Shown here: piece after piece, positions 1 to 47,385 of the stretch
Layout: every line of letters starts with the position of its first letter
How positions within the stretch are numbered: position 1 is the stretch's first letter
IMG/VR virus record: IMGVR_UViG_3300017967_000043
Span: 1 to 47,385 of that record
DNA: 47,385 bases
Reading direction: 5' to 3' (one strand)
From: a virus
Made by a program: the position numbers and the translations under genes
Notes under the pieces: model-generated
The model's input: only the letters and a program-made list of their open reading frames with translations
Told to the model about the DNA's origin: nothing
Databases searched by the model: none

Positions 1-2
1 AT

Positions 3-353
3 CAACCTTTCCATGCACACATTAACTCATTCATCTCAGGAACATTCTACCTAGATCATGATGACAACGCTGCCCCGATTGAGTTCGTTAATCCTAAACT
101 CTCTCACCAAACTGAACCCGCTATTAGTTTCTCACCAGACCATAATCTTACCACTGTATTCTCAGCACCGACAGCACTAGTTAAACCTAACCCAGGAGAT
201 TTACTCCTATGGCAATCACACATAAGACACGGGTACAGTAACAACAACTCACCCAACAGATTGTCACTCTCAATGAACATGATTCCACGAGTTGTGTTCT
301 CTCATCGCTACGGTTTTGAATGTTCACCACTGGAGGAAGAATGGTCACAGTAG
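3..353 (+). CDS. 2OG-Fe(II) oxygenase, C-terminal part (5' end outside window)
   Basis: An open frame enters from the left edge and stops at TAG 351-353, leaving 116 residues. It resembles the C-terminal half of the putative 2OG-Fe(II) oxygenases common in marine cyanophages. What is seen: an HAHINSFISGTFYL segment near the start, which matches the metal-binding strand of that family, then PGDLLLWQSHIRHGY with the expected distal histidine, and NRLSLSMN, where the Arg should bind the 2-oxoglutarate carboxylate. Family members are thought to hydroxylate proteins or small molecules using Fe(II), O2 and 2-oxoglutarate; the substrate here is unknown. The 3' end overlaps the next gene by 13 bases. 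The first metal ligands cannot be assigned safely because the N-terminus is missing. Confidence 0.8.
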   Translation, partial: QPFHAHINSFISGTFYLDHDDNAAPIEFVNPKLSHQTEPAISFSPDHNLTTVFSAPTALVKPNPGDLLLWQSHIRHGYSNNNSPNRLSLSMNMIPRVVFSHRYGFECSPLEEEWSQ

Positions 354-559
354 AAGAGTGGAATCAAGGTGAAATCATATCCTGGAAAGGTCACACAGGA
401 TACGTTAATTTTATCTCCCCACAGTACATAACCATGTGCATCAAAGAGATACAAAAGGAAGGAGAAGAAGCACTCGTAAGTAAGCGAGACGTGAATCAAG
501 TTTGTATAGTCATTCATTCACAATACTGGGGGGACGTGTATCGTGAAGAATCAAAATGA
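341..559 (+). CDS. Conserved small cyanophage protein, unknown function (72 aa)
   Basis: The 72-residue frame contains a GHTGYVNFISPQYITMCI block and a closing VCIVIHSQYWGDV block. This two-part pattern, an aromatic strand followed by a hydrophobic strand ending in YW, resembles short hypothetical proteins I know from T4-like cyanophages; no function is established. I chose ATG 341 over the in-frame ATG at 320 because GGAGGAAG lies directly before it (332-339) and it gives a short 13-base overlap with the oxygenase stop, which suggests translational coupling. No membrane segment or signal peptide is visible. It could be a small regulator or a partner of the oxygenase, but that is only position-based inference. 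Confidence 0.7.
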   Translation: MVTVEEWNQGEIISWKGHTGYVNFISPQYITMCIKEIQKEGEEALVSKRDVNQVCIVIHSQYWGDVYREESK

Positions 560-668
560 CACAACGCGGAAAGAAGAACTAGACTACATCTGGTTAACAC
601 TTAAGGAGGCAACTTCTATAGTGTTTGAACATTGGAGAGACTATTTCATCAAGAGCAAATACAAATGA
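543..668 (+). CDS. Possible 41-aa protein with GTG start
   Basis: A short frame starts at GTG 543, inside the end of the previous gene, and stops at TGA 666-668. A run of G (528-533) about nine bases upstream could act as a ribosome binding site. The peptide is charged and looks helical (a DYIWLTLKEATSIVFEHWRDY core), with a plausible amphipathic pattern, so it reads as real coding sequence rather than noise. I do not recognise the family. It is too short for firm support and rests on composition, overlap with its neighbour and strand agreement. A shorter frame starting at ATG 554 codes for only eight residues and is not credible. Confidence 0.4.
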   Translation: MKNQNDTTRKEELDYIWLTLKEATSIVFEHWRDYFIKSKYK

Positions 669-669
669 G

Positions 670-712
670 TTTTCCACAATTTGATATTTTTCTGTGGAAA
701 TCCTGTGGAAAA
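670..712 (+). other. Cluster of three cyanobacterial-type DnaA-box sequences
   Basis: TTTTCCACA lies at 670-678 on the + strand, its exact reverse complement TGTGGAAAA at 704-712, and a one-mismatch copy TGTGGAAAT at 693-701. TTTTCCACA matches the DnaA-box form described for cyanobacteria. The last two copies are 11 bases apart, about one helical turn. The surrounding sequence is AT-rich and lies between genes. That DnaA binds here, or that this is an origin, is inference: T4-like phages are not known to depend on host DnaA. Confidence 0.4.
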
Positions 713-723
713 AGAATATCAAA
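680..723. repeat. Inverted repeat interleaved with the DnaA-box-like pair
   Basis: TTTGATATT at 680-688 is perfectly complementary to AATATCAAA at 715-723. Its left arm follows the first TTTTCCACA and its right arm follows the inverted copy, so the two complementary pairs alternate (A-B-A'-B'). On RNA this order permits a pseudoknot. On DNA it makes a compact symmetrical site. Confidence 0.6.
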
Positions 724-730
724 ATAAATA
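723..730 (+). promoter_or_regulatory. Weak T4-late-like motif AATAAATA
   Basis: AATAAATA differs at one position from the T4 late promoter TATAAATA. It sits at the edge of the inverted repeat, about 145 bases before the next likely start codon. In an AT-rich stretch such a match may be chance. Confidence 0.25.
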
Positions 731-840
731 TGGGTAAGTGTTAGATAAAGAGAGTAATTGTCTCAGGTTGTTGTAGTCTTAGCGTGTTTCCTAACAGTTG
801 TCAACCCTCCGAAACATTACGATTCCTGATGATAACCCAC

Positions 841-869
841 TTGACAAACTCTCAGATCATAAGTAGAAT
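841..869 (+). promoter_or_regulatory. Sigma70-type promoter, TTGACA-17-TAGAAT
   Basis: TTGACA (841-846) and TAGAAT (864-869) are separated by exactly 17 bases, a nearly ideal host sigma70 promoter of the kind used by T4-like phages for early genes. The expected transcription start is near 876, on top of ATG 874, so the message would be leaderless or would use a later start. Confidence 0.65.
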
Positions 870-873
870 CACA

Positions 874-1104
874 ATGTCAGGTTTCAAAAGCACTCCTATG
901 GTCTTCAGATTGTTTGACTCCGATGATAACCTCCGAGGAACGTTTAACTCTATCTACGATCTGGAATTGTTTGTGGACAGTGTAAGAAACTCAAGGGGAG
1001 AGAGTTATCCTCAAACACCGAGAATGTCTCCCTTTGACTATATCAAACACATTGGATGGATCTGGACTGTGACAGACAACAAAGTGTCACAGAAAGTGTT
1101 GTGA
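874..1104 (+). CDS. Small hypothetical protein (76 aa)
   Basis: This is a 76-residue protein of unknown function, beginning MSGFKSTPMVFRLFDSDDN and ending in a Trp/Val-rich strand. The frame is also open upstream to a GTG at 784, but the added residues overlap a near-consensus promoter (841-869), so I prefer ATG 874. A second ATG lies at 898. No Shine-Dalgarno sequence precedes either ATG, which fits a leaderless transcript from that promoter. No domain, membrane segment or metal motif is recognised. The acidic, Ser/Asp-rich composition and the position behind an early-type promoter make an early host-takeover role possible, but this is a guess from context. Confidence 0.55.
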   Translation: MSGFKSTPMVFRLFDSDDNLRGTFNSIYDLELFVDSVRNSRGESYPQTPRMSPFDYIKHIGWIWTVTDNKVSQKVL

Positions 1105-1126
1105 GCGCCTCTGTGGCGTGTATATT
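1099..1126 (+). promoter_or_regulatory. Weaker sigma70-like promoter, TTGTGA-16-TATATT
   Basis: TTGTGA (1099-1104) and TATATT (1121-1126) are 16 bases apart. The -35 element overlaps the stop of the preceding gene. The predicted start again falls on an ATG (1133), as for the promoter at 841. Confidence 0.35.
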
Positions 1127-1132
1127 AGATGC

Positions 1133-1507
1133 ATGGAAGGGAACACACCCGACCACACTCTAACCCCTCTCAAATCGTCTCTCATGCGTAAGATTGAACA
1201 GCAAATGTTGACCGCTATTCGGAACAACGACAACTGGCAATCTGCTAACACTTCTGTACACTACAACGAAGAGAATGATGTCTCTATTGTTCGTCTTCAT
1301 GGCAACAAAATTGCCGAGGTTGGTGATGACTTTGTTCAGATCTTTGATGGTGGTTGGCAAACAACTACAACCAAATCTCGCCTGAATGTTATCATCAATG
1401 AGTTCTGCAATAGTCTCACTGATGGTGTCTTTCAGAAGAACTTTCAATGGTTCATTAAAGACAACAACGTGACCCGAGATTTTGAGTCTGGTTACATCTT
1501 CGCTTGA
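1133..1507 (+). CDS. Conserved cyanophage hypothetical protein (124 aa)
   Basis: The protein contains the run NTSVHYNE, IVRLHGNKIAEVGDDF, FDGGWQTTTTKSRLN and FQKNFQWFIKDNN, a pattern I recognise from a small protein widespread in marine T4-like phages and of unknown function. I start it at ATG 1133; a GTG at 1118 is also in frame, and ATG 1184 would leave a 107-residue product still holding all the conserved blocks. The predicted start of the upstream promoter coincides with ATG 1133. No SD sequence stands at a usual distance from any of these starts. The stop codon overlaps the -35 box of the next promoter (TTGACA 1504-1509). The conserved HGN and GGWQ motifs suggest a compact beta fold; no catalytic role can be argued. 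Confidence 0.75.
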   Translation: MEGNTPDHTLTPLKSSLMRKIEQQMLTAIRNNDNWQSANTSVHYNEENDVSIVRLHGNKIAEVGDDFVQIFDGGWQTTTTKSRLNVIINEFCNSLTDGVFQKNFQWFIKDNNVTRDFESGYIFA

Positions 1508-1532
1508 CAATCACAGCGGGGTGGTGTATACT
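1504..1532 (+). promoter_or_regulatory. Strong sigma70-type promoter, TTGACA-17-TATACT
   Basis: A perfect -35 box (1504-1509) and TATACT (1527-1532) are 17 bases apart. The promoter overlaps the end of the preceding gene and faces a 223-base untranslated stretch before ATG 1756. It probably drives the short genes from 1756 onward. Confidence 0.7.
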
Positions 1533-1601
1533 TAAGACAGTTACATCGCCCCCCTATTTAATAAGAACTCCGCCCAGATCGCAGTCATACCAAGGGATCT
1601 C

Positions 1602-1626
1602 GGGGGTCGGGGCGGCCGTAACCCCC
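1602..1626 (+). other. GC-rich hairpin in the leader
   Basis: GGGGGT (1602-1607) pairs with ACCCCC (1621-1626) around a G-rich 13-base loop. No T-run follows directly, so a structured leader element is more likely than a terminator. The GC-rich patch contrasts with the AT-rich surroundings. Confidence 0.4.
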
Positions 1627-1666
1627 CTTAATTAAAAAAGGCAAACTACCCTAACCTACAAAGGTT

Positions 1667-1705
1667 CCCGATCGCCTGATATATAATAATCGGGTCTTCG
1701 TTTTT
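1667..1705 (+). terminator. Possible weak terminator or leader attenuator
   Basis: CCCGAT (1667-1672) and ATCGGG (1689-1694) form a 6-bp stem with a 16-base AT-rich loop, followed by TCTTCG and five T (1701-1705). It lies between promoter 1504-1532 and the next gene, so it would act as an attenuator if real. The loop is long and the T-run offset, so support is modest. Confidence 0.35.
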
Positions 1706-1755
1706 GCCAACCTCAAAATTTTTTTGCCCAGTAAAAAACGCCCACAGAGGATTTT

Positions 1756-1965
1756 ATGGATTGGAAGATTCGTCAGGACCGTCAGGATGATAGAACGTTC
1801 ATCTTAGAGACTCTGATTCGCCACGAAGGGCACTTAGATAACCGCATGTATGTTTGTGCAGACTATCTGGTCTCTAATGGTACGACAGAACCTGACGATG
1901 TGCGTTCTGCCTGGGCCGAATGGAAACGCGAAAACCCTGAAAATTATACTTTAACACCTCTCTAA
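1756..1965 (+). CDS. Small hypothetical protein (69 aa)
   Basis: This is a 69-residue protein rich in Arg, Asp and Glu, starting MDWKIRQDRQDDRTFILETL and ending in a Trp-containing helix (VRSAWAEWKRENPENY). A good ribosome site AGAGG (1745-1749) stands six bases before ATG 1756. The fold looks mostly helical. I recognise no family; a nucleic-acid or host-factor binding role would be speculation. The stop overlaps the start of the next gene (TAATG), so this and the next two genes form a translationally coupled set behind the 1504 promoter. Confidence 0.65.
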   Translation: MDWKIRQDRQDDRTFILETLIRHEGHLDNRMYVCADYLVSNGTTEPDDVRSAWAEWKRENPENYTLTPL

Positions 1966-2126
1966 TGGCAAGATATTCCGTAGTTTATCAGACACCCTCA
2001 GACAAGATCGTAGATAGCAGACACTCTGACAGAGAATACGCTGAGGAAAGACGAGATTTCTGTCGTGATCTGCTACATAAATTAAATGTAGATTCAGTAG
2101 AGGTATCTATTGAGAGTGTCCTATGA
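1965..2126 (+). CDS. Small hypothetical protein (53 aa)
   Basis: A 53-residue protein whose ATG 1965 overlaps the previous stop as TAATG and whose TGA (2124-2126) overlaps the next start as ATGA. It begins MARYSVVYQTPSDKIVDS, a short beta strand, followed by a long charged helix with DREYAEERRDFCRDLLHKL. This beta-helix-beta arrangement is typical of small phage accessory proteins, but I cannot name the family. The tight overlaps on both sides are the best evidence that it is translated. Confidence 0.6.
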   Translation: MARYSVVYQTPSDKIVDSRHSDREYAEERRDFCRDLLHKLNVDSVEVSIESVL

Positions 2127-2284
2127 AAAGATATACTGTCACAATTACTGAGGACGAAAACGGGGATCTTATTCTCCCAATTCCTGACGAACTTTGTGAG
2201 GATCTAGGATGGAATATCGGAGATGCTATTGAGTATTCCGATGAGGGTGATGGTAGTTTGTTATTATTCCGAGTGGATGAGTAG
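2123..2284 (+). CDS. AbrB/MazE-like small protein (53 aa)
   Basis: The 53 residues read as a single swapped-hairpin AbrB/SpoVT/MazE-type domain: an entry strand, the block LILPIPDELCEDLGW at about residues 16-30, a GDAIEYSDEGDGS turn and a final strand LLLFRV. This LPIP-x-E-L-x-x-x-x-G-W-x-x-GD pattern is characteristic of the fold, which in bacteria serves in transition-state regulators and toxin-antitoxin antitoxins. No toxin gene lies next to it. In a phage it could be a DNA-binding regulator of the switch between gene classes, or it may have lost DNA binding, since the N-terminus (MKRYTVTITEDEN) has few basic residues. It overlaps the previous gene by ATGA. Confidence 0.6.
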   Translation: MKRYTVTITEDENGDLILPIPDELCEDLGWNIGDAIEYSDEGDGSLLLFRVDE

Positions 2285-2328
2285 CGCGTTCACCGCATTA
2301 GACCACCGCGAAGGCTCTGAGGTACTTT

Positions 2329-2670
2329 ATGTTTGATCCTGATAAAATTGAATTATCTGACATTGACTGTAGCGGCGTCCCCGCATGGTTTACAGATGAA
2401 AATAAGGCACTATGGATGGACAATAAAGTTGCCCATGATGCTATCTTACACTTGTTTGATAATGTCCTTACAAGGTTAGGAGAATGTGAGAAGGGCATCA
2501 ATACCTTATCCGAGCATATCAACGCCTTGTACGAGCGTGTAAACGCCATTCCAGAGATATCTGGAGAGTTATTCCAATACAAACCCAAAGGAAGTGACTA
2601 TCTACCCCTTGGTAAAAACTTTGATTACATTTACAAGCGCATAGAGGCATTAGAAAATGGGTTGCAATAA
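2329..2670 (+). CDS. Hypothetical protein with helical C-terminus (113 aa)
   Basis: The 113-residue protein follows a 44-base gap and has a clear ribosome site, TGAGG, six bases before ATG 2329. Residues about 30-75 show heptad-like hydrophobic spacing (AILHLFDNVLTRLGECEKG, then NTLSEHINALYERVNAI), which suggests a coiled coil. The end, FDYIYKRIEALENGLQ, is also helical. It overlaps the large structural gene downstream by 14 bases, so it is probably made with it. It may be a chaperone or small oligomeric component of the tail. I do not recognise a named family. Confidence 0.7.
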   Translation: MFDPDKIELSDIDCSGVPAWFTDENKALWMDNKVAHDAILHLFDNVLTRLGECEKGINTLSEHINALYERVNAIPEISGELFQYKPKGSDYLPLGKNFDYIYKRIEALENGLQ

Positions 2671-5600
2671 GTACAAAAACGCAACTGAAAATCAAAACCA
2701 CTGTGATTGCTTCTCTCCTAATGGGGCAGGGGCAGTAAACAGTGGCGGTACTATGGGCTCTGCTAGTTTTATTGGAGTTACCTACAGTCATGCAACTTTT
2801 CCTGGTATTCCTGGTATAGCAGAGATAAGGGCAAAACGAGAACTTCCCAACATTCCCGAATACGAAAGAGATTTCGTAATGTACCCCTCTTCGCTTTGCC
2901 TAGCTACTAACACTCGTTTTGGTGGTGATACTAGTTGTGGTAGAACGATTGGAACCTGTGGAAAAATTATGGTTCCAGCTGGAACATCATTATTTGGTGG
3001 CACAGATTATAGAATCATTGATCATTACCCAGGGGAATTATCATTTGAAGATGGGATGAGTGATGAATGGTTTTACTATTTGTATGACACTAGTAATCCC
3101 GTAGCAGGGTATCCTTGCTATTATATTGAGACTATTACTCGTACTAGTAGTTCAACTACCACTACAACAACTCCTCCTACAGGGGAGCCAGGCGATCCTG
3201 ATTATGATCCTGGTGGAACTAGTTCATCTACTTCTAGTTCTAGCACTACTGATACCGAATGCCATCCCTGTACATCGTTCAGTTGTCCTGCAGGTGCCAC
3301 TGGAATCAGTTATAGCACTGGTGACGGTCGTCTTGTAGATGGTAGAGATCCATATCCAACTCTTTGGACTGCTCATACTACATCTAAGTCTATCGCATTC
3401 CGCTATGATGATGGTGTTCCAACCACTGCTCCTATTGGTGCGATTGATTTTTCTATCAGTGGCAATGGATTGGCGGAAACCGATGCTTGGGATCAGGAAC
3501 AACTGTACGGTAATTTCCTTACAGTTAGCGATAATCCTTGGGCAGATCCCGATGATATTGGTTTTAACTCTATTATTGTCGTTGGTGACAATGGAGAACT
3601 TAACGTTGGGCAGAATGCTACTGGTTTGAGACTCAAATTTCGTTATGAACCTTCTACTACGGTAACTAATAATACGGAAACGATCACTGGATCACTTATT
3701 CGTATTGATGAAGTCATGTCTCCTGGTGCAGGATACAGTGTTAATGATACATTTAACGTTTCAATTCCCGTAAACTCTGGTAGTATTGACTTTACGTTAA
3801 AAGTTACTGCTGTTGGACCTGTAGAATCCAGCAATCCATACAATAATTATGATCTTGTTAATGCAGGAGACACTGTAAATGGTCATACTGTTACCTCAGT
3901 TAAGCACATGGACCTTGATTTTAACTATCATGTGCTTGAACTTGACGGAGATGGTAACGATTTTACTAAAGATACCTCGTATACTACCAATCGTGGTAAT
4001 AATATTACGGTAATTGCTGGTCATGGCATCGCAGATCGTGCGTTTTTTGGCGGAATGTATGAGTTTAGACAGAAATCTTTCCAATACATGACCGCAGACT
4101 TGAATAGAATCCCTAATTCTGCGGATAATCTGAAGCAACCTACCGCAAAATACACAGCAGAAGTCACTTATACCAGTGCATCTGACGTTGTGACTCTAAA
4201 AAATGCCGCAGATCTGGCATACATGAAGGTGGGATACTCGGTTAAGTCTCCTAGTATGCCCGCAAACACATATATTACCAGCATCAGTGGCAATGATATT
4301 ACTCTGAGTCAGAGCACAACCGATCTAGATAACGCTACACTCACCTATGATGGTGAAATGACCGTTACTAATATTGAAATTGTCAACGGAGGTATTCAAA
4401 GTATCAACGTTGTTAACGGAGGAGAGAATTGGAATCTGCTGAATAAAGCGCCAAAGTTGGAACTTTTGAGTTCAACTTCTGTGGTTACTGATGCAGTAAT
4501 TGATTATCAGTTTATTGGCGGTGTTTTACAGTCGGTTTCTATTACTAGTCGCGGATCTGGATATCCTCAAGGAATGGATCTTGACATTGGTATCTCAAAT
4601 GTTGGAAAAGATGTTGATGATCAAGCGTGGCCATCGTCAGATCGCGCATTTGACCGTTCAAATGACATCGGTGACGCAGTTTATTCGCTTCCTCAGTTCC
4701 AAAATCATCCTAATGAATCGGAATTGATTGAAATTGACACTGCTACTCAGTATGGACGACAACCAAGAGACTACAATTACGAAGGTGGAGTGATTGACAC
4801 GTTTGAAAAGTTTCAAACAATCCTCCAGAGAGCAGCAGCAGACCGTCCTAAGAAGCAAAAAGCGGTAAAAAGTGAAGTTGTAGTCAAAGGAACGCAGGTA
4901 GTACAGAAAGATACTGGTGGAGAAGCGTCAATTGGACTTGAAAGTCTGCGTTTTAAGACTACATTGCGTGCTTCTGATCTCAGAAGTGGCATGAATAAGC
5001 ACCAATATGAGGAAATTCGCTTTAATAATCCAATCAATCCTATCAATGACGTAAAACGTGTCAAAGGCGTACTCAGAACTGAGCGTCAAGAGCGCGATTT
5101 GCCCGATAGAGAAGATTATGAAGACCTGAATTGGCAGACACTTGATGATCGTCTTCCTGGAGCATTCAAACAACGCTCTGGGGCACAGAATTTTATGCAG
5201 CAACTTGTGGATGATGATAAAGTCCGCAAGGAAGACTACATCAATTTGAATACTGAAGCTCCAGAAGTTACTGCTAGCGGTAAAAAACTCAAGACTTTTG
5301 ACCGAGAAGAGGTTATTACTGTAAGAGGAACCGCATTTGATCTTCCATGTGCTAGCAAATACACTAAATATTTACTAAGACAATATAAACCTGACAATCG
5401 CCAAACAATGGATATCAGTGTTAAACTGACATGGGAACCCAGTGTATCTGGTGGTTGTAGTGATGAAACTGGATGTGCTGGTGCAGGATATCCTTTTGGA
5501 GGTTGGGGCGATGCAGGTTCTAGCACAGAAGGAGACACTACTACTAGCGTTAGTTACAGTTCTACTCTTGCTGGACCTTATGGCGAAGGATGTCATGATT

Positions 5601-5710
5601 GGGAAGCAAATGGCAAGATTGTAATTCATAATGATCTTACTAATGGTGCATATGTCTATAAACTTGCCATAGATGCTTATGGCAATCCATTTTCATTCAA
5701 ATGTCAATAG
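2657..5710 (+). CDS. Large virion structural protein next to the spike gene (1017 aa)
   Basis: This is a 1017-residue protein expected to be part of the baseplate or tail because it opens the late structural run and is followed directly by the PAAR-like tip gene. The N-terminus is Cys-containing (residues 3-18). Residues about 158-205 are a low-complexity Ser/Thr/Pro linker. Glycine-tyrosine beta motifs (PGAGYSVND near 356, RGSGYPQG near 632) match those of the giant protein downstream. A charged segment at about 718-890 is rich in Lys, Arg, Asp and Glu. A Gly/Cys-rich part at about 928-978 precedes the C-terminal strand. Start ATG 2657 has AGAGG nine bases upstream. I cannot equate it with a T4 protein; a hub or spike-associated role is inferred from position. 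Confidence 0.75.
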   Translation: MGCNKYKNATENQNHCDCFSPNGAGAVNSGGTMGSASFIGVTYSHATFPGIPGIAEIRAKRELPNIPEYERDFVMYPSSLCLATNTRFGGDTSCGRTIGTCGKIMVPAGTSLFGGTDYRIIDHYPGELSFEDGMSDEWFYYLYDTSNPVAGYPCYYIETITRTSSSTTTTTTPPTGEPGDPDYDPGGTSSSTSSSSTTDTECHPCTSFSCPAGATGISYSTGDGRLVDGRDPYPTLWTAHTTSKSIAFRYDDGVPTTAPIGAIDFSISGNGLAETDAWDQEQLYGNFLTVSDNPWADPDDIGFNSIIVVGDNGELNVGQNATGLRLKFRYEPSTTVTNNTETITGSLIRIDEVMSPGAGYSVNDTFNVSIPVNSGSIDFTLKVTAVGPVESSNPYNNYDLVNAGDTVNGHTVTSVKHMDLDFNYHVLELDGDGNDFTKDTSYTTNRGNNITVIAGHGIADRAFFGGMYEFRQKSFQYMTADLNRIPNSADNLKQPTAKYTAEVTYTSASDVVTLKNAADLAYMKVGYSVKSPSMPANTYITSISGNDITLSQSTTDLDNATLTYDGEMTVTNIEIVNGGIQSINVVNGGENWNLLNKAPKLELLSSTSVVTDAVIDYQFIGGVLQSVSITSRGSGYPQGMDLDIGISNVGKDVDDQAWPSSDRAFDRSNDIGDAVYSLPQFQNHPNESELIEIDTATQYGRQPRDYNYEGGVIDTFEKFQTILQRAAADRPKKQKAVKSEVVVKGTQVVQKDTGGEASIGLESLRFKTTLRASDLRSGMNKHQYEEIRFNNPINPINDVKRVKGVLRTERQERDLPDREDYEDLNWQTLDDRLPGAFKQRSGAQNFMQQLVDDDKVRKEDYINLNTEAPEVTASGKKLKTFDREEVITVRGTAFDLPCASKYTKYLLRQYKPDNRQTMDISVKLTWEPSVSGGCSDETGCAGAGYPFGGWGDAGSSTEGDTTTSVSYSSTLAGPYGEGCHDWEANGKIVIHNDLTNGAYVYKLAIDAYGNPFSFKCQ

Positions 5711-5719
5711 AGGTGCATT

Positions 5720-6220
5720 ATGGCAGGTTTACCCGCTGCTTTGTATAGAGGTACATGTTCTGGGCATGGCACAACTTTTCCTCCCCATATCCACAGCACT
5801 GAGAACTGTGGAACCACTTGCATGACTGTAAAAACTCAACTTCCTGTTGCGACAAAAGACGGAGTTTGTATGTGGCCTCCTGCAGTTCTTGCTCCCGCAG
5901 GACCCTATTTGAGAACTGTTATCATTAACGGCATCATACCAATTTGTGATCAAGATATACTTACGCCACATAAGTCTCCAACCACCAATATTGTGATGGT
6001 TGGACCTTGTGGTCAGACTCCACCAGTTCCCATGCCATGTGTTTGTAGCATGTTGGCGGCAGAAGACGCCAGAGGAATTGGACATCCCCGAAAACTCACG
6101 GCATTGACAAAAACGGTATATGCGAATAAACTAGCAATGGGGAAGGTAGGTGATCCACTGGGTCCTCCATGCATATCAACTATCTCCCAAGGTAGTCCAA
6201 ACGTTTTCATAGGTCCTTAA
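5720..6220 (+). CDS. PAAR-like spike tip protein, Cys-rich (166 aa)
   Basis: The protein is made of short Gly/Pro/Cys-rich turns and ends in GDPLGPPCISTISQGSPNVF, the arrangement typical of PAAR-like proteins, which form the sharpened metal-bound tip of contractile spikes (T4 gp5.4, VgrG tips). Nine cysteines and several histidines (GHG, PHIH, PHK, GHP) could bind a metal ion. The tip pierces the host outer membrane when the tail contracts. ATG 5720 has AGAGG overlapping the previous stop, with six bases of spacing. At 166 residues it is longer than the minimal PAAR domain of about 100. The gene sits just before the wedge genes. Confidence 0.8.
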   Translation: MAGLPAALYRGTCSGHGTTFPPHIHSTENCGTTCMTVKTQLPVATKDGVCMWPPAVLAPAGPYLRTVIINGIIPICDQDILTPHKSPTTNIVMVGPCGQTPPVPMPCVCSMLAAEDARGIGHPRKLTALTKTVYANKLAMGKVGDPLGPPCISTISQGSPNVFIGP

Positions 6221-6222
6221 TT

Positions 6223-6372
6223 ATGGCAAGAGCAAAAATCGGTCTTAGCGGTCAAAAAGTCATTGAGTCCAAACCGAAAAAGTCCCGTCAGGGAAATGGA
6301 CAGCATACCAAATATGCCGCATCTTCCCGTAATGGCGCTCGTAAGCGTTATCGTGGGCAAGGGAAAGGCTGA
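6223..6372 (+). CDS. Small basic protein conserved in cyanophages (49 aa)
   Basis: The 49-residue peptide is rich in Lys, Arg, Gly and Ser (KPKKSRQGNGQHTKYAAS, then NGARKRYRGQGKG). It closely resembles a very short basic protein I know from T4-like cyanophages, always annotated as hypothetical. It begins two bases after the PAAR stop and ends on the TGA that adjoins a late-like promoter motif (GATAAATA 6371-6378). The composition suggests nucleic-acid or acidic-protein binding, or a disordered assembly factor. No folded domain is visible. Similarity to the known small protein is strong enough that the gene is very probably real. Confidence 0.75.
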   Translation: MARAKIGLSGQKVIESKPKKSRQGNGQHTKYAASSRNGARKRYRGQGKG

Positions 6373-6378
6373 TAAATA
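6371..6378 (+). promoter_or_regulatory. T4-late-like promoter motif GATAAATA
   Basis: GATAAATA differs at one base from the T4 late promoter TATAAATA and lies 54 bases before ATG 6433. It would start transcription of the 6433 gene, gp25, gp6 and the giant gene. In T4 these sites are read by the gp55 sigma factor with the gp45 clamp. Confidence 0.5.
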
Positions 6379-6432
6379 ACAAAAGAGATAGTAACCTCTC
6401 AAAAAGTTCTGTTTACCTTACAAAGTAAGCAG

Positions 6433-6630
6433 ATGGCAAACAATCCCGTTCCTGATAATGTTCCAAATTTGATGCAAAAAGATTTTGGAACCGTGGTTCT
6501 AATTACAGATCCTCGTTCTGACTATTTTTTGAATCAAGCGAGAAAAAATAGACCTCCTGCAGATCGTCTTTCTCGTCCTTGTGGTGGTAAAAACGGATTT
6601 GATGATTATGTAGAACGTTTTACTGAATAA
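6433..6630 (+). CDS. Small hypothetical protein before gp25 (65 aa)
   Basis: A 65-residue protein, MANNPVPDNVPNLMQKDFG at the start and NGFDDYVERFTE at the end, with RKNRPPADRLSRPCGGK in the middle. It lies between a late-like promoter and the gp25 gene with three bases to spare, so it is almost certainly co-expressed with the wedge proteins. The leader carries two small hairpins (AGAG/CTCT and CTTAC/GTAAG) and no clear ribosome site. Charge is mixed and there is no membrane segment. I do not recognise the family; a small baseplate or assembly role is likely from position only. Confidence 0.65.
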   Translation: MANNPVPDNVPNLMQKDFGTVVLITDPRSDYFLNQARKNRPPADRLSRPCGGKNGFDDYVERFTE

Positions 6631-6633
6631 CCA

Positions 6634-7053
6634 GTGGCAATCAAGGAACTAAGATCAAAAAACTTTAGGGTCTCTCGTAATTTTAAGGATCTGGCGAATT
6701 CTTTTCGCCGCAATCCAGTTACGAAGGACCTTATTGTTTTATCTAACGAACAGGCGATCAAACAAGCGATGAAAAATCTTGTTTTGACCGCTCCTGGCGA
6801 AAAATTGTTCCAACCTGATGTTGGATCTAAGGTTTATCAGTTACTTTTTGAACCCCTTGATCCATTTACGGTAGATACCCTCAAAGATGAGATTGTAGAC
6901 ACTCTAAGAAACTTTGAACCACGAATAAATGTCATTAGTGTGGAAATTACTGCTAATGATGACTTTCATGATCTAAGAGTTGATGTTGAATATCGTATTG
7001 TTGGTCAACCTCTTGTACAAACTATAGACTTTATCTTACAGCGAGCGGAGTAA
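6634..7053 (+). CDS. 25: Baseplate wedge subunit gp25
   Basis: The 139-residue protein matches T4 gp25 (132 residues), a lysozyme-like-fold wedge protein found in all contractile tails. It links the wedge to the central hub and helps start sheath assembly. Diagnostic parts are NPVTKDLIVLSNEQAIKQAM near residue 27, the conserved APGEKLFQPDVGSKVYQLLF segment near residue 52 and the final DLRVDVEYRIVGQ strand. The start is GTG 6634, three bases after the preceding stop, because this gives the usual family N-terminus; there is no strong ribosome site, so coupling to the upstream gene is likely. The gp6 gene follows at once. Confidence 0.92.
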   Translation: MAIKELRSKNFRVSRNFKDLANSFRRNPVTKDLIVLSNEQAIKQAMKNLVLTAPGEKLFQPDVGSKVYQLLFEPLDPFTVDTLKDEIVDTLRNFEPRINVISVEITANDDFHDLRVDVEYRIVGQPLVQTIDFILQRAE

Positions 7054-7054
7054 C

Positions 7055-9070
7055 ATGATTCCAACCGACCTTACAGCGATGGACTTCAACTCCATCAAGG
7101 CATCCATTAAGGATTACTTGAGGACTCGTCCAGAATTTACAGATTTTGACTTTGAGGGTGCAACTCTGTCATATCTGATTGATGTGCTCGCTTATAATAC
7201 TTACTACACGGCATTTACTGCAAATATGGCAGTAAATGAAGCATTTTTGTCTTCTGCAACGGTTAGAGACAACGTTGTAAGTATTGCAAAACTTCTAGAT
7301 TACACTCCTCGTTCTTCTAGGGCACCAAAAGCGTGTGTTTCGTTCTCTGTGCAGACCGAACTGTTTAATGGAGTGTTCCCACAGTTTGCAACCCTGAAAA
7401 AGGGTATTGTTGTAACTGGCGGAGAATATAATTTTGTAACTCTTGAGGATATCAGCGCAAATACTGATAATACTGGGATTGCAACCTTTAACAAGGTTGT
7501 AGTTTATGAAGGTGCTAACCTCACACACTCTTATACGGTGTCTTCCTTCAAAAAGCAGAAATATGTTATTCCTGCGGACAAAGTTGACACATCTACGTTG
7601 AGAGTAACTGTAAAACAGAATGCACAGTCTACTCAGGAGGACGTATACGTCCTTGCAACCGATGTTACGACTTTGAATGCAGAATCTAGAGTATATTTTT
7701 TGACAGAAACCGAAGATCAACGTTATGAACTTCAATTTGGCGATGATGTAATCGGCAGGAAGTTGGAAGATGGTGAAGTTATCAATATTTCCTATGTAAG
7801 AACTCATGAAGCAGATGCAAATGATATTTCGGAATTTGATTTTGTTGGAACGGTTGTAGACCAGTACGGCAGACCAATTGGAGACATTGAGGATGATTTG
7901 CTCGTCAATGAAAGGTCTCAACTTGGAGATATTCCCGAAACTGTCTCTGAAATCAAATTTTCTGCTCCTAGAACCTATACGACTCAGTTGAGAGCAGTAA
8001 CTGCTCAAGATTATGCATATATCACCAAAAAAGTGTATGAAAATGCAGAATCTGTCATTGCATTCGGCGGAGATCAACTCTCTCCTCCAGTTTACGGCAA
8101 AGTATATGTTGCAGTAAAAACTAAAACTGGAAATACTCTAAACAATGCTTCAAAACTGCAAATCTCTAAAGATTTGCAGCAGTATGCTATGGCATCTATT
8201 GAACCTGTGGTAATTGACCCAGAGTTCCTTTATGTGCCCACTTCATTGTATGTTTTCTACGATCCCACAAAAACTAGTAAGAGTGTTGCAGAACTGCAAA
8301 ACTTGGTATTGGGTGCTATTGAACAATTTGCCGATCAGGAAAATATCAACAACTTTGGATCTACGTTCTCACTTTCTAAGTATGAAAAGGCAATTTCCCT
8401 TGCCGATAACTCTATTGACTCTGCTTCTGTTCAGACTACGCTTCTCAGGTATCTGAAACTGAACCCTGGAACCGTTGACACATACTGTACTGATTTCGGA
8501 TCTCCTATCTACGATTCTAACCCCTCTAACGACGGTGGAAATGTGTCTAGTGGTGGCGATGGTGGCGATGGTGATAACGGGGGTGCTGGAGACGGTACTG
8601 GAGGGGGCACTGGGGACATGAAGTGCTACAAGGAACCCGTAATTAAATCTGGACAGTTTATTACCATTGACAGACCCGATGTCATCCAATATTTTGAGGA
8701 TGATGGTTTTGGAAACTTGAGAACCTACTATAACAGTGGTTCTAGTAAGATCTACACAAATAATAATGCAGGAACTGTAGATTATGGTACTGGTAAAATT
8801 TGTTTTGGTCCCGTAGAAGTCACTGATCCCGTTGATCAGATTCCAGTTCAAATTATTCCAACAAACATCTCGTCTGTTACTCCTGCGACTCCTGGAACCG
8901 TTATTTCTCTTCCCATTCCAAACATTACGGTTGTTCCTGTCGGAACCCTGCCACCTCCTACAATCCCGCTAAATAATCTTACGCCTGACCAGTTCCAGCA
9001 ACTGCCTGCTGTCATTACTCCGATTGATATCACCAACGTTGGTGACCTCAACAACATCGCCTGTTTCTGA
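7055..9070 (+). CDS. 6: Baseplate wedge subunit gp6
   Basis: The 671-residue protein corresponds to T4 gp6 (660 residues), the scaffold of the baseplate inner ring, where gp6 dimers join the wedges. The N-terminus (residues 8-60, MDFNSIKASIKDYLRTRPEF and then a conserved membrane-free helix) and the central block RAVTAQDYAYITKKVYENAE with GGDQLSPPVYGKVYV (about 312-350) are family signatures. Two parts are unusual: a Gly/Asp-rich linker at about 490-525 made of GGDGG-type repeats, and a Pro/Thr/Ile-rich tail from about 590. ATG 7055 lies one base after the gp25 stop with CGGAG four bases upstream. Confidence 0.92.
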   Translation: MIPTDLTAMDFNSIKASIKDYLRTRPEFTDFDFEGATLSYLIDVLAYNTYYTAFTANMAVNEAFLSSATVRDNVVSIAKLLDYTPRSSRAPKACVSFSVQTELFNGVFPQFATLKKGIVVTGGEYNFVTLEDISANTDNTGIATFNKVVVYEGANLTHSYTVSSFKKQKYVIPADKVDTSTLRVTVKQNAQSTQEDVYVLATDVTTLNAESRVYFLTETEDQRYELQFGDDVIGRKLEDGEVINISYVRTHEADANDISEFDFVGTVVDQYGRPIGDIEDDLLVNERSQLGDIPETVSEIKFSAPRTYTTQLRAVTAQDYAYITKKVYENAESVIAFGGDQLSPPVYGKVYVAVKTKTGNTLNNASKLQISKDLQQYAMASIEPVVIDPEFLYVPTSLYVFYDPTKTSKSVAELQNLVLGAIEQFADQENINNFGSTFSLSKYEKAISLADNSIDSASVQTTLLRYLKLNPGTVDTYCTDFGSPIYDSNPSNDGGNVSSGGDGGDGDNGGAGDGTGGGTGDMKCYKEPVIKSGQFITIDRPDVIQYFEDDGFGNLRTYYNSGSSKIYTNNNAGTVDYGTGKICFGPVEVTDPVDQIPVQIIPTNISSVTPATPGTVISLPIPNITVVPVGTLPPPTIPLNNLTPDQFQQLPAVITPIDITNVGDLNNIACF

Positions 9071-9086
9071 TCTAATATAAACGTCA

Positions 9087-12000
9087 ATGAGCCATCCAAA
9101 TAAGGTCTCTCAGAATATCTACAATCAGCTCCCTGATTTTATCAAAGCTGATTATCCTGCATTTGAAAAGTTCCTAGAGTATTACTACAAATCTCAGGAA
9201 AAGACGGGTCAACCACAAAATATTATCAATGAGTTTCAGAAACTTCTGAACATTGATGAGTATGACTTCAAACTCATCAGAAGTGAATCTGAGTTGTTGG
9301 AACCTGTAACTGCAACTGATGATATCATCACTGTAGAAAGTGTTGACGACTTTTTGGAAAAGAATGGTAGCATTCTCCTAAATGAAGAAATTATCTATTA
9401 TGAAAGGGCAAACAAATCTCCCGAAATCTCTTTAACTGAAGGTATCTCGTACGAGGAGTATAGAGAGAAGTGGATTGAACTTCAAAGTCCTTACATGGAT
9501 TTTAACGGCGTTGTTAGGACCTTCCCTCTGCTGTCTCAGGACAATCCTATTGCACCTCCTTCAGAGGACCACATTGTTATCCGTTTGTTCGGTAAATATT
9601 TGATTCCTGGAGTTGATTATACAATTCAAGGCACTAGTGTCGTATTTACCGATCCTCCTAGATCTCCCAACCCATCAGACTCTATTGAAGAGACCGCAGT
9701 CTTTTATCTGAAGGGTTTCCTGCAAGATCCTATACAAGAGGTTGATAATATTTCATCTCTGTTCAACTCTTCTAGGACCGAGTTCCCTCTGGAAGTTTCG
9801 GGAGTAAACTATAACCCTGTTTTGCAGGTGTATCTGAATGTTGTCATCAATGACAATCTGCTGGTTCCTTATAAGGATTTTTCCATTATCAATAGGGATG
9901 GGCAATATTTCATCAAAATGAAAGTTGCACCTCCTTCTCAGGCAAGATCTTATATTGGTTCTGTTGAGGCACCGATTAGTAGTTTTGGTTCTGGTGCAAC
10001 TGCTATTGCCCAAATCAACAATAATGGCAATCTGACTGGCATTAAAGTAAAGTCTGGCGGTACTAACTATCGCCTCCAGTATCCTCCCGCTGTAGAAGTG
10101 GCAACTACCACAGGTGGAGGTGGCGCGTCTGCATATTCTCTCGTTAATGGTATCAAAACCCTTTCTCTTCTGGGTGGCGGTGCTGGTTATAGCGATTTGA
10201 ATCCCCCTATTGTTAATATTGAACCTCCCACCGCCGCTGGTGGGATTCCTGCTGCTGCAAAAGCACTTGTAACTAATGGACAGGTAACTGGACTTGAGTT
10301 GCTTAACTCGGGTAGCAATTATACGTTTACTCCTAGAGTTACTTTCCTTGATCCTGGTGGATGTGTCTTTAGCAATCCTACTATTGATGTTAATGGTTCC
10401 ATTGAACCTGAAAGTATTGAAATTGTAGAAGTGGGTAAGGGATATACTGTTCCTCCTACCATCTATGTTGATCCTCCGACTGGTGCTGACCCTCTGCAGG
10501 CAGAGATCGTTGCTCAAATTGGCACTGACGGCACTGTAACAGGGTTTACTGTAACTAATAGGGGTAGAGGGTATACAACCTCTCCTAGGATTGCTGTGAT
10601 TGATCCTGGTGCTGCACAAATTCTGGATGTCACTGTTGATTCTACTGGTAGAGTTGTTGAGATTGAACTGCTTTCTGGCGGTTCTGGTTATGTGGATATT
10701 CCTTCTATCTACATTGTAGATAACCGTAAGGATCCTTCTGGCGCATTTATCGGTGGATCTGGTGCTACTGCAGTTGCGTCTATTTTTAACGGTCAAATCA
10801 CCGATATCAATATTACTAATTTTGGTACTGGATACGATCCTGCTAATCCTCCTAAAGTTGTGATTCAGCGTCCTCCTTCGGCAAATGCTTCTGCCGAAGT
10901 TGGTTTCGGTGAGGTTACGGGTTTCCGTGTAGTTGAATCTGGTTCCGATTATACTAAAGCTCAGTTTATTGGGTGCTCTCGTGGTGTTTCTGGTATCGTT
11001 GGATATGATACCGATGGTAATGCAATCTATGAGCAAAAAACTAGCCCCACTAACCACAATATTGGCACCGCAGTAAAATGTCTGGATGGTGTTTTTGTTG
11101 AGAAAATGCTCAGCAAATTTACTGAACAATACCTTCCCGACATCCCTAAGATTGACCTTAATAAGATTAACATCAATACGGTCATTAAGACTATCCGTAC
11201 CTTCTATTCGTCTAAAGGTACGAGAGGTTCTATTGCATATCTGTTCAAGATTCTCTACGGTGAGGATGTAAGCGTATCCTACCCCAAAGAGCAGATTGTA
11301 AAACCCTCTGCTGCTAGTTGGCAAGTTGACACCATTCTACGTTGTGTCGTTGAGAGTGGCAATCCTCAAAATCTTAAGGACGGTTTCCTGCAGCAGTTCC
11401 AAGATCAAGTTGACCCCAATATTGGTAGCGCATCTGCTCTGATTGAGAACTTCATCTCAATTAAAACTTCAGAATTGGAAATCTTTGAACTTGTTCTCTC
11501 TGAAGAGACAATTCAAGGAACATTCACGATTCCCTACAAGACTAAACTCGCTGAAGGTATTAGTACCACTGATAGTGTTCTTACTGTTGACTCTACCATC
11601 GGTTGGCCCGAGAGAAACGGTGAGATCCTTGTCGGCACCGAACTTATTAGATATAAGGAAAAGTCACTCAACCAGTTTATTGAGTGTACTCGTTCTGTAA
11701 ATAATATTGTTGAAGATTGGGATGCTGCAACTGAGGTTACTTCTAACTTCTATGCATATGTGAATTATGGAACAGACCAAGAGGTCGTCGTCAAAGTTGT
11801 CGGTATTATTAAAGCAGAGAACACCACTCTGACCGATGATGGAACTTATTATCTCCCTGGTGATAAACTGACGGTTTCAAAACTTGGTGCTTCCGAAAAT
11901 GTTCCCTTGCTGAACACTTGGAACTACAATGTAAAAAAACTTGTATCGGTTGATAGAATTGAGTTTGGCGGCGTTAACAATCAAACTGCCACTGTTTATT

Positions 12001-15000
12001 GCAATAATCCTCATGGTCTCCTTGTGGGGGATCAGGTAACCATCTATGGTGCCAACCCCATTCTCTTTAACGGTACTTATTTTGTACAGTCTAGAGAATC
12101 TACGACAGTATTTAAGTATCAACTCGTTCAACCTGCTGCTGTTGTACCTCAGGGAAATATTCTCATCTCGGTTGACCTTAACCGAGGTAAGTCTGATGTT
12201 GAGTCTATCAATAACTCCATCGGCATTTATACTACCAACATTCAAAACTCGTTCTTTAACGACGACTACGTTTACGTTGCCGCATCTGGTATCCCGAACT
12301 ATAAAGTCGGTCCTTTTGTTGGGCAGGCACTTATTCCTGGAAACCAGCGTAAACTTCTCCGATTCCCTAGAGTCTCGCAGACTATCTCTACTAAGGATGA
12401 GATTCAACCAGGACCGATTGGAGCATGGGTAAATGGTGTTTCTATCTGGTCTTATAAGTCTAGTAACAAAAAAATCTTTGGTGAAGTTACCAAAATCAAT
12501 ATTATCAAACAAGGCGATTCGTATGATGCTGCATCTCCACCATCTCTGACAATTTCCAATGGTGGTGGTACTGGTGCCACTGGTTCTGTTATCATTGACG
12601 GTTCTCTGACCGCAATTAACATTACTGCCACTGGTAGTGGATATACCAGTCCTCCTCTGGTATCTATCGTTGGTGGTGGTGGTTCTGGTGCTTCTGCTAC
12701 AGCAGTTGTTACTAATGGACAAGTTTCCAGAGTCCTTATCAATAGTGGTGGTACTGGATATACTTCTAGACCCGAAATTACTATTGTTGGTGGCGGTGGT
12801 ACTGGTGCTACTGCTTTGGCAGAAGTTCGTGGTCCTATTAAAGAAGTTGTAATCAACACTGGTGGTACGAAGTATACGTCCCAACCAGACATCACCCTGA
12901 GTTCTGGTGAAGGTGCTCAAGCACAAGCTATCGTCCAGAATGGTCGTATTATTTCTATTGCCGTCATTAACGCTGGTAGCGGATATACAACTCCTCCTAT
13001 TGTTGAAATTTATGGTAATGGTTTTGGTGCTATTGCTACTGCAAACATTGATACTGACGGCGAAAATGCTGGTCGTGTAACTAGCATCTCTATCAACAAC
13101 AGAGGTATCAACTATGAGGCAGGAACTACCGTAATTATTCTGCGTTCTGTTGGTTCAGATGCACAGTTCACTGCTGAAGTACAAAGTTGGACTTACAACC
13201 TTGCACCTATCACGGCGCTTGATGATGCTCAGGGTTCCGTGTTCTCTGGTTATAATAACCAGTATGGTGGTGAGTATGCCCACTTTACCAATCCCAAGAG
13301 ACTTAGATACGTTCTGGGCGACAACCTGTTGGAAGACTCTAACGGTTCCCTGACCGAATCCACCAGCAATATTTCTCACTCTCCGATTATTGGTTGGGCA
13401 TTTGATGGTAACCCAATTTACGGTCCTTATGGTTACACTGATCCCACTAACCAAAGTTCCAACATTCGTCGTTTGGAACCGAGCTATAGACTTAAGCCTG
13501 CTCTGGTACTGAACGCAATCACCAATCCTACCCCTGTTAGAGAAGGTGGTCCTCTCCTCGCAGATGACCCTGCAGGCACTTATATTGAAGATTATGAGTA
13601 TACCTTCGGTGAAGGTGATTTGGACCGCTATAACGGGCGTTTTGGTAAGACTCCTGAGTTTCCTGAAGGCGTCTATGCATACTTCACTTGCATTGATGCT
13701 ACCGAGCAGGGCAATCCAGTTTTCCCGTATATCATTGGACCCAACTTTAACTCCAGTGTAGATAAGTGGAACTTGGCATCAACTGCAGTACAGCAGAATA
13801 TTCCTACTGGCGTTATCCGTTATCGTGATCCCTATGAGAATGTTGATATTGATGTTGAGCGTACTCCTAATGCGACTGCTGACCTTCTGACTACGGAAGA
13901 TGGTCTTGAGTTGACGTTTGATCCCATTTGGGAAGATTCCGATGGTGATAACGTAATTGATACGAATTATCAGATTGACGATGATAATGATATTACTACT
14001 CCTGAAGTTAGACTGACAACTCGTCCTGATGACAGAGTATTCCGTCTGACCTATGATCAAAGTAATATTACGATGGAAGTAGGTCAAACATATGCTATCC
14101 CCGCATACACTACTACGAATGAACTGTATGCTCCTTCTACCGATCCCATCAATGTACAGGTTCTGTTCAATGGTATTACTAATACCACTGTTCTGGTAAG
14201 AGTTGTATCCTCGGAGAAGTTTGCTCCTGCGTTTGATGGCACCTATGATCAGTATATTGGTCTGAACTTTGTTTATACTGATGATGATGGAAACACTACT
14301 TCTGCAAACATTGTTGACGTAGAATTTATTGGTTTCCGTGCAACTTATGAAATTACTGATGAACTGGTAGTTGAAGAACTTCAAGATGTCGGTTCGCTGT
14401 TGGAAGAGAACAAACTGGAACTGTTTGACTACTTCCCTAAAGTTAGATTTGACTCTAAGGTTGACATTGAAGTTGAATCTATCACAAAGTTTGAGGACGC
14501 ATCTGTTAATGGATTCGTTGTAGAGAACCCTGGTGATAACTATCAGGTAAATGACCGTCTGATTTTTGATGATATTGACAGTGAAGGTTATGGTATTTCT
14601 GCCGTTATCAGAACTATTCAAGGTAAGACTATTTCAACTTACGACTTTGAACTTATCAATGATGTTCCTCATGGCGTAATCACTACCGATGTACCTCATG
14701 ATCTGGTTTCTGGTGATAAAATCCAAGTTAGCTATACTCCCGAGATCTCTACCGAAAACAGACAATTTAAGGTAAAAGTTGTAAATGGTATTGAAACCAT
14801 TAAAGTTACTCAAATTGGTACTGGTTATACTGATGATGTACCGATTTCCGTTGAAATTGATGGGGATGGCCAACACGCAGAAGTTAATCCAGTAATCAAT
14901 GTCAGCAATGGTACAGTATCTTCGTTTGACATCGTTAAATCTGGTAATGGATTTAGCGAAAATCCAAGACTGATTATTTCTCATCCTCAAGAGTTTAAGA

Positions 15001-18000
15001 AGGCGGAATACTTTATCAATGGTACTGAAAACCTGAATGATACGGTAATCAATGCTGTCTACACCAGTGATGTTACTAAAGACATCTATGTTTGTGGTAA
15101 TACTATTGATCAATTTGATAACAGAGTTGGTTTTGTTGCAAAATATTCTACTAGTGGTGATATAGTTTGGTATAAGACTGCCAGATCTGAGCAACCCAGT
15201 GGTCAAGATACTTTCTGCAATTTTACTGCTCTGACTGTAGATGAAGACAGCAATACCCTAGATGTATATGTCACTGGTACTACTAAACCCAACTCCCTCA
15301 ATGTCAACTATAATCCTGACATTGTTTTGATGAAGTTTAACCAGAATACTTCTGGTACTACTTGCTCAATTCAATATCAAAAGGAGATGGCAGGCATCTC
15401 TGGTTCTACTCGTCTGGATGAAGTTAGCGCAATCTCTAAGGTTGGTGAGAATAAGTGGTGTATTGGTGGTCACACCAATACCAACTCTCAGTATCCTTTT
15501 GATGCATACATCATCATTTTCAATGAAAACTTGGGTGTTCAGCAAAAGAGAAAGATTTCTACCGCTAGTGACTCAGAAAAAGTTGTTGACATTAAGTATA
15601 ATGCTGATAGCGGTAAGTTCTATGTTCTGCTAGAGATTGCACCCACTACTACCAGTGCGGTTAAGTCTTTTGCTATCGCACATTGTGAGGCACAGCAGTT
15701 TTCTGTTATCATTGACAAAGTTATCAATTTCAATACCACTAGCTACAATTTGTGGGGTGCAAGATTTGATATTGATGAGTTTGGGGACTTCCTGGTCTCT
15801 GGTACTGCATATTCTGGTTCTAACCCAATCGGCGTCTTTGTTGGTAAAGTAACTACTGAAAACGAGGTTCGTTGGGGTAAGAGAATTACACCTGCAGGTA
15901 CTTTTAGAAACCTCAAGGTTATTGGTGGCAATGTTGACGTTTTTGGTAATTACAACCTGGCAATCAACTATGAACTTAATGAGTCTACATCTGGTTCTGA
16001 AGCATTCAGAAAACAGAGTGAAATTATCAAATTTAGATATGATGGCACTGTAATTTCTACCAATAAAGTAAGTCTTGGTCGCAATATCGTTGGTTTTGAA
16101 ATCAATGCTATTAGTGCTGATAGTTCTGGCGACCCTGTATTGACTGGTCAAGGTTACCGTAACGAAGTTGTTGGTCTGTTTGACTTTGAGTCAACTGATG
16201 AGACCGAACCCGTAGATACCACTGGTAATCTGACTAACAGAAATCTGATTGGTGATTACTACACTGGTTCCAACATTTCAAGTGGTGCTCCTTCTGGTCA
16301 AGGTAGCACTCGTGGTCTGAGAATCAATGCTTATGATGGTGCTGCCTGGAGTGATACCCACTTTGAGATCAACCCTGAAAATAATACTGGCATCTATGGT
16401 TATGCCGATACATATGATCCGAATGGTGACTGGACGATTGAAGGTTGGTGGAGTGTAACTGAGACCACTGTTCTGCAGGATAGCAGACTTGCGGGTCTTG
16501 GTTCTACTCACCACATCTTGTTTGGTATCGGTCATGGTAGTGAACCAGGCGTTACCTTAACCCTCAATCGTAGCAATAAGAGACTGGAATTGTATGCCTC
16601 TTCCACTCTCCAGAGAACTGCAACTCCTATTGCTAGTGCAAACGATCAAATTGTTAATGATGATGGTTATGTTCACTGTGCAGTAACTAAATTTGGCAAT
16701 CTGTTTACCATTTATGTTGATGGAACTTCGGTTGGTAGTGGTTCACTGCCTTCTCTGACTATTCCTTCTACTGCTAAGATCTACGTTGGCAATGCTCCCA
16801 ACTGGACTGGAAACACTAGTGGTTATACTGTTGATTATGCAGGTTCATTTGACGTTGATGGTTTGCGTATTAGTGATCATGTAAGAACTATCTCGGTTCC
16901 TTCTACCACTGCAGAATATAACGATTACTATAAGACGTATCATTATGTTCCTGATGCTGCTCTCGTAATTAAGACTGACAAGAATATTGATTCTACCCGT
17001 CAAGGAACGTTTATTGGTACGAATACTAACTATCATTTCACCACCGCATCATACACTTATCCCACAACAATCAATCAACCAATCACAGTTTCCAGTGTAA
17101 CTCTTGCATCTGAAGGTCTTCAGGTTCTGGATTACAATGATGTAAACTCTTCTCTTGTAATTGATTCGGTAACTCTCACCTCCAATACTGATGTATGGTC
17201 TTCCAGAACTGCCACTATTCCTGCAAAGGGTGGCAGAAAGGTTAAAGCAGAAACGACAACCTATGGCAAGTTCTACATTAAGGTAACTAATACTACTGAA
17301 GTTGACAATGTTCTTCGTCTTTCGCTGAATCAAACTTTCAACGTTAAGAAAAATAGTCAAATTCAACAATACAATAACGCTGGCCAGCTAGTTGCTAATG
17401 CCGAAGTTATTGATGTTGATGCAAATAGTCTGTATATTGCTCAGTATACGGGAACTAAGAGTGCCTGGGAAGGTTATGTTGGCACAGGCGAAATCAAGAC
17501 CACTGGTGGTGAAAATAATAGCATCGGGTCTTATATCTTTGCTAACGAACCATTCACTACTACTCAGGGCACATTCATCTTTGATATCCCTTCTGGTTTG
17601 GATGCACGATTCAAAGTATATGGTCAGGAAGACTTTACCGTAAGAATTGATGACACTGCTCCTGCAGGATCTCCTTATATCATTGGTAGTGTAATCACTC
17701 CCGATGAGGATCAAGTCACCTATAATGCCGATAGGTCCCAATTGACCATCAGTGGTCTTACTGCTGTCACCGAAATTACTCTTATCACTAATCTTGATAA
17801 GATTCTCCAACTAACTGCTGTTAATGCAACTGATAGAATTTTCTATAAGACTGCAAGAGCACATAAATTGCAGTCTGGCGACAATCTCTTCATCTCTGGC
17901 AACAGTGCTGACGAATTTAATGGATCGTTTGCAGTTGATGAAGTAATTAGCACTAGAGAGTTTACTACTCGTCTTAGAGCAACTGCAGTGGGCGACCCCG

Positions 18001-21000
18001 ATGCTGCATCTAGTATTGATATCTTTGTAAAACATCCTGTCATTCAGATGTTCTACAACCATAAGTATCAGTTTATGCTTGGGGATCCTTCTCTTCAAGG
18101 ATACTTCATGTCCTTCTCTAAGGATAACCTCTTCAAACTGGAGTATTCGTTTAACTCAATTCAGAGAGTTGGCACCCCTGGTGTTCAGCAAGGTGGAGAT
18201 CCTGAACCGTATGTTCAGTTGTCGGTGAACTCTGAAGTTACAAATATCTCTTACTATTTTGACCCATCTAGAACGGGTGATGACTCACCTGTAAATCCTG
18301 GAACTTATCTTGATGTTATTCCCACTCCCTACACTGGTGAGTTTGAAGTCAAATTCCTTGCTGGTGCGACAATTACTTCGGGTGCAAATATCTTCAAGTT
18401 CCCCTTGCTCAATGAACCAGAAAGTGTTGCAACTGCATCTAGAGTAGGATACACAACTTCTTCTGTGTCTGCAGTTGGACCTATTGGTGCGATTCGTCTC
18501 ATCAATGGTGGTGGATTCTATAAGAAGCTTCCAATCGTATCTAATATTGTTTCCAATCGTAGAATTGAAAGAGTTGCTATCAATGAACCTGGAACTGAAT
18601 ATGCCGTAGGTGAATACACGGGTGTGTCAATTAGTGGTGATGGTGAAGGTGGTAAAGTCAATATTACCGTACAAGATGGAACGGATGAAGATGGTAACAC
18701 CATTCCTGGTCAGATCACCGAGGTGATCGTAACTGATCCTGGTAAGAACTACACTACTGCAACGATTGATATTGAATCCATCCCTGGTATTCTTGGACCC
18801 AGCCTTGCTGGTTCTGGTGCAGAATTGGAAGTTGTTATTCCTCCGAATGGATCTGGTGCTTCTATCTTTGTTAAGGCAAATCAGATTGGTAAGATTAAGA
18901 AACTGAAGAATAATAACTTCGGTTTTGACTATACTCACGACTATACCCTGCGTCCTGAAATTACGTTCCCTGTTAATGTTCAGCTGACTAGCACGAGCAT
19001 CTTGGACAGCATTACTGTTACTGATCCTGGTTCTGGTTATGCTACTCCTCCTGCAGTTATCATTGAAGGTGGTGGCGGATCTGGTGCTATTGCTGAAGCA
19101 ACTATTAGAAACGGTCGTATTGATCAGATTGAAGTTAAAGATCCTGGATCGGGATATTCTTCTCAACCCAGTGTCAGTCTCAAGTCTTCGTTCAACTACG
19201 TTGTCAACCTTGACTTGAATCTTCTGCAATTCTCCTTCCCTCACGGTATTGTTAATGGTTCTGCGGTTACTCTGCAAGCCGTTGATGCTGGTGATGGTGA
19301 AGAACCCGCACTGCCCATCTCCTCCTTCGGCAGACTGTCTGCTGCCACCACTTATTATGCTATTGCTGGTGCAGCAAACTCTTTGGAAGATGATCAGTTG
19401 AAGTTGGCACTGACTCCCGATAACGCTGCTATTGGTGACTTCCTGTCATACACTAATGATGGTCAAGGTCGTCAAGTTCTGCTTACTGATTCGTTCGGTG
19501 GTGCTGCCGAGGCAAATGTCATCACTGGTCGTTTCCTTGCAGGTGAATACATCTATCAAGGTGATACTCTGGATCAGGCAACCGCTTCTGGTTATGTCTC
19601 CGAAAACGATGGTTGGCAGGAAGGTCCCAGAATTCTGAAGATCGTTGATTATACTGGAGATTTTTCTGCTGGCCAGCAAATCACTGGTACTATTTCTAAA
19701 GCGTCTGGTACTATTGACAACCTGAGCATCGCTAAAGGTGTTCTGGAAGTTGGTGCTATTACCACTACTCCTGGTAGATTCATTGATGACGTTGGCAAAC
19801 CATCCGAAATTATCCAAAGAATCCAAGACTCCTACTTCTATCAAGACTTCTCCTACAGTGTTAGAACCCCTGTTGCTATCTCTGATTGGAGAGACATCCT
19901 TACTACTAACGTCCACCCCGCTGGATTCAAGGTATTTGGAGAACTTGGATTGATTGAATCTGGTACGATTGAAAATAAAACCACTGCATTTGAACTTACC
20001 AAGTCGGTTAACCTGGCAGAATCTGCAATTGTTCCGAATCTGCAAAACTATACCCTGGTTGAACCCGTCTACACTGATTTTGATAACACTGAGGTTCGTT
20101 TCCGTCAAAAGGATCTGACTTCCTCCGAGCAGATTTTGACTTCTACTGTTCAGAAGATCAATGACATCTCTCAACTGTTTGACGGTGAAAGAATTTCATT
20201 CCCTCTGACTGTACAGAACTTGGATGATGAAGGTAACACTGTTACTGAACCCGTTATCGCTAACGCTAACCAGTTGATTATCACTCTCAATGGTATCGTT
20301 CAGTCTCCTGGAGAAGCATTTGAGGTTCAAGGATCCGATATCGTCTTTAGTGATCCCCCGCAACCACCTGCAAATGTTCAGTATGCAACGGTAACTCTTC
20401 AGTTCAGAGATATCAAGAGAATGCAACTTAGCAATATCTCGGGTATCTTCCCTCTGATTGGCGGTAGAATTAGAGGTATTGTTTCCGATGTCAACGCTAC
20501 TGTTGTTGCTGTAGGAACAACAACCATTGACTTCTACTACGACAATAATACTGATGCATTCCAACTTACTGAGACAATCTTTAGTAGTGCAACTGGTTTC
20601 CAAGCGACTCTTGATAGCATCACCGATGTTAACAGACAAAATCTGTTCAACTTCAAGGAAGACATTCAAAACCTTAGAGGAGATCAGGCAACTGTTGAGC
20701 AGGTAAACTTGGAAGGTAACAATGGTCAACCTATTGCCAACATTCCTGGTGGCATGAGTGCAACTCAAGGTGCATTTGACGTTGATAATGTTGCTGACGT
20801 TGAACTGAATAAGACTTATCAGGTTGATTCTGAAAGAATGGTTGTCACTGATATTAGTGGCAATACTTTGACAGTTCAGCGTGCTGCTGATGGAACTACT
20901 GCTGTTGGTCACCAAACCAATAGCGTTCTCTACGGCACTGAGATTGAAGTTGGAAACACTCTGGTTCTCAGTAAAACTGCTGGTACTTATCAATCTACTC

Positions 21001-24000
21001 CTGGTCTCTTTGATATTGTTATTGGGGACATCATTATCGGTCAACAAAGTGGAATCGTTGCTACTGTTACTGGTATTCAGTCCTATAGAGATCCTGTTAC
21101 CAACCAGGCGAATAACCAAGTTATCATCTCCGAAGGTTCTTCGTTCTTTGGTCTGGTATTCAACAGAATCACCAGTATTGACTTCCAGAACGTTGTTCTT
21201 GACAACATTTCACAAACTCAACTGCAAGTTGGTGATCTCAACGACACTACTATTGAATTTAGTGGCAGGTTCCCCAATTCGGAACAGGTTACCAACCTTA
21301 TTCTTGAGTACGACAGCGCAAGTGGTGCTCTTGAAGTTGATGAGCAAATTAGAAACAATATTATCAACTACTCCTCTTTGGTTGGCGATCTTACTGATGG
21401 AGAAACTGTAAGAGTTTATAAACTCGCTTACGAAAACCCTGCAATTGCTGCTGATGGTTTGATTCTGTCTGGAGACATTATTCGTACTGAAAATGCTACT
21501 GCTCAAGTCATCGGTACTAACTACGCTCGTGGTTATCTGTATCTGGGTAAGGTTGCTCGTCGTGCTACTGATCTTCATGTCCCTGTCGCTGGAAATGGTG
21601 CTATCGCATCCACTCTGCAGAAAAAGTTTGGTAACGCATCTCTCTATTTGAATGGAACTGCATATGTAACCATTCCTAGCAATGCTGAGTTTGCATTTGG
21701 ATCTAACAATTTTGCAATTGAATCGTGGATCTATGCTAACTCTGCATCTTTGACTGGTACTGCTACCCTGTTTGACTTCCGCGAAGCAGCAACTGAAGTT
21801 GCAATCCGAGTCTATCTTGAGAATGGTCAACTGCGATACAACGTTAATGGATCCGATCTTGCCAATTCTGGTGCAACAGTCGTTGCTCAGGATACCTGGA
21901 CTAGCATTGCAGTAACTAGAAACAACAACACTGTCAGACTCTTTATTGATGGTGCTCAAGTTGGTTCCGCAAGTGATTCTCAAACGCACGTCACCAAACC
22001 CATTAAGATTGGTGCTGACTGGCAGAATAGCAATGCCTTCACTGGTTATATGGACGAAGTTCGTATCTCCAGTGATGAGCGTTACACTGCAGCATACACT
22101 CCTGCAACTGGTATGTTCCAAGGTGATGCAGAAACACTATTACTTCTCCACTTTGATGGAGAGAACCTTTCTACTGACTTCCAAGATTGGTCTGGTGTAC
22201 CTACTTGGAATGAGGGTGACGAGTTCATTAACGGTGAAATTGGATTTAGATTCTACGATGCTTCTAATGAAATTCTGACCAACCGCTCTTTGATTGCGAA
22301 CGAAGCAGTCTATCAAATGGATCGTCAGTATCCTTATCTGCATATTCCTCTCGGTGATGAAAACATTGCAATCACTTATGGTGGCAATTTCTATGATGCA
22401 ATCATTGATAATCTTGATTTCATTGCTGAGGAAGCACAGGAAAGAGCAGGTGATCCTCAAGCTTCTGTTGCTGAGATTAAGAATGTTATCCGTAACGTTG
22501 GATACAACCTTAAGTTTGGCGAAAATAGCAAGGTCTGGGATGTTGCAGAACTCTTTGGGATTGGCACTTTGACCAATGCTACCGTTGCTGCTCTAAATGA
22601 AGCGAGAGATATTACTCAAGATGTAATTAACAATACTACGGTAACCGTTAGCGGTACTCATGGTTTGACTCAAGTTAGCACGGTAGATGTTCCATTCTTG
22701 TTTGGTGGTTATACCGATGCAGTGAACAGAATCACCGCTTTGGTTAAGATTGTAACCGATACAATTCAAGATCCTAGTGGTGCCAATACCGTTACTTATT
22801 CTAGTTCTGTTTCTGCAGTAGAAAGAGTAAGTCCTGGTTATGCCAAGTGTCTTAGAGATGCTGGTTACTGGATTGATGCCATCGCCAAAGACCTTAGAAA
22901 TACTGGCAACAGTTCTTCCTGGGATACTGCAGCATATTATGTTGATCGTAGCGATGTAAACAACGTTACTATCAATCACCTGATTGGTGAGGAAGCAGAG
23001 ACCGTCTGGGCAATTGATAAAGTACGCGACTTCGCCATTGAGGTTATGCGCGGTAACCTGATCAATATTACTGGTCCTCATGGATTTACCCAAGTTGTAG
23101 ATGAAACTATTACTCGCGACCCTGCAGGAACTCCTTACTGTGTTGACGTTGCAAGCGCCATCACCACTTATGCCGACATCATTTCGGATACTATTGAACA
23201 GGCAAATCTCCCAACTCCCGTTGACCACCTCGGTACTGTAACCAGAACCGCTCCATCCTCTTTGTATGGCGCTGGTGTTGTTGACTCGGTTCTCGTCAGT
23301 GAGTTTACTTGTGATGAAGAATTCCCTGATGATGACCTGTTTGTTGCCACTCAAATTTGGCCAGACACTCAAAATAGATTCAAAGATGCTGCAACTCTGA
23401 TCCGTGCTAACGCTGGTATTATTGTTGATGAAGCAGCAGGCGACATGCTCGCTCTCTATCCTTTCCTCAACCAGGATATGCCTAGAAACGCTGGCGGCGC
23501 TTCTACTCTTGGCACCTTGCGTTGTAAGACTGACTTGACTTTGATCCTTGATACCATTGCCTCCGACATTGAGCATGGTGGAACTGGTAACGTTGTTACT
23601 GGATTTAAGTTCTACATCGGTCCTGACGGTGAAATTCAGCACATCCGCTTACAACTTCTGCAGTCTCTCTATGCACATGAACGCCTTGCATACTATGCAA
23701 AAGCAGCAATTGATGGTACTCTGGTCACTCAATATTCGGATCGTGTTGTAATTCCTCCTGCAGGTATCACCAATGATCCTGGTGGATGTCAGAATGTCAA
23801 AGATGCTATTGACAGCTTGGTTGATCTTATCAATGAGAGTCTTGCTCCTACTGGAGATAGATTCCGTGATGCTGGAAACTTGCTCATCTTTAACAAGGAC
23901 TATATTGCTGAAGAAGCAGTTGGTTTGATGCAGGAAGAGTTTAGTTATGTGAATGCTGGTGGTATTACAATCAAGACCTTCAACTATGTTGGTGGTGATA

Positions 24001-27000
24001 TTGATGGTAAGGCAAAGTGTGTCAGAGACATGACTGAAATTATCAAGTCTCTTATCTCAGACCTTCTGGTTGGTGGCAACTACAGCACTGTTGAAGCTGC
24101 CAAATTGTATCTCAGCCCAGCCAATCAAGTTAAATTTGTTGAGGATCAAATTGCTCCTACTGTAGAGGCAATTAAGAACGTTGGATTCCTCGCTAAGAAG
24201 GCGATCAACAACCTACTTCAAAATCTTGGAGATGGCCAGAATGGTCCCGAATACTACGTTCCAAGATTTACCCTGAGAAATGCATATACTGATGACACTA
24301 TCACTGATAGTGGAGATGATGGTGATGTTGGCAATTATGGCACTAGGGATTGTGTCAATGTAAGAGAAGCAATTGATACTCTCATTGAGACTCTTATTGA
24401 GACTCTTGCTCCTGGTGGTATTCAGGCTCGTTCTGCCGATCAGCAAATCAGATTTGGTAGAGAATATCTGGATTCTGAACTGAAGCAAATCGTAATCGGT
24501 GACTGGGGTGATGTGTGGAAGGATCCTGCTCTAACTTGGAGTTCGGGTACTAACTATGAACTTGGTGCATATATTCAATATAATGGCAATGTTTATGTTG
24601 CCGAAAGTGCCCTGGGTCCCGCACTGCCTGGTCCAGGTGGAACTATTGTCTACAAGGCAGGTAGCGAACCTCCTGTTCACACCTCGGGTATTGTTGATGA
24701 TGCAACTGTTCTTGAAGCAGATCCTATTGAAAACCGAAATCTAATTACTTCTGATGACGTTGATCCTGTTGGCATCAATTGGGAGTTTGTTGAATTCCAG
24801 AAGGATTACTTCCTGGATCAAGTAATTGCTGACGCTCTGTATGATAGCATCACTACTCCTGATATAGTTTCTGCTCCATATCAAGTTGAAAATGCAACTT
24901 ACGATCCTGCAACTGGCGATTTTGTTATCACGATCAAAGATCACGGTCTGACTCCTGGTAGTGATACTATTAGACTCTCCGACAATTCGTTCACATTCAC
25001 CTGTTCTTCGGATAATTACAACACTTACCTGACCCATCCTCGTCCCCACGACCCTGCATATAGACAAGATCTTGCGATCACTTCGGCCACTACCGATACT
25101 ATTACTGTTAACGTTGGTGCATCTCCCTTTGTCTACTACACTCCTACAAATGCAACTTACGATGGAACTACTGGTGAATTTGTAATTACAATTGGTGCCC
25201 ACGACATCACTGAGGGAACTGGTATTCAACTTGCCGATAACTCGTTCACCTTCACTTGCGCTCAGGATAGCAACGCAACACAGCACACCTATCCTCGTCC
25301 TGGAAGCGATCCTTTCGCTGGAACTAATATTATTGTTACCGAAGTTGGTTATACCAATTACGATGTTGAGAACGCCACTTATGATCCCACCACTGGAATA
25401 TCGGTGTTGACTGTTATCGGTCACCCGTTCGGTTCTGGTGATAAGATTCGTCTTCTGGATGAGAGTCTGGTATTCACTTGTAGTTTGGATAATAATGAAA
25501 CCGAACATGCATACCCCAGACCTTCCGATCCTGCAAGTCAGCAATGGTTGACTGTTAGCAATGTCAATGGCGATCAGTTTGAAATTAACGTTGGCACTTC
25601 TACCGATACTTCTACTCACCAATTTGTTTATGCTCTCACTAATGCTTTGCAGCATCAAGATGGCACCATTACAATGAATGTTGGTGGATATGATAATGCG
25701 ACTGCACATACTTTTGTAAGTGCTTCTGCTAATGCCGTTATTACTGGTGGTGCATACACCCATCGCTTCATCTCTGCAACTGCAACTGCTGTTCAGGGAC
25801 CTGTTCGCCAGAATGGATTTAGCAACGTTGCTGCTATTGACAGTCTGCGTTTGCTGCCTTCTCCAGTAACAGGAGAACTTGCCAATGTTAATATCTTCCC
25901 ATCTCCCGAAAGGGAGCAGTTCGGTGCTGGTGGATGGACTATCACTGGTGGTACTATTACTGCCGATGCGACTACGGGTCCTGATGGTACTCTGACCGCA
26001 GACAAGTATATTCCTGGTAACAATACTTCTTTCAAAGTTGTGGAAAGAACTTACACGCTTCCTTCCTATGACACCTTTGATGATAGCACTATCACCTTTG
26101 ATGATACCAATAATACCTTTGACGAGGGCGACTCCAATTCCTTCCAAGAGTACACTTGGTCTTGTTTTGTTAAGCAAGGTGAATATTACAAGTTCCGTCA
26201 CAGCATTGCCTGGAGTGCTAACGATAAGGCAGAATTCACTTGGGACGCTGTAACTGGTGCTGTTGGTCCTTCGCTGTTTATCTCTGGTAACGTTGTTGTT
26301 GGTGATGGACTCACCTCTAGCAGCACCTTTGCCGAGTCTGAAGCTAAGAAGGGTATCTCCTGGGGTGTCAAACCCTATGGTTTCGGTTGGTTCCGTCCTT
26401 TCATCACAATTCGCGTTCCCTTCGGTATCTCACAACTTGAGATCAAAGAATACATGCTGAATAACACTGGTACTCTTTCGGGTACTGGTTCTGAAGGTAA
26501 TGGCACCAACGGTTCTTACATCTGGGGTGCCGAACTCAATAAGGGCGGACTTGGAATTTACACTGCCAACAGCGGCGAGAAATTCTATGTTTCCGATGAA
26601 TATAATATTAAGAAGTTTATTATTGATAGAGCTGAGGACTTCATTGAGGCACAACTCAATGGCACTCATGTCAATCCTGCTCCTGAGTCTGGCGCGGTTC
26701 CTTACTATGATCCGCAACTGAATGATCGTTATGATGTTGCTGAGGTTATGCTCAGACTCACTAATACATTTGATCTGTATAGAGAGCAACTAAAAGATAC
26801 CAACTATTATGTTGATCTTGATACTGTAGTTGGTATTACAATTCCCGCTCAGACTTATGTTGCTGGCGGATCTAGAAATATTCCTGTTCCTATCAGTAAG
26901 GAACTGGTAGGATCCGACTTCTTCTACGGTCTGTCTTCGGATTCCTATGGTGAGGTTGAAAAGATTACCTTTAGTGAGGCAACTATTGCTAAGATCTATC

Positions 27001-29339
27001 AGAGATTTAAGTTTGATCCAGATCAAGTCGTTCTCGGCACTGCATCTAATGACTTCAAACTTGGTGAGTCTATTCAGACTACTGGAAATGCAGCGAATAC
27101 TGGAACCATCTACGGATTCCATGAGGATGAAAACTTCCGTTATATGGATGTTATCATTACCGCTGGTAGTTTTGCAATTAACGATTCTATCACGGGCGCT
27201 CTTAACGGCACCCTAATCCAAGGTGGCATCAACTTGGTGGGTTCCTTCACAAACCTCACTAACGCTGGTGCTGATCCCAACAGAGTCCAAGGTTCCTATA
27301 CTGTCACGGCAACTGGTGGAACTGGCAACCCTCAAGCGACGTTTGATGTATCGGTTGATGATACTGGTGCAGCAAACGTAACTATCGCTACGGGTGGTGC
27401 TGGATATACCATCGGTGACGTTCTTACCCTGCAAGATGTAAACCTGGGCAATGGTGGTGGTGCTAACATCACTCTGGAAGTCCAGACTCTCACCAATGCA
27501 GGCATTCAGGAGATCACTAACAGACTGCAAGTCATTGACCTCCAGAATACAGTTGGATTTACTAGTGGGTATTCCTTCAAAGGATATACTTCTGGGGAAA
27601 CTGCAATCACCTCTAACTTCATTGAGAACTCTGGTGCAGTTACAAATAACCTTGGCGGTAAACTAACCATTGATACCGAAAGCATCAGTGGATCTTTTGA
27701 AACTACTTCTGTCATCTATCCGTTCCAGACTAGAGTCTTCCTGGATATGATTACGCACCCGTTGATCCCAGTATCTCTGGATGTTGGTGACAAGGTTGTT
27801 GCAACTGGATATACTCGCTTGGGTGTCTCTATAGGATCTCAATATGCCGATCAAGACTTTGCTGTTGGGCAATTTGTTTACCAGGCAAACAATAATCTCT
27901 CTCAGATTTTTGAAGGTGCATACGGTTATGTGACTGGATGGGATAGTGATAATAACTACCTGTACGTCTCTCCGATTGGCAATTCTGTATTCCAGAACGG
28001 TCAGTTCATTGCACAGTATCCTATCGGCAACACGTCTCAACCCACCATCTACGCTACGGTATCCACTACAATTACTAGCAATACCACTGCGTACGGTACG
28101 GTCACCCGTATTGATGCTCTGGGTCTTTCTAAGAGAGTTTACTTGGGTGATGTTGTTGGCACCTTTACGGGCAATGACACTGTTATTTCTGACGCTGGAT
28201 TCAAGGCAGCATCTTATGAAAAGGTAGATGTTGTTGGTAGAACTAATCGCTGGTTCGTTGGTTTTGATGGAGTACAAACTTCCTTCAAACTTACCGAACA
28301 AAACGGTACGCCATACTTCCCCGATCCTGAAGGTCATATGATGATCTTTGTTAATGGTATTCTGCAACCTCCTGGCGCAGGCGGTTCCTATAGTGCCTTC
28401 TCGGATGTTATCCAGTTCAACGAAGCACCTACGCTTGGTTCTTCCTTCACTGGTTTCTATCTTGGTAAGATGCGTCAGTTGGATGATATCAGCTTTGAGT
28501 TTGACTCCTTGCGTTCGTCCTTCAACCTCAAGCGTTCTGGTACATTCTACTCGCTCGCGCTCACGGAAGGTGTTCAGTCTACCGAGTCCATCATCGCAGA
28601 TAATAACATCATTATCTCGCTCAATGGTGTTATTCAGGAACCTGGAATTGGTTTTGAACTGGTTGGTTCTCGTGTCGTCTTCAAGGAAGTTCCTCGTGTT
28701 GGATCAACGTTCGTTGGTTTCGCATACATCGGTTCTGACGCTGACGTTACGAGATCGGTTGTCGTACCCCCGATTGAGGCAGGAGACCTCCTTGACATCC
28801 AAGGTGAGACGGTAGACAGAGAAGTCGCTGTTATTGAATCTGCAAATACTCTGGTTACATTTGAATACATCGGTTCCGTATTTGGACGCGATGCTGAAGC
28901 AACTGCAAACCTGCTGAAAGGTAGAGTTGACTCGGTACAGGTCACCAATCCTGGTTCTGGATACACTGGTCGCCCGATTGTTCGTGTTGACTCTTCCTCG
29001 GGTCTTGATGCTAACGTCAAGGCGCTGGTTGGCGTCTCGCGTGTAGATACCACCAACTCTGGTAGTGGTTATGCTTACCCCGAAATTGATGTTCTTACGG
29101 TCGTTGCTGATGATTATACCCCACCAAATCTCGCAGATTATGGTCAGGAAGCTCTGTACACCGTAGAGGTTGTTGATGAGGATCTGATTAGTGTAACGCC
29201 TGAGAATCTGGATGACTTCAACAGTGGAGACATTCTTGGTCAGGGCACTTCAGATCCAACTGAGACTCCCACAGAACTCGCAGACTTCTCCACGAATGGA
29301 ACTTACAATGTCGCTAACATCTGGACGAGTGGTTCCTAA
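9087..29339 (+). CDS. Giant gp7-like baseplate/virion protein (6750 aa)
   Basis: One uninterrupted 20.25 kb frame follows gp6, the place of T4 gene 7 (1032 residues). The N-terminal NIYNQLPDFIKADYPAFEKF region and the SKGTRGSIAYLFKILYGEDV block near residue 700 match the gp7-like wedge protein of marine T4-like phages. The rest is a mosaic, by residue: GSGY-type beta repeats 292-632 and 1132-1368; YHYH domain 1372-1562; propeller-like segment about 1975-2355; LamG-like domain about 2362-2625; more GSGY repeats 3132-3368; second LamG-like domain 4165-4358; Cys-containing helical repeats 4438-5138; a carbohydrate-binding-like module 5148-5202; a triplicated 74-86 residue repeat from about 5269; a galactose-binding-like region 5605-5795; and a C-terminal fibre-type part. 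It should form the wedge core plus a large outward extension. No ribosome site precedes ATG 9087. Equivalence to gp7 is less certain than its structural role. Confidence 0.85.
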   Translation: MSHPNKVSQNIYNQLPDFIKADYPAFEKFLEYYYKSQEKTGQPQNIINEFQKLLNIDEYDFKLIRSESELLEPVTATDDIITVESVDDFLEKNGSILLNEEIIYYERANKSPEISLTEGISYEEYREKWIELQSPYMDFNGVVRTFPLLSQDNPIAPPSEDHIVIRLFGKYLIPGVDYTIQGTSVVFTDPPRSPNPSDSIEETAVFYLKGFLQDPIQEVDNISSLFNSSRTEFPLEVSGVNYNPVLQVYLNVVINDNLLVPYKDFSIINRDGQYFIKMKVAPPSQARSYIGSVEAPISSFGSGATAIAQINNNGNLTGIKVKSGGTNYRLQYPPAVEVATTTGGGGASAYSLVNGIKTLSLLGGGAGYSDLNPPIVNIEPPTAAGGIPAAAKALVTNGQVTGLELLNSGSNYTFTPRVTFLDPGGCVFSNPTIDVNGSIEPESIEIVEVGKGYTVPPTIYVDPPTGADPLQAEIVAQIGTDGTVTGFTVTNRGRGYTTSPRIAVIDPGAAQILDVTVDSTGRVVEIELLSGGSGYVDIPSIYIVDNRKDPSGAFIGGSGATAVASIFNGQITDINITNFGTGYDPANPPKVVIQRPPSANASAEVGFGEVTGFRVVESGSDYTKAQFIGCSRGVSGIVGYDTDGNAIYEQKTSPTNHNIGTAVKCLDGVFVEKMLSKFTEQYLPDIPKIDLNKININTVIKTIRTFYSSKGTRGSIAYLFKILYGEDVSVSYPKEQIVKPSAASWQVDTILRCVVESGNPQNLKDGFLQQFQDQVDPNIGSASALIENFISIKTSELEIFELVLSEETIQGTFTIPYKTKLAEGISTTDSVLTVDSTIGWPERNGEILVGTELIRYKEKSLNQFIECTRSVNNIVEDWDAATEVTSNFYAYVNYGTDQEVVVKVVGIIKAENTTLTDDGTYYLPGDKLTVSKLGASENVPLLNTWNYNVKKLVSVDRIEFGGVNNQTATVYCNNPHGLLVGDQVTIYGANPILFNGTYFVQSRESTTVFKYQLVQPAAVVPQGNILISVDLNRGKSDVESINNSIGIYTTNIQNSFFNDDYVYVAASGIPNYKVGPFVGQALIPGNQRKLLRFPRVSQTISTKDEIQPGPIGAWVNGVSIWSYKSSNKKIFGEVTKINIIKQGDSYDAASPPSLTISNGGGTGATGSVIIDGSLTAINITATGSGYTSPPLVSIVGGGGSGASATAVVTNGQVSRVLINSGGTGYTSRPEITIVGGGGTGATALAEVRGPIKEVVINTGGTKYTSQPDITLSSGEGAQAQAIVQNGRIISIAVINAGSGYTTPPIVEIYGNGFGAIATANIDTDGENAGRVTSISINNRGINYEAGTTVIILRSVGSDAQFTAEVQSWTYNLAPITALDDAQGSVFSGYNNQYGGEYAHFTNPKRLRYVLGDNLLEDSNGSLTESTSNISHSPIIGWAFDGNPIYGPYGYTDPTNQSSNIRRLEPSYRLKPALVLNAITNPTPVREGGPLLADDPAGTYIEDYEYTFGEGDLDRYNGRFGKTPEFPEGVYAYFTCIDATEQGNPVFPYIIGPNFNSSVDKWNLASTAVQQNIPTGVIRYRDPYENVDIDVERTPNATADLLTTEDGLELTFDPIWEDSDGDNVIDTNYQIDDDNDITTPEVRLTTRPDDRVFRLTYDQSNITMEVGQTYAIPAYTTTNELYAPSTDPINVQVLFNGITNTTVLVRVVSSEKFAPAFDGTYDQYIGLNFVYTDDDGNTTSANIVDVEFIGFRATYEITDELVVEELQDVGSLLEENKLELFDYFPKVRFDSKVDIEVESITKFEDASVNGFVVENPGDNYQVNDRLIFDDIDSEGYGISAVIRTIQGKTISTYDFELINDVPHGVITTDVPHDLVSGDKIQVSYTPEISTENRQFKVKVVNGIETIKVTQIGTGYTDDVPISVEIDGDGQHAEVNPVINVSNGTVSSFDIVKSGNGFSENPRLIISHPQEFKKAEYFINGTENLNDTVINAVYTSDVTKDIYVCGNTIDQFDNRVGFVAKYSTSGDIVWYKTARSEQPSGQDTFCNFTALTVDEDSNTLDVYVTGTTKPNSLNVNYNPDIVLMKFNQNTSGTTCSIQYQKEMAGISGSTRLDEVSAISKVGENKWCIGGHTNTNSQYPFDAYIIIFNENLGVQQKRKISTASDSEKVVDIKYNADSGKFYVLLEIAPTTTSAVKSFAIAHCEAQQFSVIIDKVINFNTTSYNLWGARFDIDEFGDFLVSGTAYSGSNPIGVFVGKVTTENEVRWGKRITPAGTFRNLKVIGGNVDVFGNYNLAINYELNESTSGSEAFRKQSEIIKFRYDGTVISTNKVSLGRNIVGFEINAISADSSGDPVLTGQGYRNEVVGLFDFESTDETEPVDTTGNLTNRNLIGDYYTGSNISSGAPSGQGSTRGLRINAYDGAAWSDTHFEINPENNTGIYGYADTYDPNGDWTIEGWWSVTETTVLQDSRLAGLGSTHHILFGIGHGSEPGVTLTLNRSNKRLELYASSTLQRTATPIASANDQIVNDDGYVHCAVTKFGNLFTIYVDGTSVGSGSLPSLTIPSTAKIYVGNAPNWTGNTSGYTVDYAGSFDVDGLRISDHVRTISVPSTTAEYNDYYKTYHYVPDAALVIKTDKNIDSTRQGTFIGTNTNYHFTTASYTYPTTINQPITVSSVTLASEGLQVLDYNDVNSSLVIDSVTLTSNTDVWSSRTATIPAKGGRKVKAETTTYGKFYIKVTNTTEVDNVLRLSLNQTFNVKKNSQIQQYNNAGQLVANAEVIDVDANSLYIAQYTGTKSAWEGYVGTGEIKTTGGENNSIGSYIFANEPFTTTQGTFIFDIPSGLDARFKVYGQEDFTVRIDDTAPAGSPYIIGSVITPDEDQVTYNADRSQLTISGLTAVTEITLITNLDKILQLTAVNATDRIFYKTARAHKLQSGDNLFISGNSADEFNGSFAVDEVISTREFTTRLRATAVGDPDAASSIDIFVKHPVIQMFYNHKYQFMLGDPSLQGYFMSFSKDNLFKLEYSFNSIQRVGTPGVQQGGDPEPYVQLSVNSEVTNISYYFDPSRTGDDSPVNPGTYLDVIPTPYTGEFEVKFLAGATITSGANIFKFPLLNEPESVATASRVGYTTSSVSAVGPIGAIRLINGGGFYKKLPIVSNIVSNRRIERVAINEPGTEYAVGEYTGVSISGDGEGGKVNITVQDGTDEDGNTIPGQITEVIVTDPGKNYTTATIDIESIPGILGPSLAGSGAELEVVIPPNGSGASIFVKANQIGKIKKLKNNNFGFDYTHDYTLRPEITFPVNVQLTSTSILDSITVTDPGSGYATPPAVIIEGGGGSGAIAEATIRNGRIDQIEVKDPGSGYSSQPSVSLKSSFNYVVNLDLNLLQFSFPHGIVNGSAVTLQAVDAGDGEEPALPISSFGRLSAATTYYAIAGAANSLEDDQLKLALTPDNAAIGDFLSYTNDGQGRQVLLTDSFGGAAEANVITGRFLAGEYIYQGDTLDQATASGYVSENDGWQEGPRILKIVDYTGDFSAGQQITGTISKASGTIDNLSIAKGVLEVGAITTTPGRFIDDVGKPSEIIQRIQDSYFYQDFSYSVRTPVAISDWRDILTTNVHPAGFKVFGELGLIESGTIENKTTAFELTKSVNLAESAIVPNLQNYTLVEPVYTDFDNTEVRFRQKDLTSSEQILTSTVQKINDISQLFDGERISFPLTVQNLDDEGNTVTEPVIANANQLIITLNGIVQSPGEAFEVQGSDIVFSDPPQPPANVQYATVTLQFRDIKRMQLSNISGIFPLIGGRIRGIVSDVNATVVAVGTTTIDFYYDNNTDAFQLTETIFSSATGFQATLDSITDVNRQNLFNFKEDIQNLRGDQATVEQVNLEGNNGQPIANIPGGMSATQGAFDVDNVADVELNKTYQVDSERMVVTDISGNTLTVQRAADGTTAVGHQTNSVLYGTEIEVGNTLVLSKTAGTYQSTPGLFDIVIGDIIIGQQSGIVATVTGIQSYRDPVTNQANNQVIISEGSSFFGLVFNRITSIDFQNVVLDNISQTQLQVGDLNDTTIEFSGRFPNSEQVTNLILEYDSASGALEVDEQIRNNIINYSSLVGDLTDGETVRVYKLAYENPAIAADGLILSGDIIRTENATAQVIGTNYARGYLYLGKVARRATDLHVPVAGNGAIASTLQKKFGNASLYLNGTAYVTIPSNAEFAFGSNNFAIESWIYANSASLTGTATLFDFREAATEVAIRVYLENGQLRYNVNGSDLANSGATVVAQDTWTSIAVTRNNNTVRLFIDGAQVGSASDSQTHVTKPIKIGADWQNSNAFTGYMDEVRISSDERYTAAYTPATGMFQGDAETLLLLHFDGENLSTDFQDWSGVPTWNEGDEFINGEIGFRFYDASNEILTNRSLIANEAVYQMDRQYPYLHIPLGDENIAITYGGNFYDAIIDNLDFIAEEAQERAGDPQASVAEIKNVIRNVGYNLKFGENSKVWDVAELFGIGTLTNATVAALNEARDITQDVINNTTVTVSGTHGLTQVSTVDVPFLFGGYTDAVNRITALVKIVTDTIQDPSGANTVTYSSSVSAVERVSPGYAKCLRDAGYWIDAIAKDLRNTGNSSSWDTAAYYVDRSDVNNVTINHLIGEEAETVWAIDKVRDFAIEVMRGNLINITGPHGFTQVVDETITRDPAGTPYCVDVASAITTYADIISDTIEQANLPTPVDHLGTVTRTAPSSLYGAGVVDSVLVSEFTCDEEFPDDDLFVATQIWPDTQNRFKDAATLIRANAGIIVDEAAGDMLALYPFLNQDMPRNAGGASTLGTLRCKTDLTLILDTIASDIEHGGTGNVVTGFKFYIGPDGEIQHIRLQLLQSLYAHERLAYYAKAAIDGTLVTQYSDRVVIPPAGITNDPGGCQNVKDAIDSLVDLINESLAPTGDRFRDAGNLLIFNKDYIAEEAVGLMQEEFSYVNAGGITIKTFNYVGGDIDGKAKCVRDMTEIIKSLISDLLVGGNYSTVEAAKLYLSPANQVKFVEDQIAPTVEAIKNVGFLAKKAINNLLQNLGDGQNGPEYYVPRFTLRNAYTDDTITDSGDDGDVGNYGTRDCVNVREAIDTLIETLIETLAPGGIQARSADQQIRFGREYLDSELKQIVIGDWGDVWKDPALTWSSGTNYELGAYIQYNGNVYVAESALGPALPGPGGTIVYKAGSEPPVHTSGIVDDATVLEADPIENRNLITSDDVDPVGINWEFVEFQKDYFLDQVIADALYDSITTPDIVSAPYQVENATYDPATGDFVITIKDHGLTPGSDTIRLSDNSFTFTCSSDNYNTYLTHPRPHDPAYRQDLAITSATTDTITVNVGASPFVYYTPTNATYDGTTGEFVITIGAHDITEGTGIQLADNSFTFTCAQDSNATQHTYPRPGSDPFAGTNIIVTEVGYTNYDVENATYDPTTGISVLTVIGHPFGSGDKIRLLDESLVFTCSLDNNETEHAYPRPSDPASQQWLTVSNVNGDQFEINVGTSTDTSTHQFVYALTNALQHQDGTITMNVGGYDNATAHTFVSASANAVITGGAYTHRFISATATAVQGPVRQNGFSNVAAIDSLRLLPSPVTGELANVNIFPSPEREQFGAGGWTITGGTITADATTGPDGTLTADKYIPGNNTSFKVVERTYTLPSYDTFDDSTITFDDTNNTFDEGDSNSFQEYTWSCFVKQGEYYKFRHSIAWSANDKAEFTWDAVTGAVGPSLFISGNVVVGDGLTSSSTFAESEAKKGISWGVKPYGFGWFRPFITIRVPFGISQLEIKEYMLNNTGTLSGTGSEGNGTNGSYIWGAELNKGGLGIYTANSGEKFYVSDEYNIKKFIIDRAEDFIEAQLNGTHVNPAPESGAVPYYDPQLNDRYDVAEVMLRLTNTFDLYREQLKDTNYYVDLDTVVGITIPAQTYVAGGSRNIPVPISKELVGSDFFYGLSSDSYGEVEKITFSEATIAKIYQRFKFDPDQVVLGTASNDFKLGESIQTTGNAANTGTIYGFHEDENFRYMDVIITAGSFAINDSITGALNGTLIQGGINLVGSFTNLTNAGADPNRVQGSYTVTATGGTGNPQATFDVSVDDTGAANVTIATGGAGYTIGDVLTLQDVNLGNGGGANITLEVQTLTNAGIQEITNRLQVIDLQNTVGFTSGYSFKGYTSGETAITSNFIENSGAVTNNLGGKLTIDTESISGSFETTSVIYPFQTRVFLDMITHPLIPVSLDVGDKVVATGYTRLGVSIGSQYADQDFAVGQFVYQANNNLSQIFEGAYGYVTGWDSDNNYLYVSPIGNSVFQNGQFIAQYPIGNTSQPTIYATVSTTITSNTTAYGTVTRIDALGLSKRVYLGDVVGTFTGNDTVISDAGFKAASYEKVDVVGRTNRWFVGFDGVQTSFKLTEQNGTPYFPDPEGHMMIFVNGILQPPGAGGSYSAFSDVIQFNEAPTLGSSFTGFYLGKMRQLDDISFEFDSLRSSFNLKRSGTFYSLALTEGVQSTESIIADNNIIISLNGVIQEPGIGFELVGSRVVFKEVPRVGSTFVGFAYIGSDADVTRSVVVPPIEAGDLLDIQGETVDREVAVIESANTLVTFEYIGSVFGRDAEATANLLKGRVDSVQVTNPGSGYTGRPIVRVDSSSGLDANVKALVGVSRVDTTNSGSGYAYPEIDVLTVVADDYTPPNLADYGQEALYTVEVVDEDLISVTPENLDDFNSGDILGQGTSDPTETPTELADFSTNGTYNVANIWTSGS
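11085..11325 (+). other. gp7-like conserved block of the giant protein
   Basis: Residues about 667-746 (FVEKMLSKFTEQYLPDIPKI through the SKGTRGSIAYLF segment) look like the most conserved helical core of this protein family. Beta-repeat insertions flank it on both sides, so the ancestral wedge protein seems to have been expanded around this core. Confidence 0.5.
13200..13770 (+). other. YHYH-type domain within the giant protein
   Basis: Residues about 1372-1562 carry IIGWAFDGNPIYGPYGY, then EDYEYTFGEGDLDRYNGRF and a TPEFPEGVYAYF strand, the conserved second half of the YHYH domain family. The YHYH motif itself is not kept here. The same segments recur in the genes at 29364 and 32355. Confidence 0.7.
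15010..16150 (+). other. Propeller-like segment of the giant protein
   Basis: Residues about 1975-2355 show repeated blade-like strands (DIYVCGNTIDQFDN, GFVAKYSTSGDIVWYKTA, NTLDVYVTGTTK, WCIGGHTNT). The pattern of strand, G-D-V/I-x-W and strand resembles beta-propeller blades of the SBBP type. Blade number cannot be fixed by eye. Confidence 0.45.
16170..16960 (+). other. First LamG/concanavalin-like domain of the giant protein
   Basis: Residues about 2362-2625 include WTIEGWWSVTETT, GYVHCAVTKFGNLFTIYVDG and a closing DGLRISDHVRT strand, the classic order of a LamG-like jelly roll. In phage tails such domains usually bind sugars. Confidence 0.65.
21580..22160 (+). other. Second LamG/concanavalin-like domain of the giant protein
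   Basis: Residues about 4165-4358 contain ASLYLNGTAYVTIPSNAEF, FAIESWIYANSAS, WTSIAVTRNNNTVRLFIDG and YMDEVRISSDERYTAAYTP. This is a textbook LamG-like arrangement and is closer to consensus than the first copy. Confidence 0.75.
22400..24500 (+). repeat. Cys-containing helical tandem repeats in the giant protein
   Basis: Residues about 4438-5138 hold several copies of a mainly helical unit: a D-A-x-x-L-I helix ending E-E-A or D-E-A, a linker, then a C-x-R-D or C-x-T-D helix with D-L or D-I, a GGN/GGT turn and an A-A-x-x-Y helix. Examples are KCLRDAGYWIDAIAKDL, RCKTDLTLILDTIASDI and KCVRDMTEIIKSLISDL. Repeats of this type are frequent in marine phage giant structural proteins. Their role is unknown. 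Confidence 0.65.
24891..25615 (+). repeat. Triplicated beta repeat (74-86 aa) in the giant protein
   Basis: Three tandem copies begin with NATYD at 24891, 25149 and 25371, spaced 258 and 222 bases. Each has a G-x-x-V-x-T strand, a DNSFTFTC or DESLVFTC strand with a conserved cysteine, and an H-x-x-PRP turn (HPRP, YPRP). The copies diverge in sequence, so the duplication is not recent. Confidence 0.75.
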
Positions 29340-29342
29340 ATA
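29335..29342 (+). promoter_or_regulatory. Possible late promoter motif CCTAAATA
   Basis: CCTAAATA overlaps the stop codon of the giant gene and ends 21 bases before ATG 29364. It matches TATAAATA at six of eight positions (TAAATA core). The position between two genes supports it. Confidence 0.35.
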
Positions 29343-29363
29343 TTAGAAAGGTATACAGTAAAG

Positions 29364-31130
29364 ATGCCACAGTCAAATACAACAGCAGTATTGGAAGATG
29401 GGGTGCTGACGGTTACTACCGATCAGCGTCCCGAACCAGCTCTTTTTGGAGATCCGTTGGGTTCTGGGAATTTTCCCAATAATCCAAATACGGTATCTGC
29501 TCAGGAGGGAGAGTTCGTATTTACTCTGAGGGGAGGAACTAATACTTCTAATCCTCAGGCAACAACTCTCGGTGCTCAGGGTATTGCTCTAAATGGAGTT
29601 GTATTATTCAATCCTTCCGCTGGTCCTGGTCCTCTGCCAGGTCGGACTGTTGCACCTGCAAATGGATTCAATTGGAATGCAGTTTTTAATGAGTCTGTTT
29701 ACGGTGTAGATGCATGTGGTGGACACGCTGAGCAAAATGGTGAATATCATTATCACTCTGGTTCCTTTTTGGTAAACTGCTGGGGCAATTCTTTGATCCA
29801 GTCAAATGAATATTTTAGTTCCTCTAATTTTGAGGGGAACTACTTTAGACATCCTGACGGACACTCAAAAATTATAGGATTCTGTTTTGATGGATACCCC
29901 ATCTATGGTCCATTTGGATATAGTGCGGGTGAAGATAATACTAGTGGAACCAAACGTGTTAGATCCTCATATAGACTACTTACAAGTCCTCGTGATGGCA
30001 GAACTTTCAGCTACAGTCAATATGCTGCTGGCAGTTTTGTGCAAGACTATGAATATGTGAACGGTCTTGGTGACCTGGATGAATATAATGGTAGATATTG
30101 TGTGACCCCAGAGTATCCTGACGGCACATTTGCATACTTCATCACTCTTGACGAGGAAAACGAACCAGTATACCCATATATTTTTGGTCCACAAACGAAA
30201 CAACAACGTCAATGGCCTCCCGAAGATTATGAGGGTGATGATCACAGTGGTCCTGTTGGTCCTCTTAGTGCTGAAGACATTCTGAGAATCACTAAGCAGT
30301 GGAGTCAAGCGTCATTTAATTATGACTCTGTTGTAAGTATGCCTGCGACTCCGCCGCCTGGATCTCCTGCACTTCCATCTAGACTTCCCGTCACTATCCT
30401 ACTTCATGGATCTGGTGGCAATGGAAATGGATTGATTAGTGTGTGGAGAGACAGACTTCCTGGTGATATATTGGTCGCACCAACTGGATATCTTAACAAA
30501 TGGAATATCATTGATGAAAGTAAAGCACCAGATATTGAGTATCTGACCCAATTGATAAGAAATCTCAGACAGTATAGTAACGTTGCTCCAGATAAATTTA
30601 GAATACTTGGTATTTCTAATGGTGGCGCTCTGGCACTGAGAGCATTGTTAGAACTTCCTGATGCTGGATTGGAAACAGTTGTCTGTGTTGTGTCAAGTCT
30701 CCATAATCAACAGTATAGAGACGGTGCATTTTACCGACCAAGTGATCATGAAAATACGGGATCTGCCAATGAAAATTCAGGTTATACCGTAGAATTTACT
30801 CCTCCTACTGGTAGAAAGTGTTTGTTAGTACAAAATACTAACGATTCTGTTATTCCTTATGCTGGAGGTAGTAGTGCTGGTGTTCCAAATACCGTATTTT
30901 ATGCCGCTCAGTTCTCTGCCTGGGCACTAGCAAAATCTCAGGGATACACTGGGAATCAACTAGGAGAATTGCAGGGAGAGTACATGGATGATTATTCAAA
31001 CGTGTATCTCTACAAATATCTTGCTAATGCTGTTGTTCATGCTAGAAGTGATGCTGGACATGATACCAACGAAGGTCTGAACGTTTTGATACGTCAGTAC
31101 ATTGAGAGTGGTGGTCTCAGCGCAGGTTGA
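29364..31130 (+). CDS. YHYH domain fused to alpha/beta hydrolase (588 aa)
   Basis: Residues 1-100 form a short beta N-terminus. Residues about 100-275 are a YHYH domain with the literal motif at 128-131 and the later segments GFCFDGYPIYGPFGY and GDLDEYNGRY. From about 340 an alpha/beta hydrolase begins: oxyanion strand ILLHGSGGNGNG (His 348), nucleophile elbow G-I-S-N-G with Ser 418, acid Asp 494 in NTNDSVIPYAGG, and His 566 in DAGHDTN. Order and spacing fit a complete Ser-Asp-His triad of the PHB-depolymerase/LpqC-like esterase type. No signal peptide is present. Placed between baseplate genes, it is likely a virion protein that cleaves an ester on the cell surface or in the medium. Substrate is unknown. 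Confidence 0.8.
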   Translation: MPQSNTTAVLEDGVLTVTTDQRPEPALFGDPLGSGNFPNNPNTVSAQEGEFVFTLRGGTNTSNPQATTLGAQGIALNGVVLFNPSAGPGPLPGRTVAPANGFNWNAVFNESVYGVDACGGHAEQNGEYHYHSGSFLVNCWGNSLIQSNEYFSSSNFEGNYFRHPDGHSKIIGFCFDGYPIYGPFGYSAGEDNTSGTKRVRSSYRLLTSPRDGRTFSYSQYAAGSFVQDYEYVNGLGDLDEYNGRYCVTPEYPDGTFAYFITLDEENEPVYPYIFGPQTKQQRQWPPEDYEGDDHSGPVGPLSAEDILRITKQWSQASFNYDSVVSMPATPPPGSPALPSRLPVTILLHGSGGNGNGLISVWRDRLPGDILVAPTGYLNKWNIIDESKAPDIEYLTQLIRNLRQYSNVAPDKFRILGISNGGALALRALLELPDAGLETVVCVVSSLHNQQYRDGAFYRPSDHENTGSANENSGYTVEFTPPTGRKCLLVQNTNDSVIPYAGGSSAGVPNTVFYAAQFSAWALAKSQGYTGNQLGELQGEYMDDYSNVYLYKYLANAVVHARSDAGHDTNEGLNVLIRQYIESGGLSAG

Positions 31131-31140
31131 TTTTAACTCT

Positions 31141-31148
31141 AATAAATA
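31141..31148 (+). promoter_or_regulatory. T4-late-like promoter motif AATAAATA
   Basis: AATAAATA lies between the hydrolase stop and ATG 31167, ending 18 bases before the start. It differs at one base from the T4 late consensus. Confidence 0.45.
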
Positions 31149-31166
31149 ACTAAAAACCTTGGTCTA

Positions 31167-32348
31167 ATGGCAAAAGAAATTCTGCAACTAGGTAATGCTG
31201 CCAACGACGGAACGGGTGACTCCCTCCGAGCGGGTGGCACCAAAGTCAATGCAAACTTCACCGAGTTGTATGATGCCCTCGGCGGAACTGCTGGCGCTCA
31301 AAATATTCTAGTTAGTACCGCATCCCCAAATGTAGGCGATGCACTGACCTGGAATGGAAGTGCTTTCACTCCTGCCAGACCAACAAATAAAAACCTCTTA
31401 GAGGAAAACCTCAACGTTAACGGATTTAACATTGTTTCCTCTAATAATGGTAATATTCTTCTTCAGTCTGATGGTACTGGAGACATCATTTTTAGAAATG
31501 GATCTAACGGCACCGATACAATCATTGATGGTGCTGACGGATTCTTCAAGTGGAATGCACCATATACGAGTGCATCCGATCTTCCAGTATTCAGCACTTA
31601 CGTTGGCATGTTTGCCTATGTTGCTGATGTAAGTAAAGCATACTACTCAAACGGAACTGCCTGGGTCAACCTGATTGACACCGAAACTGGCAGAATCCAA
31701 GATCTTTCAAACGTTCAAGATACGAATTACACTGACGGTCAAGTTCCTACCTGGAATGCTGTCAACGGTCGCTTTGAACCTGGCACTGGTGGTGGTGCTG
31801 GTGGTGGTAATATCTTCGCTACCTTCAATGCTGACACAGGTTCTACCACCGCTCTGGGCGCTACTGACACGCTGACTGTTACTGGTGGAACTGACATCTC
31901 AACCACGATTAGTGGAGATACCCTTACCATTGCCTACACTGGTGGTGGAGGATTTTCATTTACTGGAACTCCTGCTGAGGGTGATACTCTTTATTATGAT
32001 GGGAACAACTGGGTTCCCGTTAGTTCGCCTGCGATGAAATGGACTCTTGGTACAGATGGAACTAACTCTCACTATACTTTCAGTGGTCCTGGTTTCAGTG
32101 GTGCTATCAATGATCCTCCTCTGTATCTGCATAGGGGTCATACTTACATCTTTAATAATTCTGCACTATACACCGTCCACCCATTTGAAATTCGTCAGTC
32201 TTCTGGTGGTTCTGCCTATACCGCTGGTGTCACGAATGATGGGGCAGGAAGAACTACTTTCGTAGTTCCCATGGATGCACCTGCTACTCTTTATTATCAA
32301 TGCACTGTTCATGGTGCAATGGGCAATCAGATCGTAATCGTATCGTAA
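31167..32348 (+). CDS. Fibre-type protein with C-terminal cupredoxin-like domain (393 aa)
   Basis: The N-terminus, GNAANDGTGDSLRAGGTKVN then NFTELYDALGG, is the attachment segment seen in many marine phage fibre proteins. The middle contains short beta repeats and a LSNVQDTNYTDGQVPTWN motif common in fibres, followed by a Gly-rich linker. From about residue 310 the sequence is cupredoxin-like: LYLHRGHTYIFNNSA, His 338 in VHPFEIR, and the C-terminal ligand loop Cys 379, His 382, Met 385 in YYQCTVHGAMGN. The Cys-x2-His-x2-Met spacing is that of amicyanin-type type-1 copper sites. If copper is bound, the virion would carry a redox or metal-sequestering centre. Overall fold is inferred from these motifs. 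Confidence 0.75.
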   Translation: MAKEILQLGNAANDGTGDSLRAGGTKVNANFTELYDALGGTAGAQNILVSTASPNVGDALTWNGSAFTPARPTNKNLLEENLNVNGFNIVSSNNGNILLQSDGTGDIIFRNGSNGTDTIIDGADGFFKWNAPYTSASDLPVFSTYVGMFAYVADVSKAYYSNGTAWVNLIDTETGRIQDLSNVQDTNYTDGQVPTWNAVNGRFEPGTGGGAGGGNIFATFNADTGSTTALGATDTLTVTGGTDISTTISGDTLTIAYTGGGGFSFTGTPAEGDTLYYDGNNWVPVSSPAMKWTLGTDGTNSHYTFSGPGFSGAINDPPLYLHRGHTYIFNNSALYTVHPFEIRQSSGGSAYTAGVTNDGAGRTTFVVPMDAPATLYYQCTVHGAMGNQIVIVS

Positions 32349-32354
32349 TAATAA

Positions 32355-35300
32355 ATGGCAAGGACAGTACCTGGAAGCGGAGCAGTAATCAAACCCCTGT
32401 TCAATAAGGAGTTTGGTGTATCTAGTGTTGTCGTTTTGGAGAATGGATCTGGATACGATCCTGCAGATCCTCCTCAACTAGAGGTAGACAACTGCGGCAC
32501 ACCCGAAATACCTGCACTCTTATACCCAATCATTGAGAGTGGTAAGATTACTCACGTCAGAGTCTTGGTCTCTGGTAAGGGATATGACCCCTTAAGAATC
32601 AACATTACGGCAAATCAGGATGACAATAAAGTCATCAATACTTTTGATGTAAGATCTATTCTTACTAGTGTATCAGTTTCCATTACAACGGGTGCATTTG
32701 ATGGGGATCGCTTGATCCTGAGAACTAACAATATTCCCGACCCTGCTATAACTGGTTCATTTCCCAGTGCATTTAACAATAACAACATTTATGCCTCAAA
32801 TTACAATCATGTGATTGTATATCGTGGTGGTAAAGATATTCCCAAATTAAATAATGATGAGCGTAGGTCAGAACAAGTTGGTATCTTAGCCAATGGTTCT
32901 CCTCTGTTTTCACCTGATGCTGGCACTGATGGGGTTCCTCCAGTTGGATTCCATTACAATGCTGTAAAAACTAATTTTTATGATCATGATGCCTATCATG
33001 GGTATCCAACTAATGAAAATCTTTATGTGTTTCAAGATTCTGAGATAATTGATTCTTTTTCTCAGGGTCTTTTTAATATTAAATCTTATTTCTCAACTTC
33101 CAATTTTAGTGGAGATAAGTCTCGTCATACTAATGGTCACAGTAAAGTCCTTGGAATATCTTATGATGGATATCCAATCTACGGTCCTTATGGTTACACA
33201 TCTCCTCTTGATGACCAGTCTGCGGTAAAGAGAATTGAGACTGGATATCGGTTAAGAACTGGTGTTGAGATTGATGGTAATCGTGCCACGATCAATACAC
33301 CAGCAGCCGCAACCTACACAATTACTGTGCAGGAAGTAGATGGAGTCAACAAATATATTGTTAATGGTGGTTCATTTACAAACGCAGTTGCTCCTGTACT
33401 TCTGCTGAATCGTGGAGACACGATCACATTCAATCAAGATGATGCTTCCAATCAACAGCATCCTATCTTACTCAGCGATGTAATCGGAGATAGTGCTGGA
33501 CAGGCGTGGCACGCTACTGGCAGAACTCCACAGGACAGAGACGATCTATATGAAAGAGGAGTAACATATTTCCTAAATGGAAGTGCAGTATCATATGCAG
33601 ATTACATTTCTGGATTTGGAGCAGCAACTACTCGTTCTCTGCAAATTGTAATTCCTGATTATTCACCTGCAAACTTTAGTTATTTTTGCTACTATCACCC
33701 GTTAATGGGAAATAAGTCCAACAACCTTGGACACACTGCAGGAACTTTCATTGAAGATTATATCTATGATTCCAATGTTGGCGATCTTGACGAATATAAC
33801 GGTAGGTATTGTGTAACTCCAGAGTATCCCAATGGAACTTACGCATACTTCCTAACTACAGATGCATCTGGAGATCCAGAATATCCGTATTGTATCGGAG
33901 AATATTATTATAGTTCGGTAGTTAGATATGGTGAACAACCACCTGCAGCAAATCTTGAGGTCCCTCAAGGTGCTAGAGCAGAAGTAATTCTTAGCGAATC
34001 CAATCCTGGAGAGGTTGAGTACGTTAAGATGATTGCTGGTGGTGATGGATATTTTGGAACTGCCCGAGCAGATATTCTCGGTGGTGAAGGATCTGGTGCA
34101 ACAGCAGTCCCAGTAACTCAGTCAATCAGTGGTTTGTCCCTGGTTTCCCCTGGTAGATCTTACATCACTCCACCTACACTATTCTTCCAAGGTGGTGGTG
34201 GACAAGGTGCTGAAGGTGTTGCTAACATTGACACTTCAGGCATTCTTACCGACATTTCCATTGCAAATCCTGGTAGATTCTATCAGGAACCACCATATAT
34301 TTTGATCACTGGTGGCGGTGGTGTTGGCGCAAAGGCAACGGCTAGAATTTCTCAAGGCGAAGTTGTCGGTATTGATGTTACTGATCCTGGTAGAGGATAC
34401 ACTTCTCCACCAAATATCATCTTCACAAAACTGGTAAACGTAAAGAGAAAAGTTAGGAATCGTCAGTCATTTAATTCGGCATCTTTTTACATCACTGCAC
34501 TTGAGAAGTCTCTCAACACCAGTGATGATGAAGTAATTGTACAATCAACTGATGCATTCCCTGGTTCTGGTACGTTTATTCTGGGAAAAGAGATTATTGA
34601 ATACACCAGTAAGAACGCGAAAAAGTTCTTAGGGTGTACTCGTGGAACTAACTTTAGATATGACCAGCGCGTTATTGTTGATGGCATCCAGAACGTTAAT
34701 GGCGTGTCTACTTACGAATTCAATGTAGGAGACAGACTTGTTCGTAGAATTGAAAATGCATCCAACAAAATTGCAAAAGTATATGATTGGAATCCCAATA
34801 CTAGAGAACTGTTTGTAATCTTTGAGATTGATGAACTTGCTTTCATTGATGCTGGTATTCCCTCTACTTCAGATAGAACGGTCGCATTTGACGCTGGAAC
34901 TCAATCATCTTCAAACGCACTTCAATTGCCACATGTTATTATTGATTCTATCGGTAATGACATTGTAGTTTATCAGTTGACTCTAACCGACAAAGCATTT
35001 GAAGATGATGATGAGTTGGATGGCGCTGGTGATGGAATTCCAGATGTTGTAAATACTGGAACTGATTTTGAAAATCAGATCAATCTTGATGGTGGAATTC
35101 CTTCATCCAAATATGGTATTGAAGAGACTCAAGGTGGACAAAATACTACTCTGTTCTCTATCGGTGATCAGGTCAAGGATGCATCCATTCCATTTAAGTT
35201 TGCAACTATTGAATCTGCAGGTGCTTTGGGTGATGGCGTTGAACATACTTCCAGACTCAAATTGAAGTTTTTGAGTACGGATAACAACGCAACTAATTTT

Positions 35301-35813
35301 GTTGTTGGCGAGACTGTAACTGGTCAAAACTCTGGTATTCAGGCAACAGTTGAATCCTGGGATCTAGCAAATAAAACTCTGACTGTAATTAACCCACAAC
35401 CATACTTTACAAATAACGTCAACCTCGGTATAAATGGATATTTTTATGAGTTCTCTGAGAAATCCACAGTAGTACAGATTCGTGTAGTTGATCCTGGTCT
35501 TGACTATACTGGTATTCCAACAATTACTGTTGAGAATAGTGGGGAACTTCAGGCGACTGGTACAGTTACGATGACTGGAGATGGTGACCAAGTTTCATCT
35601 ATCACCGTAACTAGTGGTGGATATGGATATGAAAAGACCATCACTGCTGGTACTCTTCACCCGACCGTCACCTTTACAAATGCTAATGGAGACACTACTG
35701 GTAATGGTGCAGTTGCTGAAGTCATTCTTGGGGGTGAAAAAGTCAGTGGTGCAGGTGGAGCATCGTGGAGAATTCAAAGTATTGAGTATGACACTTTGAT
35801 CCGCGACGAATAA
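32355..35813 (+). CDS. YHYH protein with inserted cupredoxin domain and GSGY repeats (1152 aa)
   Basis: In order: a GSGY-type beta repeat (about 25-45); first half of a YHYH domain (192-302), with GISYDGYPIYGPYGY; a cupredoxin-like insertion (316-455), with His 369 in QQHPILL and Cys 445, His 448, Met 451 in YFCYYHPLMGN; the rest of the YHYH domain (459-522), with GDLDEYNGRYCVTPEYPNG; further GSGY repeats (552-695 and 1042-1095); and an E-I-I-E-Y to CTRG module (709-778). The copper loop again has the amicyanin spacing. The protein lies six bases after its neighbour and is expected to be a virion component. ATG 32355 has no ribosome site, so coupling is probable. The role of the copper site is unknown. 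Confidence 0.8.
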   Translation: MARTVPGSGAVIKPLFNKEFGVSSVVVLENGSGYDPADPPQLEVDNCGTPEIPALLYPIIESGKITHVRVLVSGKGYDPLRINITANQDDNKVINTFDVRSILTSVSVSITTGAFDGDRLILRTNNIPDPAITGSFPSAFNNNNIYASNYNHVIVYRGGKDIPKLNNDERRSEQVGILANGSPLFSPDAGTDGVPPVGFHYNAVKTNFYDHDAYHGYPTNENLYVFQDSEIIDSFSQGLFNIKSYFSTSNFSGDKSRHTNGHSKVLGISYDGYPIYGPYGYTSPLDDQSAVKRIETGYRLRTGVEIDGNRATINTPAAATYTITVQEVDGVNKYIVNGGSFTNAVAPVLLLNRGDTITFNQDDASNQQHPILLSDVIGDSAGQAWHATGRTPQDRDDLYERGVTYFLNGSAVSYADYISGFGAATTRSLQIVIPDYSPANFSYFCYYHPLMGNKSNNLGHTAGTFIEDYIYDSNVGDLDEYNGRYCVTPEYPNGTYAYFLTTDASGDPEYPYCIGEYYYSSVVRYGEQPPAANLEVPQGARAEVILSESNPGEVEYVKMIAGGDGYFGTARADILGGEGSGATAVPVTQSISGLSLVSPGRSYITPPTLFFQGGGGQGAEGVANIDTSGILTDISIANPGRFYQEPPYILITGGGGVGAKATARISQGEVVGIDVTDPGRGYTSPPNIIFTKLVNVKRKVRNRQSFNSASFYITALEKSLNTSDDEVIVQSTDAFPGSGTFILGKEIIEYTSKNAKKFLGCTRGTNFRYDQRVIVDGIQNVNGVSTYEFNVGDRLVRRIENASNKIAKVYDWNPNTRELFVIFEIDELAFIDAGIPSTSDRTVAFDAGTQSSSNALQLPHVIIDSIGNDIVVYQLTLTDKAFEDDDELDGAGDGIPDVVNTGTDFENQINLDGGIPSSKYGIEETQGGQNTTLFSIGDQVKDASIPFKFATIESAGALGDGVEHTSRLKLKFLSTDNNATNFVVGETVTGQNSGIQATVESWDLANKTLTVINPQPYFTNNVNLGINGYFYEFSEKSTVVQIRVVDPGLDYTGIPTITVENSGELQATGTVTMTGDGDQVSSITVTSGGYGYEKTITAGTLHPTVTFTNANGDTTGNGAVAEVILGGEKVSGAGGASWRIQSIEYDTLIRDE

Positions 35814-35827
35814 AGTTTCAAAAGTAC

Positions 35828-35835
35828 GATAAATA
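35828..35835 (+). promoter_or_regulatory. T4-late-like promoter motif GATAAATA
   Basis: GATAAATA lies in the 45-base gap before gp8 and ends 23 bases before ATG 35859. The same octamer stands before the 6433 gene. Confidence 0.5.
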
Positions 35836-35858
35836 ACAAAGAGGAACTACCTTAGGCA

Positions 35859-37391
35859 ATGGCAGCACTACTTACTGACCAGTTCAGGATCTTTACGGCA
35901 CAGAAATTCATCAAATCTCTAGAGGGTCCAAACCCTTTGGATAGTGATGTGGTTGCTGGCGACGATAGAGATCGTCTGTATATCTTTATTGGTCGCCCCC
36001 AGGAATGGGACAACGAAAACTCTCCGCCGCAAGCGGTTGACTCGTTTGACGAGTTCTCTGATGCTTACGATGACATGATGTCTCTGAAGCGTGTTCTTGC
36101 TGCCGACACGATTCAGGTCGTCCGTCGTATTGACTGGATTCCCCCCGAACAAACCACTGGTGGTTTGGGTTTCACTTATGACATGTATCGTCATGACTAT
36201 TCTCCCACGAATACGGCGTCTTCTGGTGCGACTAAACTCTACGATTCAGATTTCTACGTCGTCAATTCAAACTATCAAGTATACAAGTGCATCTATAACG
36301 GCACTTCTCCTGCTGACCCTAACGGTAAGCCTTCTACTATTGAACCCACTGGTACTTCTACATCCATTATTACCACTTCCGATGGTTATAGGTGGAAGTA
36401 TATGTATACTATTCCTGTTGCACAGGTTCTGAAGTTCTTCTCTGCTGACTACATGCCCGTATTCAGTGATGCTTCGGTATCTTCTAACGCTGTTGCTGGT
36501 GAGATTGATAGTGTAGTTATTACTTCCTCGGGTTCTGGTTATAATAATGGTACATATGATAACGTTGCAATCAATGGCGACGGTGCTGGTGGTCGCGTAT
36601 CTATTGTCGTTGACGGTGGTCGTGTTATCTCCGCAACGGTGACCTCTGGTGGTACTGGATACTCCTTCGGTAAAGTTACCGTTGATGCTGTATCTGGTAT
36701 CGGTACTGGTGCAGGTGGACAAATTGATGTCATCATTCCTCCTCCTGGTGGTCATGGCAAAGATCCCGTTGTAGAAATGGGTGCATATCGTGTCATGATT
36801 AACGCCAAACTTTCCTACGATGAAGGTGCTGGCGACTTCCCGATTGATAACGACTATCGTCGTATTGGTCTGGTAACTAACCCGCTCAAGTTTGGTACTT
36901 CCGAACTTCTTTCAGATTTGACCCTATCTGCCTCTAAGGCAGTTATTTTCCCAACAACTTTCCAAGGTAACTTTATCCCTGACGAGACTATCACCCAAAC
37001 TCGTATTATCGGTGGTCAGTCCGTTACCGCAACTGGTAAAGTTGTTTCATGGAATCCGACAACTAAGGTTCTGAAATATTATCAAAACCGTGTTGACGGT
37101 ATCTTCCCTGCTGTTACTGGTTCTTTGAATGAATTTGATGGTTCAAATGCCATTCAGGGTGCTTCCTCTGGTGCATCTGGTGACCCAGATGTAAACTTCC
37201 CTGCAGTTCCCAATACTTCTTCCAGAACGATCAATAACACTGAGTATGATCTGGGTATGAAGTTTACTGCTGGGTATGCCAAATCCGAGATTGAATCTAA
37301 TAGTGGCAATGTTATCTACATAGATAATAGAAGGACCATTAGTCGTGCAAACGACCAGATTGAAGACATTAAGATCGTTATTGAATTCTAA
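35859..37391 (+). CDS. 8: Baseplate wedge subunit gp8
   Basis: The N-terminus MAALLTDQFRIFTAQKFIKS, the RLYIFIGRPQEWDNENSPPQ segment and the VVRRIDWIPP and YDMYRHDYSP segments are typical of cyanophage gp8, which joins gp7, gp10 and gp53 in the wedge. At 510 residues it is longer than T4 gp8 (334). Part of the extra length is a pair of GSGY-type beta repeats at about 214-294, the same module found in the giant protein. The conserved C-terminal strands (NVIYIDNRRTISRANDQIED) close the protein. The start is ATG 35859, downstream of GAGG and a late-like promoter. Confidence 0.87.
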   Translation: MAALLTDQFRIFTAQKFIKSLEGPNPLDSDVVAGDDRDRLYIFIGRPQEWDNENSPPQAVDSFDEFSDAYDDMMSLKRVLAADTIQVVRRIDWIPPEQTTGGLGFTYDMYRHDYSPTNTASSGATKLYDSDFYVVNSNYQVYKCIYNGTSPADPNGKPSTIEPTGTSTSIITTSDGYRWKYMYTIPVAQVLKFFSADYMPVFSDASVSSNAVAGEIDSVVITSSGSGYNNGTYDNVAINGDGAGGRVSIVVDGGRVISATVTSGGTGYSFGKVTVDAVSGIGTGAGGQIDVIIPPPGGHGKDPVVEMGAYRVMINAKLSYDEGAGDFPIDNDYRRIGLVTNPLKFGTSELLSDLTLSASKAVIFPTTFQGNFIPDETITQTRIIGGQSVTATGKVVSWNPTTKVLKYYQNRVDGIFPAVTGSLNEFDGSNAIQGASSGASGDPDVNFPAVPNTSSRTINNTEYDLGMKFTAGYAKSEIESNSGNVIYIDNRRTISRANDQIEDIKIVIEF

Positions 37392-37406
37392 TTTTTAGTA
37401 CCAAAG

Positions 37407-40400
37407 ATGCCGCAGAATACTAACCTTAACGTCACGCCGTATTACGACGATTTTGACAAGGATAAGAACTTTTATAAAGTGCTGTTCAGACCTGGATTCC
37501 CGATCCAGGCTCGTGAACTCACGACCATGCAATCAATCATGCAAAATCAGATTGAGAGCATGGGTACGCACTTCTTCAAGGAAGGTGCGATGGTCATCCC
37601 TGGTCAGATTGGTTATGACTTGAACGTCAATGCCATTCTGCTGCAGCAAAACTTCCTGGGTGCTGATGTTGAACTTTATAGGAAACAGTTAGACGGTAAG
37701 ATCATTACTGGTGTTACCACAGGTATTAAGGCAAAGGTACTTTATTCTATCTCTTCAGCTAGTAGTGAACGCGGCTATATCACTCTGTATGTGAAGTACA
37801 TTGATAGTGCTGATGCTACTTCCGAAGAGACTACAAAGAGTTTTAAGGACAACGAACAGTTGTTTGCTGATGGTGACATCACTTTTGGTACTACCTTGAT
37901 TGAGGAAGGTTCTCCCTTCGCTCAAATGCTTCCCTCAAATGCTACGGCAATTGCATCTTCTGCCTACATCAATGAGGGCGTATATTTTATTCGTGGATAT
38001 TTTGTTGACGTTCCTTCATCGTATATCATCCTTGATCAATATAGCAATACTCCATCCTACAGAGTTGGTCTAGAGGTTAGTGAATCTATTATTACTTCGG
38101 AAGACGATCCTTCTCTTAACGATAACGCTGCTGGTACTAGTAACTATTCGGCTCCTGGCGGACACCGATTTAGGATCAGAACGACTCTGGTAAAGAAGGC
38201 AGTTGACGATACTTCAGATAAAAACTTTATTGAACTTCTTCGTATTGTCAACTCTAAGGTTCAGCAGTTTGTTGAGAGAACTGAATACTCTGAACTGGAG
38301 AAGACGATGGCTCTCCGTACCTACGAAGAGTCTGGCGACTATGCAGTTGATAGTTTTGATATCAACTTTAGAGAGCACCTGAATGATGGATTTAATGATG
38401 GTGTTTATGATCCTGGCGAAGTTTCGGAAGATGGTCAAGTAGCATCTGAGGAATATGTTGCATGTGAGATTTCCCCAGGTAAAGCATATGTAAGGGGTTA
38501 TCGTATTGAGAATATCGCTCCTAAGTACGTTGATATTCCCAAAGCTAGAGATACTCGTTCCATTCAAAATACTATTATTCCTTTTGAACTGGCGCAGTCT
38601 TGTCTGGTAACCAACATCTATGGTTGGCCCAATCTTACTGGTCCTAACCTGACTTATAACTATCAGGTTCTGGAACTGCGTGACAGTTTTAACCCTGCAC
38701 AAAATGGTCAGACTCAAGGCAATATTATCGGTTTCTGCCGTACTGCACAACTCAGTCATGACCTAACCAATGGCGGTATCGTCAATGGTACTTTAGGAAA
38801 CATGCTCTACTTCTTTGATGTAGACATGTACACTGTGATTAACACGAGTGCAGACGTTTCAGCATCTTTGCAAGTTGGCGATCTCATTGTAGGTGCCACA
38901 TCTAATGCTAGAGGTTACATTCGTGAAATCAGTGGCACAACTATCAAACTTTTGGGTGTAAAGGGTAGTTTTAGAGACACTGAGCAAATCAATCTTGATG
39001 GCGTAGCTCTGACTTCTATCACCGCCGTATTTAATTACGACTTTATTGACACCAGAATGGTTCTTGGTCGCCAAGATCCCACTTCTCTGACCTCTACTAT
39101 TATCTTTACTGCAGACCTCCTGCTGAATACTGCTGAAGATATTAGTGGTAAGAACTTTAATGTTGATCTGACTTCGGGTTCTCCTGCAGGTGCTGACGCT
39201 CTGCTGTCTGGTTTCACTTCAAACTTCGCTGCCGACCTCCGTCCTGGCGATGTTCTGTCAGTTGGTGTTTCTGATCCTACTGGCACCAATACCTTCCGTG
39301 TTACTTCTGTAACTCAAGCAGACATCAATACTACTAGTGCAAACCAAAACAGTGGTACAGATATTATCTTTGGCACTCCTTCTGCACAGACTGTAACTCT
39401 GGATGCCAGTAAGACTATTGGTACTGTTGCAGATGGTGACTATACTAGAGTAACTCGTCTCCGTCCCAGAGTATTCCTTAAGGACTATCAGAATGGTAAC
39501 CTTACCATTGACATGCCCAAGGAATCTATCAAGTCTATCAGTGATGAATCTTTCACGGCGTATAGAACTTACAATGCTCAAACTATCATCAATGGTAGCA
39601 GAACTGTAACTCTTGGTGAGAACGAGCAGTTTGAAACTTTCAACAATGACAACTATGTCCTGGTTGTTGAAAACCAGGGATCCAGTGGCAACTATACTAC
39701 TGGTGAAATCATTGACATGGAAGCTGCCGTAAATGGTGGTATCATTGCAGTTACTTTCGGTGCTGACCGTCAGACCATGACGATCACCTCTCCTGGTGGT
39801 GCTGGAACTGGTCTCTATGACGTATCTACCATCAAACTGACTGCTGCCTTCTCTAAGAACGTTGTTCAGAGAAAGGTTAAGACTGCTGCTAAGATGCAGG
39901 TTTTGGAAGTTACTAAGACCTCTAACAATACCGATGCTCCTTTGTTTGGTCTAGCATACTCCAGACTGTATGGTACTCGTATTGAAGACCAAGAGATTTC
40001 ATTCGGTCTGAACGACGTTTATAAGGTCCATGCTGTTTACGAATCTAATGATGATCAAGCAGCAAAGATTCCCTTTGTAACTCTGGTTGAGTCCGCATTC
40101 TTTGCAAATGGTACTCTCATCACAGGTAAAACTTCTGGTGCTAGAGCAAGAGTAGTTGATTTTATTTCATCCACTCTTAAACTGTATCATGTAACCTTGG
40201 ATGGAACATTCCTTGCTGGAGAATTAGTTGAAGGTGTTGATAGTAATGGTGATGCAATCAGCGCATTTATTTCTGATGCTGATGGTGCCATTGAAACTGG
40301 TTCAACTGATATCACCGAGCAGTACACTCTGAACCCTGGACAAGACTCATATTACTATGATATTTCTCGTCTTGTTCGCGGTGCCACTTTTAGTGCTCCC

Positions 40401-43400
40401 AGAAGACGAATTAAGGTAGTCTTTGACTATTTTGTTCATGAAGCATCTGGCGATTATTTCAACGCACAATCTTATGTTGGTGTTGGATATAAAGACATTC
40501 CTACCTGGAAACCTGACGGTGGTATTATGTTCCTGAGAGACACCCTGGACTTCCGTCCTGGTGTCAAAGAACTTGCCAATGGTTCTGGTACAGTCAATGC
40601 TCCATACTATGTCAATTGTACCACTCTTGACTTCCCGTCTCGCGTTTATGATTCTAGCGCAACTATCTTTGATTTGATGGATGTTAACACAACGTTCCGT
40701 TGTGACTTTGATTACTATCTTCCTAGAATTGATAAACTGTTCCTCACTCATGACGGTGACTTCCAACTTGTTAAGGGTAAGTCTGATGAAGAACCTCAGG
40801 CACCCGACAAAATGGATGCTGCCATGTTCCTGGCAACTATTGAGCACAAACCGTATAATTACGATCCAGAAAGAGATATCGTTTTCCAAGTTGAGAACAA
40901 CCGTCGTTACACGATGCGTGACATCGGTAACATTGAAGAGCGTCTGACCAATGTTGAGTATTACACTTCCCTGTCTCTGTTGGAATCTGAGGCACAAAAT
41001 GCTACTACTTACGATGATGATGGTCTGAACAGATTCAAGAATGGATATGTTGTTGACGACTTTACCGACCACAACGTTGGTGACGTTCTGAACGAAGACT
41101 ATAAGGCATCTCTTGACTTCCAGAATGGTTATCTGAGACCTTCTCACTACACCAACAACGTTGCTCTTGAGTTTGATCCTCTGACTTCTCAAAATGTCCA
41201 GTGGTCTGGTCCAGATCCCGAAGACTTTGAAGAAGCACTGATTGTCACTCTTCCATATACTGAGGTTCAGCAGGTTGAACAACCCTATGCATCTCGTCTA
41301 GAAAATGTCAACCCCTTCAACGTATTTACGTTCATTGGTCGTTTGGATCTTCTTCCCGCTTCTGATGACTGGATTGACATTAAGCGTCTTCCTGCTCGTG
41401 TTGAAAACGTTGAAGGTGACTTCTCTTCTGTAGCTAGAGACCTAAACGTTGATAAGAATGGTTTTGCCCCGATTCAATGGGGTGCCTGGAAAACTAACTG
41501 GACTGGTGAAACTCTGACCAGTAGAAGTAACCATCGTTCTAGCACTAACCTTGGTGGTGGTCGCCGTCTGGGTCGTCTTGGTCACGCTGGTCGTCGTCAA
41601 GGTCTGTTCTATCTACACCAACGTCGTACTTATCGTGTAGTTAATAACCAGACTCGTCGTGGTGTAAGAACTCGTGTTATTCCGAAGATTGAGCGTAAGT
41701 CTCTCGGTGATACCATTCTTTCTCAAACTGCAATCCCCTGGATCCGTTCCAGAAACATCCGTTACACGATTAACCGTGCTAAGCCTAAGACTCGGTTGTA
41801 TGCATTCTTTGATAAGAAACCCATCACCAACTATTGCACTCCTAAACTGATTGAACTTGTTAAGAACTCTCAGGAAGATGCTAGAACTAACGAGACTCCG
41901 TTTGTTCCTGGTGAGATTGTAAAGGGTCTTAGTTCTGACTGCCGTTTGCGTTGTCTGAAACCAAATAGTGTTTATGACACTAACCCATATACCAGTAACA
42001 ATGAGGCACTTCCTTCGTCTTATTCTTCTCAGACTCCTATTCTAAACAACAACTCTGCACAACTCGCTAACATTAAAAAACCTCAAATTCGTGGAAACAT
42101 TCAGGTTGGCGAGGTTCTCCTTGGTCTAACCTCTGGTGCTCGTGCTGTTGTTAAGGATCGTCGTCTTATTAGCGATAAGCGTGGATACCTTAGAGGATGT
42201 TTCTTCATCCCCAAACCTGTTAAGGATGTCAATCCTCGCTGGAAAACTGGCACTAGACTGTTCCGTTTCACTTCTAGTCCCACTAACTCTACTGTTCCTG
42301 GAACTGTTGATTCTTCTGCTGAGAAGGAGTTTACAGCAAAGGGTACACTGCAAACCGTTCGTGAGAACATCCTTGCAGTTAGAAACGCTCAGATCGTTAA
42401 GGATACTGTTACTGACCAGCGTACTGTTACCTCTACTAGAACTGAGGTTCGTCAGATTGGTTGGTATGACCCTGTTGCACAATCCTTTATTGTTGACACT
42501 GAGGGTGGCGTATTCCTGACTTCCATTGATGTATACTTTGGTAGTAAGGATGCTAATATTCCGATCTCCATGCAGATTCGTGCAATGGAAAATGGATATC
42601 CTTCTAAGACTATTCTTCCGTTCTCTGACGTTAGTTTGAATCCAGAACAAGTTGAAATTTCTGAGAACGCTGCAGTTCCTACTACCTTTACCTTCCAAGC
42701 TCCTGTTTATATCAAACAGTCCGTTGAATATTGTTTTGTTCTTCTTTCTGACTCCAACGAATATACCATTTGGATTTCCAGAATGGGTGACCTTGAGATC
42801 GGTGGAGATAGAACAATCTCCGAACAACCTTATGATGGTGTTCTGTTCAAATCTCAGAACGCATCTACTTGGACTGCCGACCAGTACGAAGATCTTAAGT
42901 TTACTATTAGACGTGCATCGTTTGACACTTCGGGCGGTATTGCTAAGTTCTACAACTCTGAACTTGGAATTGGCAACGCTGGTACACACGAACTGGTAAC
43001 CAACCCAATTCAGACTATTAAACCTAAGCAAGTTCTAACTCTTGCTACTGGCACCAACTACACTCTGTCTGTTGGCGCTCGTATTTATCAGGAAACGACA
43101 AATGCCCAAGGTACAATCACCGCTTTCAATGGTACTACTGATCCCGATACTGTAACTATTACCGATGTTACGGGTACTTGGTTGGCAGGTTCTGTTGATG
43201 GTAATGGTAACACCATTCAGGGTATTGTATCTTCTGCTGCCACTGCAACCATCTACCTCTCTGCATATTCTAACGGTGAATATGTAGCAGGACAAACTGT
43301 TGTCGGTTCAACTAGTGGTGTAACTGCTGAAGTCGTATCTTGGGACAACTCTCCTTCTCCCAAAGTTCTGACCGTTAAATATGTTTCTGGGGATTTTGAT

Positions 43401-44828
43401 CTCTCCAATGACACGATTGATGTTCAGAATAGCAGCATTACTGGTACTATTGATACTGGTGCTGCTGGTGGTGGTGCTGAGTATGCTGGCGACAGCAGAG
43501 GGGCATATCCAGTTGCACAACCTACTTACTCCAGTGAGGAGCGTGAGTGCTGGGTATTCCATCAGAACCACGGCATGATTGACCGTAGAAATAACGTTGA
43601 GATTGTTGGTGTTCAATCCGAAATTGGACCTACCACTCTTACTGCTGCTCTTGCCGCTGACGCAACTAGCATCTCGGTCGCTGCTGCTGGCACCTTCCAC
43701 CAAGTTGTAAACGGTGTCGCAATTAGTAATACCAACCCTGGTTATATTAAGATTGAGGATGAGATCATCCAATACAGTGCAGTCTCTAGTGATGGTAAGA
43801 CAATTACTGTTGCTACTGGAGGCAGAGGTGCTGCAACCACTGCAGCTGTTCCTCACGATAATGATACTATTGTTGAGTGCTACAACCTGGACGGCGTTCC
43901 TCTAATTGAGATTAACAAGGTACATACTTCAATCTCTTGTCCGACTCTGGATACTTACATGCTGCATCTGACTTCGGTTGCAACTACTGGTATTCGTGGC
44001 GGTGGAGTATTTGCTACTGCAACTCAAAACCTACCATTTGAAGTTATCACTCCGAATGTGAAAACTTTGATTCTGCCTAAAACTAGTCTTACCGCTCGTG
44101 CGAATACCGTATCTGGTACTTCTATGGGCACGGGTAGAGAAGCAGATATTGATCAGCAATCTTTTGTCAATGATGGTTCCTTCAATGAAATTATTCTCAA
44201 CGAAGAGAACTATTACACCAACCCTCGCTTGATTTGTTCCCAAATCAATGAAGATAATGAACTTGCTGGTGCTAAATCGTTCACCTTGGAATTGATTCTC
44301 AATTCCGATCTTGAAAATGTGTCTCCTGTTGTTGACCTTGACCGCGCATCTTTGATTACGACTTCAAACCGTATCAATAATATCAATGCTGGTTTGCAGG
44401 GTGGTACTGGTTACACCATGAACTTCGGCACCAGTGGTCACGATCTCTTGGATGATCCCTCCACCGCTCCTAAGGGCGATCCCAATGAGGGCATATATAT
44501 TACAAGACTCACACGTCTGGCAACTAAAGCGACTTCACTGCAAGTTTCGTTCTCTTCTAGCAGACATGTGGACACTACGTTCGCAGTTTACTATAAGGCA
44601 CTCTCAGTTGGTTCTTCTCAACCTCTGGATGAACTGAACTGGGTCAACATGGGTGGTCAAACCAACTACACTTCAACCGCTACGGAAGAGGAACTTTGGA
44701 AAGACTACTCTTACGAAGCTAAGGGTCTAGATTTCAATGCATTCCAGATCAAGATTGTTATGAAATCTACTAATCAGGCTCGTGTTCCTTTGCTGGCAGA
44801 CTTCCGAGCGATTGCACTTGCTAAGTAA
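37407..44828 (+). CDS. DUF4815-type baseplate/virion structural protein (2473 aa)
   Basis: The start, TNLNVTPYYDDFDKDKNFYK then FPIQARELTTMQSIMQNQIE, is the conserved N-terminal block of the DUF4815 family of marine T4-like phages, located after gp8 in the place of T4 gp9-gp10. Several copies of a GE-x-V-x-G-x-T-S-GA module follow (for example FANGTLITGKTSGARARV near 908). An Arg-rich stretch at about 1371-1475 includes GGGRRLGRLGHAGRRQGL. A conserved late part, VRQIGWYDPVAQSFIVD near 1690, leads into jelly-roll-like strands and a C-terminal beta domain. It probably forms the wedge periphery or the fibre attachment point. The DUF4815 name is from memory of the family; the function of the long middle is open. 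Confidence 0.8.
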   Translation: MPQNTNLNVTPYYDDFDKDKNFYKVLFRPGFPIQARELTTMQSIMQNQIESMGTHFFKEGAMVIPGQIGYDLNVNAILLQQNFLGADVELYRKQLDGKIITGVTTGIKAKVLYSISSASSERGYITLYVKYIDSADATSEETTKSFKDNEQLFADGDITFGTTLIEEGSPFAQMLPSNATAIASSAYINEGVYFIRGYFVDVPSSYIILDQYSNTPSYRVGLEVSESIITSEDDPSLNDNAAGTSNYSAPGGHRFRIRTTLVKKAVDDTSDKNFIELLRIVNSKVQQFVERTEYSELEKTMALRTYEESGDYAVDSFDINFREHLNDGFNDGVYDPGEVSEDGQVASEEYVACEISPGKAYVRGYRIENIAPKYVDIPKARDTRSIQNTIIPFELAQSCLVTNIYGWPNLTGPNLTYNYQVLELRDSFNPAQNGQTQGNIIGFCRTAQLSHDLTNGGIVNGTLGNMLYFFDVDMYTVINTSADVSASLQVGDLIVGATSNARGYIREISGTTIKLLGVKGSFRDTEQINLDGVALTSITAVFNYDFIDTRMVLGRQDPTSLTSTIIFTADLLLNTAEDISGKNFNVDLTSGSPAGADALLSGFTSNFAADLRPGDVLSVGVSDPTGTNTFRVTSVTQADINTTSANQNSGTDIIFGTPSAQTVTLDASKTIGTVADGDYTRVTRLRPRVFLKDYQNGNLTIDMPKESIKSISDESFTAYRTYNAQTIINGSRTVTLGENEQFETFNNDNYVLVVENQGSSGNYTTGEIIDMEAAVNGGIIAVTFGADRQTMTITSPGGAGTGLYDVSTIKLTAAFSKNVVQRKVKTAAKMQVLEVTKTSNNTDAPLFGLAYSRLYGTRIEDQEISFGLNDVYKVHAVYESNDDQAAKIPFVTLVESAFFANGTLITGKTSGARARVVDFISSTLKLYHVTLDGTFLAGELVEGVDSNGDAISAFISDADGAIETGSTDITEQYTLNPGQDSYYYDISRLVRGATFSAPRRRIKVVFDYFVHEASGDYFNAQSYVGVGYKDIPTWKPDGGIMFLRDTLDFRPGVKELANGSGTVNAPYYVNCTTLDFPSRVYDSSATIFDLMDVNTTFRCDFDYYLPRIDKLFLTHDGDFQLVKGKSDEEPQAPDKMDAAMFLATIEHKPYNYDPERDIVFQVENNRRYTMRDIGNIEERLTNVEYYTSLSLLESEAQNATTYDDDGLNRFKNGYVVDDFTDHNVGDVLNEDYKASLDFQNGYLRPSHYTNNVALEFDPLTSQNVQWSGPDPEDFEEALIVTLPYTEVQQVEQPYASRLENVNPFNVFTFIGRLDLLPASDDWIDIKRLPARVENVEGDFSSVARDLNVDKNGFAPIQWGAWKTNWTGETLTSRSNHRSSTNLGGGRRLGRLGHAGRRQGLFYLHQRRTYRVVNNQTRRGVRTRVIPKIERKSLGDTILSQTAIPWIRSRNIRYTINRAKPKTRLYAFFDKKPITNYCTPKLIELVKNSQEDARTNETPFVPGEIVKGLSSDCRLRCLKPNSVYDTNPYTSNNEALPSSYSSQTPILNNNSAQLANIKKPQIRGNIQVGEVLLGLTSGARAVVKDRRLISDKRGYLRGCFFIPKPVKDVNPRWKTGTRLFRFTSSPTNSTVPGTVDSSAEKEFTAKGTLQTVRENILAVRNAQIVKDTVTDQRTVTSTRTEVRQIGWYDPVAQSFIVDTEGGVFLTSIDVYFGSKDANIPISMQIRAMENGYPSKTILPFSDVSLNPEQVEISENAAVPTTFTFQAPVYIKQSVEYCFVLLSDSNEYTIWISRMGDLEIGGDRTISEQPYDGVLFKSQNASTWTADQYEDLKFTIRRASFDTSGGIAKFYNSELGIGNAGTHELVTNPIQTIKPKQVLTLATGTNYTLSVGARIYQETTNAQGTITAFNGTTDPDTVTITDVTGTWLAGSVDGNGNTIQGIVSSAATATIYLSAYSNGEYVAGQTVVGSTSGVTAEVVSWDNSPSPKVLTVKYVSGDFDLSNDTIDVQNSSITGTIDTGAAGGGAEYAGDSRGAYPVAQPTYSSEERECWVFHQNHGMIDRRNNVEIVGVQSEIGPTTLTAALAADATSISVAAAGTFHQVVNGVAISNTNPGYIKIEDEIIQYSAVSSDGKTITVATGGRGAATTAAVPHDNDTIVECYNLDGVPLIEINKVHTSISCPTLDTYMLHLTSVATTGIRGGGVFATATQNLPFEVITPNVKTLILPKTSLTARANTVSGTSMGTGREADIDQQSFVNDGSFNEIILNEENYYTNPRLICSQINEDNELAGAKSFTLELILNSDLENVSPVVDLDRASLITTSNRINNINAGLQGGTGYTMNFGTSGHDLLDDPSTAPKGDPNEGIYITRLTRLATKATSLQVSFSSSRHVDTTFAVYYKALSVGSSQPLDELNWVNMGGQTNYTSTATEEELWKDYSYEAKGLDFNAFQIKIVMKSTNQARVPLLADFRAIALAK

Positions 44829-44830
44829 TT

Positions 44831-45070
44831 ATGGATCCAAATAAAGATCTAATTCCTGTTGAGGGTCACGATGGATGGTTTCGTGACCCAAACTCAAATG
44901 CCATTGTCAATTGTGACAAAAGTGCGTATGAGGATTATATGGCGAAGTACAATGCTCGCCAAAAAAAGAAGGAGACCGATCAAGCTTTACAAAGTGACGT
45001 TGATACGCTAAAATCTGATGTGAGTGACATTAAGCAGCTCCTGCAACTACTACTGAAAAAAGAATCATGA
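44831..45070 (+). CDS. Small conserved phage protein with coiled coil (79 aa)
   Basis: The first half, GHDGWFRDPNSNAIVNCDKS, fits a short conserved motif of T4-like phages (G-W-x-R-D-x-x-S-x-A-I-x-N). The second half is charged and then heptad-like (VDTLKSDVSDIKQLLQLLL), a probable coiled coil for oligomerisation. ATG 44831 is two bases after the previous stop, and the end overlaps the next gene as ATGA, so the pair is translationally coupled. Family members are called hypothetical; a small assembly factor or tail-associated protein is likely from context. Confidence 0.75.
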   Translation: MDPNKDLIPVEGHDGWFRDPNSNAIVNCDKSAYEDYMAKYNARQKKKETDQALQSDVDTLKSDVSDIKQLLQLLLKKES

Positions 45071-45276
45071 CTGAAAAGGTATCACAAGAGGAACTCCTGA
45101 CGCAGTTTCAGGAACGTTATAATGTTCTGATTGCCGAAAACAACAAACTCTCAGAGCAAATCAAACAAAACGAGATCCAAGCACTGAAACTGCAAGGTGC
45201 CATGGAAACTCTCAATTATTACATTCAAGAGCCTCCCGAATCCCCCGACGTAACCGAAGGGGTTGAGGCAGAATGA
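45067..45276 (+). CDS. Small coiled-coil protein (69 aa)
   Basis: The 69-residue protein is largely one helix with heptad spacing: EELLTQFQERYNVLIAENN, then KLSEQIKQNEIQALKLQGAM, ending in an acidic Pro-rich tail (PPESPDVTEGVEAE). It begins inside the previous stop (ATGA) and ends five bases before a strong terminator, so it is the last gene of the late run. It could pair with the 79-residue neighbour through the two coiled coils. The family is unknown to me beyond frequent occurrence of such short proteins in cyanophages. Confidence 0.7.
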   Translation: MTEKVSQEELLTQFQERYNVLIAENNKLSEQIKQNEIQALKLQGAMETLNYYIQEPPESPDVTEGVEAE

Positions 45277-45280
45277 TCTG

Positions 45281-45305
45281 AGGGGGTCTTAGGACCCCCT
45301 TTTTT
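45281..45305 (+). terminator. Rho-independent terminator
   Basis: AGGGGGTC (45281-45288) and GACCCCCT (45293-45300) form a perfect 8-bp GC-rich stem with a 4-base loop, and T residues run from 45300 to 45305. It closes the structural operon five bases after the last stop. Confidence 0.92.
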
Positions 45306-45309
45306 CATT

Positions 45310-45317
45310 TATAAATA
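45310..45317 (+). promoter_or_regulatory. T4-type late promoter, perfect TATAAATA
   Basis: The exact T4 late consensus lies five bases after the terminator's T-run and 38 bases before ATG 45356. This is the best late promoter in the window and starts the fibre transcript anew. Confidence 0.8.
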
Positions 45318-45355
45318 CTCTTGAGACAGTACCTGCACCGTTCCCTATATAAGAG

Positions 45356-47385
45356 ATGGCAAATAGAATTCAACTTAGACGCGGTGGTGCTCAGGAATGG
45401 GCTAACGAAAACCCAACCCTAGCCCAAGGCGAATTAGGCATTGAACTTGATACCAACCGATTCAAGATCGGTGATGGTGTCAGGGGATGGAACACACTCC
45501 CATATGAGCGACCTATTGAGTCTGTTGCCAACACGGCAAATACTCTCGTATCTAGAGATGCTGACGGTAACTTCTCTGCTGGTGCCATCACTGCAACTCT
45601 AATTGGTAATGCTGCAACTGCATCCCGTCTCGCCAACCCTCGTCAGATTCAAATGTCTGGCGACCTCTCTGGTTCTGGTACATTTGACGGTTCGCAGAAC
45701 TTGTCTCTTGCTGCAGCACTTCAAACTCTCATTTCCCTGCCACACTACGATGGCACAACCACTTCTAGTGGTCAATATACTAAGGTAACGGTTGACGCAA
45801 AGGGTAGGATCACTACTGGTTCACAACCCTCTTCTTATGTAGATTTGGGTCTGACTGACGTTCAACCTCTAGACTCCGACCTTACCGCTATTGCAAACCT
45901 GACGACTACTGGTATTGTGACCAGATCGTCTCCTGGTAATATGCTTACCAGATCCATTCAGGGTTCTTCTGGTAGGATTTCAGTTGTAAACGGCAACGCT
46001 GTTGCTGGTAACCCAACTCTTGACCTTATTGATACTACGATCGCTCTAGAAACTGAGTGGACGAATTCTGCAGGTCAATTTAATATTCCTTCGCTGATTT
46101 CTGTTGGTGGTGATAACCTCCCCGAAGCAGCAAACAGAACTGTAAACTCCACCAGATATACTGTTGATCAGTATGGTCGTTTTACTTCTGCTCTGACTAT
46201 TCCTATTGCTACCGCCAGAGAAGGTAGTAAGTATCCCGCATACTCGGGTGCCACTGCATATAATAGATATGACATAATTGAAGAAGGAGGAAATGTTTAT
46301 CAAGCGATTGCTGACATCACTGCAGGTCAAGGTGCTCCTTCTCACACTGATTCCTCCGATGCTGGGTCTTGGCGCTACCTCGCTGCCGCCGCGACGGAAC
46401 AGAAAGGACTTGCCTCGTTTGCACAGGAAGATTTTGACGTTGACAGCAACGGGCACGTTACCATCGCCGCCCTCGGTGTAGACAATACTCAATTACAAAA
46501 TAATAGAATCTCTTTTGCTGATGGAAATACAAAAGAAGATTTTGAACTTGATCAGGAACTTACTAGCACCACTGGATACCGAGGATTCAATTATCTTAAC
46601 TACGTCAAAGTTAATGATACGAGCGGCAATCTTCTGTTTGGCGCTAATAATACAGGCGACGGTGGCGCTGGTGAGATTGATGTCAATGTCCGTTCCTATT
46701 TTTCTGATCCTGACATTACTCTTGACGGAGTTGTTGCTCAGACACTGGATAAGACTGGGGATGGCGACCTAACTTTCCAAACAACTCAAAATAGTGCATC
46801 TGGTAGAGCACTCAGCATTCGTGCAACTAACTCTGGTGCTGGTACTTCTACTATCAATATCGTATCCGAAGATAAGGTAAATATTCAGGCATCGGATGCA
46901 AATGGTAAAGTCCATGTAGAGGACTCAAGATTCCAAGATAACTACATCGCCACCGCCAAGACCACGATGCATTTGGATCCTGGTGATGACCGTGCTGTAA
47001 CTGGTTTGGTTCGTGTCTGGGGTGACCTCCAAGTTGATGGCACCACGACGACTGTCAATTCAACGACCGTCACGATTGACGATCCTGTATTTACTTTGGG
47101 TGGAGATCAAACTCCTACCGTTGACGACAACCTAGATCGTGGTATTGAGTTCAAATACTATGATACTGCTGCTAAGCTTGGTTTCTATGGTTACGATGAC
47201 TCCTACACCGACCTAGCAGGGCATGTAGGTGGGTTCTCGTTCCTGTATGATGCCACGAATAGTTCCGAAGTTTTCAGCGGTACTGACGCGGGTCTCCTGG
47301 CAGGTAACCTGAAACTCACAACTAACACCAATTCCACTTCTAATACGACTGGTGACTTGGTAGTCGCTGGTGGTGTCGGCATCAC
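45356..47385 (+). CDS. Tail fibre-like protein, 5' part (3' end outside window)
   Basis: Open from ATG 45356 to the right edge (676 codons, no stop). The N-terminus IQLRRGGAQEWANENPTLAQ followed by GELGIELDTNRFKIGDG is the virion-attachment domain seen in Mtd-type and many marine phage fibres. Residues about 60-235 contain VSRDADGNFSAG and VDAKGRIT motifs typical of trimeric fibre shafts. Residues about 291-342 (AYNRYDIIEEGGNVYQAIAD then W) resemble a CBM5/12-like carbohydrate-binding module. Near 565 the LQVDGTTTTVNSTTVTI repeat appears, frequent in fibre distal parts. It should recognise a host surface sugar or protein. A terminator and perfect late promoter lie just upstream, so it can be expressed separately from the baseplate genes. 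Confidence 0.85.
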   Translation, partial: MANRIQLRRGGAQEWANENPTLAQGELGIELDTNRFKIGDGVRGWNTLPYERPIESVANTANTLVSRDADGNFSAGAITATLIGNAATASRLANPRQIQMSGDLSGSGTFDGSQNLSLAAALQTLISLPHYDGTTTSSGQYTKVTVDAKGRITTGSQPSSYVDLGLTDVQPLDSDLTAIANLTTTGIVTRSSPGNMLTRSIQGSSGRISVVNGNAVAGNPTLDLIDTTIALETEWTNSAGQFNIPSLISVGGDNLPEAANRTVNSTRYTVDQYGRFTSALTIPIATAREGSKYPAYSGATAYNRYDIIEEGGNVYQAIADITAGQGAPSHTDSSDAGSWRYLAAAATEQKGLASFAQEDFDVDSNGHVTIAALGVDNTQLQNNRISFADGNTKEDFELDQELTSTTGYRGFNYLNYVKVNDTSGNLLFGANNTGDGGAGEIDVNVRSYFSDPDITLDGVVAQTLDKTGDGDLTFQTTQNSASGRALSIRATNSGAGTSTINIVSEDKVNIQASDANGKVHVEDSRFQDNYIATAKTTMHLDPGDDRAVTGLVRVWGDLQVDGTTTTVNSTTVTIDDPVFTLGGDQTPTVDDNLDRGIEFKYYDTAAKLGFYGYDDSYTDLAGHVGGFSFLYDATNSSEVFSGTDAGLLAGNLKLTTNTNSTSNTTGDLVVAGGVGI

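Follow-up and report, generated by a model that had tools for sequence, protein, structure and literature searches.

A candidate carbohydrate esterase joined to a YHYH domain within the baseplate cluster of marine T4-like phages

To our knowledge, the way in which marine cyanophages breach the surface of Synechococcus and Prochlorococcus is poorly known, and most of the giant proteins in their baseplate clusters are without an assigned function. What might an apparent serine hydrolase fused to a YHYH domain be doing among such genes? The ORF in question lies in a virus record analyzed over its full 47,385 nt (the 47-kb window), the right-hand 18 kb of which shares ~77% identity with Synechococcus phage ACG-2014d, so the source is probably an uncultured T4-like cyanophage of the Kyanoviridae. 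A first-pass annotation had reported an HGSGG motif followed by Ser418 (in GISNG), Asp494, and His566, together with a YHYH domain, and all of these residues were recovered at the positions given (Table 1).

Table 1. Features of the YHYH-esterase ORF and of the neighboring structural genes (positions in the window).
Feature	Position	Strand	Details
Giant structural protein, 6,750 aa, upstream	9087..29339	+	S-SM1 T4-GC969 orthologue; own YHYH core
YHYH module of the giant, aa ~1391-1555	13257..13751
YHYH-esterase ORF	29364..31130	+	ATG start, stop, 588 aa; full-length PHROG 2576 match, E 0
YHYH domain (PF14240), aa 51-264	29514..30155	+	E 1.5e-42; 146.2 bits vs gathering cut-off 25
Alpha/beta-hydrolase (esterase) domain, aa 301-588	30264..31127	+	pLDDT ~90; Foldseek to 9j07, E 2.3e-13
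HGSGG oxyanion motif, aa 348-352	30405..30419	+	Directly after predicted strand 341-347
Nucleophile Ser418 in GISNG 416-420	30615..30617	+	Between strand 407-417 and helix 419-430
Acid Asp494 in NTNDSVIPY	30843..30845	+	Loop after strand 485-491
Base His566 in DAGHDTN	31059..31061	+	Between strand 557-562 and helix 570-581
gp9-like baseplate wedge tail fibre connector	31167..32348	+	PF07880, phrog_677
Baseplate wedge subunit, 1152 aa	32355..35813	+	phrog_708 / T4-GC399; insertion-split YHYH domain
YHYH module of the wedge subunit	32685..33353 plus 33708..33902
gp8 baseplate wedge	35859..37391	+	PF09215, phrog_438
VrlC-like structural protein	37407..44828	+	T4-GC400 orthologue

Genomic setting and the YHYH module

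The genes of the cluster are ordered gp25, gp6, the 6,750-aa giant, the YHYH-esterase ORF, gp9, the phrog_708 wedge subunit, gp8, and the VrlC-like protein; the ORF thus sits between the T4-GC969 orthologue and gp9, inside the baseplate operon, and the earlier placement of the fusion in a baseplate cluster is supported. T4-GC969 is among 41 proteins detected by mass spectrometry in purified S-SM1 virions (PMC3037559). The YHYH-esterase gene is absent from S-SM1, and in both S-SM1 and S-RIM8 gp9 directly follows the giant, so the gene is accessory.

Other features of the cluster include a PAAR-like protein (phrog_281, positions 5720-6220), which opens it, and many GxGATAxAxVxNGxVTxIxIxxxGxGYTxPPxV-type repeats along with LamG-like stretches in the giant. 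The C-terminal ~80 aa of the gp9-like protein contain a cupredoxin-like His...C-x2-H-x2-M arrangement (HPFEIRQ...CTVHGAM) that resembles a type 1 copper site; a cupredoxin-like segment is also present at locus L081 (as an insertion after YHYH) and at the C-terminus of ORF177 of S-MbCM7, with a weak match to PF00127.

YHYH modules occur in three proteins of the structural cluster (Table 1), and that of the ORF, with its YHYH motif at aa 128-131, is 52% identical to the core of the virion-detected GC969. Given that two structural proteins of the cluster, one of them adjoining, carry YHYH as well, the N-terminal module may dock the protein to the baseplate or tail-fiber network; the C-terminal esterase would face out. 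YHYH domains have been predicted to be metal-dependent hydrolases that bind Zn through conserved His and Asp residues (PMC7824862), and the YHYH half could itself be such an enzyme, in a two-enzyme tool in which the esterase is the minor partner. This agrees with RHxDGHSK, Cys174, and Asp176, which are invariant in 21/21 YHYH sequences; however, the name-giving histidines vary (His129 is kept in 15/21 and His131 in 10/21), as does His121 (11/21), so a family-wide metal site would rest mainly on the RHxDGH segment. Furthermore, the YHYH half was left unmodeled in the first AlphaFold run (too little YHYH depth) and was modeled at low to moderate confidence in the second, and we consider this explanation very improbable. 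In a six-frame search of bacterial loci with the esterase, no YHYH was found; matches were confined to phage loci. A "peptidase S8" of S-BM3, considered as a second YHYH-enzyme fusion, was rejected, as Pfam identified YHYH and a weak Ig match in it, and no S8 domain.

Predicted fold, catalytic residues, and selection

Residues ~300-588 of the ORF are predicted by AlphaFold to adopt an alpha/beta-hydrolase fold (the first run used an input alignment of 35 window and locus sequences), a result that was repeated with another alignment. In the model, Ser418, Asp494, His566, and HGSGG all occupy canonical loops of an alpha/beta hydrolase, with the triad in the order Ser-Asp-His and with Asp and His following the last two core strands. 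Further GxSxG strings occur at residues 185, 502, and 584, and only 416-420 forms a strand-turn-helix elbow. The first-pass annotation had held that a fold in which the three residues do not meet would count against an enzyme; at the level of topology, the predicted model is consistent with their meeting. Foldseek against the PDB returned 613 chains at E ≤ 0.001, headed by acetyl xylan esterase B (9j07), with feruloyl esterase 8iy8 and PHB depolymerase 8daj below it and LpqC (3d0k) lower still; these include all three enzymes that had been suggested for comparison. 9j07 was again the top match for a second model, built from a deeper YHYH alignment, and a 23-row profile searched against PDB sequences recovered 9j07_A (E 1.1e-10) with the Ser and Asp motifs aligned. 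PDB sequence searches with the single protein or with four close phage relatives gave no significant match, and neither Pfam nor Foldseek matched the ORF to an SGNH-hydrolase fold. We infer from this predicted fold and triad topology that the C-terminal domain is a CE1-like serine esterase.

No alpha/beta-hydrolase family exceeded its cut-off in the Pfam scan of the ORF, which gave sub-threshold hints only, so that the enzyme would be missed by a Pfam scan alone. The only curated family that matches the esterase domain over its full extent is NF050058 (NCBIfam; extracellular type 1 scl-PHA depolymerase), with a nearly full-domain alignment at E 8e-8 to 1.5e-8. This match, and the PHB depolymerases and LpqC found by Foldseek, would suit a virion-borne esterase with a non-glycan substrate, i.e., a lipid, a lipoprotein, or a storage polyester (PHB/PHA). 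However, the NF050058 score of 32-34 bits, against a curated cut-off of 150, indicates a relative and not a member, acetyl xylan and feruloyl esterases are the top fold and sequence matches, and BD-FAE or sulfatase domains occur as fusion partners in bacterial relatives. PHA granules, moreover, are intracellular and beyond the reach of an adsorbing virion. We therefore regard a non-glycan substrate as unlikely.

All 40 relatives retain the oxyanion His and the Asp and His of the triad, and 38 of them also retain Ser. All four residues are also kept in 82/82 further viral copies, some of them near-identical; SNG was part of one of the two search patterns, which makes the Ser count in this set partly a matter of ascertainment, unlike the counts for Asp and His. 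The dN/dS ratio of the esterase domain (0.06-0.32) indicates purifying selection. Homology to secreted bacterial proteins, conservation, the predicted fold, and this selection together argue that the triad motif is more than a chance occurrence.

Both exceptions among the 40 relatives are Ser to Gly replacements (GVGNG) from a single population of uncultured phages (L025-L029), all members of which have a GGC codon where AGC would read Ser. This is a natural loss of the active site in a baseplate-region protein (L025:4820-9231), and the domain, Asp, and His are retained, so the domain must have another role there, such as binding. By extension, the module might be an esterase-derived, lectin-like glycan-binding part of the virion in which catalysis is no longer the main role, and the Ig-like domain that fills the esterase slot in other phages likewise suggests a receptor-binding position. 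Nevertheless, across the five architectures almost every copy retains Ser, Asp, and His, dN/dS is low, and the Ser to Gly lineage amounts to a single population, all of which leads us to doubt that binding has replaced catalysis in general.

Carriers and relatives in phages and bacteria

A scan of IMG/VR with the 23-row alignment yielded 153 stretches, of which 80 were kept; because many contigs are near-copies, the architecture counts are not independent events. The esterase occurs in at least five phage architectures: YHYH-esterase, esterase-YHYH-Ig, esterase-Ig, subtilase-esterase, and baseplate wedge-esterase. The YHYH-esterase form (~571-590 aa) was found at 13 kept loci, and the esterase-Ig form (~1160 aa, Ser intact) at nine, of which L152 was domain-scanned. 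In a variant of the latter (L025), YHYH is a gene of its own, directly followed by the esterase-like (Ser to Gly)-Ig protein. The order is reversed in the esterase-YHYH-Ig proteins (~1803 aa; L031 and L040), which adjoin gp9-like genes. Subtilase-esterase proteins with a gp9-C-terminus-like end (~970 aa) are present in S-MbCM7 and L189, while L161, L184, and L186 were assigned to this architecture by length and position; a search for further relatives of the subtilase-linked esterase recovered one locus. A further carrier is the baseplate wedge subunit phrog_17744 with a C-terminal esterase, in ~51 contigs counted by length and position; seven representatives were scanned and 7/7 match phrog_17744 (E 1e-76 to 1e-93). 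At its N-terminus, this carrier has matches to wedge subunits of the baseplate in Sinorhizobium phage phiM12 and Caulobacter phage Cr30, and to parts of the giant in the window. In other phages, the YHYH gene has no second domain or has an Ig-like domain in the esterase slot.

ORF177 of S-MbCM7 (ACG-2014h; L113:9856-12780) encodes a subtilase (PF00082, E 1.5e-20), the esterase, and a cupredoxin-like end; the subtilase motifs DVVIVDD, HGIHVTG, and GTSMAAP are all present, and the protein looks like a two-enzyme virion tool.

These carriers bear on whether the enzyme might act inside the infected cell (e.g., in lysis or metabolism), with its place in the baseplate operon due to chance. Such a role would fit the "hypothetical" annotation of the gene in most records, but the esterase is covalently fused to baseplate wedge subunits in the ~51 contigs, it occurs in the proteins that adjoin gp9-like genes, YHYH is common to the ORF and a virion-detected protein, and the S-ShM2 copy is annotated as gp7 baseplate wedge initiator. 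A non-virion enzyme is, in our judgment, quite unlikely.

Among cultured phages, 65 records have the esterase, mostly near-identical ACG-2014d isolates. They represent the genera Greenvirus (S-SSM4), Lowelvirus (ACG-2014d), and Ahtivirus (S-ShM2), in addition to the close relatives S-SSM6b, S-RIM14, and S-SSM2; Sedonavirus (ACG-2014h) carries the esterase in another architecture. The ORF matches PHROG 2576 (phrog_2576, "unknown function") over aa 1-588, and this family occurs in cultured Kyanoviridae (S-SSM4, ACG-2014d, S-ShM2, and S-RIM14). The fusion is therefore not unique to this window, which corrects the earlier remark that no described phage system with it was known. Neither a phage PHB depolymerase nor a baseplate esterase of a cyanophage turned up in the literature searched; the YHYH-esterase is real and conserved, and is undescribed there.

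On the cellular side, proteins with about 34-46% identity to the esterase domain come from marine Bacteroidota, Ignavibacteria, Neomarinimicrobiota, and Opitutia. Most have hydrophobic N-termini and several have T9SS or dockerin domains; fusion partners are the feruloyl/acetylxylan-esterase domain BD-FAE in seven Flavobacteriales copies and a sulfatase in the Opitutia copy. The examined phage copies have no signal-peptide-like N-terminus, whereas bacterial copies have one (N-terminal hydrophobicity maximum of 1.2 in the phage ORF vs. 2.0-3.1 in bacterial relatives), and the Pfam scan of the ORF gave no Por_Secre_tail domain. In one tree, phage copies group (support 100/99) apart from nearly all bacterial ones, the group also taking in the Opitutia copy and a single unassigned bacterium; in a second, the phage group (97/91) again includes that unassigned bacterium. 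A 335-kb contig binned as Candidatus Neomarinimicrobiota (PBPT01000016.1; L040) has a phage-type esterase-YHYH-Ig gene in a layout near that of the viral locus L031; it is counted here among the phage loci with YHYH, and probably represents a large phage or a prophage.

Proposed role and comparison with known systems

On balance, we lean toward the ORF being a virion-borne carbohydrate esterase, a baseplate accessory that acts on a host surface glycan at adsorption. The recurrence of the esterase in many ocean phages, often fused to a baseplate protein, suggests that it probably trims host-surface esters during attachment. A glycan substrate is indicated by the best structural match, by the BD-FAE and sulfatase fusion partners, and by the precedent of virion deacetylases; the enzyme would strip O-acyl, most likely O-acetyl, groups from the surface polysaccharide, and this deacylation, by analogy with G7C gp63.1, could make binding processive or expose a secondary receptor. 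The first-pass annotation had proposed host envelope esters in general: polysaccharide O-acyl esters are supported by the cellular relatives and the best structural match, and lipids or polyesters are the less likely substrates. Its suggestion of an extracellular role is supported in the sense of an extracytoplasmic, virion-carried protein, one that has no signal peptide and whose esterase is elsewhere fused to baseplate wedge subunits. The enzyme module appears to be swappable, as related phages lack it, have an Ig-like domain, or have the esterase on a different carrier.

More broadly, these proteins may or may not, with about equal likelihood, constitute an unrecognized family of baseplate-integrated carbohydrate esterases that has passed among five or more structural carriers (YHYH, baseplate wedge, Ig-rich protein, and subtilase) and is widely used for adsorption by T4-like phages of the ocean; in that evenly weighted reading, the family is shared with secreted, probably polysaccharide-degrading enzymes of marine bacteria and acts from the baseplate instead of from tail spikes. 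An intact esterase family in cultured phages with cultured hosts is a concrete, testable enzyme. From it follows the prediction that the receptor is an O-acylated glycan, PHROG 2576 gains a candidate function, and the exchange of esterase, Ig-like domain, or nothing at one slot amounts to a natural host-range experiment.

Within PHROG 2576, which is itself without an assigned function, the ORF is a full-length member of the same architecture. The homologous esterase of ACG-2014h ORF177 (38% identity, E 1e-54) is likewise in a cyanophage tail cluster, but has an intact-looking subtilase and the cupredoxin-like end in place of YHYH. The secreted marine Bacteroidota relatives (T9SS, dockerin, and BD-FAE fusions) have the same triad at about 34-46% identity; unlike the phage protein, they have a signal peptide and sorting domains, and no YHYH. 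Acetyl xylan esterase B of Aspergillus oryzae (9j07), the best match by both Foldseek and profile, and the CE1, feruloyl esterase, and LpqC group share the fold, the triad order, the G-x-S-N-G elbow, and the N-terminal HGxG strand, although identity is only ~18%, and the phage copies have no secretion signal and form part of baseplate-cluster proteins. The closest functional precedent is the virion deacetylases of the SGNH type: in G7C gp63.1, deacetylation is essential for infection, with a lyase in its place in Alt63 (PMC10743462), and SGNH receptor-binding proteins occur in Klebsiella prophages (PMC13123978). The probable role, a virion esterase that trims acyl groups, and the modular domain swap (as in Alt63) are alike; in contrast, the enzyme described here is an alpha/beta hydrolase and not an SGNH hydrolase, its activity is predicted, and its carrier is a YHYH or baseplate wedge protein of marine T4-like phages instead of a tail spike.
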